Shown here in pieces: positions 1-64,000 of a stretch of 64,000 nt of DNA (positions are counted from its first letter, which is position 1; every line of letters begins with the position of its first letter). Source of the stretch: Auriscalpium vulgare (Eukaryota > Basidiomycota > Agaricomycetes > Russulales > Auriscalpiaceae); assembly GCA_019915015.1 (NCBI GenBank), contig JAHBBC010000011.1, positions 1,178,001 through 1,242,000 on the forward strand, written 5' to 3'. The notes beneath the pieces are model-generated. The model saw only the letters and a list, made by a program, of their open reading frames with translations, did no database searches and was not told the DNA's origin. Position numbers and translations under genes: made by a program.

Positions 1-1202
1 TCCCTCGCGGGCCCAACCACCCGTTTATTACCAGCTGCTCCTCGTTTCCTGGCGGACGATACTCAGGATACCCCTCCGGCGGCTCCGGCGCGCAATACAC
101 GTAGTCCGGCACCTCCACATCTTCCATGAGCCTGGGAAACTGCCCAAGCACATCATGCTGCGCCATATACAGCACGGCGTCCTCCTCGCCACCCTGCAAC
201 GCGTCGAGGAAGTCGCCCCACGGCATCACGCGCTGCGTCCAGTCGTCCGCGCGGTAGTCCCGCCCGACCTCGACGGGCACGACGCGCCCGCGCCCTGCGG
301 CGGCGCGCAGGTACGCGAGCGAGCGCCAGGGGCGCGTGGTGAGCGCAGGCCAGTCACGCGCGAAGCCCGGGAGGATGAAGGGCGCGTGGAGGCGGCGCTG
401 GAAGGCGACGATCGACGGAGGGTCGGGCAAACGAGGCACCGGAAGCGTCGCTGCTGAAACGCGTGGAGGCGGCCTCGAGGAGATCTCGAGCAACGTACTC
501 GAATCCGCGTCTTCCAGAGAAAACGGCGCACAAGGCAGGAAGTCTCGCTGTATCAGCGCTATGAGCGCCTGCACGAGGTCGCGCCGGCCCTCCCCTGGCC
601 CGCCCGCGACGATCAGGATGCGATCCAGACGTTCGATGCATTCTGTTGCGGGGCCTTCTTCGAGATGCGCGTGTGCGGATGCGTCCGCGAGGCAGCGCAC
701 GAGCAGCGCGTCGGTGTACAGGCGCCGCCACGCGAAAGGGTCGCCCTCGCGCGCGGTACGCATGTGCGCGTACGCAGTGTCGGCGAGGCGGTCGAGGTCC
801 TGCGCATGAGAGGGGCACAGGCGGGAGGAGGCTTGCAGGGTGCGGATGAGGTCCTCCCCGCACGGCGCTAGATCTGTTCAATGGTGAGCTTGAGGTGAAC
901 ATTTGAGCCCAGGTGGACGCACCTGCGAGCAGCGGGCTCTGAGCATCGTGCAAGTCGTTTGCGAGGTCCCCTAGCAGCTGTGAATATGCCATGGAGTGCT
1001 CATCTGCTAGTCTACCCGAGGCAGAGCAGACAGAATCGACCTTTGCGAGCTCAGGATCATGCTCGTGCTGGAGAGAAGAGAGTCGAGACTCAGTGGTTGC
1101 CGAGTTGCCGGCCACATCCGGTCCGGCTGGCCCACACTGCAGACTCATTTCATCCAGCCTCACCGTACTTACTGGCACTCCAGTCTGTGAGCTCACGGGC
1201 AT
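1..1202 (-). CDS. JmjC-domain protein, JMJD5/KDM8-like (3' part cut by window edge)
   Basis: The reading frame from 873 down to 1 runs uninterrupted off the left edge. It encodes a helical N-terminal region and then the start of a JmjC/cupin-8 domain. Recognisable pieces are PFILPGFARDWPA, the VPVEVG strand, DDWTQRVMPWGDFLDAL and LYMAQHDVLGQFPRLMED, an order typical of JMJD5/KDM8 dioxygenases (Fe(II)/2-oxoglutarate hydroxylases or demethylases). The window ends at INGWLGPRG, just before the expected HxD iron ligands, so catalytic residues cannot be checked. A 49-nt intron (874-922) joins ...AQSPLLA to DLAPCGED. The upstream exon is open to an ATG at 1202, but the duplicate at 3770-4050 suggests one more intron near 975-1030, so the first exon and start are uncertain. 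This copy is the better preserved partner of the fragment at 3770-4050. Confidence 0.8.
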
Positions 1203-2037
1203 CCCATCACCTGCGTCAAGCGCTGCAGTGGCGCCGGTGCGACAGGCGCTTCGCTCTGCCAGCGACCTGCTGATACGGTGTGCTAGTACTTAGCGCCGCT
1301 TTAGCCCTCGCCAGCCTGAGATCTCGAACACCGCTGTCTACTCAATGTCCTTTCGCCGTCGCCTCACAGCAACCTGTTAACGTCGAACCGCCGTTGTCAC
1401 CGTGTATTCTAAGTGGCTTTAGCTGAGCTCGGATCATGCCTTCCTCTTCTGCCCACTTTTCAAGGCGCTCGTCATCACCCATCATCGCTCAGAGTCACGA
1501 CCGAAGCGCCTGCGCCACCATGATCCCAGGTACAAATACACGCAATGCGCCCCAGAGCATCTCTCAGCGTCTCGGAACCTCATAGCTCCCGCAGTCGATC
1601 CAGCGACAGACGATTTGAAAGAGCGCGATGGCAGAGCCCCCAGCCAAGTGAGTACACCCTTGATGTGAGTGTGGCGCGTCTGACCCCTCGGAGGTGTTCG
1701 AAGCAGAGGCCGACGCGATCAGGCACGTCATCGCCAAAGCCAAAGGGCGGAGGAATGCCCACAGCGTGGGGCTTACGCGGCCCGTGAACGATGTAGACCA
1801 GTCGTGTGTTCGAATGCCTTGTCGTCGGTTCTGTACATACTGACGTTCTGTGTAGTCACTACTGGACGTCCGCCTATGACCGCCTACTATATGACGCCAG
1901 ATCCGAGATGCTTGATCCCTTGTTCGAGGACCTGAACCCTGACCACCGTGGCTGTGTTTCCAATAACGATGAAGAAGAGATCGACGCCATCGTGCATGTC
2001 CTTGCACTCGCCAGAGTAGAAGCTCACTCTTTGGTAG
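1203..2037. other. Spacer between JmjC gene and DUF6534 pseudogene
   Basis: No convincing gene. It contains short open stretches on both strands, including a plus frame at 1806-2150 (fragment HYWTSAYDRLLYDARSEML, then NNDEEEIDAIVHVLALAR) that runs into the DUF6534 exon. No family is recognised. The N-terminal exon found in unit B (4291 onwards) is not evident here. Confidence 0.4.
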
Positions 2038-3180
2038 TCACTGCGTTACAGACCTGGAGTTATTATCGCGAATTCCCCGAGGATGCATGGCACTTGAAGC
2101 TCTTGGTGTGTTGCTCCTCGTTCTACACACTTACAAGACCTTATGATTAACTTCCAGATTGCCCTGGCGTTCACTCTCGATACCGTCCATCAAATATTCA
2201 TCAGTCACACTGGTAATGAATGCCATCGTCCCACTCCTACCAGTCTGAATCCGGCGCAGGGTACCTCTACCTAGTGTCCAATTACTTCAACCCGCGGGCA
2301 CTTGAGCATGTCCAATGGTGCGAAACGCTGCCTTCATATTCTGAATGCCAATCAACAGTCTTGCGTAGGAGCATCAAGGTTGTGCATGAGGCGTTATTTG
2401 GGTGATTCCGCTAATCTTCAGTCCAGGTTGAAGTCCTTGTAGCGGTACGTTGCGTTCTTTTCATCCTCGTGTAAACCGAACCGCTGACCGTCGTGCGGAA
2501 GGATTTCTCGATGTCCATCAACGCCACGACGGTAGCGGCCGACCTTGCGATTACTGGGGCCTTGTGCTGTCTTCTCCACAAGTCGCGAACAGGGATAAAA
2601 TGGTTTGTCTACGATTTCAGTTCTGTGCGCTCAAGGCGCTGACCGTGCCATCACCTCAGCTCCGACACAATGATCGATAGAATGGTAGTGCTCTCGCTTG
2701 AGAGGCATGGCTAGTTGCTAACGGGTACTCAGATCATATTTACAGTGACTTCTGGGCTGCTCACGAGGTGCGTCCTCAAATTACACGAAATCAGAGACGA
2801 GCTGACATCGTCGTCAAGTCTCGACTCAATCTGTTCTCTGGTCACGGTACGTTGCAGTGCTGGACGCGCTGCAGAAACTTAGTTTCAACACTTGACCTAA
2901 ACGCTCAGATTGCAGCCCTTCCGAACACATTTATCTACATTACATTCTTCTTCGCGCTCAGCCGCCGTGCGCCCCCTTGTTCTCGTTCTGCGACCCCGCT
3001 AACCGTCACTCAGTCTACGTCAACTCACTATTAGCCACTTTAAACGCTCGAGCCAGGTATAGGCGAGACGCAGCCATTACCTCGTCGTTTTCGATAGGTC
3101 CTTTCGGCGCACGACCAGGTGTTGAATTGGAGACCATCAGTGCGCTCGGCATGGTGCGTTTCGACATTATCCCTAAATGA
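2038..3180 (+). pseudogene. DUF6534 membrane protein, pseudogene with internal deletion
   Basis: Exons matching the intact copy at 4291-6236 are visible: VTALQTWSYYREFPEDAW, then IALAFTLDTVHQIFISHT, YLYLVSNYFNPRALEHVQW, the VAADLAITGALCCLLHKSR segment and the C-terminal YVNSLLATLNARARYRRD hallmark of basidiomycete DUF6534 proteins. Compared with unit B, roughly 500 bp are missing after about 2450. That gap should hold the exons for GLVAVLVQG and FFVSRIYRRSS, which is a membrane segment and part of another. The N-terminal exon is also not found. In the exon after HVQW the only frame read through the next splice meets TAG. The family consists of multipass membrane proteins of unknown function. 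Most likely a broken duplicate; a fused novel N-terminus from the 1806 frame is a weaker alternative. Confidence 0.7.
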
Positions 3181-3651
3181 CATTGCGGTGAAATGACGGG
3201 CCTCATCCTGAAGCATCTTATTCATTCAAAGAACATTACGATCAGGATCAGGATCGACACTACGAAGGAGTTTCGCAGAGAGGAAGTGCGGATTCAGATG
3301 TGAGTTTGAGCCTCACAGTTGCGCTTTCACGAGCTCATGGTCTTCGTTAGACTGAGAGTGTCAAAGGAAGCACTATAACGAAAGAAGAGGCCAATCCCTA
3401 GTCAAACTCGTCAAGTGCACTCACTGAAGATCATACGAGAAAGGACACACACCTACGGCTCGTGACGCGAACTCCTCGCTGCTGTGCAGCGGACAAAATT
3501 GTTAGCCTCACCTGACGCGCTCTCCATTTCAAGCCTTTCATGGCCTCAATGTATAATATTGTAGAGTCAATTCCGCGGGCATTCGGAAAGTATCACACAT
3601 TGTGTACGAGCATTTCGTACGATGTTTGATCAAATTCCATCCTGTATGTGG
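3181..3651. other. Intergenic spacer (unit A)
   Basis: AT-richer non-coding sequence that aligns with 6237-6662 in unit B, for example around the shared TCACGATCAGGATCGACACTA-like stretch and the TGTATAATA motif. No gene seen. Confidence 0.6.
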
Positions 3652-3740
3652 TCATATTCAGTCTACATTTGGTTGGGGCGCACTGGTCCACAGTGGAGTC
3701 AGCAAATCGCGAGCAGGACTGACCGGAAGTCATTCTGCCA
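3652..3740 (-). pseudogene. F-box gene remnant (3' terminal exon region)
   Basis: This stretch aligns with 6663-6760, the terminal exon, last intron and end of the penultimate exon of the intact F-box gene. The equivalent of the terminal exon has lost its frame, and nothing of the rest of the gene is present upstream. It is the truncated end of unit A, abutting the JmjC fragment of unit B. Confidence 0.65.
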
Positions 3741-3769
3741 CCCTAGCATGTGCTGCACCATGTGCTGCA
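3741..3769. repeat. Duplication junction with short direct repeat
   Basis: Between F-box-like and JmjC-like sequence lie two adjacent copies of CATGTGCTGCAC. This marks the point where unit A joins unit B. Confidence 0.55.
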
Positions 3770-4050
3770 CGGATGTGCGCGTCCGCTCTGTCGGCGAAGC
3801 AGTCGAGTTCCTGTGCATGAGAGGGACACAGACGGGCGGAGGTTTGCAGGGTGCGGAATGATGAAGTCCTCGCCGCAGGGTACTGTTGGAGGTGCGCAAG
3901 TGGACGCACCTGTGAGCAGCGGGCTCTGAGCATCGCGCAGCTCGTCTGCGAGGTCTCCTAGGAGTACTTCGCAGATATGCCATGGTGTGCTCATGCTAGT
4001 CTTTCCGAGGTAACGTACCCTCGCGAGCTCAGGATCATGCTCGCTCAGAG
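3770..4050 (-). pseudogene. JmjC (JMJD5-like) gene fragment
   Basis: Duplicate of about 761-1060. It retains the exon ending DELRDAQSPLLT and a piece matching ...PCGEDF and the SHAQELDCFADRADAHIRAA region, but the intron between them has shrunk to about 27 nt, the frame is shifted after PCGEDF, and the JmjC domain itself is absent. The fragment stops at the duplication junction. It cannot make a dioxygenase. Confidence 0.65.
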
Positions 4051-4290
4051 CAGGCAGTTGCCCGGGCCATGCCGGCCCAGCCCGGTCGCTCCTCCGGACT
4101 CGTCGATCGTCCCGCGTCGGATAATCAGAGTCGCCTTCGGTTTCAGCTCCTGTCATATCAAGCTCACAGCGACATCTCGGACGCTCGCGGAGAAACATAG
4201 GGGTACCCATGAACGGGGCTACCATATATATGGCATCCCCCGTCCCGCCTCTTCCATCGGCGCACCATTGTACGCGTTTTCGCGGCAACC

Positions 4291-6236
4291 ATGTCCTCAG
4301 AGCATCCCGCTGTCGACTCGACGTACGATTTGCAACCATTGGAATGGCATCCTTAGGCTGACGAACAGCTGGGCTTGACTAGCTTAGGTGGCCTGTACAT
4401 AGGCATCGTCGTGGGTTCTGCGTAAGTCATCGCACGCACTGACGGCCACCATCACAGTGCTGACCTGAATTTCGTTCAGTCTATGGGGAGGTGACTGATC
4501 ATCAATCAACGCCTGCATCGCGCTCGGCGCGTAGAAGCTCACTCTTTGATAGTCACTGCGTTACAGACCTGGAGTTATTATCGCGAATTCCCCGAGGATG
4601 CATGGCACTTGAAGCTCTTGGTGTGTTGCTCCTCGTTCTAGACTCGTCCGAAACCCTTATGATCCACAGATTGCCGTGGTGTTTGTCCTCGATACCCTTC
4701 ATCAAATATTCATCAGCCACACTGGTAAGTCTTGCTACCGTCTTACTACCCGTCCCACTCCTACCTTTCTAAATCCCCGCAGGGTACCTCTATCTAGTGT
4801 CCAGTCAATCGAATCCGCGGGTAGTTGAACATTTACAATGGTGCGCACCTCTATATCATATGAAGGAAGTCAATTAACAATTTTGCGTAGGAGCTTTTTG
4901 GTGCGCATGAAACTTGGTCACTTAGGGCGACTTCGCTAACTTTCAGTCCAGGTTGAAGTACTTGCAGCGGTACGTCGAGTCGCTTCATCCCGTGTAAACA
5001 GCACTGCTGACCCTTCTTCCAGGGCTTAGTTGCAGTACTCGTGCAAGGGTATGTCTGCAGCTCTGTAATCTGGCATGTTCTTCACCACGTCTTGTGTAGC
5101 TTTTTCGTCAGCCGGATATACAGGCGTTCGTCCTTTAGCTTTGTATTGACCGGCACATTGCTAAAGCTATTGATATCCCTCAGTGAGCAACAAGGGGATC
5201 GTCTTGACTCTGGGATTGGTAAGTCGCGCAAGAAGAGCCGCATTCTACCTCGCTGCTGATCATCTTACCAGACCGTTTTAGTCCTCGGCCAATTTGGTAC
5301 GTCTCCCACCTCTTACCCTCATCTTCCTTTTTTCCTAATCGTCGCAAACAGCTACCTGCATTCGTAAGTGCTGCCAAGTTTTGAGCTTTCTCAGTAGCTC
5401 ATTGTCTGATATCATAGTGTTTTGTGCACATTCGTGAGCAGACTGTGACTGTCTCGCGCAGCCATCCTCTGAGAAACTTACAGGTTCAGCATGAAACCCT
5501 TGATCCTCAAGGTTAGTGTCCGATGTGAGCCTTTCGTGGAATATACTCATGTCCTGTGGAAGAATTTATTGTTCGCCATCAATGCCATGACGGTAGCGGC
5601 AGACCTGGCGATTGCTTGTACATTGTGCTGTCTTTTCCACAAGTCGCGCACAGGTGTAAAAACGTCTGTCCACGACTTCAGTTCTGTGCGTGTTCATATT
5701 TGACGCGCCGTCTCCTCAGCTCCGATACAATGATCAATAAATTGGTAATGCTCTCGCCTGAGAGGCACGACTAGTTGCTAACATGTACTCAGATCATATT
5801 TACTGTGACTACTGGGCTGCTCACGAGGTGCGTCTTCATATCATACGAATACAGAGACGAGCTGACATCGGCATCAGCCTCGACGCCATCGGTTCCCTGG
5901 CCGCGGTACGTTGCGATGCTGTACGCGCAGCAGAAACTTAGCACTCAATACTACACCTAAACGCTCAGGTCGCAGCCTCTCCGAACACATCAATCTACAT
6001 GCCATTCTGCTTCGCGCTCTGCCGCCGTGCGCCCCTTCATTCTCGTTCTGCGACCCCGCTAACTTCACCCAGTCTACGTCAACTCACTGCTGGCCACCCT
6101 ACACGCTCGAGCTAGGTTCAGGCGAGACACAGCCATCGCCTCGTCACTTTCGATGGGTGATTTCGTCGCACGACCTGGTGTTGAATTTGAGTCCAACAGT
6201 GCGCTCGGCAAGGTGCGTTTCGACAGTCTCCCCTAA
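4291..6236 (+). CDS. DUF6534 multipass membrane protein
   Basis: About 12 short exons give a coherent DUF6534 protein. In order: GLYIGIVVGSALWGVTALQTW (first membrane segment; junctions near 4417/4481 and 4492/4553), YYREFPEDAWHLKLL, IAVVFVLDTLHQIFISHTGY, YLVSSQSNPRVVEHLQW, VEVLAAGLVAVLVQG, FFVSRIYRRSSFSF, MTVAADLAIACTLCCLFHKSR, SDTMINKLIIFTVTTGLLTR, the PNTSIYMPFCFALCR segment and the terminal YVNSLLATLHARARFRRD. The family has about seven membrane segments and unknown function. The ATG at 4291 opens a frame that meets TAG about 20 codons later. A GTCGAC...TTAG intron (about 4315-4361) would bypass it but has a weak donor, so the N-terminus is uncertain. Its partner at 2038 is a pseudogene. 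Confidence 0.75.
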
Positions 6237-6662
6237 TGAGATTGAGGTAAATTGACGGGACGTATCGTGAAGCGTTCCCGCCCGAAGAGTCTCACGATCA
6301 GGATCGACACTACGCAGGAGTTTCGCAGAGAAGGAACTGTAGATTCAGATGTATGTCTTAAGCCTCGCTTGCGCTCTCACTAGCTCACGGTCTTCGTTAG
6401 ACGGACAGTGTCACAGCAAGCACTCTAACGAAAGAAGGGGCCATTGATCTCTAGTCAAATTCGCCAAGTGCGTTCATTGCAAGAAATGACACAAACCTGT
6501 TGTGCGCGTGACGCGAGCCCATCGCTGCTGTGCGGCGGTCACCCGTCGCGTTTTCCGTTCCAAATCCGAATGTATAATAATGTACATGTGGGAGTCAATT
6601 AATAGGGCAGTCGGGTGATACACGTCACACTCTATGTATGCACGACGTTCGATGAAAGTCGG
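6237..6662. other. Intergenic spacer (unit B)
   Basis: AT-richer, aligns with 3181-3651. No gene seen. Confidence 0.6.
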
Positions 6663-7858
6663 TCACACCCAGTCTACATTTCGGTCGCACTGATATGGAG
6701 TCAGCGCTTCTCTGAAAACCGATGCAAACTGCGAGCAGAACTGACCGAAACCCATTCTGCCTCATCATGTACAACGAAGGCAACACCACGACATTGACAT
6801 GCGTCCTCAAGTGCGCTGAGAACTGTCTTGGCGGTGCGCATAGTCGCTGTCACCACCTGCAGATTTCCCCCACGGCGAGCGGCCACGGCTGCCACAACGT
6901 GGCTCACAAGAGCATTGTAGCGCGGCGAGTCTATATCGAGCTTTGCGTGATATCCGACTTGTCTGATAGAGGCGGGAAGAGTGAAGGGTTCCTCGGGCAG
7001 TATGTGGAAGACAAGCTCCTCCAGGCGCACGAAGCGATCGAGGATGTGCATGGGTGGGATGGCCGTCGTGACCAACGACTTGATTTGCGCCGCGAGCACC
7101 CCTCCCGCATCGCCGGCGGTCCACTCCCAATACTTTCCAGGCGCAGCGACAAGCCTGCGTATGGCTACGTCGGTGTCCTCCGTCTGCGCATCCAGATTGG
7201 TGGCATCACCTGTGCCTTCGAGTGCGGCAACATTGATCTCAACTCTCGAAAGCTGGACTGGTGCCGTCCACGGCGACGGCGGGACGAGGCAGGCTATTTC
7301 CTCCGCGCCAGAGATGCTGACACAGCGCACACCGGGCCAGATGGTGAGTAGGGCCCTAGCGTGGACTGGTTGAAGGACTTCGACGAAATTTAACGTCGCA
7401 GGCTTGATATCGAGATCGCAGAAGTAGTAAAGGTTACTCCCGTGCCTCGCCACAGTCGCAAGCCACGGACCGACGAACGTCAGTTGCTTGACATTTCGGC
7501 ATATACGCATGATCCACAGCCACACCGACAGGTTGTCGGGTGCGACGTATCCATCCGTACGGGATTTGAAGTTGGGATACAAGTCGATCGTCAGGGAGCG
7601 AACGTGGCGGCCGAGATGGTGGTTGATGAAGAGAGCGAGGATGAAGTACGTGAAAGAGTGTTTGGTGGTGGGGCGTGTGGCTGCGGGGGATGGCGCTCGA
7701 CGGAAGAGCAGATGCTGCGCGACGGGCCGCCAGCTCTGGCAGACCAGGGAGCATGTGGCGAGCGTGGCGTAGTCGATTTCATGAGCCTGTGAATTGCGAT
7801 AGACTGCCTTGACGACTTCTTCCTGCATCTCGATGGGAAGCCTGGGCGTGATCATCAT
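6663..7858 (-). CDS. F-box-like protein, paralogue 1
   Basis: Main exon 6746-7858 (371 codons) plus a 27-nt terminal exon 6663-6689 (CDRNVDWV and stop), joined by a 56-nt GTCAGT...ATCAG intron. The N-terminus LPIEMQEEVVKAVYRNSQ and LATCSLVCQSWRPVAQHLLF is an F-box-like fold (the Skp1-binding helix bundle of SCF ubiquitin ligases). The rest is a leucine-patterned region of the kind that selects substrates in fungal F-box proteins. Conserved family blocks are VRSLTIDLYPN, KQLTFVGPW, HILDRFVRLEELVFH, IRQVGYHAKL and LQVVTATMR. The plain ORF reads on to an alternative stop (..LHRFSEKR), but the spliced ending matches the terminal exons of paralogues 2-4 and is preferred. Substrate unknown. Confidence 0.8.
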
Positions 7859-8040
7859 GCTGCATTGTCATCATCGCGACGTGAGTAACTTCGCTTGGAA
7901 GAGTGCGATCGCCGAACCTTTCAATCTTGCGGCAACCCTTGAACAACTCCACCGCGGATATGTGATTGAAGAGGTTAGAGGAAGGTCGGGCAAAGGTCGC
8001 CACAAAAGAGAACTAGGAGCTATTTGAGGGCTCTTAGGAT

Positions 8041-8721
8041 GCAGTGCGAAAGACGAAGAACAGAAATCCTATGACAATACAAGCGCTCGTCATGGCTGTG
8101 ATCAGAATCACAGTGCGACATGCGATGATCGATGACCCCGTGCGCAGTCGCAGTCGCATGGGCTCCGCCGGTGTGAACACGCAAGCGAGTCTCGGGTCCT
8201 CATACATGCCCGCCGTATTATATTCATGAAGCCAGCATAGTAACTATTTCACGAGGTTCTGTCGAATAAACACTTAGTTCCTGCCCGAAACATCACAGAC
8301 GCCTTTTCGAGCACTCACCGAAAAGCCAGAAAAGTTGTTCAAAATTTCCACGCCACGCAACTGGCAGGCCTCCCGCAGGCTGCAGCGGACGGATAACTGC
8401 CGCGCATGACATCGCAGGAATTGCCGCGGTGACTAAATTCGGGTCACCGTTCTCGAGCCAAGGCCATCCATTCATCGAACGAAAGGTCAGCCACTGGAAT
8501 GCCAGCTTGCTTTGTCCACGTGTGTGCATAGCCGCATAATCGCGATAAGGACGTTGATCGTAGAATCGCGCACCGCTATCGAATTTGAGAAGACACACGT
8601 ACGCGCCAAGAATCGGGTTGTCTTCGAGGGCATACGCAAAGAAAAGACGGAAGGAAGTCTGCTGAGCGCCGGGCCTGAGTGGAAGATTAGGCGTTAGGAC
8701 GGGGTGGTCTATCCCATACAA
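8041..8721 (-). CDS. Small membrane protein candidate, splicing unresolved
   Basis: A 5' open exon (8721 down to about 8308) with good coding texture ends at a GTGAGT donor after FEQLFWLF. A 3' open segment (about 8232-8041) contains MYEDPRLACVFTPAEP and a hydrophobic helix (ILITAMTSACIVIGFLFFVF) just before the stop. No acceptor that I tried joins the two in frame, so either another intron or a frame error lies at about 8230-8300. No family recognised. Confidence 0.35.
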
Positions 8722-9074
8722 ACGAGCGTCGGATAGTCAAGTCTGCCGATGGGCGGTTGTCTCAAGCATGGTGTCCGTGCTGTATATGCTCGAGGGGAAG
8801 AGTTACTGTAGTGGAAGAAGCCGTGGCATCCTCCTATGCCTGTACTGCGATGCCAGTCAGATATAACTGTCGATGATTTTGCTTTAAATGCTGTAACTCG
8901 CCTGCTGGTCGTTGGTCGTGGTGATATTTCCTAGATCACCGAAAGGCTAAAGTAACAGAAGTCGGAGAAACCCTTCAAACGGAGTCTGTTTGGCCAACTG
9001 TTTGCGCCCACGATGCACGTGGCCACGTCTCTTCCCATCTGACAACCATGTCGACTACTTTGACTCGGAGTCGC
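8722..9074. other. Intergenic
   Basis: No coding signal or repeat seen. Confidence 0.4.
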
Positions 9075-9480
9075 TCATATCTTGGACTCACTCGAAGCTG
9101 ACTCGAAGTGTGCTATGTTCTCCAGGTCGCAGGAAGTAGGGCCATGACCACCGCGCGCAGGGCCTTGACGATCGAGTTTCTCCAGTTGTCTCGCTACAAC
9201 CTTGCTGCATGCCATTGCTTCGCCTCCTCCGCTCGGCGCTCGCGCCCACTGTGCAGATGCCCCCCAAACACAGAGACAGACACTTGTGTACCTGCGCCTC
9301 CGGTGATCCCCGCGGCAAGGGTGGGTTACACGATGCGACCAGCTCACCCACCACCGCGACACCCAGAACAGAAACAATCTGAAGCTCAAAAATGGACAAA
9401 GCGTCCGCCGCCTGGGACGACGGGGCAGAGAAACGCGCGCGCTGACTCGGGTGCGTTGCGATCTTGTTCAATAGTGACAT
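9075..9480 (-). CDS. Small hypothetical protein
   Basis: Two exons (5' exon from ATG 9480 ending ..GSPEAQ, a 44-nt GTACAC...TGCACAG intron, then WARAPSGGGEAM... to ..ASSESKI and stop). The product is about 120 aa with one possible hydrophobic helix (IVSVLGVAVVGELVA). No family recognised. The clean splice in frame and open reading are the only support. Confidence 0.35.
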
Positions 9481-9888
9481 ATGCTCACTGGGCGGATGCA
9501 GGAACCCGAGACTGGTGTCGACACTGTCGAGCAGTCAACCTTGCGTCCCTATCGGCTCCGACGATCATGGTAGCCACGGTCCTCCGGAGCCCCTCGATTT
9601 GAGATAGGCACCTACTTTTGGTGAGTCTTCTGGGTGCCTCCGTGTCGATCTTCATGTTTGCGCATACAGTTGGCCACTATGTTCTGACTGGTCGATCACC
9701 ACAGTCCTGTAGCCAGCCAGCGAGACATGTACTCAGCTTGGCAGAAGCTCCGGGAGTACGATTATACGAGAGTCCGATAATAGGAGTCCAGATGTACGAT
9801 ATACAGGGTTCAAATCCAGGAATACATCATAAATAGTCATCACAAATTATCCACAGACACGCCAGCCATGCGTGCCAAACAGCCTATC
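9481..9888. other. Intergenic
   Basis: Non-coding in all frames as far as I can see. A GGTTCAAATCC motif near 9809 has no matching tRNA body. Confidence 0.4.
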
Positions 9889-11289
9889 CTATGAGTTGAG
9901 CGTCATGACAGCCGCCGCAGCCGCAGCCGCAGCAACGAGCAACGAGGGAAGTGTGGTCGGCGCGGCACCGCTGCTGCCCGGCACAGGCAGGAAGTGCTTG
10001 GCGTCCGCCTTCTGCTGCGCTGTCGATTCCTGAGAAGTGGCGAAATATCAGGTTGTCGCTCTAGAGCGAGGAAGGGGAAGAACAGCAGACCTTGAAGGCG
10101 ACGAGCCCGACGATGATGCCGGCGGCGAAGAAGGCGCAGGCGATGACGAGCCAGATCACGCCCCAGACTGCGAGTTCAATCGCATCAGTCGCTGGAGGGG
10201 ATGAGAGTGCACTCACCTTGGGAGGGGCAGCAGCCACAGATGTCGGCGAAAGCAGACGCGTCCGAGGTATTGACTTTGCGCGCGATGGTATCATCTACAG
10301 TGGATCACAGGATATTAAGCACATGCTGGCAGCCTCCAAAGTGAACACACACACCTATCACGTCCCACACAACATAGAGGCACGACATGACGCCTATGAA
10401 CAGCACGAGCCACCGCAGTGCCTCCCCGCCCGCCACGAACCAGAACAGCACGATCAATCCCGACATTCCTATGATCAGCACCCACGTCCTGCAAGTCGCC
10501 ATCAGAATCACGATCCCTTCGCCCGCGAAGAGATCACGCACAGCAGGTTCCGTCGGGCCCACCATAGCGTGAACAGGAAGAAGCCCGCGAGAACAAGGCT
10601 CGCGATCTTGCTAGCGTTCGTGTCGAAGCCACATGTGATGAGGACGGCGCCGATGAAGGACGAGCCGAGGTAGCCTGCGGGGAGGGTGATCCAGGGGACG
10701 CCGCCGGACATGCGTGTTGCGCCACCCTCGTCCGCTAGGAGAGGCTGTGAGTGACCAGTAGGCGTATGTGGACGCAGGGGACGTACGGTCTAGCTCTATT
10801 GAGTGGATGTGCGCGCATGTGAGCACGCCGGCGAAGGCATGGCTCATCTGGGGCAATTGCGGGTCAGGTCAGCATGCGGTGTTGCTGTGCAGGCAGACGC
10901 CGGCTGCGGAAGACGCACCTCATGGAAGCCGACTGTGAGCAACCTGAGAAGAGTCGTCAGAGATCCACGTCCTTCAAGGTCATATCACATACGCACTTGA
11001 ATGGATAGACTGTGCGGGGTAGGCGCGTTCGTCAGTGCCTGTTCTCGGAAGCATGGTGGAAGCCTGGTCTTACTGATTAGATTCAAGAACGGCACATGCC
11101 TACCATACGCGTCGATGAGGACCCAATCGAAGTAGCATCGCGGGCCACGCACCATAGAATTGCGATAACAAGGATGTAGATGCCCGCGACGATGAGCGTC
11201 GTGCGCTGTGTGGGGTTGGGCGTTACCCGCGACGCGAAGTCGCGGGAGTAAATCGGAACGTGTTCATATTGCAGGGGCGTGACTATCAT
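9889..11289 (-). CDS. Peptidase M50B-like integral membrane protein
   Basis: Spliced protein with the fungal M50B-like order: NPTQRTTLIVAGIYILVIAI (first membrane helix), VPFLNLI-YPFKLLTVGFHE-MSHAFAGVLTC, then GGVPWITLPAGYLGSSFIGA, FDTNASKIASLVLAGFF, WVLIIGMSGLIVLFWF, RWLVLFIGVMSCLYVVWD, and VWGVIWLVIACAFFAAGIIVGLVAF near the C-terminus. HEMSH is the HExxH zinc motif expected of the family. The start at 11289 follows the conserved TP(N/T)PTQ region by about 20 residues. Two exons are tiny (13 and 25 nt), and an intron falls inside the HExxH codons. The C-terminus ends in an alanine run (VAAAAAAAAVMTLNS). The family is widespread in Dikarya, probably a membrane metallopeptidase; substrate unknown. 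Confidence 0.85.
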
Positions 11290-11717
11290 GTCGTTTCGTG
11301 TCTCCTGAGTCCTGTGAGTATTTGGGTGGTGGAGAGGTGGTGGTATGAAGGAAGGAGGTATGTGGGTATTCGAACATCCGCCAGAGGCGGTAGCGGCGGC
11401 AGCAGTGCGCGCCAAGTGCTTGGCACTGCCATACTGCGGCGGCCGCTGGAGCGCCGGCTTCAACTTTCGTTCCATTCTCTTTTCTATGTGGTGCACTCAC
11501 TATTTGCCTCTCGAGCTGCGTTTCTGTCCGGTATCAAACATCCTTGCAACGGCGGTTACGGTACGATAGCTTACACTGGATAATCATCTTTTATTCATTG
11601 TATATATGTATGGGTATAGTATGTGCGTGTGCCGGGCGTGTACTATATGCGGTGGATATATCAAGGTAACTTCATTGTAAGGTAAATTGTCGTCGCGCGC
11701 CGGCGTCGAAGAAACGA

Positions 11718-13110
11718 TCAGAATGCTTTGAATTTACCAAACATATTGCGAAGGCGAGAAAGCCGTAAAGACTTCGAGTGCTTCCCGCTCGCTTTGCCCT
11801 CGCCGAATAGTGGCCTAACCTCTGCCTGGTTCCGTTGAGGCGAGATTGAGATCGGCGAGATTGCGATATCAGTGATGTCGGCCTCTGGGATGATGACGGC
11901 GGGAGCATTGTCAGCGAGCGGGTGTGCCTCCGGTGTCACAGGACCATCGCTGTCACTAGCCGAAGTGCTTCCTGAGGAACCGATTATGAATGGAGAAGTG
12001 CGGTCGAGATGAGGAGACGACGAGGGATGGGTGACGTCGCAGTCGGAGACAGGTATGACAGGTGGTGCGGTCTTATGCCCAGAGCTGACGCCGTCCGCCA
12101 AATCCTGCTCAGTAATGATTTCTACGGGTCCGCCGGTGGGTTGCCGAGCTGTGATCTTGCGTTTGGCCGAAGCGTTCGCAATCCAATCGTCCGCGTCGGC
12201 GCAGTAGAACGTGGACATGCCGAGCACTTCAGCGCGAAGGTCCGCCAGCGAACCACGCCGAAAAGGGTTCAGTTCGAACATGCGAGAAAGCATGCTATTC
12301 ACTTCGAGCGAGATGGGCATCATCGTATGCAAGTACATGGGATCGCGAAGGAAGGCGTTGAAGAACTTGTCTTCGGTGGTGGCAGCTATCCAGGGCCCGT
12401 GGCCGCTGAGTAGGTTGACAAAGATGACACCCAGCGCCCAGATGTCGTTCGATACTTTTGATGTTGGCGCTGTAAACGTGATTTCATAGCCCATGCATTC
12501 TGAAACGCGGTCGGCTCAGATTCGCTGTACGCAGAGATTAAAAAAGGGGCTTACCTGGGCTCATATACTTTAAAGTTCCGACACCAGCTTCTGACGAGAC
12601 TTCGGTGTTCGTCGACAAGCCGAAGTCCGCGAGGTAGAGCTGAAGCCCGTCGGCGGAACAAAGCACGTTGTCCGGCTTCAGGTCGCGGTGATAGACTCCC
12701 TTGCTGTGGCAGTGCTGGACGGCGTCGATAAGCTGAATGAAGGCCGCCTTTAGGATGACATCGTTGCCGGCGTAGAAGCGACGTCGGATAGCCGTCGTGA
12801 GGCTGCCGCCAGGGCAGAACTCAAACACGAGGAAATAGAATTTGTCGACTTTGATCACCTGGTGGAGGCCGACGACGTTGGGATGGTCGTGCACAGCGCT
12901 CTGAAGCTGCCATTCTGCTTCGCATGCCAGATCCCGACCTTCAGTGATGATGCACTTGAGCGCGTAGTATGTCTCGACCGGCGAGGTCATGTCGAGCGCG
13001 CGATAGACGATGCCGAAGCTACCAGAGCCAAGGACATCGAGGATGCGGTACCTGTGTATGATGGTGCTGCCAAGGAAGTCGGGGACATGAACGCCATTTT
13101 TCAGAACCAT
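11718..13110 (-). CDS. Ran1/Pat1-like serine/threonine protein kinase
   Basis: Exon 1 12555-13110 and exon 2 11718-12499, with a 55-nt intron inside the activation segment; 445 aa. Kinase motifs: glycine loop GSGSFGIVY (about residue 27), VAIK-type lysine in YALKCI, catalytic loop YHRDLKPDNVL, DFGLS, and after the splice ECMGYEITFTAPTSKVSNDIWALG (P+1 loop; the APE motif is altered to ECMG..). The C-terminal 170 residues are low complexity and serine-rich with a basic end. The order and loop resemble fungal Ran1/Pat1-type kinases, which restrain meiosis and mating and respond to nutrients. The exact role here is inferred from family only. Confidence 0.85.
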
Positions 13111-14058
13111 GATGCTGAGGAATGTGTTTAAGTTGGGTGGGTGTGAGTGAGTATGCGGGTGGGTGGTGATGGCAGGAGGGAAAGACGGATAACCCCACTT
13201 GAGGGGCTACCGTGAGGTTCTTATAGGGCACTCACCATGTCTCGCGGAAGAGGATGCGGATGCCTGCCAGTGTCTCGCATGCATGAGGGGCCCGAGGAGA
13301 GGTGGTGTCCGCGTCTTCCAAAGTGATAACGCTACCAAGATCCAATGCACAAGAATGTGATGCTCGAGTAGAGAGACTCCATATCCAGATTCTAAATTAG
13401 CAGGTGAGAGGAGAGTAGCAGCATTTGAAGTACTTCAAGTACTAGTGCAAACTACGGTTTCATAACAGGAAGTCGTGGGAACTAAACACGTGACCCTCAG
13501 GCGGTCCGTCGGGCCGCGGTGGCCGGTCCCCATCCGCATGCCAGTCAGCGGCCTTTTGACACAGGCTGCGACATAGAAATCGCCATCCATCACCGCCCAG
13601 CCAAGGACGAGACACGCGGCGCTCGTCGCAGCGAGAGAGTTTGGCAGTGGTAGCAGAGTGGTAGGATGAAGTTCTCGTACACCGTCAGCTAAGAGCTTGC
13701 CCTCCGGACCCGCGCAGACGGTGGAAACGCGCGCATGGAGGTGGGGTTCGTCCGTTGTTTGTGGCGGGCTAAGCATGCGCATTGGTGCCCGAAAATGCCG
13801 ACGCGCTCGGCCGGAGGGCAATATTTGGTCCCTGTCCAAGGCGAAGACACGCACGCTTGCTCTGGGAATCTACCATTCGATTCCAAATGGCCGTAAAATA
13901 TTAATTTAATAGATAGGGTGCAGTCGAAGTAACAGAATTAGTATGTCATGATCTCTCTGAGGAGAAGAATGTGCTGACCTGGTAGACCAATAGTACGTCG
14001 CACTGAACGGTCACATGTCACAGGTTTGAAGCCAACTGCTCCTGTTGACTATCCCGCC
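13111..14058. other. Mostly non-coding interval
   Basis: Apart from the weak minus-strand ORF at 13435-13854, nothing recognisable. Confidence 0.4.
13435..13854 (-). CDS. Weak ORF, hypothetical
   Basis: A 139-codon single ORF without a recognised domain. Composition is coding-like (PLPNSLAATSAACLVLGWAV, GTGHRGPTDRLRVTCLV), but no introns or homology support it. It may be chance in GC-rich DNA. Confidence 0.2.
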   Translation of the reverse strand: MRVFALDRDQILPSGRARRHFRAPMRMLSPPQTTDEPHLHARVSTVCAGPEGKLLADGVRELHPTTLLPLPNSLAATSAACLVLGWAVMDGDFYVAACVKRPLTGMRMGTGHRGPTDRLRVTCLVPTTSCYETVVCTST

Positions 14059-15239
14059 TTATATCCAATCCAGATTCTTTTCTCTCTAGCATCAACATGA
14101 GCCTCGCACCATCACATGAGCATGCAAAGCACTAAACAACTCACCGGCAACGAATAGCCATCAGGATACACAACGAAGTCCACATCACGCATACGGCATG
14201 CTCCTTGCAGCACATCCAAAACCGCCTCGGAAGACGTCCGCGTAGCGGTCACAAGCTGGAGATCCGGCAGCGCGGACATTGCCGCAGCGACGTTCGTTGC
14301 GTGTGCGTTGCTCCTTGCAGCGTGCATGCCGGATAGCGGGTGGTAGCCGAGATGGTGAACCGTGTTGGGCGGGCTGAACCCTTCCTCCGCCGCAAGAATG
14401 ATGAGTTCCTCGAGGCCAGTGAAGCGCTCGAGAATGTGGGCAGGTGGGGGGACAATAGTGGTCAAAGATGTGATGCGGGCGGCAAGCACTGGACTGATTT
14501 CGCCCCATCGCTGAGTGAGAAGGACGAGCTCGCGCAGGGAGCTGTCTTCGCATTCGAGGGCATTGAAGTTTGGCACAGTCCTGTGATCGGAAGGCCGCAA
14601 TTCGAGCCCAACCAGTTGCATATCCGCCCAGTGTGGCTGAGGTACAATTTTGAGAATATCCAGCCCGTGAATGGTGACCCAGCGGACATCCGACCACATT
14701 TCGAGCAGCGTGCGCACACCCGCCGTACTGATCCCAGTCACGAACTCCAGCGCACGCGGCCGAACCGCAACTGTGCCGAGGCGGTCCCGCACCTCCCGGG
14801 AGTCCCACCCAGAGCGCCTGCCAACGAACTTCAGCTTCTCCACCCGCGGGCACAAATTTAGTACCGCCGCCCACGCTTTCCCGTCCTCGTAGGGAAGGTG
14901 CTCGGCGCTGCTTAAGGGACCCTCGAGTAGGGCGTGGAAATTGGCGTTGACGTCGATTGCGAGTGCACGCACGTGGACTCCGAGCCGTGGATCGTCCCGT
15001 AAAGCGCGCACAAAGAGGCTGAGCGATCGTGGGTTCAGGCGCTCGCCGCGCGTGGTGAGAGCTGGGGCTCGGCGGAAGATTAGACTCTGGGCGACCTGGG
15101 TCCAGGACTTGCAGACGAGTGCGCACGCAGCCAGTGTCGCGTAGGCGATGTCATGCGCTTGGGACATGCGGTAGATGAGCCTGATGATTTCGTGCTGGAG
15201 CTCGAGGGGGAGGGTCAATGGCATTTTGGTAGACTTCAA
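14059..15239 (-). CDS. F-box-like protein, paralogue 2
   Basis: Main exon 14145-15239 (365 codons) and terminal exon 14059-14085 (REKNLDWI and stop) across a GTGAGT...CTAG intron. The N-terminal F-box-like segment is LPLELQHEIIRLIYRMSQAH and LAACALVCKSWTQVAQSLIF, followed by the shared blocks LGVHVRALAIDVNANF, VEKLKFVGR, HILERFTGLEELIIL, VHHLGYH and LQLVTATRTS. Same family as the genes at 6663, 17178 and 18904, all on the minus strand. It probably acts as a substrate adaptor of an SCF ubiquitin ligase; target unknown. Confidence 0.8.
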
Positions 15240-15577
15240 TCACCGCTGCGATTTTGTCAACTTCAAGGCGTCTGAAGACGGGCACAAGCCCGCTTACCCG
15301 CTCGCAAGATGGCTGCTGATGCGAACGCAGTCACTGGTGAAGTTGAACGTGAAGAAGAAGATACGGCAGATGCCGAGACGCGTTCGCGCGTCGTCAAGAC
15401 AGAGTCGCGATCTCCGAGTCGGACGCGCGTGTCCGCCAGAGTTGGCAGGCCACAGTCACCACCACCCTGCGTTGCAACATTGTGCTGCACTCTATTGTCT
15501 GTTGCGCTTATATTTTCTGCTGCCAGATGTAGCTCGCATGACACCCCTCATCTTCCGCTTTACTCTGACTTCCAACC

Positions 15578-16847
15578 ATGGTCGCTGATGATTTCCTCGA
15601 TGACCTTACCGCTGCTGTGAATGCCCCCAGCTCACCCGCACCATCGATCCCTTTACCTCACCAGAAATTGACTGTCCTTGGGAAGCGGCGACGCAATTTA
15701 TCATCTGCCAACACAGACGAACACGACTCGAACCGCAGCCTTGTGGCATTTGCTCGCAGCCGCGGAGCCAGCAAGAATTTGAGCGCGGAGCAGCTAGCGA
15801 GCTTGGACATTTTTGCTGCGGTGCGTTGCCTCATCATGCACACTTATCCCGCAATAACGAGATGTGTCACAGGACACCCTCGAAGTCAAGCTAATCAAGA
15901 TCTACACACAACTCATGGTTATTGAGAACATGCTCGAGAACATCGTTCAGACGGCGCCTCCATTCACCGTCTCTGAGGATCTCTCAGTGCGTCGACGCGA
16001 TCATGGATTCTGCACACCAGGACTGAGTCTTCTTTGCATCAGAACAATATCTCTGCGTACTCAATGGCTGTCTTGTTGTCGAGCAAGATCCCCAGCTACA
16101 AGGGAAATGTCCCCCGAGATATTGTCTTGGTGTGTTTCTTCTTTTGCCTTCCTCTTCCCTTTTCACCAGGGACGGCAGAGTGTCCTCAAGAAATTACGGA
16201 TTGGCCTTCCTGACAACATAGAGTACATTCCCGCGGACTGGGCAAAGGTCGTGAGCGCTGTTAGCTTCTCCCTCACGCAGATGCGGGCGACAATCAAGAA
16301 GGCTGTAAGTATTTTTGAAATGTTTCAGCCCAGCGTCATATGTATACTCACTCACTTTGTGTGTATCATTAAGCTTATTGCGAGCTTGGCTGACGATCCG
16401 AAGGATGCCGTCCATTTGTTCCAGCTTACGCGGCAGCTCGCCGCAAAGGCCAACTGCCGAGTCACCGTGCCGCTCTGTGCCCGAGTGGCTCTCATGGTAT
16501 GCACTTATAAGTTAGCCTCTCACACCTTACTGTCTATCTCACGGCCCCGCAGCGCCATGTTCTCGCAGTGGTCATGAAAGGCGACACTCAGGACAAGCAG
16601 TACTGGGACAATATCGACTCATACCTCAAGCAGCTTCACGCTGCCGCTGAGGGGAACCCGGCTATGCTCGCTAGGTATGGTGTACACCATCTTTTCTCGT
16701 CCTTACTGACCACATCACAGGTTATTTGAGACACTGTTAAATGAAGATTGCGAGAAGTACGGCAAGAGCCCCAGTTTTGAAGTGCAAGGTGACGTTGTGG
16801 ACGAGCGGCAACAGCTGGTTGACGATGTGATCGAGGGCGTCATCTAG
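15578..16847 (+). CDS. Hypothetical helical protein, about 330 aa
   Basis: Seven or so exons give a continuous product: MVADDFLDDLTAAVNAPSS, LGKRRRNLSSANTDEHDS, LDIFAADTLEVKLIKIYTQL, then AYSMAVLLSSKIPSYKGN, RQSVLKKLRIGLPDNIEYIP, DWAKVVSAVSFSLTQMRATI, DAVHLFQLTRQLAAK, RHVLAVVMKGDTQDKQYWDN and the acidic end QGDVVDERQQLVDDVIEGVI. No membrane segment or known domain. It is largely alpha-helical with a basic KRRR patch near residue 35 (possible nuclear signal). It sits alone on the plus strand between F-box paralogues 2 and 3. Function not recognised. Confidence 0.65.
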
Positions 16848-17177
16848 CATTAAAGGTTGAGATCTGTACCATCATTGAGATTTGTGCCCATGTATACATT
16901 AATGACTTCAGTCTCGCCATGCCCATACGCGCGGCTGCTCTGATACTTTGCGAACACAAACCACGGCTAAGATCAATAGTACTGGTAGCTACAACCCAGT
17001 CAAATATGTGTCACGGAAGTGGTTGGGGGCTATCAGCGGCACATGTTGGGCAGGGAAATCCAACCTTATGACTGGCTGCTGTCGCTTCGTAAGATCGGAT
17101 GGCAACATGCTTCCGGGAGCATGGCTATCGACACCATCCTGACATTCCCACATGAAAGCCATGCCTCGAAGGCAGTG
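16848..17177. other. Intergenic
   Basis: 3'-to-3' spacer between convergent genes; nothing recognisable. Confidence 0.5.
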
Positions 17178-18445
17178 TCATATCCAATCCACATTTTTCT
17201 CTCTCTGTCGAAAAAATAAGATTAGCCCGCGCGACATCAGCTCGCTGATCCACTCACAGGGAACGAGTCCGGATCCTTGTAAACTACGAAGTCTACGTCA
17301 CGTACGCGACATGCCTCCTGCAGTACACCCAAAGCAGCCTGGGGCAAGTGCCGCGTCGCCGTCACCGAGTGCAGATCGGACAAAGCGGACATTGCCGCGG
17401 CGACATGTATTGCGTGCGCCTTGTAGACAGCTGTTTTTATGCCGAGCCGGCCATGGTACCCCAAATGGCGTATAGTGGTGGGTGGAATGAAGGAATCTTC
17501 TGCTGTGAGAAGTATTAACTCCTCAAGGCTGCTGAAGCGCTCGAGGATGTGTGCAGGCGGGACGCCGTTGGCGGTTAAGGATGTGATGCGCGCCGCCAGG
17601 GCGGGGGCGATCTCGCCGCCAGACCAGGTCCACCACGTCCGAGAGACGAGGACCAGTTCGCGTAGGGAGCCATCAGCGCCATTGAGGACGTCAAGCTCCA
17701 CAAATCTGTCGTCGGATTGACGCAGCTCAAACCCAACGAGCCGCCGCATACGTGTCTGAGAGATCGGCGATGGGCCCAATAGGATGTGCTGGTCGTGGAC
17801 GGTCACCCAACGGACGCTCGGCCAAACCCTCTGCAGTGCGCGGACGCTGTCCCCGCCAAACCCGTCCATAAACTCCAGTACACGCGGCCGCACCGCGAGC
17901 TTGCGCAAGCGGCTGCGCATTTCCTTTGAGCCCCACTGTTCCACCCCGACCGTCCCGGGCTGCCACCGGTGGCCGACGAACGTGAGCTTCTCCGCGCGGG
18001 GGCAGAGCTTCAGCACCATCGCCCACGCCTCCGTGTTCTTGCGTGGGAGGTGCTCGATGTTGCGCCGGCGATCCGTGGCCATGGTGCTAAAGTTCGCATG
18101 GACGTCGATCGTGAGCGCGCGCACGTACCCGCCCAGGCGTGAGTCACCCTGAAGAGCGCGTACGAGAAGGCTCAGCGATTGCAAGTTGGCGCGTCCGAGA
18201 GTGGACTCCCTGTGCGGTGATGTGCCCGATAGGGCTCGCACTAGGCGGTTCAACTTCGAGTGGGGTGCGCCGCTATCACTGAGCGGGGCTCGGCGGAAGA
18301 GCAGGCTCTGAGCGTGGGCGGTCCAGGACTTGCAGACCAACGCGCACGCAGAAAGAGTTGCATAATCGATATCATGCGCTTGGGATGCGATATAGACCAT
18401 TTTGATGATTTCGAGCTGTAGCTCGAGGGGGAGAGTGAGGCGCAT
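17178..18445 (-). CDS. F-box-like protein, paralogue 3
   Basis: Main exon 17258-18445 (396 codons) and terminal exon 17178-17204 (REKNVDWI and stop), with a GTGAGTGG...CGACAG intron. F-box-like start LPLELQLEIIKMVYIASQAH and LSACALVCKSWTAHAQSLLF. It is longer than its paralogues because of an extra segment after RRAPLSD in which an RLVRALSG-like stretch recurs about 28 residues later as LLVRALQG, apparently a small internal duplication. The remaining shared blocks (YVRALTIDVHANF, AEKLTFVGHRW, HILERFSSLEELILL, IRHLGYHGRL, LHSVTATRHL) are intact. Confidence 0.8.
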
Positions 18446-18903
18446 TCTGCCGACCTGTCCTGTGTGCTACGACGGAGGTAAGATCTGTGGTTGGCTCCAA
18501 GCTCACGGAAGTGCTCACTTGTTCCCGAATCATTGGCAGCTATGCGGCTAGGATAGCCGTAGAGCACTAGGCCACTGCCAGGCAGGGCACCTCGTGTGAT
18601 TGGCACAACAAACAACAACACCGTCGAAGCGCTCGGCCGGACGTTGGGATCCTGTGCCTCCTCTGACTCCTGCCTCAGGAAGACTCGCTGATGTACCTCT
18701 AGATGATCACAATTTTCGGCGTGGATATGTAGCGTGATTGTAGTCGTTCAACGACGGCCTGGACGGGAAACATCTCTGCCAAGTGCATCATCAATTGGAA
18801 AGGCACGCAACAAAGAGCAGAAGCAACCAGGTCCGAGTCTAGTACTTTGTACGGAGCAACCAATTATTTGGGTGAAATGAACACGAGCGAGCCTGCAGCA
18901 CCC
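18446..18903. other. Intergenic
   Basis: Upstream region of paralogue 3; no gene, repeat or clear core promoter element seen. Confidence 0.45.
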
Positions 18904-20104
18904 TCATACCCATTCTACATTCTTCTCTCTCTATCCAGTAAATGTCAGCCCCACACTATGCGCATGCTGCACGATAATCACTCACTGGGAAAGACTCCGC
19001 GTCCGGATAAACAACAAATTCCACGTCGCGCACGCGACACACCTCCCGCAGCTCATCCTGTAGCTCCTGGTCCCAGGCCAACGTAGTCGTCACGAGTTGG
19101 AGATTTTGCAGCTCGGAGACCGCTCTGCCCACGGCGTAACTTGACAGAGGACGATGAGACCATTCCTTGGCGTGGTACCCGAGATGGCGGAGCGCAGCGG
19201 GCGGGGTAAACACACTTTTCACGCCGGAGAAGATGAGCTCCTGGAGGGCAGTGAAGCACTGTAGAATGCGAGTGGACGGAAGGGTGCCGACGGTCAACGA
19301 CGTGATGCGCGGCGCGAGCGCGGGAGCTTTTATCTCCCAACTTTGTGGCCAAGCGCGGACGACAAGTGTGCGCAGAATGGTGTCTGCGACATCCAGAACG
19401 CCGCCGTCAACATGTGTGATAGTGTGCTGCTTCATCTCGATCCCGACGACCCCCATCTGCGCGACCGTGATGCCAGGCGTATCGACAGTGAGCCACCTCA
19501 CGTCTGGCCAGAGCCCGAGTAGCGCCCGCACGTCCTTCTCGCTGGGCCTGGCACGCTCAAAGTCAAGCACGCGGAGCCGCACCTGCTGCTGCTGCGCGCC
19601 AAAGCTTGCGTACTGCTCGCTCGACCACGGCCCGGCAAACGTGAGCTTCTCCACGCGCGGGCAGAGCTCGAGGACTGCGGCCCACGCCTGCGCGGCGCCG
19701 TGCCCACGGGGCTCGAGTGCGGGGCTCAGGTCGACGCTGATGTCGAGCGTGAGCGCGCGCACGTACATGCCGAGGTGCGGGCTCTTTCGCAGCACACGCA
19801 CAAAGCAGCGAGGCAAGCGTGGGGGCGGCGCTCCGACCACCAAGGTACAACGACCACGGCTGACCGCACCCGGCGGGATGCGGGGGGCGCGGCGGAACAG
19901 TAGACTCTGCGCGAGCACGGCCCAGGCTTTGCACACAAGCGCGCAAGCGCGAAGCGTCGCGTAGTCGATGACATGCGCTTGGGATTTGCGATAGAGGCTT
20001 TTGAGGTGTCGTGCTGTACCTCCAGCGGGACGATAGGGGTATTCTTCTTTTTCCTGATTAGCTTTCTGGTCAGGTCGGTCGCAAACAAGGGGATCGGTAC
20101 TCAC
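18904..20104 (-). CDS. F-box-like protein, paralogue 4 (F-box frameshifted)
   Basis: Main exon 18986-20104 and terminal exon 18904-18930 (REKNVEWV and stop) with a GTGAGTGATT...GATAG intron. From KSLYRKSQAHVIDYATL onward it follows the family (ALVCKAWAVLAQSLLFRRAP, YVRALTLDISVD, VEKLTFAGPW, LRHLGYHAKEW, LQLVTTTLAW). The first helix of the F-box is in another frame: VPLEVQHD reads in the alternative frame and then switches after about 20016, consistent with loss of one base there. As it stands, the long ORF starts with an unrelated leader (MSTDPLVCDRPDQKANQE). Either a pseudogene with a fresh lesion or a consensus error. Confidence 0.65.
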
Positions 20105-20683
20105 CTGCTCGAAGTTTTACGATTGAATGATGCGGAAGGACGGGGAGGACGCGGTCGTAATGTCGGGGCCATGAGACAAGCGAAAATCCTGACAGGAGTG
20201 ATCAAGTCGATACGCTGATGAAGAAGAGCCGTAGATAGGGGCGATCGGATACAAGCAAACAGTGGCCTATCCTATCCAGGATTTGTGTCTGTAGCCGGGA
20301 GGATAGGATAGGAGAGGGAAGAGAGCCCTTGGCTGAAAGCTGCAATGGGTTAGATGGATGTTCGACTAGTTCAACGAGGCTGCTGGTGCTCACCCTGGAC
20401 CGGCGGGACGATATGGGACTCGTCGGTGGAACTTATAGGACGGTCGTAGATCATGTCGGGACCACGATAGTGGCACACAACTAAGCCACTCCTATTTCAT
20501 CACGGTTGCTCCGGCCAACCACTGTAGGAGAACAACATGCAGCTCTATACCAATAGCAAAAACAAATATCTCTGCAATCTGTGTTGACCTGCAGAGATTT
20601 TCCCATTATAAATTCGGTGTTTACTGGACCTTCCCCTTCCTCGTGGCTAGATCGATTAAAAGTGAGAACACATCAACACACAC
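20105..20683. other. Intergenic
   Basis: Contains a short GGATAGGATAGG-type repeat near 20300 and its inverted form CCTATCCTATCC near 20270. No gene seen. Confidence 0.45.
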
Positions 20684-21778
20684 TCAGAAAACAAACTTAC
20701 GCGTCACACCATGAGCCTCTTTCCCCGCATTCGCAACAAGTTCCTTCTCCACCGCTGCCGGCTGCAAGTTATCCGGCAGCGCACCCAAGCCGAGCTGATT
20801 TCCGAACGTCTTGATCGCTTTCACACTGAAGATCGTCCCGAGTACGATGACGCACGCGGCCTGGGCGTCCTGCACGGACAGGGGCGCGACGGTGCCTCCA
20901 GGGCCGTCCGCGAACGAGAGGCGCGCGAGGCCAAGCGGTGCCCAGAAGTCGTAGAAAACCGCGTGCAGATCCGCGAAAAAGGGCTGTGCGTGGGTGAGCG
21001 TCGCGTACATGCCTGCGATGAGCGGACCCGCCCAGAGGTCGACAGCCGCCCAGCCTCCCGGGAGGAACTCGGGTGGGGTGGTGAGCGAGAGCGCGGTAGG
21101 CTTGAGCAGCCCGGTGGCGTTGGCGACGAAGAGGCCCGTGTTCGTCATGAGCTGCGGGTGCGACATGAGTGAAAGATGTTGGAAATGAGGACGGAAAGAC
21201 GAACGGTGGAGGTGAGTAGGAGAGCCCATGGCGAGTTCGCAATTTCTGGCGAGGGGTGTGAGGTGATAATGGTGGGCACGATCTGAGTGAGGAGGAAGCC
21301 GCGGGTAAACGCATCAATAAGGCCGGCCGGGAGCTCCGTGTTGAGGGACAGAGCCGGGACCGTCGAGAACGTGTCAACGAAAACGTGTGCCAGGATGTAC
21401 AGCGTCGGGATCGCGGGTGACACGAAAAACGACGGCGCCTGGCCCAGCCACGGGGCTACGCGCACAAGCACGGAAAAAATGAGCCCAATCAATGCCGTGG
21501 TTGCGGGAGTGCGCACCGATGATTGCCTCGCCGCCATACACGAGCAGCAGCGTCGACGCATACTCGCGCACGAGGCTGCGTGGCTCCGGTTTGGCGGCAC
21601 CGGGTGTTGCGAGATGCTCGGCGAGGAGACTCTCGCGCACCTGGCGCATGACAAGCGCAACACGGAGGGCGCCAAGGACGTCGAGCACGGAGACGGACAC
21701 GCCGACGAGCGCGAGGGCGGGGATCGGGCGCAGACCGTACTCGTAAAATGCGGTCACGGCGGCGAAAATGGAGGCCAT
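20684..21778 (-). CDS. Conserved multipass membrane protein, function unknown
   Basis: Three exons: 21517-21778, 21205-21455 and 20684-21151, with 61- and 53-nt introns; about 326 aa. Hydrophobic segments occur throughout: IFAAVTAFYEYGLRPIPALA, TLLLVYGGEAIIAPWLGQAP, FFVSPAIPTLYILAHVFV, the ..RGFLLTQIVPTIITS stretch, LLTSTLMTNTGLFVANATG, WAGPLIAGMYATLTHAQPFF and AQAACVIVLGTIFSVKAIK. The tail is charged. I recognise no named domain; it looks like a lineage-conserved fungal membrane protein. Reading frame and splice phases are clean. Confidence 0.7.
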
Positions 21779-22410
21779 GATGAGGGGAATTACAGGATGC
21801 TAAGGGTCGCCGTTGTGCTTGGGACGAGGAGGGGAAGTTTTGAAGCGAGCTTATCAGGGCGACGGTGAAGCATTTGAGGTCGAGTGAGCGCTTGACTATA
21901 GACGCGCGAAAAATCACGTGCACAACGCATGCTTGAAGTCTTGAACGGTACTTTCCAAGTAACTGCCGTACACAAGTAGCTGTCTTAGTAAATCTGGGGA
22001 AGAAAGTGGGCTCGTGGAGGTCGGTTACACCTCCACGCGTGCATGTATTAATGATGCGTTCCCAATCGACAGTGTGATGGTCGCGATAATTCAATTACAA
22101 GTGTATCACAAATGATGCTGTAGTCATCGGATGACAGTGCATCCCCGGAAGACGGAAGAGGAGCTATTCGAAAGGATCAACAAAGAATACTTATGCTGGC
22201 AGTCGAGGGCCTGTAAGGAGATTGAGGTCGAGTCGAAAGTCACAAGCAATAAACGCGACAATCAACGACCGAGGCTTTAATTCGTCCTTTTCTTCCATTT
22301 TAGTAATTTATACACGTTTCCTGTCTTTTCTTGGCCCAGCTGTCAGACACAAGCGCGCCGGTTATTAGACGCCCACAACGCGCTCTTCCTCCCACCACCT
22401 TGTGCCAGCG
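21779..22410. other. Divergent promoter region (membrane protein / RAD18)
   Basis: Non-coding, AT-richer. It lies between two divergently transcribed genes. No specific motif assigned. Confidence 0.4.
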
Positions 22411-23962
22411 ATGGGCAAAAACAACGTCCAGGACTTGCTCAACAACGCGGGCATCCAGGATCCTTTTGACTTTTCCCAGAAGATTCTGCAGGATCTTGAC
22501 AGTGCGGTGCGCTGCAAGATCTGCTCTGAATTATATGCCGCGCCTGTCGTGCTCGCGTGCGGCCACTGCTTCTGCTCGCTCGTGCGTGATGCTTGCCGTC
22601 TAGCAATCATCGACGCTGACCATGAGGTTGCGCTGGATAGTGTGCGCGTAGTCAGTTGAGTGAGAAGGAGGCATGTCCGGCGTGTTGGAAACCCGCAACG
22701 GAGGACCAGCTACGCATAAACCCCGCCATGGAAGAGGCTGTCATCGCGTGGAAGGCTGCCCGGTGCGCCCCTACCTCTCCAACTCTCTCTCGTACTTACT
22801 GTTACTTGCATTAGCGCATTCGTCGTCCGCTTGGCCACCGACGACCACATCCGCCAGACGCGTCCACAGACACCCGAGCCCCGACCGACAAAGAAACGTC
22901 GAATGTCACCGGCTTCGGACTCGGACATCGAGATGCTTGAGCAGCCCGCAGCAGGCCCGTCGACGCCGCGCAAACCAACGAAACGCCCCAGCCCGCCAGC
23001 TCAGCCTAAACCAAAGTCAACGGCTCGCTCGCGCAGCTCTGAACCACCAGGTTCGCCATATCGTACTTGCATTCGTTCTGCATAGCTGATACATGTTCTT
23101 CAGTTGACGATAAATTCATTGACTGTCCAGCGTGTGCGCACCGTGTACATATGGACAAGATCAACCAGCACCTTGACAGCGGGTGTAAACTGCCGCCGAG
23201 CACCGTGACGACGAGCGCCAAACAGAAGGACGCATGGTCGAAGATATTTAGCGGGGAGACACGTAAGAAGGGCAAGGACAGGTGGGTTGTAGCACATATT
23301 CAATCAGGCGTACCTCACCCGCGCGGTCATAGGACAGGGGATGATGCGCCACTACCAAAGGTGTCCTACGCCGTGCTCAAGGAAAAGCAGATTCGGGAAC
23401 TTCTAGCAGAACACGACCTCCCGACAACAGGCGAGCGTAGCCTGCTCATTGCGCGACATCAACGGTACGCACTGCGCATCGCCTAATTCATCCTCACCTC
23501 ATCACGTACTGGGATAGATGGATCACGCTCTACAACGCGAACCTCGACCACCACCCGTCACAACGGCGGCGCACCGCAGAACTGCGCACGGAACTGCGCA
23601 AGTGGGAAGATGACCGCAAGGCTATCACGAAGCGGGGCACGGCAAAGGAGGTCGCGCAGGCGGTGAATCTGACACAGCATCAGGTGAACATTAAATTAAT
23701 TCAGCTTTTGTGAAGATGCTCATATACAATGTAGAGAGACAACAAGGCGGAATTCGCCGTTCTCGTAGCCCGCGCGCGTCCGAAGAAGGCGACGGTGGCC
23801 GTGTCGACTTCTTCTGGTCTAGCTGAGCTTGATGCCGACGGTTGTTCTTCACCTCCAGCTGACAAGGAGCACGATTTGGACGCGTCGGACACGCAGGTGG
23901 ATATGATTATTGTGGATCCTGATGCACCCAGGCCAAAGGAATCCGCGATTCTCGTCGAGTAG
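22411..23962 (+). CDS. RAD18: Postreplication repair E3 ubiquitin ligase RAD18
   Basis: Six to seven exons. The N-terminal C3HC4 RING reads CKICSELYAAPVVLACGHCF then CSLC and, across a spliced junction, CPACWKP. After a proline/serine linker with KKRRMSP and PRKPTKRPSPP there is a UBZ4-type zinc finger (CPAC..H..H...C at VDDKFIDCPACAHRVHM) and then a SAP motif (LKEKQIRELLAEHDLPTTGE with RHQRWITLYNANLD), exactly the Rad18 order RING-UBZ-SAP. The C-terminal tail is acidic. Rad18 pairs with the E2 Rad6 to monoubiquitinate PCNA at stalled forks. ATG at 22411 is the first in frame with the RING. Total about 400 aa, normal for fungal Rad18. Confidence 0.92.
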
Positions 23963-24573
23963 CCATAAACGCAGTCGGCATCCCGCGCTTTCGCAGGTGT
24001 GTGGCGCGCGCCGCAAACCCTTTGTACTTATTGGATATCAGGGCCTCCGCCCAATGCACACCGTCTTCTCGGACACGCCCTCGACAATGGCGCCTTTGTC
24101 CCCCGGACCTAAGGCCTGGCTATGTGCGCAATGCCGGAAAATTGCTCGGCTCGCGTCGGCTTGCATTCTGTTGAAGGCACCTGGAAGGCACATCGCGACG
24201 GTCGCGTGGCTTTCTCTCGCCACGCGACGCGTACGCTACCTTTGTTCCGGCGATATGTAAGCGAGGCAACCCGACGCCCGACGCGCGCCCGCTCTTTGCT
24301 GGCGGAGACGAAAGGCCGACATCCCCTGCGGCTTTGTCCCGTACTCCGCGTGCGAAGCGGGAGGCGGTTCCGATGAGCCGTTGGGCTGCGCGCCACTGGC
24401 CACTCCCTTTGTGCAGCTTGGCATCGGTGCCACTGAGGAATGCTTCGCTCTGGGACATATAAGACGGGCGGGACAGCAGCACATTATTGCTAAGGCTCTA
24501 ATTTCCTCTCTCTCTCCATCTGAAACCCTATATCCCATCCGCTCTCACACCCAAATATCTACTGTTGGTTGAC
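23963..24573. other. Intergenic with core promoter
   Basis: GC-rich spacer without a convincing gene; open frames on the minus strand lack family or splice support. Confidence 0.45.
24457..24465 (+). promoter_or_regulatory. Candidate TATA box
   Basis: GGACATATAAGACGG lies about 110 bp before the start codon of the DUF7330 gene at 24574 and is followed by a pyrimidine-rich CTCTCTCTCC leader, the usual fungal promoter layout. Confidence 0.5.
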
Positions 24574-25425
24574 ATGACTCGTTATTTATCTGTTCGTCTC
24601 TTCCCATTGCCACCTGCACAGCAACCGGACTGACCACGTACCGCCCACAGCAACCCAACCCGTCCACGGTGGCGTTCGGCTGCGCCGACACCGACACCGA
24701 CACCACGCACCTCGTCCCCGAGGCGCCCTCCACGCGCCTGTCGTCCGCCAAAAAGGCGAAGGCGCGCCGCCTCCCCCGCCTGCGCCTGCGCCTCCCCGCG
24801 AAGAAGCGCGTGCCCGCGCCGACGCGGCGCATTAGCGAGCAAGTCGTGCCTGTGCCCTCGCGCGGCGTCGGCCCAACGCGCCGCCACGCGGAGATCGTTA
24901 CGCTGCACGAACCGCTCGTGCTTCGGATCTCGTTGCTTAGCCCGTTCCCGGGCGACGCGCCTGAGCCGCTGGCTCGTAGCGGCATCGAGGTGTGGAGCTA
25001 CAAGGGCCGCGTGCGCGCCGAGGTCGTACGTGCTCTCCCATCCCTCCCCAACTATGATCGACACTGACATGCTTATGCTTTTGTAGTTTCGCCTGTGCGG
25101 CGCGGAAAACCACGCGTTCAGACTTGTGGTCATGGCCCGCAACGAGCCCGTCACGATTGTGCTGCCCGCCCACTTCCGCGGCGCGCTCGCAGTCGCGTCG
25201 CACGCGGACGCGTCGCGCCGCCCGCGCGTGTCCTGCGCGCCCGCCGTGCGCCGCGCGCTGCGTCGGGGGGATGTCCACTTCGGCGCTGCGGCCGATACGC
25301 GCGAGGACGAAGTCAAGGTGCAGACGCGCGGGCGTATCACGCTCCTCATGATGAGCGACGAAGGGCTGCCGCGCGAAGAGTGGTTCCGCCGCGAGGCGGG
25401 ATGGTTCTGGCGCCGCCGCGTGTGA
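24574..25425 (+). CDS. DUF7330-domain protein, copy 1
   Basis: Three exons: a 7-nt first coding exon (ATGACTC), a short intron ending CTGCACAG, a long exon and a final exon after a GTACGT...TTTGTAG intron at about 25029. Protein about 230 aa: PTGLTTYRPQQPN, basic linker, LVLRISLLSPFPG, SGIEVWSYKGRVRAEV-FRLCG, then VIMARNEPVTIVLPAHFRG-like strand, RRALRRGDVHFGA, DEVKVQTRGRITLLM and a C-terminal WFRREAGWFWRRRV. The SYKG.V..E, LPxxFRG and TxxGxI strands match basidiomycete DUF7330 proteins, which are of unknown function. The second DUF7330 gene is at 28694. Confidence 0.7.
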
Positions 25426-25835
25426 GCCCCGGAAGCGGGACACTAAATCGAACGCACTGTCGGACTGCCTGCGAATTGGCCGACTCCATTCATTTGTTTG
25501 CTGTATTGTTGACCGTGCGCGTAAGGCGGTTCGCGGGCGAATCGGGCGGGGGCGCGGTTGTCCTTTGCCCTGTCCTTCGCTGAATCGCCGGTAGTTAGTC
25601 ACTGTAGCCATTAGTTATGTAATTACGATAGTTATGAATGATTATGATACGCATGTATCCTTTGGAATATTTGAAGACTCCTGTCCCAGATTCCGACCGG
25701 CAACGGGTCAAACAGTGGCCACGTGACAGCATAACTCATCATCGCGGCCGAGTTGTACCCGAAGTCTTTGACAATGACATGCGAACACTCCCACTGAACA
25801 CCGTCAGCTCATGAAAACGATCTCCCATCATCTAC
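25426..25835. other. Intergenic
   Basis: Nothing recognisable. Confidence 0.45.
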
Positions 25836-27478
25836 ATGGCTCCAGACCACATTCCCTTCGAAATCTGGGCCGCTGTTTTCGCCACCGTCGACGACTCGGC
25901 CACCCTCACCGTGTGCGCTAGGGTCTCCAGTACGTTCTGGGCCGCCGCGGTGCCCTGGCTCTACCGCGAAATTCGTGTGTTGCATCCCGACAGAGGCGCT
26001 GCTGTACGTTGCCGGCTTTTGACCGTTGACCCTGGCTGACCCGCCCGTAGATACGGGGCAATCGCGCGTTTGATGCCGTTGAGGCGCACCCGCGTCTGCG
26101 TGCGTATGTGCGCTCTGTCTACCACGATGGTGCGTTTTCCGCCTCTCGCGCTGCTGACAGTCTCACTAACGAGGCGTGCGCTTTCACGCAGTCATGGACA
26201 TGGTCATCTGGCGCCCGTACATGCGCGTCGCGTACAATGACGACCGCTGGGCACACGCGACGCCCTGGACGTCCTTCCTGCCGCAGCTCCCGAACTTGAC
26301 GTCGTACACGCTCACGGGCGTGTTCCAGGTGTCGCGTCAGCTTGTCGGCGTGGTCGTCGATGTGCTGCGCCAATGTCCAAGCCTCGAGGAGGTGCATTGG
26401 TTGTTCGAGATCCACCCAACGATTGTTCCGCTTATCACACAGCTCAAGACGGTCAAGGAGGTGGAGCTGCAGCATCCGAGTGTGCGCACGCTGGCACTGC
26501 TGGGCCCTGCGATGCAGGAGATTACAAACCTCAAAGGGCTGCATATACGGGTGCGAACGTTGCCGAATCTTGTTAGTGTATGTGCATTAAAATATTCCTG
26601 CAGGTTACGGAGGGATTGCATCTGAGCCCGGCCGAGGGACTGCTACTGGACAGTCAAGATTTGACGGCTTTGACACATCTGACGATCGGGCGTGGACACA
26701 CTATGTCGAGGGATCAGTTACGTGCCTCATTGCGAGGCACGCCAAATCTTGAAGCTCTCGATATATTTTATGACAATTTCTGCCACCAGGTCCGCCCTTT
26801 TACCTCCTGACAGCGTGCTTCATCGAACTGACTCTGTGTTTCCGCACAGGCACACGATTCGCGCTCCTTCAAGGGCCTGTCGCGCCTGCGTCGCCTGACT
26901 GTCCGCCATCAGGGCGTCGGCCTGCCCACCCAGTTCTCCGAGATGTTTTCCTGGATCATGAGCATCGCCACCGGCGCGCCGCTTGAGTACATCGCCATTG
27001 TCTCAGACGATGACCGCAGCTGCAAGTCGGGTACCACCAACACCGACATGGCCTTACGTTACCCCACGCTGCGGACGTTAGATGTTCCGCACGTGCGACT
27101 GCTCTCCCATCAATTCATTGAGATTGTGGAGCACTGCCGACAGATGGAGTACATGTCGTTCTTGCTGGAGACTGGGTCCTACTCTGTAAGCTTTTTTCAC
27201 ATGGCTTTTGCTTCCGGCATTGGGTCTGATGCTGGTCATATGTAGCGCTTTCAGACCCTGGTGCGGCCAGATCATGAATTTGGTAAGTATCTAGAGCTTC
27301 CCGACTTCAGGAAGGCGCCCAAGCACGGAACGTCCGCACGATACCGGCGGGGTGGATAGCAGCGTGCTTTGCTCGCGACGCACGCGGAATATTGCATGCT
27401 TATCCTGGATTTGTCCGGTGCCGTGGCCCGGCCTACCATATAGTTCTCGGACACAAGTTGTGCCGAGTCATGCTCTGA
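25836..27478 (+). CDS. F-box / leucine-rich-repeat-like protein
   Basis: Starts MAPDHIPFEIWAAVFATVDD and continues LTVCARVSSTFWAAAVPWLY, a typical basidiomycete F-box. After that come leucine-patterned strands (LPQLPNLTSYTLTGVF, LRQCPSLEEVHWLFEI, LKTVKEVELQHPSVRTLALL, LTALTHLTIGRGHT, GTPNLEALDIFYDNF, LSRLRRLTVRHQGVG, YPTLRTLDVPHVRLL), so it is LRR-like. About seven exons with introns near 26000, 26130, 26575, 26790, 27187 and 27282. The last exon (about 27352-27478) is inferred from a GTAAGT...GGATAG intron and ends ..HKLCRVML; without that splice the protein would stop near 27357. It is not of the minus-strand F-box family at 6.6-20 kb. Likely SCF adaptor. Confidence 0.7.
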
Positions 27479-27612
27479 AACTTCCGAGTCGACCTGTGGG
27501 TTCAAAGATTTTATCCCACCGGTGCGGCTGCCCCACATGAGCCGACAATTTTTTGTGGTTGTGCATCCACCAGGCGAATCTGCACGGCGTTGTTGCCTGA
27601 TCTAGCAACGCT

Positions 27613-28345
27613 CATCACGCTTCATCAAATCAGCGCAGCGATCCTCCCATCGCTTTTTGATCTGTGTTTCCAGCCGACATTCTGCCAACTGTGGTCTTCT
27701 GCAGGGCCTGCCGTGTTTCTTTGTTCATTCCTACAGAACCTCTGCGCCACTGGATGCCTTCTCGCTCTTCTCGGGTTCGGAATCAATTAGAGGCATCGCA
27801 TGCACAGTTGCGTACGTGCGTGCCTGATGCGACGACCCTAGCCTACTATCTGTGGCAAACGTATTTCGATCTCTACATATGTCGTTGCTTGGATATCGAC
27901 ATCGCCCGGACACAGCCTCATTCGTTCCGTCATTACCCCGCACGCGCCATTCCCCACCCTCCGACTGCACGGTCGCTCACGTCCTCATGCCGACAGCGAC
28001 GTACTCGAGGTACGGACATGTGCTTGGCTACGCGCGCAAGGCAACACAGGCCTGTCTGTTTCCCAAGGCATAGGGCATGCGGCGCAGCAACCTTGCGCCC
28101 GGCATGCATGGTTGACAGGCGGACAAGGCCTGCGGGCTGCATCAGGGCATTGTGCATCCGCCTGCAGCAACGCGCAAGTTCCAAAGAATGGACGTCTCTT
28201 ACTCGGCACAAGACGCTGGGCGGAAATGGAAATGGAACGGGGGCGTGCGCCTCGATGTGCAGAGGACTTCCGGGTCGGGGACAAGCACGGTGGCGTGCCA
28301 GCGCCGTGTCTGTTGAAGTACAAGCGTGCGAGGACGGGGCTACGT
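27613..28345 (+). repeat. 733-bp dispersed repeat, left copy
   Basis: Almost identical, in inverted orientation, to 62976-63706. The only differences I noticed are in homopolymer length (five T against four near 27653). It carries a 237-codon open frame shared by both copies without recognisable domain. No terminal inverted repeat, TG..CA ends or target duplication are evident, so its class is unknown; a truncated transposon or a duplicated segment is likely. Confidence 0.85.
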
Positions 28346-28582
28346 GGATATGGAGAGCGCCGGGGATATCCTGGGAGGAGAACAAGGACGGTCGTATGCG
28401 GGCATCGGCCGGCGCAGTGCCGGCGCCCATCCCGATCACTGGACCTGCCTGATCGGGCAGCCGAGCACCGCACCTCGTGGTTCCTCGCAAGTAACTTTTT
28501 GTTTCAAGTACAAGGAGACCTAAAACGAGCCCGGACAAAGCATTGAAAGCAACGCAGGTCCCTTGTACCTTCTGCGACGCCC

Positions 28583-28590
28583 CGCTATAT
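28583..28590 (+). promoter_or_regulatory. Candidate TATA box
   Basis: GCTATATAGTCCCCCCC sits about 105 bp upstream of the start at 28694. Confidence 0.5.
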
Positions 28591-28693
28591 AGTCCCCCCC
28601 ATGGGTCGTCGCAGGCACAAGCACTCATCCCGCGCAAAGACCCATTGTCTCGCCGCCGTCTTTCACCTCTTCTTCTCTTGTCCATCTTGCACC

Positions 28694-29593
28694 ATGTTTC
28701 GCTCATCACCATACCCCATTCCCAGTCCGTCTTCGGTAAGTGCATAGCGTCGCAAATGGCCACATGGACTGCGCTGACCAATCCCCGTAGGCGTCCAGCT
28801 CCTCGTTATCTTCCTCGGAGAACACGCCGCAACATGTACGTCTTCCTGTAGAGTGGGCTAGGTCGACGCAGCTGACACGCCGCACAGCTTGACAATGTTT
28901 TCGTCGGCACGCACAAGCTGCACTATCTGCCGCGGCAGCAGTGGGACTTTGTCGCAGACGCGGACGACCAGTCCATCGACCTATCCATGATCATCCCGCA
29001 CTACCGCGCCCACAATCAGCCAAACGACTATCGGCTGAGCATGCACATACACAGTCGGCAGGGGGAGATAAAGACCACAGTCGTACGCATGCTCTTCTCT
29101 GCTTTTACTGGCTTTTTGACCGACAGCTACTCCTCTGCAGTGCCGCAAATCCCCCCGCTCGCCATTCTTCCTCTTCGTGCACTCCTCCAGCACCGCACCT
29201 GTCACGCTGTACCTCCCGTCCGACTTCTGCGGGGTGATCCGCCTCCCCTCGCGGAAGCAGAACGTGTCCCTCTCGCCGTCCTTCTCCGCGAGGGTGCTCC
29301 CGCGCGTGCACTGGCGCTCCGCGGGCGGCGCAGGCAGCATGCGCAAGTCGTCGCTGTTCGAGGACGAGGATGAGCACGGGCGCGCGGACGAGGTCGAGGT
29401 GTGCGCGGCGGGCCCGCTCACGCTGCGCGTGTGGGACGTCGTCGAGGGCGCGCCGGAGCGCCCTGCGCGCGAGTCTTGGCGCAAGATGGTGAAGCGCGCG
29501 ACGAGCAGGGGCAACATCCGCCAACAAGCACAGCAACAGCAACAACAGCAGCAACAGCAGGCCATCGACTGGGATTTCTTGCTTGACGATTAG
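28694..29593 (+). CDS. DUF7330-domain protein, copy 2
   Basis: Four exons: MFRSSPYPIPSPSS, SSSLSSSENTPQH, LDNVFVGTHKLHYLPRQQWD to GEIKTTV, and after an intron ending CTCTGCAG the last exon CRKSPRSPFFLFVHSSSTAP. It continues VTLYLPSDFCGVIRLPSRKQ, VSLSPSFSARVL, CAAGPLTLRVWDV and ends with a glutamine tract (ten or so CAA/CAG codons) and AIDWDFLLDD. The strand pattern (HSRQGEIKT.., FLFVHSSS.PVTLYLPSDF.G) is that of DUF7330. Same family as 24574-25425 but with low identity. The Q-tract is a likely length polymorphism. Function unknown. Confidence 0.7.
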
Positions 29594-30209
29594 AGCGCTC
29601 GTCCGTGACCCTGGTTTCTCTTTCGGTTAGATTCATATGGACTGCCCCACATCACTATATCACTTCGTTCCCCTGCAATCTCACTTGCACATTACTTATC
29701 AACTTATACGTTTTATATGTGTAGCACATCTCACCCACTCTGTAGCAATACCCTCCTCGCATTATCCCCCGCATTGGCTCGCATTGGCCAGTCTTGCCTC
29801 CTACCACGCTTCGGGCTATTATGACTATCTCCGCCTAATACACACTACTTGCGACCCAAAGTCGCTGTGATCCTCTTATTATGCATGTGTGTTTGGCCAT
29901 TGATGCATTATGATCGTGGGTCTACCCTTGCTCGCACGTATACCAGTCAGTGATTGACATGTCGGAAGGTCTCGAGACGGCGCGCACAGGTTGAGCGTCG
30001 CGCTCGCAGCCACCGAAGAATGAAGGACACGACATTGTGTCAGGTGCAACCGCCTCAGATTCACTAAATTTCAGGCTGTTCAGAAGTAGAGGATGAGTGT
30101 GTTCGACACACATATGAATTTGATGCTACAAACCGTGATATCGCTACATAAATCGGGCGCCCACTACCTCCTTGACATCGGCGAGCAACCGCAACCGCAC
30201 CGCCGCTGC
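29594..30209. other. Intergenic, convergent 3' ends
   Basis: AT-richer spacer; no gene seen. Confidence 0.5.
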
Positions 30210-30935
30210 TCACGCATCCGCCGGCTGTCCACGCCTGCCTGCGCCCTCGAGACACGTCTCGAGCACCTCCACGAGCGCGGGGTTCTCAAGCGCCGCAGCG
30301 ACGCGTTCCTTGTCGTTGAGCTGTTTGTTCACTGGGCGCGGTCGTGCGTAAGTGGCGCACCGGCGGCGCAGGGTAGGCACTCACCGGCATTTTCGCTCTG
30401 ATGGGAGCCTGGCTTCACCTTGATGTCGACCTTGAAACGGGTCGGGAGGCTGCGTAGGAGGCGCACGCGGATGGAAAGGCCTGTCGGGGTGGATTGAATT
30501 GAATTGAGTTGGTCGGATGATGATGGATGCGTACCAATGAGCGTGGACATCCCGCAGTGCGGCACCGTCGGCGTGAACTCGACGAAGACGTGATTCTTGT
30601 GGTTCGTGACGGTGACTTGCGGCGCAGAGACGACCGCGAGCTGCTCGAGTGTCATTGAGCGGTGCTCCGGGTCGCTGATCGAGCGTATGAGATCTGCACG
30701 GCGCGCACACAGGTGCTCTCTATCAATCACACGGCGCAACGCGAGCGTGTCGGAGGACGGGCGCACCGAAGACCTCGTCCCCGTCGATGGGTTCCTCGCC
30801 GTCGTCGGAACCATAGTCGTCCTCGTCCTCGTCGGTGATCCAGAGCGAGTGCCGCTCACTGGCGGACTTGCGCCGGGTCCAGCTACTGCCGGTGTTGACG
30901 ATCGTTGGATTTGGGTTGAAGGCCTCTGCGGACAT
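30210..30935 (-). CDS. CIA2: Cytosolic iron-sulfur assembly factor CIA2 (MIP18/DUF59 family)
   Basis: Four exons: [19 protein letters not shown] with an acidic stretch ([18 protein letters not shown]) to DEVF, then [40 protein letters not shown] with the conserved reactive cysteine in [30 protein letters not shown] with KPGSHQSE, and the last exon [20 protein letters not shown] plus ETCLEGA. The DUF59 domain occupies most of the protein. CIA2 links the Nar1/Cia1/Met18 targeting complex to nuclear and cytosolic Fe-S client proteins. Divergent from DCN1, whose start is 256 bp away. Confidence 0.93.
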
Positions 30936-31191
30936 GGTGGCCAGATACAAGAGCTACAGCGAGCAGTGCAAGTCAGCAATTAGGCGTCGGCCGACGGTCC
31001 GAACACAAGAGTGTGCGGGCGCCTAATGGACACGTGGATTAGGCGCCGCGGGGCGCGCCTTCGTCTCACCTTCAAGTCGGTCCACCTCTTTGCTCGACGC
31101 GCCGTCCAGAACTTCCTGTATCCCTTCCCCAACCGCGCAATATCCTTCGCATCTATTTGTACCTCCCTTTGCATCCCATTTGCTCTCTCAA

Positions 31192-33467
31192 TGCCGCCGA
31201 AAGTGAGCACTGCTCCAACCGCTCTTTTTCTGCGCCTAATGACACGCTTCCCCCACGCGTTTCCTCACACATCGACAGCGTAAAGCGACTGAAGCTGCTC
31301 CTGCAGAGACGTCGACTAGGGCGACGCGAAGTTCTGCGCGTTCTGCGAAGATGGACGCGTCTGACGGTGCGTGTGGGCCCTGGAGTCGTTAGGAGTGATT
31401 TGACGAGGGGTCCTGTTGCGCAGCGGTCGCGGCGGTCGCAGCCCCATCACGAAGCTCGAAAAGGTGCGTGCTGTCTACGCGAGAGCCGGGCTCTCTTGTT
31501 CACGCACTAGACTAGCTGGGTGCTTATGCTCTGTTTCTCCAGGACCGCAAAGGCTGCTGCGATCTCTGATGGCGAGGCCGACGTAAGTGCTACTCATTCA
31601 CTGCATGGGATTCACCTCATTCTGAGAAGGCTGAGGCACCACCGAAGAAGGCGAAAGTTGCAAAGGCAAGCACGGCGAAGGCCAAGGCAACCAAGGCGGC
31701 GAAAACGTCTGCAACAAAGTGAGCATTATTTTCTTCCGAGGTTCATCGAATACCCCTCCTTCGCGTGATCTGCACGCCTCCTATTTTAATTTGCTGCCCG
31801 GCTGTCTGACGCGTATATGCGGACACTGGGGGCGCCCAAACACTGATACAAGCCTGCTGACGCACAAAGTCAGAGCAGCGAGCAACAAGAAGAAGCTGTC
31901 TGACTCTGCTGTCGATGGGTGAGCTTTATATGTTATCCTGTGTCTCTCTTCTCATCTCCATCGACCGCATTCCTTGTCCTCGTCGACTTCGCACCAGGGC
32001 CGAAGTCGCTGACGTAAGCATTTCATTATGTTGCTCGTCCGCTCGGCTAAGGCCGCGCATCCGACATTTAGGAACCCGTCAAACCTATCCAAAAGAGGTA
32101 TGTCATGCTGTGCGCGTGCGCGCCCGGTTGCTCTGCACCACGTCGTTCGCCCGCCAGCTCGCGTTTCTTCACCCCACGAGACGTGTCTTTCTGCTTTTCG
32201 GGTGCCGCTTTGCTGGTAGGCGGTGGGCTGTGCTTCTGTGTGCTAGCGGCTCTCTCGCGCGCCCATGCGGCTGCACAACCTCCTTTGCTGCTCGACCGAC
32301 GCTAATTTCGACCCCGACGTTGACAGCGATGTCAAGAAGCCCGCCACCAAGACCGACGTAGGGACTTTCTTCTTCTTTCCCTTTATTACCGCAGACTTGA
32401 CTAATTGGATTGCCCAGAAACCCGAACCCTATTCTGCTTCTGCGGCAGGCGCGCTGTTCCAAGCGTATGCCGATCCTGACGAGCCTGCTACCATCGGTGC
32501 AGAAGGATTCGAGCGCTTGTGTACCGACGCGGACATACCCCTGGACGGCGCGATACCGCTGCTACTGGCGTGGCAGCTCGACGCGAAGGAGATGGGCAAG
32601 ATATCGAAGGAGGACTGGGTGCGAGGGACGGATGCTCTCCAGTTGCGTGGCCTTTCTCTACCTTCGTTCTGCTTGCTCACCCACCGGCATCAGTGTTTCC
32701 TCTCTTGCTATGCTTGCGCTTGCGCTCAGCGACCTGCATGCACTCCTTATCCTCAACGAGCCGTCGCCCGCACCTTCAATTACGACTTCTACCCCCGCGA
32801 AGAAGAAGAAAGGCTCCGCCGAGGCGCCCGCCAAGACATCCTACAACCGCACGCGGTATCAGCGCTACGCCGCAGACCCCAACAAGGCGTTCGGCGAACT
32901 GTACGCCTTCTGCTTTGTCCTTGCCAAACCAGAGTGCGTGTCCCTTTTACCTTCGGGGATGATGGTATGAATTGTGCGCCCGGATTGTGCAGGGGCTCGC
33001 GCAACATCGACATGGATACCGCGACAGCGCTCTGGGGTGTAGTGCTGAACCCACGGTATCCGCTAATCACGGACGTGATCGCCTACATCACCGTGAGTAA
33101 CATGCCGGCCTGCTGCGTCGGCAGAAGACTGATGAACGTCGCGCGTGCAGGAGGCGGGTACTTACAAGGGCGTCAACAAAGACTTGTGGAGCATGGTACG
33201 TTTCACGGAATCTTCGGGGCAGTGCTGGAAATTTTCTGACTACGTATTCCATCTACTCCCTGTGCAGATGCTGGAATTCTGCAAGGGTGTCAAGCTGGAT
33301 CTCTCGGATTACGAGGCAGATGGCGTCAGTGCTCATACATCCTGTCCCTTCTCTGCGCTGATGATCGCATCGAGCTGCAGGCATGGCCTACGCTAGTCGA
33401 CGATTTCGTTTCGTGGAAGAAGGCAAAGGATGCGAATGGGACTCCGGCGGAGCCGATGGCCGAATGA
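31192..33467 (+). CDS. DCN1: Defective-in-cullin-neddylation protein (DCN1/DCUN1 family)
   Basis: About ten exons, the first few tiny (MPPK, then RKATEAAPAETSTRATRSSA, several lysine/alanine-rich pieces). The potentiating-neddylation domain starts at YSASAAGALFQAYADPDEPA, IGAEGFERLCTDADIPLDGA, LLAWQLDAKEMGKISKEDWV, and after a linker insertion (PSPAPSITTSTPAKKKKG) continues NKAFGELYAFCFVLAKPEGS, RNIDMDTATALWGVVLNPRY, LITDVIAYIT, YKGVNKDLWSM, MLEFCKGVKLDLSDYEADG and AWPTLVDDFVSWKK. Dcn1 is the scaffold E3 that promotes Nedd8 transfer from Ubc12 to cullins, thereby activating the SCF ligases in which F-box proteins work. The lysine-rich N-terminal extension replaces the UBA domain of yeast Dcn1. 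Confidence 0.9.
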
Positions 33468-33664
33468 CCATGCACTTGATTTGTTCTCTGCCATCCAAAC
33501 TTCTGCGCCTTCATTCGCGGTATTCTTGAGTCCTGCACGCAAACTTCAATCACCATGACTCCTCATACATCACATCGCATGTTTATTACGCAGTATACAA
33601 TCGGCAGCAATGCCGCTATTGACATCTTCACCACCTCGTCGCAAACCTCATTGGCATTCCGCCT
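33468..33664. other. Convergent 3' spacer
   Basis: Short spacer between DCN1 and the P450; nothing else seen. Confidence 0.5.
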
Positions 33665-35973
33665 CTACGCCGGCCAGATTCGGAGAGGGAGCTGCGGCAC
33701 GCCAGGCGCCGACCTTAGCGTTGGCCGCCCGACGATCCGCGTGTACATCAGCACTTCTTCCTGGGGCACGGCGAGCTCGAAATTGAAACTGCGGACGAAG
33801 GTGAAAAGTATGGCTTTCATCCTGTCATCCATCACGACGTCAGCTAACTGCCAGTTCACAGAGCCAGACAGATGCGGGAAGAAACGCACTCGACAACGGA
33901 GAAGCGAAATCCTATGCACGCATGTGCGCCGGCGATGAAGGTGAGGATGTTGCTGTACACGCTGGGAATTGCCTGCACGCTCTCGGGTACGTTGTCCCAC
34001 CGTTCGGGCCTGGGGGATGTCAGATGTGTGCTGCTCGTCTTTGGTCCAATGCGTTGAATGACGCACCTGAAGTCCTCTGCATCTTCACCCCAAAGCTCCT
34101 TCGATCGGTTGATCGCGCGGATCGGGATCAGGAATTTATCACCCTTACGCGCACTGTACGCCCGTCAGCCCCACTCCTCGCTGGCCGCCTATAATATAAC
34201 ACTGACGCGTATTCAAATCTCCGGTTGCCCTGCCTGTCCACGAATGGCTGCCCGAGCGGAACGACCGTGTCCTCCGTCGCGATGCGCTCTGTGTTGCCGA
34301 CGGGCGCGTAGAGCCGCAGGACCTCACGAGCGACGTTGTCGAGGTAGGGGAGCGCGTTGAGCTCGTCCATAGTCGGCGTCGCGGTGGCGAACGCGCGGAC
34401 CTCGGCGTTGAGCTTGGCGTGCACGGTTGGGTGTGTATGGAGCGCGACGAGGGTCCACGCTATGGAAGTGCTGTCGAGATTTGATCAGCATTAGGGGGAA
34501 AGATGAAATGGAATGGTTGCGTGCGGCTCACCTGGTTGTCTCGTGTCCGGCGATGAGGAACGTCGGTACCTCTGAGAAAGGTTGGTCCTTCCTCTGACAA
34601 AATAGAAAAATAGAAATGGACTTACGCGCGAGTATGTCTTCATCGCTCATCCTCTGACTGTCCGGTATATCCGAAGCCATATTCGCCTTGATCAAAAGAC
34701 TCAGCAGATCGTTGCCCTGGATCTTGCGCTTCTCCACACCGCCCTTCTTGTCGACCTCTGCGCTCGCGAGGATCTCGCGCTTCCGCTCCGCGATCAGCTG
34801 CCGCCCGAAGACGTTCACGAAAGCCGAGGTCTTCTTTAAGTGGCGCGCGCGCTGTGTTGGCTGCGAGATACACGTTTATCATCGAGAAAAGGGCACATGA
34901 ACACACGGTGGACCTACGACGAGGCGGAGGGGCGGGATGGCAACCGGCAGGAAGAACGACATCTTGAATGGGTCGAAGTCGAGCGCGCCGCGCACGCCTT
35001 CGCTCAGCTCGTGCGGCTTGTCCATGTGCAGCGCCTGGAACGGGTGATTAAAACCTGCCAGACCGATTATGTCCAGCGTGAGCTTGTTCATCCAAGCAAA
35101 TACGTCGATCTCGAGCTTGCCGTCCCCGCGCGGGGTGTGTGGGATCTCGGACGTCAGGATGTCGCGCATCTGAACCAAACGTTGGTATAATGAGAACGAG
35201 GCGATGTGAATGGGTACCTCAATAGATTTGTCGATGAAGAGGTTCGTGAAACGGCGGATCTGTGGAAGGCCGAAAGCAGGGCTCTGTCCACGGGATCGTT
35301 CAGAATAGTACCTTTGGTGAATAGGCGTGGGCGTACCATGACTTTGCGCTGGAGGGATCCTTCAGAATGATGACATAACATGGCAATCAGGAGAGCTTAC
35401 CTGCTGCTTGTGCTTGGCACCTGCGGCGAGATTAGAAAATGGCACGTGTGGCAATGGGAGATACGTACCCTCGACGAAAAGCAATCCTTATCGAGAGCGC
35501 ATCAGATAGCGCCAGCGTAGTAAAGGCAGAAACCACGCACCTCTCCCTACTATATCTCCCAACACATGTCGTACCTCTCCGGGTTTCTCAAATTCGGCGA
35601 CATGGGTCAGGATATGATTGACTGCCTTTGTGTCCATGACATTGATCTTGGTCACCTAAACTCTCTATCTATCAGTTACTCGCTCGAAGTCGTCGGACGT
35701 AGAGAAGCTCACGCTGAACCATGACGAATACTTGAAAACGGCCCCGTATTTCGCGACCCACTCTTGCTGTATGCGCACCGCGTCCGGCTCCCAGATTTGC
35801 CGCTCGTGGCTGCCCGTGAAGAAGTTCTTCCAGGGCGGCCCGGGGAGATCGCGCAGCGGAGAGTTGCGGTAGGCAATTGTCCAGCGGACGCAATTATACA
35901 GGACGTAGGCGAGCAACGGCAAGCATACGGCGACGATGCTCGTCAAGGACGGGTTGAAAAACCAGGAGTCCAT
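33665..35973 (-). CDS. Cytochrome P450 monooxygenase
   Basis: About a dozen exons. N-terminal membrane anchor ([30 protein letters not shown]) and the proline hinge [13 protein letters not shown]-helix [10 protein letters not shown] (oxygen-activation motif [AG]GxE/D-T-[TS]), K-helix ExxR in [11 protein letters not shown], and the haem-binding loop [10 protein letters not shown] (FxxGxxxCxG, about 33910-33939) with the thiolate cysteine present. The C-terminus is [20 protein letters not shown] to RIWPA. Also seen: [20 protein letters not shown] (C-helix) and [19 protein letters not shown]. All family-defining residues are present, so it should be an ER-anchored haem monooxygenase; substrate and exact CYP family cannot be read from this. 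No other secondary-metabolism genes are adjacent. Confidence 0.9.
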
Positions 35974-36475
35974 CCTTGCAGGTTCAATGTAGCGGTGGGG
36001 GTTGCAAGGCTGATGCGGCGCAGTTGAAGGTAGGTTGCATATCTTTATCTGCGAACTCAAGGTGCTGCGCATTCGAAGTGCCTAATCACGTTATATGAGC
36101 TACGTGACGTCCTCACAGTGGCAATTTAGAATTGGGCCTAGAAGGCGAGCGCATAGTTGAGTCCGCAGAGGTCCGCAGTCTCTGATGATGGCGGAAAGGA
36201 TTGAAGTCGACTGCTCAGTGGCGGCGACCGCGGCTCTCGCTTTCTCCCGCAGTAAGTTTGCAGTAAGTACTTACTTCGAGTTCGCGCCTTGATAGCGTCA
36301 TGCTTCCAATGTGGCACCCGCCTGACGTCGAATGAATGTCTCCAGCTACATACAGGCAGCTGCGCGATGCGCTTGCCAATGCTACGTCTTCCAGCACCTG
36401 TGGATGGTGCGCGATGACATTTGGCATTTGCTATGGGCGTCCTGTTCCGTGCTCGCCCAGGCCAGTGCGCCTGAG
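35974..36475. promoter_or_regulatory. Divergent promoter region (P450 / WW-type gene)
   Basis: Non-coding between divergent starts at 35973 and about 36476. No specific site assigned. Confidence 0.4.
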
Positions 36476-39400
36476 ATGAAAATAACACCGGGCGAATTCA
36501 ACGAGTCGAGTGAGGGAAAGGCGAAGTCGGACGTCGCCGACTCAGGTACCAGTGTCCGGACCTACCTCGGCCCAAACAATGAAGCGATGTCTTCCGTTCA
36601 TGCTCTTAGCGCTCACCATGAACATCAGAATTCCAGCTCGCCGAGGACACAACACTTCGATCTCCTGCAATACTCTCCTCAGGTTGGTTTCGAATATCAT
36701 CGACAATCCCGCCTGACCTCTCAGTCTTTTTCAGTGCCCACTTCGCAATGACGAACAGCTCCGACACCAATCGGACACCTTCAATGGATGGATTGGTTGA
36801 CTTAAGTACGCCACAATGCGGTTCACCGTGACTTACACTGACGTTTCTCAGATGGCGATCGCTACACCAATGAAGGGAGTGCGATGAAAGCTATGTCCGA
36901 GACCGTGTCCTGGACCGGAGGGGAAGTTAATGCCATTCAGAATGGCGACACCGAGGTGCATACCTCAGCAGGTACGTCTGAATCATACCCTATCATCATT
37001 TGGACGAGCTCTCATCGATGCTATTCTTTTGAAGCCCGATTCGCCACTGCTGACGACACGACTGAAGTACCCCGCGCGATTGTGACCAAGGAGTTGGCCG
37101 AGCCTGTGTCCACCGGAGGTGGCGAAGCGCCAGTGCCCACCTCCGCAGGTAACTTACGTCCTAACTATATTTTATCAAACATCATATTGTGTGGGCTTAC
37201 ATCGTACCGTACAGTGCCGGCGAAACGTGCACACTCGCCCAAAGCGGCGCCCGCCGATGGGGTCGTCACCTCGGACAACCCGACTGGGCCCGACAACACT
37301 GAAGCAGTGGCCGTAGGACGACCATCTGCCAGCAAGACTGCGTCTAAGCCTGTGTCCGGAGGCCGAGGGGAAGACCATGCGATACAGATTGGCGACGCCG
37401 AGGTACCCATCTCAGCAGGTACGTTTGAATCATGCCCTGCTACAGTCATTTGGTTGACCTCTCATCGACGCTTTTCTTCCGAAGCCACCATGAATGGGAC
37501 TGCCACCTCTGCTATAGAGTCCGACAACGCTGACGACTCAACTGAAGTACCACCCCACGCAATTGCGACCGAGCCCGTGCCCACCAGAAACGGTGGCGAA
37601 CCGCAGGTGCCGACGTCAGAAGGCACGTCTTTATTGTATTCTATCAGTCAACATTCTGTTTAGGTTGACATCGTGGACGTACAGAGATGGTGAGTTTTGA
37701 AGAGTCACCTGAAGCGACGCCCGCCGCTGGGGTTGTTGCCTCGGGCAAGCCGGCAGGTACCGACAACACTCGCACATTGGTCGAAGGACAAGCAGCTGCG
37801 AGCAACACTGTGGTCGAGTTTGTGGCAGGAGGGGACAGCCATGTAGGTCAGATGGCCAAGGAGAATCCAGTGCCAGGCATGTCGCGAATAGGCTCTGTAA
37901 ATTTTAGTCTGGCTTACAGGATGTTCCTAGTGCTCGAAGGATTCATCGGTCTGGCTGTCCCCTTAACCAGGGTCCTTTCTAGTACTGAAGGCACAGCCAA
38001 TGGATCTCATGCCACAAATGCAATTCCAGCAGGTGTGTTTAAAGTCCAACACTTCTCTTTCAGTTACATTGATATTATCCAGGACCAAAGCCATTGGACA
38101 ACTCTCACAAAGACTCTAATGGAGAGACCTTAGCCATGCTGACAATTGGCAAGGTCACTAAAGTTGCTGCAATCAATGATAAGCCCTTGTCTGGACAGGA
38201 CAGACATTCCAGTCAGCAAGTTAATGCAAAGGTGGCCACTTCCACACGTATGTTTCTGTCTGGACTCCTCAACATTGTTACTCAAACTTACTTATTTACA
38301 AACCAAATGTCTAGTCTGGGAAAAATATAAACATGTCAAACCCAAAGCCCCACCCAAGTAAGCAACTTGGCTTGGTTTCATTAGTATCAGCAAGGTAACA
38401 ATATATGCATGGGCCAGGCATCCCAGGACCCAATTTTTGCAGCCCAGGCCCCAATTCTGGAAGCCCACACTACAAAAATGGCAGCTTGCAGCCCCTGGGG
38501 CCTTAATCTCATCAGGCATGTAACCAGCCTTTGAGAGTTGTACCTCACTCTTATTGTGTCCTTGTAAATTGGAATGTGAACCTACAGCAATTGTGGGAGG
38601 ACAGCTACCAGGCAAGTCTTGAGATATCTCACTGGACTCAGCACTAAAAATGTCTTCAGCTCCAACAGAGCCAAGAGTAAGATTCATTCTATTATTTATC
38701 AAGTTAGTGTTTGATTTGGAGATGAAAGCTCCCTCCATCTATGATGTGTCCAGATCAGATTAGCAGGATTCCAAGAAATGAGTCAGTGACAACCAAATTG
38801 AAGTCAGTTTAATCTTGGATCTTATGCCTTATATGTATTCTTCTAACATTGTTGTGCCACTGGCAGGAATGGTTCTTTAGAGCCATTCTCTGTCTTAGGA
38901 CCTGGCAATTTTGTGCCAGTGCCACCACATAATGGCATTTGGACTTGTTCAATGCACCCTGATGGAACACAATATTTTTACTGTGAAAGACAGTTAGAGG
39001 TCAATCAAGGTGGGTTACCTTGAATTTTTTATGCTTCATCTTGTCTCACTTTGCTAGAGCAAAACATCTAGCACTTATAGGGTAAACCTTTGTAGTTTCA
39101 TCACTAACCGTGACACTAACCTTTCTATTTCTCTTTCCATCAGAAGGTCTTCACAGATGCTGATATGTCAGATGAAGCCATTTCCAATAGCATGCATAAA
39201 ATTCTGCTAGACTTTGAAAAGATCCTTCAAAGAAGTCAGAATGAACAAGTTTTGATTCATCACAATTGGGACCTTGTAATTGAAGTTAACATCTCAAGTG
39301 ATCAAGATGTAGAGGGCCCTTACTAGCAGGATTAGTGGAATGATGATATAGACATTGAGCTGGGCAAACAAGCAATTTTGGCACAGTTGGTCCGGCCAAG

Positions 39401-41291
39401 TCAAAACCCTGAGGTCCAGGTGGATATGCTAGCTGAGCTGCTTCTAGAAGACTTAGAGGGTCAGCCAATAAACTCACAGAAAATCAAAAGGTCACCATGG
39501 AGGAAGCTTGGAAAATTGTTGGGCAGGCTGTTTGGAAAAACAGCCAAGCAGGACAGATGGGCTCAGTGGCAAGACTGGCAGCCAGACCAGAAGGGTCAGC
39601 TCGAATGGTCCTACTATTGTGTAGACCATCAGACCTGCACTGTATTTTGGTTGCAAGGTCATACAGATGATGAATTCAAGAGCCTAGCACAACAGTTGCA
39701 GGTCATGTCAGAGAGACACCTTTGTATGTTTCATTATACTGTATGCCTTTCCAGCTTCTGATCTAAGTACTGTAGTGCATCGATTGCAATCTTTATACTG
39801 GTGAGCATAACATTAGGTGAATGAATTTTAATTACTGACTTTTAATGAACTTGAACCAAGGACCCATAGGTCTATGTACCCCCTGTTCTCTAAGGGTGAA
39901 CCTTTTATCCAGGAAGCATGCACATTATTACTAGATTTTCTGGCATACAATTGCATCAGTGAGTTAACTGCAGGATAGTTCTTATAAACATTGATAACTC
40001 TGATTCTACCTTTTAGAACCATCTAGACCATTTGGACGGCCAACTATGATGCTCAGTCCAGAGGAAACCACTAGTATTGCCAACCTTGTAAAGATGCAAC
40101 TTGGTACATGTTTCCAAGCTTTGAGATCCCAGCTGTCAGCCTTGCTAATTCAAATACAATTTTGCAGACTTAAATATAAGAGGACACATTGGTAGTAAGG
40201 AAATGGTTTTCTCAAGCCTAGGTATCTATTACTACTTGCAATGGATCATGCTGCAACTGAATATCTCACCTCTTTTAGCTGATATGATCAGTGCTTTTGG
40301 TTTGTTAATCACCTCCATGTGATGTAGGTTGTCACACTGAATATCTTCTCAGAAAGTTGGAGATTTCACCATTTTCTTGGCCACACTGCCAGTGTTCCAG
40401 CTCATAAGAAGCGGAAGACAACTCTTATATTCATTTTTTCTTCCCCAATCCTCTTTTTTGCGCCAAATGGATATCTGAAGGAGCTCAACGCGATGTGGGA
40501 AGATGGCATCATTGAGCGAGGAGAGTGGAAGGCCTTTGCAGACAAGGTCCAGGCAGATTGGCAAGACATCAATCTTCTGGTATGAATCTTCTTGTCTGTT
40601 AGTATTTCAGACTGATAGCAGTGTTGTTTGTTAAAGGCCACTGTCCTGCTATCAGTCAATGTTGGCTTCCTTGCCATCCCAGGTGTGGTCCCCCTGGATG
40701 CATCGAGCAAACCAAGTGGCGCCTCAGCAGCTCAAGTGCTTGGTTACCTTTCAGTACTTTTCTGTGCTGGGAGTATCGTAATGGGCCTTGTGCTCATTCC
40801 CTTCAATCGGGGCACCATTGGCTCGGATTGGAAGCCATCTTTCCTGGTGAGTGCATCACATTTCAGGTGGGATGTCTTTCTGGTTTAACTGAAGTCATTT
40901 AGAGCAAGTATGTCTCCAGAAATGACAGAAGTTCATGGGGTCTAGAGCCTATGGCTGTGGTTTACAGCCTCCCATTTGTATTTCTTCTGTGGGCGTAAGT
41001 GAACTACCTGATTTACTTGACAGGCAGTGCTAATGTTGACTTAGTATGATCACTTTCATAAGTGGCTTGCTTGCTCGCACTTTCAATCACTCGACTTTGA
41101 TCCCGCTACTACCCGTAGTTATTATTTGTGTGTTGATTGCAGTGCTCATCCTGTCCAGCATGTTGGCCTGGGACACAGGTTCTGGTCCCATCTGGACTTG
41201 GTTATCGAGTCTTCCACGGTCCGTGGCCGCGCTCTTCAAACCACGCCAAGTGCGTGCAGGCCGCAAGGGTCCATTTGGAAGAAGAAACTGA
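36476..41291 (+). CDS. Large WW-type membrane protein, possibly pseudogene
   Basis: Many short exons. From the tentative ATG at 36476 (MKITPGEFNESSEG) the first kilobase is Ser/Thr/Pro/Gly-rich modules, each ending in a TSAG-like motif. Then a WW-like unit (GIWTCSMHPDGTQYFYC) is followed by KVFTDADMSDEAISNSMHKI, LIHHNWDLVIEV, LEWSYYCVDHQTCTVFWLQG, LKELNAMWEDGIIERGEWKA and QADWQDINLL. It ends with hydrophobic segments LLSVNVGFLAIPGVVPLDAS, VLGYLSVLFCAGSIVMGLVL and LLPVVIICVLIAVLILSSML, and a basic tail. This resembles a family of Agaricomycete WW-domain membrane proteins of unknown function. Two in-frame TAG codons lie at 39322-39324 and 39331-39333 (PY*QD*WNDD). Unless a 27-nt intron removes them, the reading frame is broken. 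The centre (37948-40410) is nearly free of CpG. Confidence 0.6.
36826..38031 (+). repeat. Tandem exon/intron modules in the WW-type gene
   Basis: About six related modules. Each is an exon ending in a motif such as EVHTSAG, APVPTSAG, EVPISAG, PQVPTSEG or NAIPAG, placed directly before a GTACGT/GTAACT-type donor. Some introns are related too: GTACGTCTGAATCATACCCT at 36970 against GTACGTTTGAATCATGCCCT at 37420. Internal coding repeats include TEVP.AI.T and ASKT/SNT.V..V..GG. This indicates growth of the gene by duplication of whole exon-plus-intron units. Confidence 0.7.
37948..40410. other. CpG-depleted block
   Basis: Scanning line by line I find only about six CG dinucleotides in roughly 2.4 kb, whereas flanking 60-base lines usually contain several each. 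The block is also AT-richer and rich in TG and CA. It covers the middle of the WW-type gene and has sharp edges. Confidence 0.85.
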
Positions 41292-41412
41292 GTTGATTAT
41301 GTAGCTTTATCTATAATATGAATCATCCATCGAGTCGCGCAGGCCTGAAGAAAGAACTACCCGGTGACACTTCAAAGGGAAGTAACTCCTGCCGTCGACT
41401 CGCCCACAGCCT

Positions 41413-44400
41413 TCAATGCCCGACACCCACCGCTCGCAAAGAGGTCATCCTCCCCATGACCTCTTTGACCTCCGCCTCTGCAAACACCGCCGCCTCCTTG
41501 GCCACCGTCAACTTCTTCTCCAGCTCGTCGGCCGTCATAGCACGCAGCTGCCCATCCTCAGTCGCCATAAGTCCCAGCGTGTCAAACTTCTGCAACGTGT
41601 TGCCCATGCGCGGCGCGAACCCATGCGGGTCCCACCCGTTATCGTTGAAAGAGAGCACGGCGCGCACGGCAGCCGTGTTGATGTCGCGGTGCAGCTCCTC
41701 GAGCTTCGACAGCTGGACCTCCATCCACCGCGCACGCCGCTCGAGCGCACGCGTCAGCGCAGCGACTTCGTCCTTCCCGACGCCCTCCTCGCCGTTCTCG
41801 TCGAGAAAATCGTCGCCCTTGAGCATGTCGCGGAGGACGCCGTCGAAAGAGGAGCTGTCTTCCCAAGTCGTGCGCGGTAGAAGACGGAGCAGGTCGGATA
41901 TGGTCTGCGTCAGGGTCTCCAAGAGCTGTTGGAACGAAGAGACGGCATTGTCGATCGAGCCTGAGGGCATGCTGTTCGCGAACGAGCCGCCGCCGACAGA
42001 CAGTGCGGACAGAGCGTGGACAAGAGGCCCGTACTCCAGTGGCATCTTCGCTGCGGGGTTGATTGACTGCAGGTCGAAGAATGGATTCATGGTGAGATTC
42101 ATGACCGGGGCCTGAAGTTCGATCTGAGCAAGGAGCTCGGAAATGTGGGTCGCCTCTGGGATGGCCCTCTCAACAGACTGACCACGCGAGCTCGTAGAGC
42201 TGCTGTCAAAGACGCTGCCGCCAGTCCTCTCGGCGGAAGGTTGCGGAGCGTCGGACGCTGCGGCAGAATTGAGGAAAGACGGGGACTCCGCAGGAGACTC
42301 GTTGTCCTTCGGGATCTTGATTGGCTTCGTGACAGGGCGATTCTTCTTCGGCATCTTTGAGAGCAACGGACCCTGGCTTATCTGCTCAGGGGAGGGGACG
42401 ATGGGAGAAGCAGAGGCCTTTGCGGAGGGAGTCTGACGGCCGATGACCTTGCGGGGAGAAGCAGGCGCGTCCGTCGCGACAACCTTCTGGGCAGCAAGCT
42501 TGGGGATGGCAAGCGTGTTCGGCCCCTTCTGCCGTTTCGCGACCTCCTCTTTGACCACCCTTTCCGCCTCTGCCAGGCTCTTCGCGGTTTTCTCAAAGTC
42601 CGCCTTCGCCTTGGCGAGCTTCTCCAGCTCCCTCCTCGCCAGTTCCTCTTTCTCCCTGACAGCCTGCCGCTCTTTCTCGCGCGCGAGCTGCTCCCTCTCC
42701 TCCCTCTCCCTCTCCTCCTTCTCCTTCTCCTGCTTCGCTTTCTCCACAGCCTTCTTCTCTGCGCGCTCCTTGTCCTTCTCCGCCTTGCGCCGTGACCGCT
42801 CTGCCGCACGTTCCTCAGCGGCAGCCTTCTTTGCGGCCTTCTTCACGGCTCTGTCATCGACCCCCTCACCGGCCTGCTCGGGAGCCTGCTCGGACGTAGC
42901 GGTAGTGGGCGCCTGTGGAGGCTGCGCCGTCAGCGCGGGGAAATCGGAGGACGAGAGCAGGGGGGATGGAGACCGCGCCGGACCCGGCGAGCGCATGCGG
43001 GGCGCTGTGCGACGAGGACGACGAGTAGCAAGAGACAAAAGAAAGAGACGGTGTGTCAGCATCCAACCGACGAAGGAGCACACCGGAATAAAGTGAATGG
43101 AAAGGACAAGGGAGGGTACATGAGAGTTCGTCATAGTCATCCAAGTTCGAGCGCCACAGGCCGGGAGAACGCGATGGGACCGGGTCGACTGCCATCACTG
43201 ACGACGATAGAAGGTGCGCCCTGGCAAGGCACGGCGCTCGGTACTTGGTACTCTGAACTGGGACGCCTCCCTTGGGACGATGAAGGGGTTGTACTCACCG
43301 TTCGAAGCCATATCCCCGTTGCTGCCCATAGCATTCTGCGGACTCGACGACAGCCCCGGCGGCGGGAACGCCAGACCAGGCGGGTGGCCATACGACTGCT
43401 GGGCCTGCGAGTAGCCAACGAGGGCAGCCTGGTTGTTCTGGAATCGCGCATCGGTGGGCATCGGTGAGGCGAAGCTGGCGGACATGATCGCGGGGTCGGC
43501 GAAGGGCTGCTGATTCGCGGTGTACCTGTACTGCCCTGCGTGCTCTTGATCTGAACGTCGATACATGACATAGCATTATGATGCGGAAAACGACGGCATA
43601 CACATGGGGGAGGGAAAGCGGTTCGACAGTCAACATGCATAACGTGACATTTCATACGAAGAGGGATCTCATACCAGCTAGAGGCACAGGGTTCACCCTC
43701 GAGACATTCTGCCGCTGGTCCCGGCTAGACTGAATGAAGTCGCGGAGGGCGGCTTCGCTGACGACGCTACTTTGCTCGAAGGGCTGGAACCGTCCCGGCG
43801 GCGCTAAATGGCTGTAACTCTGTACTTGGGCCTGCGCGTGAGGGACCAGCGGCGAGCTCGTCGCAGACGTATTGTGGAACGAGGAATGTGGGTACGCAGA
43901 CCATTGAGAGGAAGGTGACGCGAGCTCGTTACCGAACATAGCGGTTTGACCCGCACTATCACTGGGACTCAGTGGCGACGATGCGATGAGCGGACTTGAT
44001 GTCGAGCTCAGATTGCCCGGGCCACCTTGTCGCCCACCGCGGGCGAAGCCGAAACGGGACATCCTGCGAGACGGATCGTCGTCCAGGCCCGTCCGTCTCC
44101 CAGTGGTCGCTGACTCGGAATCGCCGCTCTCGCCGAATGGATTAAATGATCCGGTATACGACAGCGAGGGTGAGGGCGCTGGCGAGTTGCGTATGGCCAG
44201 CGGGTCGTATATGGATCGTGCGGGATTGTGAGGGTACGCAAGGCCAGGTGGCCCCAGTACAGGGTTAGGGGAAGAAAGGGCGGGGCTACGAAGGCCCGGG
44301 AAGGCGTCGACAAACGAACCGTGGAACGGCGTAAGCGCATCGGGCACGCCCAAGTCCGGTGAGTTCAGATCCTCTGCCTCTGCAAGCTTTGGGTCGAGAT

Positions 44401-46294
44401 TGAAACTGAACCCTCCATACTTGCCGTCGGTCTCGCTCAGGGTTTGTAGCGTGCGGTCGAAATCGGGGAAGGGGCTGACACCGGTAGCGGGCAGAGAAGA
44501 TTCGCGGCGTGCCTTGACATCGTCGAGCAAAGCCTGGACTTGAGACGACATCTGGTATGCTCCCTGGGCTATGCGGCTGCCCGGGGGAGGGAGCCCAGGC
44601 GGGGCGGAAAGCCCGGGGGGAACAGCGGGCAGACCAGGAGGCAATGCGGGAGTAGTCGGCTCAGGCGACGCTGAAGATGGAGGCTGCGAACCAGACCCGG
44701 CATCGGAGTCGACAGCAATGGAAGAAGTCGGGGAGCGGGGCGGAGGTGGGGGTGGTGGTGCCGCGACTTTTGCCTTCGTGCTCTTCGCCTTTGAAGGTGT
44801 CGCTGGTCTTGCCGGCGTGGATGGGCGTGACGAGGATGGTATAGATGACGCTTTCAACATATTGCCCGACTCCTTCCCTTTAGACGTCGATGTTTGTACG
44901 TCTGACGCCTCCGCGTTCGCAGGGGTAGCGGCTCGCGCACGAGGCTGCCGCTCCCCGCGACGTGTAGTCCGACTCGCCGCAGACGCTCCGGACGTGTTAG
45001 TGTTGTTGTGCAACGCAGTTGACGAAGGCCGATCATGTGAGGGTTTGGCCCACGACGCCGACCGAGGCAACCGAGCTGCACACGCACAATCAACGCCGAA
45101 GCACAATGCGGCGACCGGAAAGACGTACCGGAGGAATCATCGGCCTTCTTACCCAGGACAACATTCTTCCTCGTGACCGCCTCCATATCCTTCATCGCAT
45201 GTTGGCTAGGATGAGGAACGCATGAGTATGGCGCACAGAACGAATGGCTAGCATATGCGCACAGCGTGGTTAGGTCCTCCTTAGTGAAGCAATCCTTTTC
45301 ATCGCCCCACTCGTGCAGGTTCATGCAATTGTGGTCCGAACAACTGGCACCCCGTAGGAATGACATGCAGTACTTCGTCGTGCCAAAACTTGCGCGCATG
45401 ACTTCGTTGCCGCCACCCGGAGACGCCGATCCGTCCACAGCAGCTATGCAGCGCGAGGCATCTTCTCGCCGGTGGTATGTGATGTACAGCCCGACGACAG
45501 GCGCCTGGCTGCCAGGCGGCGTACGCTTCACGAGGATGATCTTCGAGATGCGCCCGTACTGACCAAAGTAGTCGTTCGAGCGTAAGGTCGATATCAGCTT
45601 GGAACGGAAGGTGAGTAAGCGGCCGGGGACATCTGAGGCTTCCTGCATACCTCCTCTTTCGCAAAACGCGGGCCAATGCCCACGACATAGACGACGTTAC
45701 GTTGTACGACGCGTAAGTTCGCAAGGTGTCGACGCCCCAGCGTCTCCAGGTCTTTCCGCTCTCGCTCCCGTTGCTTCTTCTGCTGAGCCAGCCGCTTCTG
45801 ACTGTAGTATTACCGCGTGGTCAGAAAAACAACCCTTGACCAATGTGAAAACGGGCACTGACTCCTCGCGGTTGACCGGCTTGGTCTGCACAATCTCGTC
45901 GGCATAGTCCCGACGACACGCCGGGCACTTATTGTTGATATTGCGCTTGATATGATGCCAGCAGAATCGGCATATCTAGTACCACAGGGATATGAGCAAG
46001 CGCATATAGGCGGGTATGACAAAGGCGCGCACCTGGTACCCGCATACGCAGGGTCGGAAGTTGAGGTCCGAGACGTCCATCTCCTCAAGACAGAGGGGGC
46101 ATTCTCTCTCCTCCTAGACCCGCCGTTAGTATAGATGTCGGCACGACGATGAAATACAGGCGACGCACCTCTTCATCGCTCCAGTACGCGTCTTGAACGC
46201 CGGTCAAAACGCTGGATTTGCTCTGGAGTGCCATACTCGCATGCACAACTGGGGCCGGCAGCGAGGGGTGGGGATGTAACTTTCCAGACGACAT
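41413..46294 (-). CDS. NOT4: CCR4-NOT complex E3 ubiquitin ligase NOT4
   Basis: Read from 46294: a C4C4 RING (QDAYWSDEEEERECPLCLEE, DLNFRPCVCGYQICRFCWHH, IKRNINNKCPACRRDYADE) split by two introns. Then a coiled linker (LAQQKKQRERERKDLETLG), an RRM (VQRNVVYVVGIGPRFAKEEL, YFGQYGRISKIILVKRTP) and a CCCH-type finger (KYCMSFLRGASCSDHNCMNL). The remaining two thirds are low complexity: Pro/Ser-rich segments with PPPPPPP, an asparagine/serine region and a long Lys/Glu/Arg/Ala coiled coil (about 42,500-42,850), ending in a conserved-looking helical domain (LEYGPLVHALSALSVGGGSF to VKEVMGRMTSLRAVGVGH). Not4 ubiquitinates stalled-ribosome and other targets within CCR4-NOT. Start is either 46294 or the in-frame ATG at 46234. 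Divergent from PDCD5. Confidence 0.92.
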
Positions 46295-46531
46295 GGAGGG
46301 CTATGATATTGGGAGAAAAGGATCTGGAGAGTGGTAAAGGGAGCGGGCGGCGTGCTGAAGAAGAGAGACAACGACGCGACAATGAGGCGAACGTCCGTTT
46401 TCTCCCACGAATGATGATTGATCTCGCGCTCCCCGGACACCAGCCACATGATCTTGGCGACCCCCGGGGACTGCTCCTCGGCGTCGAGGGTATTCCTGAA
46501 TCCTCCTTCGCGTTCTGCTTCACTTCTCCTC
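46295..46531. promoter_or_regulatory. Bidirectional promoter region (NOT4 / PDCD5)
   Basis: 237 bp between the divergent start codons of two housekeeping genes; no specific site assigned. Confidence 0.45.
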
Positions 46532-47134
46532 ATGGCCGATCCTGAGCTTGCTGCTCTGCGCGCCGCGCGACTGAATCAGCTGCAACAATCTTCCCCCAGT
46601 GGCGGTGCTGGCGCCGGCGGCGAGGATGATGCTGCGAAGCGGCAGAACGAGGAGCAGATGCGGCGAGATCTGTTGGCCACTGTGCTCGACAGTGCCGCCC
46701 GCGAGAGACGTACGCCTGCTATCGCTTGTCTTGGTATCTCCTGAGCTTATTGTGCCACACCTTTGTCTTTCCGGTGCCGCCGAATGCTGGGCCAACAATC
46801 ATAATGCCGATCTAGTGTCTCGAATCCGCCTTGTGTCTCCTGCGCGGTCGCAACAGATCGAGTCCATCCTCTTACGAATGGCCCAGGCCGGACAACTGCG
46901 AGGAAAAGTGAGCGAAAGCCAACTGATCGATTTGCTGGAGCAGGTACGGTTTTCTCCCGTGAAGTTGACCATTCGATGAACGAGGCGTATAGGCGGAGGA
47001 CGCGGATACAAAGACATCGAAGAAAGGTGCAATTGTGGTGCGGTCTACTTGCTCTTCCATCCTCCGATCTATCTGAAGTCTCTTCACAGTTCCAACGGAA
47101 GGAGCTGGATGACGATGACGATTTTGACATATGA
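46532..47134 (+). CDS. PDCD5/TFAR19-family DNA-binding protein
   Basis: Four exons: MADPELAALRAARLNQLQQS, EEQMRRDLLATVLDSAARER-L, SRIRLVSPARSQQIESILLR, MAQAGQLRGKVSESQLIDLL, then AEDADTKTSKKGAIV and FQRKELDDDDFDI. Length about 127 aa and the order (acidic start, triple-helix core, KKGAIVFQRK.. tail) are those of PDCD5 homologues (archaeal/eukaryotic small DNA-binding or chaperonin-associated proteins; apoptosis-linked in animals). All splice phases fit. Confidence 0.92.
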
Positions 47135-47278
47135 GAAGCTGTGTGGAACGAGATGCTTTCTTATACCCCGAGTGCACCGCTGTGGCGGTCGTAGTGCTAT
47201 GCGTAATCGATTTACTTCAGGGTCCAGCGCACAGTGGAGAGGACAGCACTGAGCTATATTTCGACCGGCCGTCTATGT

Positions 47279-48520
47279 CTACTTTCGCTTCCTCGCCACC
47301 CGCTGCTTCGCATTTTTCGTTTCCTTCTCGAAGCGACTGCGTTTCCTCTGCCTCGGCGCGTCGTCGCCCGTCTCCGGCACATCATCTCTTGCCCTAACCC
47401 TCGACCTTCCCAACGCGCCTTCCTTCCTCCCTTTCTCCCGCAGCTGCTCATACCCATCCCCAATTACTCCTCCCTTTGCCCTCCCCACGGACCGCAGCAC
47501 ATCGCCAAACTCATCTTCAAACCCACCACCACGCCGACGCCCCGACAGCTCACCCGTCCCGCCCAGCGCGATATCCTCCTCGTCCCTGCGCCGACGCCGC
47601 TCGTCCTTCTTCTTCAGCACCAGACGCGTCATGTTGTCCTCCTCGAACTCCGTCATGCGCTGGATCTCGCGCGCGCGCCCTGAGTGCGCAGGCGCGCTGC
47701 CGACGCCTGTGGTGGACTCGACGAAGGGCTTGGACGGGTCGAGGTGCGCGAGGGAGGCAAGCGTGGTCGGGATGGGTGCACGACGGGCGCGGCGGTCCTT
47801 GCTGGGTTCGGTGTAGGGCATAGGCGCGAGCTTCGGAGGGCGATATATGCCGCTGCGGTCACGATCTTGTTCGTTATCGTCCCCCTCTTCCTCAGCATCG
47901 CTCATATCTCCACCCATGAGGTTCTGTGGGTTCGGGCGGAACGCGAGGGGATCTATACACAGAGTCAGCGTCGTTCCAGGTGAATGCACATCGAGGTGAC
48001 CCACCATTGATTGCGCTATCCGCTGATGGAGCTTCTTCGGCAACTCTGACCAATTTCTCGATCTGGTAGCGCATTCTGCCCTCAAGAATTTTGATTTTCT
48101 CCAGGACAAGCCGCCCCTCGACCATCGAATCGACGAAATCTCCCGGAGCATCTCCACGAGCCTCTCGCTCCGGTGAGCTGAATGGCAGCGTCGGTCGGGC
48201 GCGTTCTTCCAGGGTATGGCCAAGTGATCGATGAGAGTTCACGAGGATGAGCGATTGCATGTACGCGAGCATGAGCTGGTGCTTGAGCGAAAGGAGAGAG
48301 ATGCCGTCTTTAAAATCAAGGTCGGTCGTGTTCTGTGACCTTGCAAGAATGAGCATAATAGCGCATGCGGCGGGACAGATGCTCACTTTTCACGTAGTTC
48401 TTTCACCAACTCTCGGACAGACGACATACTCTTGGTCATATCCTCCATGACGATGCGGAACTGTTCATTGGCCCCATCGGAAGGCATTAGATGTTTGTAC
48501 CTGCGAAAAGCGTCAGTCAT
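47279..48520 (-). CDS. LCP5: U3 snoRNP-associated protein LCP5 / neuroguidin (Sas10/C1D family)
   Basis: Three exons. The N-terminal helical Sas10/Utp3/C1D domain reads MTDAFRRYKHLMPSDGANEQ, MEDMTKSMSSVRELVKELRE, DGISLLSLKHQLMLAYMQSL, EGRLVLEKIKILEGRMRYQI, followed by the signature DPLAFRPNPQNLMGG, RSGIYRPPKLAPMPYTEPSK, REIQRMTEFEEDNMTRLVLK and a basic C-terminus ending KQRVARKRK. Lcp5 acts in early 18S rRNA processing in the SSU processome (nucleolus). The start codon at 48520 is directly followed by a donor-like AG|GTACAA but reads through in frame. Divergent from the next gene. Confidence 0.92.
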
Positions 48521-48920
48521 GGCCCTTTTTTGTCGCGTGTAAAAGGCAGAAAAAATCAGTTAACGGTTTTCTAGGCCGCCGCCTCGTGAGGCGTAGTGCG
48601 TCACATCAAGGTTCATTCAGAGCCCAGTGCGTTTCATCTTGTATAGAGGAGAGCCATGGTTATCCGACGCACCTATGCTTTTTTTTCGGCAGAAAAAGTG
48701 GGGGATGCGACGTGATCGTGGACAGGCGAAAAGGTCCGCAGATGTTTAGGCGCCCGCTGGCATGGTCCCAAATACGGCGCTACAAGCGCCCACAGCAGCA
48801 CCGCACCAACGCCGCCCTTCCGCCTCATGCACACCCACCGTGACTCCTCGATCGTGCGAAGCGCTGCACAGCGCAGTCGAGCAATATACCACCACCATCC
48901 AACCCATCGGAAGCATTTAC
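48521..48920. promoter_or_regulatory. Divergent promoter region (LCP5 / T5orf172 gene)
   Basis: 400 bp non-coding between divergent starts; contains a TTTTTTTT run near 48680. No specific site assigned. Confidence 0.4.
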
Positions 48921-50433
48921 ATGAGCGACCGCCCACCCAACAACGACAAGCGTAACCTAGTCGAATCCTTCGACGCGCTCGCTCTAGCAGGGGGCAGGAG
49001 GCGCTCTGATCCTCCCCCGCCATCCCAGCCACCTGTGCGCAGCGATGTGCGACAGGTGCAACACTCTCCGCCAGCTTTTGGCGGATTCGTAGGCGGATTT
49101 CGCCCACCTCCTCCCCCAATACCACCGGCCCTCCCAACGGCCCCCCATACCAGCGATGGGTGCCCCCTCCGCAGACCTACGCAGCAGAAGCGCTCCCGCT
49201 GCCCCGCCCGCCCGCGATGCCCAAGCCGCACCACACCGCAATGTCGCTCACGATGCAGCATGCCGTCGACCTGCCGCCTCCGCCCCCGCCTCGCAAGGCA
49301 CCCGGCCTCGCACCACCCTTTTCCCACCCCCGCCTCCCCCCAAGCTACCCTACTCCCCGCATGGCCTCGCACCGCCTACCCCGCCCGCACGACCGCGCTC
49401 TGACCCGCCTGCGCGCACCGCAGACCCGCCGCGCACGCCACAGCCCGCGAAGCTCGTGCCCCCGCGGCTTCACCACCGCGCGCAGTCCGAGCCCGTTTCC
49501 CCGACGAGCAACCGCGGCGGCGACACCACGCCGCTGCAGTGCAGCGGGATCACAGCCGCGGGGAATCGCTGTCGCAACACAGTGAAGGTCAGTGGCGCGC
49601 GCGCGGACGCGGGCGGGGACGTGTTCTGCCATGCGCACGAGCGAAAGATGCACGAGCCGTCGGGTTTCTATGATCGCAAGACGGGCGCTGAGTTCATCAA
49701 GTTTGAGGGTGAGTAAGCACTGCGGCAGGTTGTATGCGTGGATTTGACGTTGCTTGCAGATTGGATACCGACGTACTTGCAGCCGAGCACGCAGGCATCG
49801 CTACGCTCCGAGATGCAGAAAGCGCGGTCAGACAGCGATGTACATGGTTACATCTACACATTTGAGATCCTGGGTCTGTACTGTCTCCTGGACATTTTGT
49901 TCTCTCTTCTGACGATGCGCAGACCCCACAGAGAAGAAGGTTGTCCATCTCAAAGTCGGCCGTGCGACGAATCTCAACCGCCGGATGGATCAGTGGGGCA
50001 AGCAGTGCGGTTCGAAGGAGCAAGTTCTTCGCGGCTTCTGGCCCGGCGGCGTTCTGGCGGACACGACGCTCATGAAGAGCCTGCTGCAGGCGGGCCCGAA
50101 GGGTCCCTGGTGCCACCGCCTCGAGCGCCTCGTGCACATCGAGCTGGCAGACCTCGCGGCGAACACGCCGTATCTTGACCCCGACTTCCCGAATGTCGTC
50201 GCGTCCGCGAAGAGCCCGGCGCCGAAGGCCGACGTGAAACGCTGTCCTGACTGTGAGTTGCGATTGCAGAGAAAGTTGTTGCAGTTTCTGACGATGTCAC
50301 AGGTGGCAAGGCGCACAAGGAGATTTTTTCATTCGAGCGTGCCGCGAAGGGAAGGTATAAGGGCAAGGAATGGGAGGACATTGTGAAGCCTGTAATTGAG
50401 AAGTGGGGCGGATTTGTTCAGGCCTTTCTGTGA
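48921..50433 (+). CDS. T5orf172 (GIY-YIG-like) domain protein, Mug113-like; two frame breaks
   Basis: The proline-rich N-terminus (MSDRPPNNDKRNLVESFDAL) is followed by QCSGITAAGNRCRNTVKVSG with cysteines/histidines (FCHAHERKMHEPSG), DWIPTYLQPSTQASLRSEMQ, VHGYIYTFEIL and the T5orf172 core KVVHLKVGRATNLNRRMDQW, LERLVHIELADLA and CGKAHKEIFSFERAAKG, ending KPVIEKWGGFVQAFL. This matches fungal proteins related to S. pombe meiotically up-regulated Mug113. Within the Pro-rich part the frame changes twice, near 49110-49135 (at CCCCC) and near 49310-49340 (at CCCCCC). The downstream domain is clean. Either consensus errors or real lesions. Confidence 0.75.
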
Positions 50434-50640
50434 AATTGCGGAGTTGGATTAGATCGACGATATGTACTGTATGAGACCATGTATGTGATGCACGCCTATA
50501 TAATTTACTTCATCGAAGATGCGTCCGAGCATTCCTCAACGTCGTCCTGCAGACCACAGTTGCGCGCGTCGCGACGCGTGACGTCACCTCGCGTCGTTAG
50601 GGGCAGGATATTTGCCACGGCCACGACCATTGTCCCGTCC

Positions 50641-50648
50641 ATATATAA
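50641..50648 (+). promoter_or_regulatory. Candidate TATA box
   Basis: CCATATATAAGCCAAG lies about 70 bp upstream of the ATG at 50712, followed by a pyrimidine-rich leader (TCCTCTTTCTCCCACC). Confidence 0.6.
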
Positions 50649-50711
50649 GCCAAGCAGCTCCCAGCTGACCTTCGCGCTCCTCTTTCTCCCACCACCACAA
50701 CTCAACTAGCA

Positions 50712-51374
50712 ATGGCCGGTGAGCACCCATCGTTCGCCGCCGCCGTCATCCCGCTCACCCCGCCCACAGGCAAGAAACGCACAGCTGACGACGCCGGCGC
50801 GGCGCCCCGCAGCGCTTCAGCGAAGAACGCCCGCAAGGGCAGCCCTAAGGCCGGAAAAAGAGGTCCCAAGGTGTGTTAACAGTTATGCTGCCCGCGCACC
50901 CTGCCCGACCGCTGACCGCCCTCGCAGGCCATCGCCGCGTCCGCCTTCAAAGCGCGCGCGCTGCCGCTCCACGTAAACCTCACACATACCCCGCCCAGCA
51001 TCGCCGACGACGAGAGCGTCCCCGCCGCGCCGGCCGACCCAGGCTTCCTCGGCGCAATCGCGCTTGCCCCGAGCACGTTTGCGACGGGCAGCTATGGGTG
51101 GAAGGGCAACAAGCGCCTCACTGTGGAGTTGCCAGACCCTGACGGCAGCGGGGCCACAGAGAAAGTGCACGTCATGCTCAAGTAAGTACTGTGCCTCCGC
51201 GAGCCGAGCCTTCCCTGAAGTTAGTTATCTAGTATCAACGCGACTGTGATGGGGAGCAAGCAAGCGAAGGAAGCCGCCGGTGAGGATGAAGCCGCTGAAC
51301 CTGCTGAGGCGGTCGAAGACGGACCTGCAGACGCTGTCGTAGAAGAAAAAGAGGAGGTTGTTGCCGAGGCATGA
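50712..51374 (+). CDS. Small conserved fungal protein, function unknown
   Basis: Three exons: MAGEHPSFAAAVIPLTPPTG with a basic KNARKGSPKAGKRGPK patch, then IAASAFKARALPLHVNLTHT, DPGFLGAIALAPSTFATGSY-GWKGNKRLTVEL, EKVHVMLN, and a last exon INATVMGSKQAKEAAGEDEA with an acidic Glu/Ala tail. About 183 aa. The TFATGSYGWKGNKR and INATVMGSK blocks look conserved among fungi, but no named domain is recognised. The basic N-terminus suggests a nuclear or nucleic-acid role (inference). A clear TATA box precedes it. Confidence 0.7.
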
Positions 51375-51912
51375 GCTGGCGAGCGTGTTTATATCTTCTC
51401 TATTGAATTGTATATTGCTTTCAGTGACCGTCCACGCTGAGCAATGTACCACTCGGAAGGTGACGGGAAAGAAGAAAGTCAAATACAACAAACACCGAAG
51501 GTGGTACAAGCCGACACATTATAACAATATTCAGTCGACTAGAAGTAGCTGCAGAGGCGAGCGTGGGTTTTGGCCACCACCCTCCGAGACAAGAAGCGCT
51601 TGCGTCACGCACTCCTAGCCAGCAGCACCGTCAGTAAAGGGAAGGTGTGTCCATGCAAACGGAACCACTCACCCGAGACAGTAACAATCCGCAGATTCCC
51701 AATGGTAGGGCGACGAGCTCACCTCGACGGCCTCCTATTCCTGTGAAGCACTCCTTCTCATTCACCATCGCCCTCTCTTTTCCCGCCCGCCCTCCAACTG
51801 CATCCCCACCATCCCTCGCCTCTCCCGCACCCTTCCCCAGCCACCGCCCCGCCTGGCGTGCCCCTACCGGCGCACCCCCAGACAAGGCTCCGCAATGGAG
51901 CCCGCAAAAACG
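51375..51912. other. Intergenic, convergent 3' ends
   Basis: Non-coding. A pyrimidine-rich stretch (about 51720-51850) has a chance ORF but no other support. Confidence 0.5.
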
Positions 51913-53332
51913 TCAGATGTCATCGTCATCCGAGTAGAACTCGTCCTCCTCGTCGTCTGCCAGGCCGAGATTCGTGAAGTCGACCTTGTAGCGCAGCAGC
52001 CCGCCGATCCCGCCGAAGCCCTTCACGAACTGCGCGCCCTCCTGCGAGCGGTTCGTCACGAACTCCAGGTTCGCGCCGAATTCCTTGTACTTTTCCGCGA
52101 ACCACTCGAGCAACGACTGCGGCTCAACGGCTTGCTCCATCTCGAGGCCCGTAGACTTGTCGAGAAACTTTTCGCGATCCTTTTCCTGCTCCTTGTTAAC
52201 GTGCACGACAATTTCCTCTGTGGGAAGACGGTCAATCACCGCGGGAGATCGATGGGACTCTGTATTGCTTACCGCTCGCGGCGTTCCGGAGTACATAGCG
52301 CGTGATGTCGAGGTTTTCCCAGACGATGAGCGTCTCGACGGCGCCCAGATCGAGAGCCTTGAGTGTGTCGTCGATTCCGAAGCAGTATTTCCCCGAGTCC
52401 AAGCTGATTTCGTCGAAATACTTCTGGATGAGTTTCTTCTCCTGCACGAATTTGACGTTGGCGAGGGACTCCGCAGCAAGTTCGATAGCCTATCAAGCGG
52501 GTTCAATTCCATTCATTGACTTCAGTGCACATCACACACCTGATTGAAGCCGTTTTCGCCACCATAGCTCACGTCGACGACCTTGATGACCTTCGCTACC
52601 AAGCGCTGATCGAACATATCGCTTTGACTGAGCTCAGTCTTGAAGTCCGCGCTACCGGCGAGCACGATGCCCGTCACGTTCACCTTGTCGTTCGTGATGA
52701 AGTGCTGCACCGCGTGCTCGGCGACCTTGCGCACGTAGTTGTGGCGCTTCTCGTCGCGGAGACGCGAGAAACGCAGCGCAGACTGTCCACCACGTCCGTG
52801 CTTCTTGGGCAGGTCGACGGTGAACTTGTGGATCACCTCGCGCGTGTTGCCTGAGAGGGTGCCGAAGAGGGTGCCGTTACCGTCCATGACGATGAATCCG
52901 AAGCGCGAGTCTGACTCGAGCAACTCTGAAAGCGCCTCGGTGTGGAATTTGTTGTCGCAAAGATACAAGGATCTGAGAGATGCATCAATTACGAACAGGC
53001 AATGTTTGGCACACGCGGATACGTACGTGTTAATGGGCTTGTGCGGCTCAAAATCAAAAGAGACCTTCTTTTCCTTGCCCTCGTCCGTCAGAATCGTGCC
53101 GACGAAAAGAACAAGACCGTTTGGCGGGACACGGTGATACAATTTGAGGCGCTGCTGGGTGCTGGTGATCGCCGCAAGCACAGAGAGTCGATTCACGCGA
53201 GACTTGATGTTGGACGCGGTTCCATACTCCTGCGTCAACATGGCAGACGCCCGTGAAATTTGATCCTGGACCCACATACAGGTAAGTTCGCAACCCCTTA
53301 CCCCACGCACAAGACACGCACCTTCGGGGGAA

Positions 53333-53334
53333 TA
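53333..53334. other. Target-site duplication TA (left)
   Basis: TA directly before the left inverted repeat, matching TA at 56681-56682. Confidence 0.85.
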
Positions 53335-53401
53335 GGGGAGCTCAGAGTAGACCGTTTTCGTTTCCGTTTCGTTTTCAAACGCCTTTCGTTTTCGATTCGG
53401 C
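53335..53401 (+). repeat. Left terminal inverted repeat (67 bp)
   Basis: Perfect inverted match to 56614-56680 and to the start of the copy at 63821. It consists largely of GTTTTCGTTTCC-like short repeats. Confidence 0.92.
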
Positions 53402-53486
53402 GCCCCGGCGTGATATTACATAATGTCACTCAATCTACGCCGCTGCGCGACACCGCCGCCATTGCTTTCGAGCTCTTCCACCAGCC

Positions 53487-54757
53487 ATGGCCCGTGCTAC
53501 CTACCACGATGAGATTATCGACGCATACATCACATATATGGCTATCCAGATGGCACTCATGCCTCCATCTTCAGCCACAGCTATGATGGAGCAGCTCCAA
53601 CGCGATAGCTCAATCCTTCACACCATCCTATCCTCCGCTACATCAACCCGTCCTCCGTCGTTAAAGCCGGCAATCTCCAGCTTGCATGGGAGTATGCACA
53701 GGATCCTGCCATCACACCGCTTATCAACATGCTCCGTGTCTCTCCCACGTCTTCGACACTATCCTTGGCCTCATCGAGGGTCATCCGTATTCCAGAACAA
53801 CTCGAACACCCCGCAGGAGGATATCCGAACGCAATTGCGGTGACCCTGTACCGTATGGGTCGCTATGGCAATGGCGCATCTCTCGAGGATATCAGCCGTG
53901 CAGCGGGCTGTTCAGGGGCGCTGTCAGCATACACGAGAGATGTAGGAGGCGCTGATGTCCTTGCATGGGATGTTTGTACGGCCGCTAACAGAGGAGGAGA
54001 AAGAGGGTCGAGAAAAAGGTGGATTGATGAGCAGCTTGTTTCAACGGGATCCACTGGAGGGAGGGATGGTGATGTACGACGGGACAATTGTTGTCCTGTA
54101 CAGTCGCCCCGGCCTCGACGGTGACGCGTACTACACAAGGAAGTGCAACTATGGGTTCACGTCCCAGATGCTGGATATCTTCTAATAGCTCCTGACGACA
54201 TATCTGTACACAGATGGCAATACACCGTCGAATCTACGAATCGTTGACTATTCGCTTGGCATGACCGGTTCTGCTCATGATGATCTGGCATTTGAGCATA
54301 CTGCAGCTGTCAAGCATACCGACTGGTTCTTCAGAGGTGACGAGTTTGCATGGGGTGACTCTGCGACCCTGTCAGCTCGCGGACCATCCAGTTCACAAGA
54401 AACCAGCGTCGTAGACCGCTCAAATGCCTATTCGACAAACACGTAGTCGCCTACGCGTCGCTCTGAACACACCATAGATCGGGGGTGCACTCAAGGGCCG
54501 ATGGCAATCCCTTCGTGGGCTTACGGCTCAATATCCGTTACAATAGGACCATATACGAGCGTGTCGGTGGATTTCAGTGCATCATCTTGCACAACGCAGT
54601 GCTCGACATCGACAAGGATGGGGAGAGGGGACAAGCTTTGCGACTTGGCACTCACGTGCAGGAGAGGACGATAGGGGGAGCCAGATGTCCTATAGATGAT
54701 GATATCACAGAGGATGATGATGCGAGGCTAGGAGACGTGGCCTTGTGGCAGAAATAG
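53487..54757 (+). pseudogene. Harbinger-type DDE transposase, several frame breaks
   Basis: Recognisable pieces in changing frames: MARATYHDEIIDAYITYMAI, KAGNLQLAWEYAQDPAITPL, IAVTLYRMGRYGNGASLEDI (helix-turn-helix), KRWIDEQL, then the catalytic region VMYDGTIVVLYSRPGLDGDA-YYTRK (first Asp), LRIVDYSLGMTGSAHDDLAF (second Asp), FFRGDEFAWGDSA, RRSEHTI (Glu) and GALKGRWQSLRGL. All three catalytic acids are seen. At least four switches of frame that short introns do not explain (for example near 53630, 53760, 53915 and 54045) mean no full-length transposase can be read here. It may be inactive, or the sequence may carry single-base errors, since neighbours show the same kind of break. Confidence 0.75.
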
Positions 54758-55161
54758 TAGCCGACTCAACGAGCAGGACTTGTATAATGAACAAGATTAA
54801 ATCTGAGATTGTAAAGAGTAAGAGAGATATAATCAGAAAGAAGAAAGGACTGTGTAGCATTAAATGAGAGGCTGCAGTTAGAAAGGACAAAAGCAAAAGA
54901 TCAGACTAAGCCTCGCTCCAACTCGTCTGGAACCACAGATGATCCTCGTCCAAGATCTCTGTCCAACTGGCTTCATCCCAGGGAGGACTATTTTCTCTTG
55001 CTTGTCATCTCGCTCTCGGGATCATCATCGGAGTGTCGATGCGCGCGGCAGAGATGAAGGTCGTCGATGCAGCGGTTTGACATAGAGCCCGTGCGTGAGA
55101 TGGAACGAGCGGGCGTAGCGGCGGCGACAACCAGAGGAGGATTCTGAAGGCGCGATATATT

Positions 55162-56482
55162 TCACGGAGATCTTTGAAGCTGCAGCTGAAGGTCATCGTC
55201 AAGTGCTTCCGACTTGCGGCGATACTCATCGTTCGTCCACAAGCCAATCTGCAGCTCACGAAAGAGGCGGTCGTGGCGATCGCGAGCGTCTTGGCGAAGA
55301 CTATTCATGTCATCGCGCAGCCTGTCGGACAGCTTGCGGATGTTCTCTCCTTTGACACCGCAAAGCTACGCCTGCCACATGAATTAGTCCACGTGCATTA
55401 CCAACAACTAGTATACTTACTCGATGGACTCCTTCGTATGTCTTGAATGCCGGGCGTGACGTGGGCTTGAAGCGACCTTCAAGCTCTCCAGCTTCTCTCC
55501 GACAGGTGTGCGGGAGTCTTCTTCGCACTTGCTTGCGACGAGGGCGGCACGCGGTTCTCTTTGGGAGTGTGTGGCGTCTGCGGTGGCGATCCCGGGCCGG
55601 GTGCGGTCGCAGAAGAGTCTTGCGCGAGAGGCGCCGGGCCATCGTGAACGCGTAGGACGGGGTCTATGTCCTTTCGCGCGGTTGCCGCACAGGTGGCGCG
55701 TCGTCGGGAGGCTGATAGTGCACTGTGCGGTGACCGTCCGGACCAACCCCAGTCGTGATGATGATCGGGTTTTCATTTGGGCGGGTGGCAAGGATCGCGT
55801 GAATTCGGGGAAGACAGCGAACTCGGCCTCGATCCTCTGCACAGGATGTGTTAGCCTCCAGCGTGCTCATCGGAGATCACAAAATGAACTTACGCCAGAT
55901 ATTCTTGTGGCGTGCATCGGTATCCTCGGATGGGCCATCTGGCCCTATGTAGCAGACCAAATACTCATCTGGACCATCGTCGGCATCACCTGTGTCGACG
56001 ATGGCCTCATTCCAGTGAGGACACCTCCACCCGTGCACTTAATGCGCCGAACCTTGGAGTGATAGGTGATGCGTAGCCTACACAAGCCTGTGAGCACGTA
56101 TGAGGCATCCAATAAGGGTATGGACATACTGATTTATTTCCCGAGCACCTTTGCTCCCAGACTGACGAAATCCGAGTCCGGAGCATCCTTCCAGAGGATG
56201 CGAGCAAGCCGCTGACCCGCTGCGACCTTACTTTCTCCGCTTTTCTTCTGGAAAGATGTCAGTAACAAAGCCCAGATGATGCGTGGGCCACCTGCATACC
56301 TCACCACGCTTGTTACCAAACATAACCTTGCGATTTTGCGGCTGTTCGAGCTCCGTGATGAGCTGCAGGAGCAGCTCATTTGGCTTCTTATTTGTGCCCC
56401 AGCTGATGTTCTCCTCACGGGATTTCTTGCCCGGAGCTGTCTCAGGCTGGTCGGAGTCCGAGCGGCCGCGTTTCCGGGGCAT
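55162..56482 (-). CDS. Harbinger accessory protein (Myb/SANT-like)
   Basis: From the ATG at 56482: MPRKRGRSDSDQPETAPGKK, SREENISWGTNKKPNELLLQ, LITELEQPQNRKVMFGNKRG, after an intron KSGESKVAAGQRLARILWKD-APDSDFVSLGAKVLGK. Further exons carry EAEFAVFPEFTRSLPPAQMK, basic and Pro/Ser-rich stretches, and the end FRELQIGLWTNDEYRRKSEA to LQLQRSP. The W..K...LL..I..L start is the SANT/Myb-like DNA-binding domain that partners Harbinger transposases for nuclear import and end binding. Internal splicing between 55860 and 56150 is only partly resolved. Confidence 0.65.
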
Positions 56483-56613
56483 TAAGAGAGTAGGAGAGTG
56501 TAGATTAAGGAGGTATCGCGAGGGAATGAGTGTGTGAGACACGAAGACGCCGCACAACGCGAGCGTCACCTAAAGTCACACGATTGTCACACATCGGGTC
56601 ACTTATGCCGCGG

Positions 56614-56680
56614 GCCGAATCGAAAACGAAAGGCGTTTGAAAACGAAACGGAAACGAAAACGGTCTACTCTGAGCTCCCC
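56614..56680 (-). repeat. Right terminal inverted repeat (67 bp)
   Basis: Perfect inverted copy of 53335-53401. Confidence 0.92.
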
Positions 56681-56682
56681 TA
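56681..56682. other. Target-site duplication TA (right)
   Basis: Second copy of the duplicated TA; together with 53333-53334 it accounts exactly for the eRF1 reading frame. Confidence 0.85.
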
Positions 56683-57148
56683 ATGATCAGGCTGATCATA
56701 GAAGTTCCAGCTCTGCGTAACACAATAGACACCACGAACAGTCAATCAGTAGGGCGTAGAGGAGTGAGCAGGCGGCACGCACCCCCTGGCAGAGTCAAGG
56801 CTCTTGATGAGCTTCTTGACCTTCCACATCTGGATATTCTGCTCGGCCTGGTCTTGACTCATTTTGTGTGTGTTTCCAGAGACTGGATAAAGGCAGGGTG
56901 CGAGGGCAACCGTCAGCCCGGGGGACGATGAGAGATCAGATCAAGGACGGCGACGAGGGCAGCGATGGGACCAAAACTTCTGACGCGTGGGCTTTAGGGC
57001 CGGTCCTGTGGTGCCTAGGGCTACGGAGATCTGTCTTATCTACAATACTCGTTGGTATCTTCTAGGGGGATCTGGTTATAACGTTACAGTGTCAGTGGCA
57101 CCACCGTCACCCTCTGCCCTCCATCCAATCTACCTATCCTACTTAACC

Positions 57149-57923
57149 ATGCCAGCTGGCCCTCAAAACGCAAGCTCGATGCCGCTGAAGATGGCAACAA
57201 AGCCAAAAAGCTCAAGGAAGCTCGGGGGTAGTTCCAACTGCCAGTGTCCCGGCTCAGGACCTACAAACGTAGACCACGAGGCTCCTCACATCATCCTGCG
57301 GAACACAATCCTCCGACATCCTCCAAAGGCAAGGAAAGAGAAAACACAGAATCCCAGACGTCTAGCGTTTCATCTAGGCCAAGACACAGAGTGAAAAAGC
57401 TCGTGGCCCCGCGCCCCTTCCCCACGGTACCAACCTCTGTGTCCGCCACGGGGCCGCGCTCAGCACACCACGAGGGCAAAAACTACATCGCTGTTACGCG
57501 CAAAACTCCCCTTGGTTCTTATCTACGCCGATGCAAAGACGTGATCCTCAAAGACGGGTACGTCTCACGTCGCGACATCCGTCTGCCCACTAACGCGCCG
57601 CGTTGCAGGTACAAAACGCTGCATCTGAACGCTCTGGGTGCAGCGATCCGCACCTCACGCTCCTAGCCGTCTCGCTGCCGCCCATCCTGCCCTTCGGTCA
57701 AGATGAGATTCGTACAGAGATACGCACTGGCACGGTCGAGGTCGTGGATGAGCTGATCCCGGAGGACGAGGACGAGGACATCAGCTACCGGACGCGGGGC
57801 AAGTCGAGCATGAGCGTGGTCATCACGATCGGCGACGGCGTGGACGAGAAGACGGCAGGCGGGAGCAAGTGGGCACCGAGGGGCAAGCGGCGTCCGCGCG
57901 GCGTGTCGTTCAGGAGGATTTGA
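57149..57923 (+). CDS. POP7: RNase P/MRP subunit Rpp20/POP7 (Alba-like), with frame breaks
   Basis: The core ATGPRSAHHEGKNYIAVTRK, TPLGSYLRRCKDVILKDG, YKTLHLNALGAAI and PHLTLLAVSLPPILPFGQDE, then EIRTGTVEVVDELIPEDEDE, DISYRTRGKSSMSVVITIGD, is a full Rpp20/Pop7 Alba-type domain and tail. Pop7 binds RNase P and MRP RNA together with Pop6 and acts in tRNA and rRNA processing. Two breaks: the basic stretch KRKLDAAEDGNKAKKLKEAR reads in a different frame from the ATG at 57149 (one A short near 57165), and GAAI to PHLTLL needs one more C near 57649. A 30-nt GTAG...CTCAG insert near 57227 is very short for an intron. The gene is certain; whether it is intact is not. Confidence 0.75.
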
Positions 57924-58694
57924 CGGCGATCGAGGCTACGGCGTCTGGCGATGGAGGTGACCGTAACAGCGAGATGGACATGTCGTAGCGTAAGGTGAGA
58001 AATGACCAGCTCGCCGACTCGTTCCCCCTGACGCCAACTGACTTTATTCAATCTGGTATGTACTCTATAGTCAACTCGTGAAGCTGCAGCACCATACGGT
58101 ACGGGGCGTGTCTTGTAGGTCATTGCCTCTCAGTCAGACGTTTTGCGATGTCGAGGATATATTTCGGATGAGATTATCTCAATCAAGGATGTGGAAGAAG
58201 GATGGATGGGACTCCCCTGTAATCGATGTTCCCGCTGCCAGCTGTACCAGCGAAATACAAGCAGAGCGCAAAGCCGGACGGCAGGCAGAGCTACAAGCCC
58301 AAAATATACTCATCATTCGGACTACTCATGACCATCCCTGCGACGCATCTCCTATCCTACTTCAACATCACTGCCAGAGCTCGAGCCTGTCTGGAACCGG
58401 ATATACTCGCTCGAGCCAGAGCGGCAGCGTTTCTCGCTCGATCCCGAGGTCAGGACGAAGTCAAAGGGCGTCGCTAAATGAAGATAGGAGAGTACACACT
58501 GTCTTGCTTTATATAAAGTTCGTCTGTCATACGACCACCCTGAGGTCAGAAAGATATTGGATTGCCACCGACACTCCGGGCCGGTGTGAGGCCGGTGGGC
58601 CAGACTGCGTTATGGAAGCCATATAAGCCAGCCTCGAGTCGCCATCGTCCACATCGGAACATCCACTGGCACCCCCACTGGTGCTGAGTACAGT
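57924..58694. other. Unassigned interval
   Basis: Contains open plus frames around 58143-58477 (GYISDEIISIKDVEEGWMG, faintly SH3-like) with possible introns, but no coherent spliced product could be built. Function not assigned. Confidence 0.35.
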
Positions 58695-59309
58695 ATGCCG
58701 TCCTCGTCCTTGAAACGAACGTGCAGGTGCGATCGATCCACTGCGCTCCGATGCGTACGCGTGATTCATGTTGCCCGCAGCTTCCAAACACGAAGCAGTT
58801 TGTAACCTCGTTTTCGAAGGTTAGTCCAGTTAGCCAGCTTGGTCAGGACTTCATGGAGATGTACCTCTTTAGCTCGCCGCGGCGACGCTGAGCAAACGGA
58901 GAAGTACATCACGGTGTCGTACCGCTACAACGAATTCTTGTCCTGGGAAGGGACCTTCGATCCTGCGTTCCTTCTCACCGTCGTGAGTTCTGCTACTTCT
59001 GACTCTCAAGACAGACCACTCACTCTCATGCTAGACAAGCCTCGACAATATCTCCCCACAGCTAAATGACGGTTATAGCAAGACTTTCTTTGAGTTCTTC
59101 GAGAAGGAGCTGCATGTCCCAGGCACCAGGGGTTATATGTTGGTCGCACATCCCCGCCGAGGTCATGTACTGACTCTTGCTACAGCACATTCTTCGACCC
59201 TGGAAGAGCTAACTAGGGATGTCTGTCCTCGGACTCCTCCTAGAACCTAATTTGACCCTGTTGTAGGCACGAAGCGACGACATTCGCGACGATCTTCGGG
59301 AGCAAGTGA
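58695..59309 (+). CDS. MIF-like tautomerase, with apparent single-base deletions
   Basis: Exon pieces give VLVLETNVQ, QFVTSFSK, LAAATLSK, EKYITVSYRYNEFLSWEGTF, DPAFLLTV, TSLDNISPQLNDGYSKTFFE, FFEKELHVPGTRGY, ITFFDPGRAN and the end ATTFATIFGSK, the order of macrophage-migration-inhibitory-factor-type tautomerases. The proline after Met needed for catalysis would be present if one C is missing after ATGCC (58699). Further one-base losses are needed near 58897 (AAACGG, expected AAACCGG) and near 59213 (AACTAG, expected AACCTAG). So the protein family is clear, but this sequence does not encode it in one frame. Pseudogene or consensus errors. Confidence 0.65.
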
Positions 59310-59474
59310 TGAAATGAAATGGAAGATGTTCAGCAGATTATACGCGGGTGTATGACAAGGCTCTATGCTACATTGCAATGGAATTTCGATGGCGCGATGG
59401 GATATTGCGCGAATGATGTCAGTCGCAGACCACCGCTTACTATGCGGCCATGCCGCCGCTCTTGGTGCCCTCGG

Positions 59475-60353
59475 TCAACGATGCCACCGCAGTATACTGC
59501 TGACACAGACGCAGTATACATAAGACAGTGACAAAACCCTGCACAGAACGCGGCTCTGCATTATGAACAGAACGACGTTAATTACCAGGGAACGTTGAGA
59601 TGGACTTTCACTCACCGAGGGGCATGGTATTAGACAATGTGCTGTCTCCGTCTTGAGCGACACGAAACGATACGGGGCCCATCTCTTGCGATCCCAGCTG
59701 TCAGGTGCGGCGACCTCTAGGTGCCCGCCAAGCAGACGCGATTCCACCACCAGGGCAGCCCCTTCTGCAAGCCGTACCGCCTTCGCACTCACACAACTCC
59801 GCTGCAGCGCTTGCTCGTACACGCGGCCGAGCTCACCGCACAGTTTCATGACGGTGATCATCCTGAGCGCCGCGTACCGCGCCGTACCAGGTCGACTTCG
59901 TGCGAACTCGTGCACAAGCCCTATGTCGATTTCGATGTGGGCTGGGCGCTGGGCCTCGCCATCGCGTGGTAGAGAGATGGCGATAGAGGGTAGGGAGAGA
60001 GCGAAGCGCATGAATTGCTTGATATGCTCGGCTTTGGACACGCTGTTGGCTTCGACATCGACGTTGCCCATAGTGGTAGGAAAGAAGGCCATGCGCAGGT
60101 CGTCGTTTATCCACAATGCCGCGCGCAGATCCTCTGCGAGTTGGATGAAATCGTTTGGGGCTGACAGAGTCATAGTGAACGGCTTTCCCTGCACATGGGT
60201 GTGAGCACATTCGACAGAGAGCCTCTTTAGGCATAAATGTACCGGAATGGCAGTCGAAGAGATATGGCAACGAGGCTCAAGCGGCTGACAGTCAGCCGCC
60301 GACGATGGGTGGTTGACAGGAGCCTCTGGGGATGACTGCTTCTGAGGGGACAT
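59475..60353 (-). CDS. Hypothetical protein
   Basis: Open reading from ATG 60353: MSPQKQSSPEAPVNHPSSAA, IPVHLCLKRLSVECAHTHVQ, FTMTLSAPNDFIQLAEDLRA, LWINDDLRMAFFPTTMGNVD, IEIDIGLVHEFARSRPGTAR, LRMITVMKLCGELGRVYEQA, LVVESRLLGGHLEVAAPDSW. Good coding texture over about 240 codons. The true end is probably spliced: a GTGAGT donor follows CLIPCPS near 59615, and the remaining ORF looks non-coding. No family recognised. Confidence 0.55.
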   Translation of the reverse strand: MSPQKQSSPEAPVNHPSSAADCQPLEPRCHISSTAIPVHLCLKRLSVECAHTHVQGKPFTMTLSAPNDFIQLAEDLRAALWINDDLRMAFFPTTMGNVDVEANSVSKAEHIKQFMRFALSLPSIAISLPRDGEAQRPAHIEIDIGLVHEFARSRPGTARYAALRMITVMKLCGELGRVYEQALQRSCVSAKAVRLAEGAALVVESRLLGGHLEVAAPDSWDRKRWAPYRFVSLKTETAHCLIPCPSVSESPSQRSLVINVVLFIMQSRVLCRVLSLSYVYCVCVSSILRWHR

Positions 60354-60666
60354 GGTGGCTGGTCGATACCGGGGAGACAGAAGGAGCTTTCAAGGGCGTG
60401 TAATTTTGTCAAGAAAATGCCCGTGAATGGAGAAGCTGAATGGGAGTGGAGAGTGTTAACGCCAAGATGACTGGGTCAGGAATGAAACTGTGATAGATGA
60501 CAAAAGCCTTAGTCGATAATGAAATGGCCGGTAAGTGCATGCGCAGAATACGTCCAAGTGGAGGTTGGGACAGCCTCACCGTGGTGCGGTAGGCATGCAT
60601 ATGTCATATCTAAGCCTCCTTGCATTTCGAGAAATACAGTCGGGGTGGTATGAGGATACAGCATCA
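60354..60666. other. Intergenic
   Basis: Nothing recognisable. Confidence 0.45.
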
Positions 60667-61602
60667 CTATAAGTCGAAATCCGAATCCGAATCGTCGTCT
60701 TTCTTGGCCGCGTTACGCACATTCTTCGTTGTGTGGTTCGTGGAGGTCGATTTGGACCGCGGATGATCGTCATCGTCGCTTTCTTCGCCAGAGTCATCTT
60801 CGGACTTCTTCGGAGGCAGCTGGTCAGCTGGGATGATCGCACCTGACACTATGAGAAGAGCCTCGAGCTCTGCTCAAATTCAGTCGTGGCGGCGCATAAA
60901 TGAGAGACAACTTGCCTTCCTGTTTGCGCTCTCGATCGGCCCCCCACGAGGTTATTTGCGTAACGATCTCACCCTTGCGGTAGACGATGAACATGGGGAC
61001 CCGGGTGTCAGGCAGGTTGGGGATACACTTGTCCCCAACGATGGATGCAAATTTCGTGCGCGGGTGTTTGGCTGCCAGAGCGCGCACATGAACAAACGCA
61101 CGATCACTGCGCGGAATGCTGCAGACTTGTCAGACAGACGTCGAGAAGTAGCACGCTAGCGGTGCGCACCCGTCCTTGTAGAGGAAACACACGACGCCAG
61201 TGCCCAGCTCCTTGTCATCTCCGGCTCATTCGCACTACTCGCCTCCGTGACCTCCCTCGTGTAGTCTTCTCGCGATATCGGGAGGATGGTACCAAATCGC
61301 CCGCGCTTCTCCTCTGCCTTCATCTGCGCGAGCAGGCGCTGCCGGTACTCCACGATGTAGCGTTCCGCGTCGGCATCCTGCACATCGTCTCCAATTTCCT
61401 GGAGCTCAGATGGCGAATAGCCCTCTAAGAGGTCGTCAAATGTCGGTGATGGTGGAGGTGAGGGCGAAGGGGGTGTCGCCTCGCGTGGAGGGAGGATGCC
61501 GTGCTTGCGGAGCGCGTCGTTGCTGCGCTGGACGTTCGCGATGATATCTCACTGGAATGTAACGACTTACAATTCGGTGTCTTCGTTAGGGTTGATGGCC
61601 AT
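60667..61602 (-). CDS. PLP2: Phosducin-like protein PLP2 (chaperonin cofactor)
   Basis: From ATG 61602: MAINPNEDTE, then ANVQRSNDALRKHGILPPRE, PPSPTFDDLLEGYSPSELQE, DADAERYIVEYRQRLLAQMK, RFGTILPISREDYTREVTEA, followed by the thioredoxin-like domain (ELGTGVVCFLYKDG, HVRALAAKHPRTKFASIVGD, CIPNLPDTRVPMFIVYRKGE, IVTQITSWGADRERK) and an acidic end (DSGEESDDDDH, KDDDSDSDFDL). Phosducin-like proteins of this class assist CCT-dependent folding of actin and tubulin; PLP2 is essential in yeast. The first intron is unclear: only about 20 nt separate the donor after DTE and the next coding stretch, another possible small deletion. Confidence 0.88.
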
Positions 61603-61969
61603 GGTACAAGTACAATGTGTCCTGTCGCAGAAAATGTGTGGATGTTGTCACTGCGGGCTGCGGTACATAGTAGTGCTCAGGCTGTGGCGCAGAAATTCGC
61701 AACATAGTAGTAGATCCAATCATGGACTGATAGATATATGATCTAATCTAGAAGACATCGTTCACCAGGCCACCACTGTATCATAAAAGTTGCGCTCACA
61801 GTGCAACGCGCGCGGCTACGGTACGAAGTGCATCGGTCGGTTGCTTTCATTTGGCAGCTTTCACTGCGCGAGCATTGATCACACCAATTGACGTATATTT
61901 ATCTGTGGTCTCAGCTGCAGCGTCTTGACCCAGCTTCGACTCGCAGCTACGCTCCTCTGCCGCTGTCAG
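61603..61969. other. Intergenic
   Basis: Non-coding, AT-richer; upstream region of PLP2. Nothing else seen. Confidence 0.45.
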
Positions 61970-62868
61970 CTACAAATCTACAACCTTTCCTGCATCATAC
62001 TGTTCTTGTCCCTCCCTATAACCCCTCTGGTTCGCATACACCCTCACGCCATTCTTCTCAAAATCGCAACACCAGTGTGTATGCCCGAACGCCCACAGCT
62101 TGATCTTCCCACTCTCCCAGCACTGTGCTGCAGTCAGTTCCGTCGCAAACGCCGAGTTTGTGGGCCCATCGCTGAACTTTGGGTCACCCGTTCCGTCCTT
62201 TGTGGGTGCATGGTGAGTGAACACCACGATCTCTCTGTCTGGCTCGTCACGGGCGATCGAAGAAACGGTCGAGTTGAGCCATAAGAGGTCGGCATTGTGA
62301 AGGGCGGAATATGTCTTGGGGTTGAAACCGTCGATGAGGCGGAAGTCGGTGAGCGACCAAGAAAGGATATCGAGATCGTTCGGATTTAATGACGACCAGA
62401 GCGTGCATCCTAGGATGGTGAGAGTCGATGAAACGTCGTAACGCGTGCGATTGAGATAGACGAAGTTTCCAAGGGACGCATCGGCGTTGACTCTGGTAGC
62501 GAAGGCCATCACGGCCTCGGACGACTCTTGCTAAAATACAAAAGCCACGCATCATGAGACAATCCATGTAGAAAAGCCAACAGCTTCCACACACAATTGT
62601 CGACCTGTAAGGTTCTGAGGGAAGTATGTGAGTCGACGATATTAGGATGTGTGGCGAAGTACACACCGTGATTTCCGGACACGAGAAAAACTGTCTTGAA
62701 AAGCTTGAGCTGGCATTGGAGCCATTCAAAGAACCTGTCATCCACGGTCCACCCAATGTCTCCGAGAAGAGCAAGTTGTTCTGCGCGAACTGGAACGTCG
62801 TACTGATAGAACTCGCTACCGGGCCGCTCAATCTCAAGATGGAGGTCGCTAAGGATTTGAATCTGCAT
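61970..62868 (-). CDS. Calcineurin-like metallophosphoesterase
   Basis: MQIQILSDLHLEIERPGSEF (DxH metal motif), ALLGDIGWTVDDRFFEWLQC (GD), VFLVSGNH (GNH), then after two introns QESSEAVMAFATRVNADASL, LGCTLWSSLNPND, REIVVFTHHAPTKDGTG (H), and IKLWAFGHTHWCCDF (GHTH), ending ANQRGYREGQEQYD. All the metal-binding motifs of the calcineurin-like superfamily are in order. About 260 aa. Substrate cannot be told. The 3' end is clean (VVDL, stop at 61970). Confidence 0.88.
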
Positions 62869-62975
62869 AACTAGTAGGATGGTGGGGAAAGATCAACAGC
62901 ACGATATCGTGGTTGACTGAGAAAGAACAATAAACAGTGGATTCAGGTTTGGCGAAACCGATGATGGAACCGCGA

Positions 62976-63706
62976 CGTAGCCCCGTCCTCGCACGCTTGT
63001 ACTTCAACAGACACGGCGCTGGCACGCCACCGTGCTTGTCCCCGACCCGGAAGTCCTCTGCACATCGAGGCGCACGCCCCCGTTCCATTTCCATTTCCGC
63101 CCAGCGTCTTGTGCCGAGTAAGAGACGTCCATTCTTTGGAACTTGCGCGTTGCTGCAGGCGGATGCACAATGCCCTGATGCAGCCCGCAGGCCTTGTCCG
63201 CCTGTCAACCATGCATGCCGGGCGCAAGGTTGCTGCGCCGCATGCCCTATGCCTTGGGAAACAGACAGGCCTGTGTTGCCTTGCGCGCGTAGCCAAGCAC
63301 ATGTCCGTACCTCGAGTACGTCGCTGTCGGCATGAGGACGTGAGCGACCGTGCAGTCGGAGGGTGGGGAATGGCGCGTGCGGGGTAATGACGGAACGAAT
63401 GAGGCTGTGTCCGGGCGATGTCGATATCCAAGCAACGACATATGTAGAGATCGAAATACGTTTGCCACAGATAGTAGGCTAGGGTCGTCGCATCAGGCAC
63501 GCACGTACGCAACTGTGCATGCGATGCCTCTAATTGATTCCGAACCCGAGAAGAGCGAGAAGGCATCCAGTGGCGCAGAGGTTCTGTAGGAATGAACAAA
63601 GAAACACGGCAGGCCCTGCAGAAGACCACAGTTGGCAGAATGTCGGCTGGAAACACAGATCAAAAGCGATGGGAGGATCGCTGCGCTGATTTGATGAAGC
63701 GTGATG
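62976..63706 (-). repeat. 733-bp dispersed repeat, right copy (inverted)
   Basis: Inverted near-identical copy of 27613-28345. Flanking sequences differ on both sides, so these are the repeat limits. Its outer end lies 114 bp from the transposon copy at 63821. Confidence 0.85.
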
Positions 63707-63820
63707 CTCAGTAAAAACGCGAAGTCGGCCGCCAGTCCTGTATGGAGGCGTAGGTCATCCTCTAGTCCAACAATGGGCCGAAATAGTCCGCTGCTGTCAG
63801 AACACCCTATATACGTAATA

Positions 63821-64000
63821 GGGGAGCTCAGAGTAGACCGTTTTCGTTTCCGTTTCGTTTTCAAACGCCTTTCGTTTTCGATTCGGCCCGCGGCATAAGT
63901 GACCCGATGTGTGACAATCGTGTGACTTTAGGTGACGCTCGCGTTGTGCGGCGTCTTCGTGTCTCACACACTCATTCCCTCGCGATACCTCCTTAATCTA
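63821..64000 (-). mobile_element. Second Harbinger-like element copy (right end only, cut by window)
   Basis: Starts with the same 67-bp inverted repeat, preceded by TA (63819-63820), and continues with sequence identical to the reverse complement of 56501-56613. The element therefore points opposite to the copy in eRF1 and runs off the window. Confidence 0.9.

Follow-up and report, generated by a model that had tools for sequence, protein, structure and literature searches.

An interrupted eRF1 gene

The window analysed here is a stretch of 64,000 nucleotides (contig C11, positions 1178001-1242000) from the 51.6 Mb assembly of Auriscalpium vulgare. On its minus strand it harbors a gene for the release factor eRF1 (51913-56862; start codon from 56862, stop codon at 51913-51915), which is broken in exon 2. 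The exon limits were transferred from an intact version of the gene on a second contig, C72. By these limits exon 2 extends, with the element inside it, from 53322 to 56712 on the minus strand (final base of codon 27 through codon 40), and these coordinates agree with those of the initial annotation, which was made from the letters of the window. The element comprises 3,348 bp (53334-56681, plus strand) and splits eRF1 after codon 37. The start codon is indeed separated from the rest of the gene as annotated, and the 36 or so codons cut off by 3.35 kb amount to 37 codons and 3,348 bp. Reading inward from the start codon, 37 eRF1 codons are followed by element sequence and then by a stop codon at 56505-56507 (frame 56505-56741). 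The motifs NIKS, YLCDNKF and GGQ were all located on the far side of the element, where NIKS, YxCxxxF and GGQ had been annotated. The gene is essential, and the broken version is probably null.

The element is bordered by terminal inverted repeats of 68 nt, at 53334-53401 on the plus strand (first letters AGGGGAGCTC) and at 56614-56681 on the minus strand. The inverted match of 53333-53401 with 56614-56682 comprised 69 nt including a shared edge base, was 100% complementary and could be extended neither outward nor inward. Because the target-site duplication is AAT (53331-53333 on the left, 56682-56684 on the right), the true repeat arm is 68 nt. The repeats described initially are perfect, but longer than the 67 bp given. 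The duplication had been taken as TA, which is contradicted by the eRF1 frame, by the empty site on C72 and by the matching 3-bp flanks of the family. Removal of the element with one TA, as had been proposed, joins SLII to IPPKDQISR and yields SLIIIPPK with an extra isoleucine, whereas removal with one AAT yields SLIIPPK as in solved eRF1. Without the element and one AAT the gene reads GTSMISLIIPPKDQISR, in agreement with solved eRF1 structures. Chance falls far short of explaining a perfect 68-nt inverted repeat that comes with both a duplication and an exact empty site. The initial annotation of a DNA transposon within an eRF1 coding exon is correct.

The transposon family and its classification

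At least 40 copies of the element family are present in the assembly, and 37 copies compared with the copy on C72 showed 2 substitutions in total. The C72 copy and many others are 3,388 bp long. Among 34 copies with paired ends, 31 had matching 3-bp flanks (AAT 19, ATT 10, ATC 1, ATA 1) and three had mismatched flanks. The family also occurs in head-to-tail arrays.

A transposase gene lies at approximately 53487-54780 on the plus strand, with its frame broken in the eRF1 copy. Its model, inferred from the C72 copy of the element, has two exons and a 49-nt intron. Exon 2 matched DDE_Tnp_4 (PF13359) with an E value of 3.1e-22; exon 1 by itself gave no Pfam match above the cut-off. The top relative of the spliced transposase was found in Agrocybe pediades (62% identity over 92% of the protein). 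Opposite-strand reading frames at approximately 54900-56485 (minus strand) are perhaps a second gene of the element; all four frames tested were without a Pfam match above the cut-off, and no Myb/SANT match was obtained.

Canonical PIF/Harbinger elements target TWA. The family shares with them the DDE_Tnp_4 transposase and the 3-bp duplication. It differs from them by duplications that are mostly AWT, with TAA or TTA in none of the 34 end-paired copies, and by opposite-strand frames that lack a Myb/SANT match. Judged by its A(A/T)T duplications, AG ends, size and DDE_Tnp_4 domain, the element fits the Pangu (Harbinger2) group of PIF/Harbinger. According to PMC4482050, Pangu corresponds to Harbinger2 in Repbase, within the PHIS superfamily (PIF/Harbinger, ISL2EU, Spy), has an average length of about 3,487 bp and is recorded in three basidiomycetes. 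The inverted repeats of Pangu usually start with AG or GG and measure 11-40 bp across 34 families, a descriptive rather than a defining range, and most autonomous candidates carry a second ORF without a known motif (PMC4482050). Compared with this description, our family shows a duplication of the form A-N-T in 29 of the 34 end-paired copies (all of them A(A/T)T), ends starting with AGGGG, a length near the Pangu average, and a DDE transposase. The further frames, four of which were scanned without a Pfam match above the cut-off, would correspond to the second ORF if they form one gene. It departs from the description in its inverted repeats of 68 nt, in the single ATC and ATA duplications, which are outside the A-N-T form, and in the head-to-tail arrays, which the available text of PMC4482050 does not mention for Pangu. 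PHISTA elements, fungal relatives of Harbinger, are described with TA duplications (PMC12730594); here TA was tested and rejected, since only AAT accounts for both the eRF1 frame and the empty site.

An intact version of the locus on contig C72

A second contig of 56.8 kb, C72, follows window 6494-59712 colinearly at either end and differs from it in an inner segment. Its positions 1-1641 matched only window 6494-8138, in the same orientation, and positions 28043-53760 were 99.93% identical to window 27613-53333, with 12 mismatches in 25.7 kb; C72 therefore runs colinear with the window on either side of the locus. It contains the exact empty site with a single AAT at C72 53758-53760. The eRF1 gene of C72 is complete, has introns of 50-70 nt and splices to 437 amino acids without a stop. 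The protein matched the solved chains 4d5n and 1dt9 with an E value of about 7e-212; residues 5-435 align to 4d5n, and NIKS, YxCxxxF and GGQ are all in the translation. With the 145-aa eRF1 exon as query, matches in the assembly were obtained in C11 and C72 only, so this single-exon query revealed no third copy. The locus thus exists in two versions, only one of them broken, and the assembly still has eRF1. This uninterrupted full-length gene with colinear flanks is the second eRF1 for which the initial annotation had suggested a search, and its view that the allele should be null, barring a further copy or a second nucleus, is compatible with the data. A reading in which the organism has no eRF1 is not supported. 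The apparent paradox of a broken essential gene is resolved: the interrupted version stands beside an intact one.

We consider it likely that a recently multiplied Pangu-type copy broke one version of eRF1 and that the C72 version supplies the release factor. The transposon, presumably moving by cut-and-paste, would have inserted at an AAT within exon 2 on one of the two versions, duplicating AAT and rendering that version null, and the other version would have stayed intact and complemented the broken one. C11 and C72 are probably not paralogues but alleles, carried by two dikaryon nuclei, by two homologues or by different members of a mixed culture.

Window 8139-27612 is replaced in C72 by positions 1642-28042. 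The replaced segment exceeds what a simple allelic pair usually shows and counts against allelism. Such a large structural difference would suit paralogous segments of one haploid genome, with the interrupted copy as a recent duplicate pseudogene and C72 carrying the working gene. The occurrence of eRF1 at two places in one assembly would suit them as well, as would the inverted recurrence of part of the shared C11/C72 segment at window 62975-63819. We regard this explanation as improbable, since C72 both begins and ends within sequence colinear with C11, as an alternative path of the assembly graph would, is only 56.8 kb long, and differs from C11 by 12 mismatches across the 25.7 kb compared above.

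The divergent segment of C72 is at least partly multi-copy, with matches to a tnp2 transposase, an EST1-type protein and a fungal kinase. A mating-type locus was considered as a possible cause of the divergence; the 8 frames scanned, out of 30 of at least 200 codons in the segment, gave no homeodomain or receptor match. Window 17200-20200 had no second full-length place in the assembly. The left flanks of three other family insertions comprised two at a single place and one local repeat, and no empty site or other heterozygous insertion was found among them. Single-place flanks and the result for window 17200-20200 are expected if C72 represents a local alternative path in a genome that is otherwise mostly collapsed. 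A search of a plasmid collection gave no match.

Sequence quality of the interrupted version

The frequency of gap openings relative to C72 was about 0.3/kb in window 27613-53333, about 8/kb in 56682-59712 and about 26/kb inside the element. In C72 the gene adjacent to eRF1 reads open over 374 codons; in the window it is broken. The frameshifts of the window copy of the element look like uncorrected assembly errors, and the error density of the C11 path, with its gaps dense from 53634 to 59712, suggests that few reads may support the insertion. An old, decayed element was rejected: the differences from the C72 copy are confined to 53634-56136 and are nearly all single-base gaps, and the perfect ends and the base-short flank 56682-59712 also contradict it.

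The rise in gap openings and the broken adjacent gene would also be expected if the insertion were a minor variant that arose in the sequenced culture, or if a repeat had caused a wrong join, the window path being no stable haplotype. We think this quite improbable. A wrong join would leave no 3-bp duplication and would not resume at the exact next base of the exon, and the 12 mismatches over 27613-53333 mark C11 and C72 as separate sequences, rather than a single one that either has or lacks the element. The clean AAT duplication at the junctions and the existence of an exact empty site make an assembly chimera unlikely.

Transposon insertions are spliced out in some other organisms, and all three functional motifs lie downstream of the element. 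It is nevertheless highly improbable that the interrupted version yields some eRF1, whether through removal of the element by splicing or through a start within the element: eRF1 introns are 50-70 nt compared with an element of 3.35 kb, and translation from the start codon meets a stop in element sequence.

Possible activity of the family

With its many near-identical copies and a transposase that reads open, the family makes a good candidate for a Pangu-type element that is active in a basidiomycete. Among the matches listed, no literature title on transposons in eRF1 or in essential genes of heterokaryons was on point, nor was any on recent Harbinger activity in basidiomycetes or on tandem arrays; this does not imply absence from print. 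A broader and more speculative picture, which we put forward only tentatively, is that an autonomous Pangu-type transposon is actively spreading and re-inserts into its own 3-bp duplications, giving head-to-tail arrays comparable to the tandem dimers of some bacterial insertion sequences, and that the eRF1 insertion is a lethal mutation sheltered by the partner nucleus of a dikaryon. If the two versions are in different nuclei, such sheltering of a recessive lethal is directly testable. The locus also illustrates that the edge of the repeat is no guide to a target-site duplication, which has to be deduced from the protein and the empty site.

Insertion of a Transposon into Exon 2 of eRF1

The eRF1 gene is located on the minus strand, and its exon 2 with the element inside spans 53322–56712, as deduced from the exon borders of an intact version on contig C72; the initial annotation had given the same coordinates. 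The inserted element is a transposon of probable Pangu type (PIF/Harbinger) with a length of 3,348 bp (53334–56681). It is bounded by perfect inverted repeats at 53333–53401 and 56614–56682 (69 nt, including the shared edge base), which could not be extended in either direction. A duplication of TA, as initially proposed, was not borne out. Excision together with one TA results in SLIIIPPK, while excision together with one AAT results in SLIIPPK, which agrees with solved eRF1 structures (GTSMISLIIPPKDQISR), and the empty site on C72 contains one AAT (C72 53758–53760). The insertion point is directly after codon 37, and this codon (ATT on the gene strand) is the duplicated triplet. In the interrupted version, the frame from the eRF1 start codon runs into the element and reaches a stop at 56505–56507, so that this version should be null. 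Insertion of a transposon into one version of a gene is an event ordinary in kind; this one is notable for its target, eRF1, and for the recent activity of the transposon family.

An Intact Version of eRF1 on Contig C72

When the assembly (51.6 Mb, 96 contigs) was searched with a 733-bp piece of the locus, matches were found on C11, the contig of the window, and on C72 only, and this was also the case for a 145-aa eRF1 exon query. The initial annotation had raised the question of a second eRF1, and an intact full-length copy is indeed present on C72. It has five introns of 50–70 nt and a stop-free spliced product of 437 aa, residues 5–435 of which align to solved eRF1. Since the assembly holds an intact version, the essential gene is therefore not missing.

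C72 (56,797 bp) matches the window in three stretches of the same order and orientation: C72 1–1641 to 6494–8138 (99.7%), C72 28043–53760 to 27613–53333 (99.93%, 12 mismatches), and C72 53758–56797 to 56682–59712 (99.0%, 3 mismatches). No third place for the first stretch was found in the assembly. Considering the colinear stretches together with the intact eRF1, C72 appears to represent a second assembly path through a region that is structurally heterozygous. The two versions may come from two nuclei, from two homologues or from a mixed culture; less probably, they are paralogues. No second full-length place in the assembly was found for 17200–20200, for 59713–62974 (a partial 91% match is on C4), or for the left flanks of element insertions on C5 and C3.

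A replaced segment further distinguishes the two versions: 8139–27612 and C72 1642–28042 do not match one another. The window segment contains a kinase match and weak, below-cut-off F-box-like matches, and the C72 segment contains tnp2 transposase, EST1-type and fungal-kinase matches in multi-copy sequence. Furthermore, 62975–63819 is an inverted match to C72 28775–27930, most of which also corresponds to 27613–28345. It directly adjoins another element copy, which begins at 63820 and whose flanks do not match (AAT versus ATT).

Sequence Quality of the Interrupted Version

As reference for the element we used a separate copy on C72 (C72 21487–24874, 3,388 bp), and the copy in eRF1 is 40 bp shorter. 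One alignment of the two showed 61 missing bases, 21 extra bases and 4 substitutions, another one 56 missing, 16 extra and 41 substitutions, most of the latter in runs beside gaps; all differences in this second alignment lay within 53634–56136. The flank 56682–59712 lacks 17 bases compared to C72, which in turn lacks 8. Gap openings amounted to 24 in these 3.0 kb, compared to 7 in the 25.7 kb of 27613–53333. On C72 the gene adjoining eRF1 forms a 374-codon open frame; in the window it is fragmented. Uncorrected consensus errors are the most likely source of these differences, because real decay would give mostly substitutions, and low read coverage of the path that contains the element would be expected to leave such errors. 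From the broken transposase frame in the window copy, one should not conclude that the element is dead. The differences in 56682–59712 are probably assembly errors as well, and would mislead gene prediction.

Copies and Classification of the Element

A 147-bp query from the left end gave 40 full-length matches of 100% identity; since 40 of 250 candidates were scored, at least 40 copies are present. Among the 34 copies that could be paired at both ends (13 further single ends had no partner), 31 had identical 3-bp flanks (AAT 19, ATT 10, ATC 1, ATA 1) and 3 had differing ones. Besides the eRF1 copy, 40 rows of 1.5–2.7 kb each were aligned to the reference, comprising 37 left ends, each from a different copy, and 3 right ends, all from copies within this set. 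All rows together showed 2 substitutions, and 37 of the 40 had 0–4 missing bases, the exceptions being C3:485292 (10 missing, 5 extra), C4:643890 (13 missing) and C9:910496 (62 missing). Judged from this similarity, either the family has expanded very recently or assembly polishing has evened out differences between its copies.

The reference copy encodes a transposase of two exons and 424 residues. Exon 2 matched DDE_Tnp_4 (3.1e-22); exon 1 alone and all four opposite-strand frames gave no match above the cut-off. The transposase has 269 relatives at an E value of 0.001 or better. Among the 120 listed, the top match was from Agrocybe pediades (62% identity over 92% of the query), and named relatives included Agrocybe, Mycena, Peniophora and others. 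Together with the short introns, these relatives suggest that the host is a mushroom-forming basidiomycete. The element fits the description of the Pangu group by Han and colleagues, with A-N-T duplications, ends AG or GG, a length of about 3,487 bp, a DDE transposase mostly accompanied by a second frame without known motif, and hosts that include three basidiomycetes, among others (PMC4482050). Pangu corresponds to Harbinger2 of Repbase (PMC12730594). Unlike the inverted repeats of 11–40 bp described for Pangu (PMC4482050), those of the element comprise 68 nt.

Arrays and Composites of the Element

Copies are also arranged in head-to-tail arrays, spaced by about 3 bp. One such array, of three copies, is at C11:1130394–1140562; both of its spacers are AAT, and AAT also flanks it on either side. 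Two pairs on C1 (1001398–1008175 and 1058797–1065565) are spaced by 3 bp as calculated from coordinates alone, with matching outer flanks (ATT and AAT, respectively), while for C11 and C2 the intervening bases were read. The pair on C2 (about 2353065–2359839) is separated by AATT (4 bp), and its far copy is without the usual terminal bases. Orientation was uniform within each of the four arrays. A pair on C7 is convergent, with 6 bp between the copies and a separate duplication for each. A literature search on tandem arrays gave no title on head-to-tail Pangu-type arrays among the matches listed. A foldback composite at C72 21487–27929 consists of a complete element fused to a truncated copy in inverted orientation, with arms of 3,057 nt, 331 nt between them and ATT on both outer sides. 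Its internal junction was found again near the end of C1 (near 4310089).
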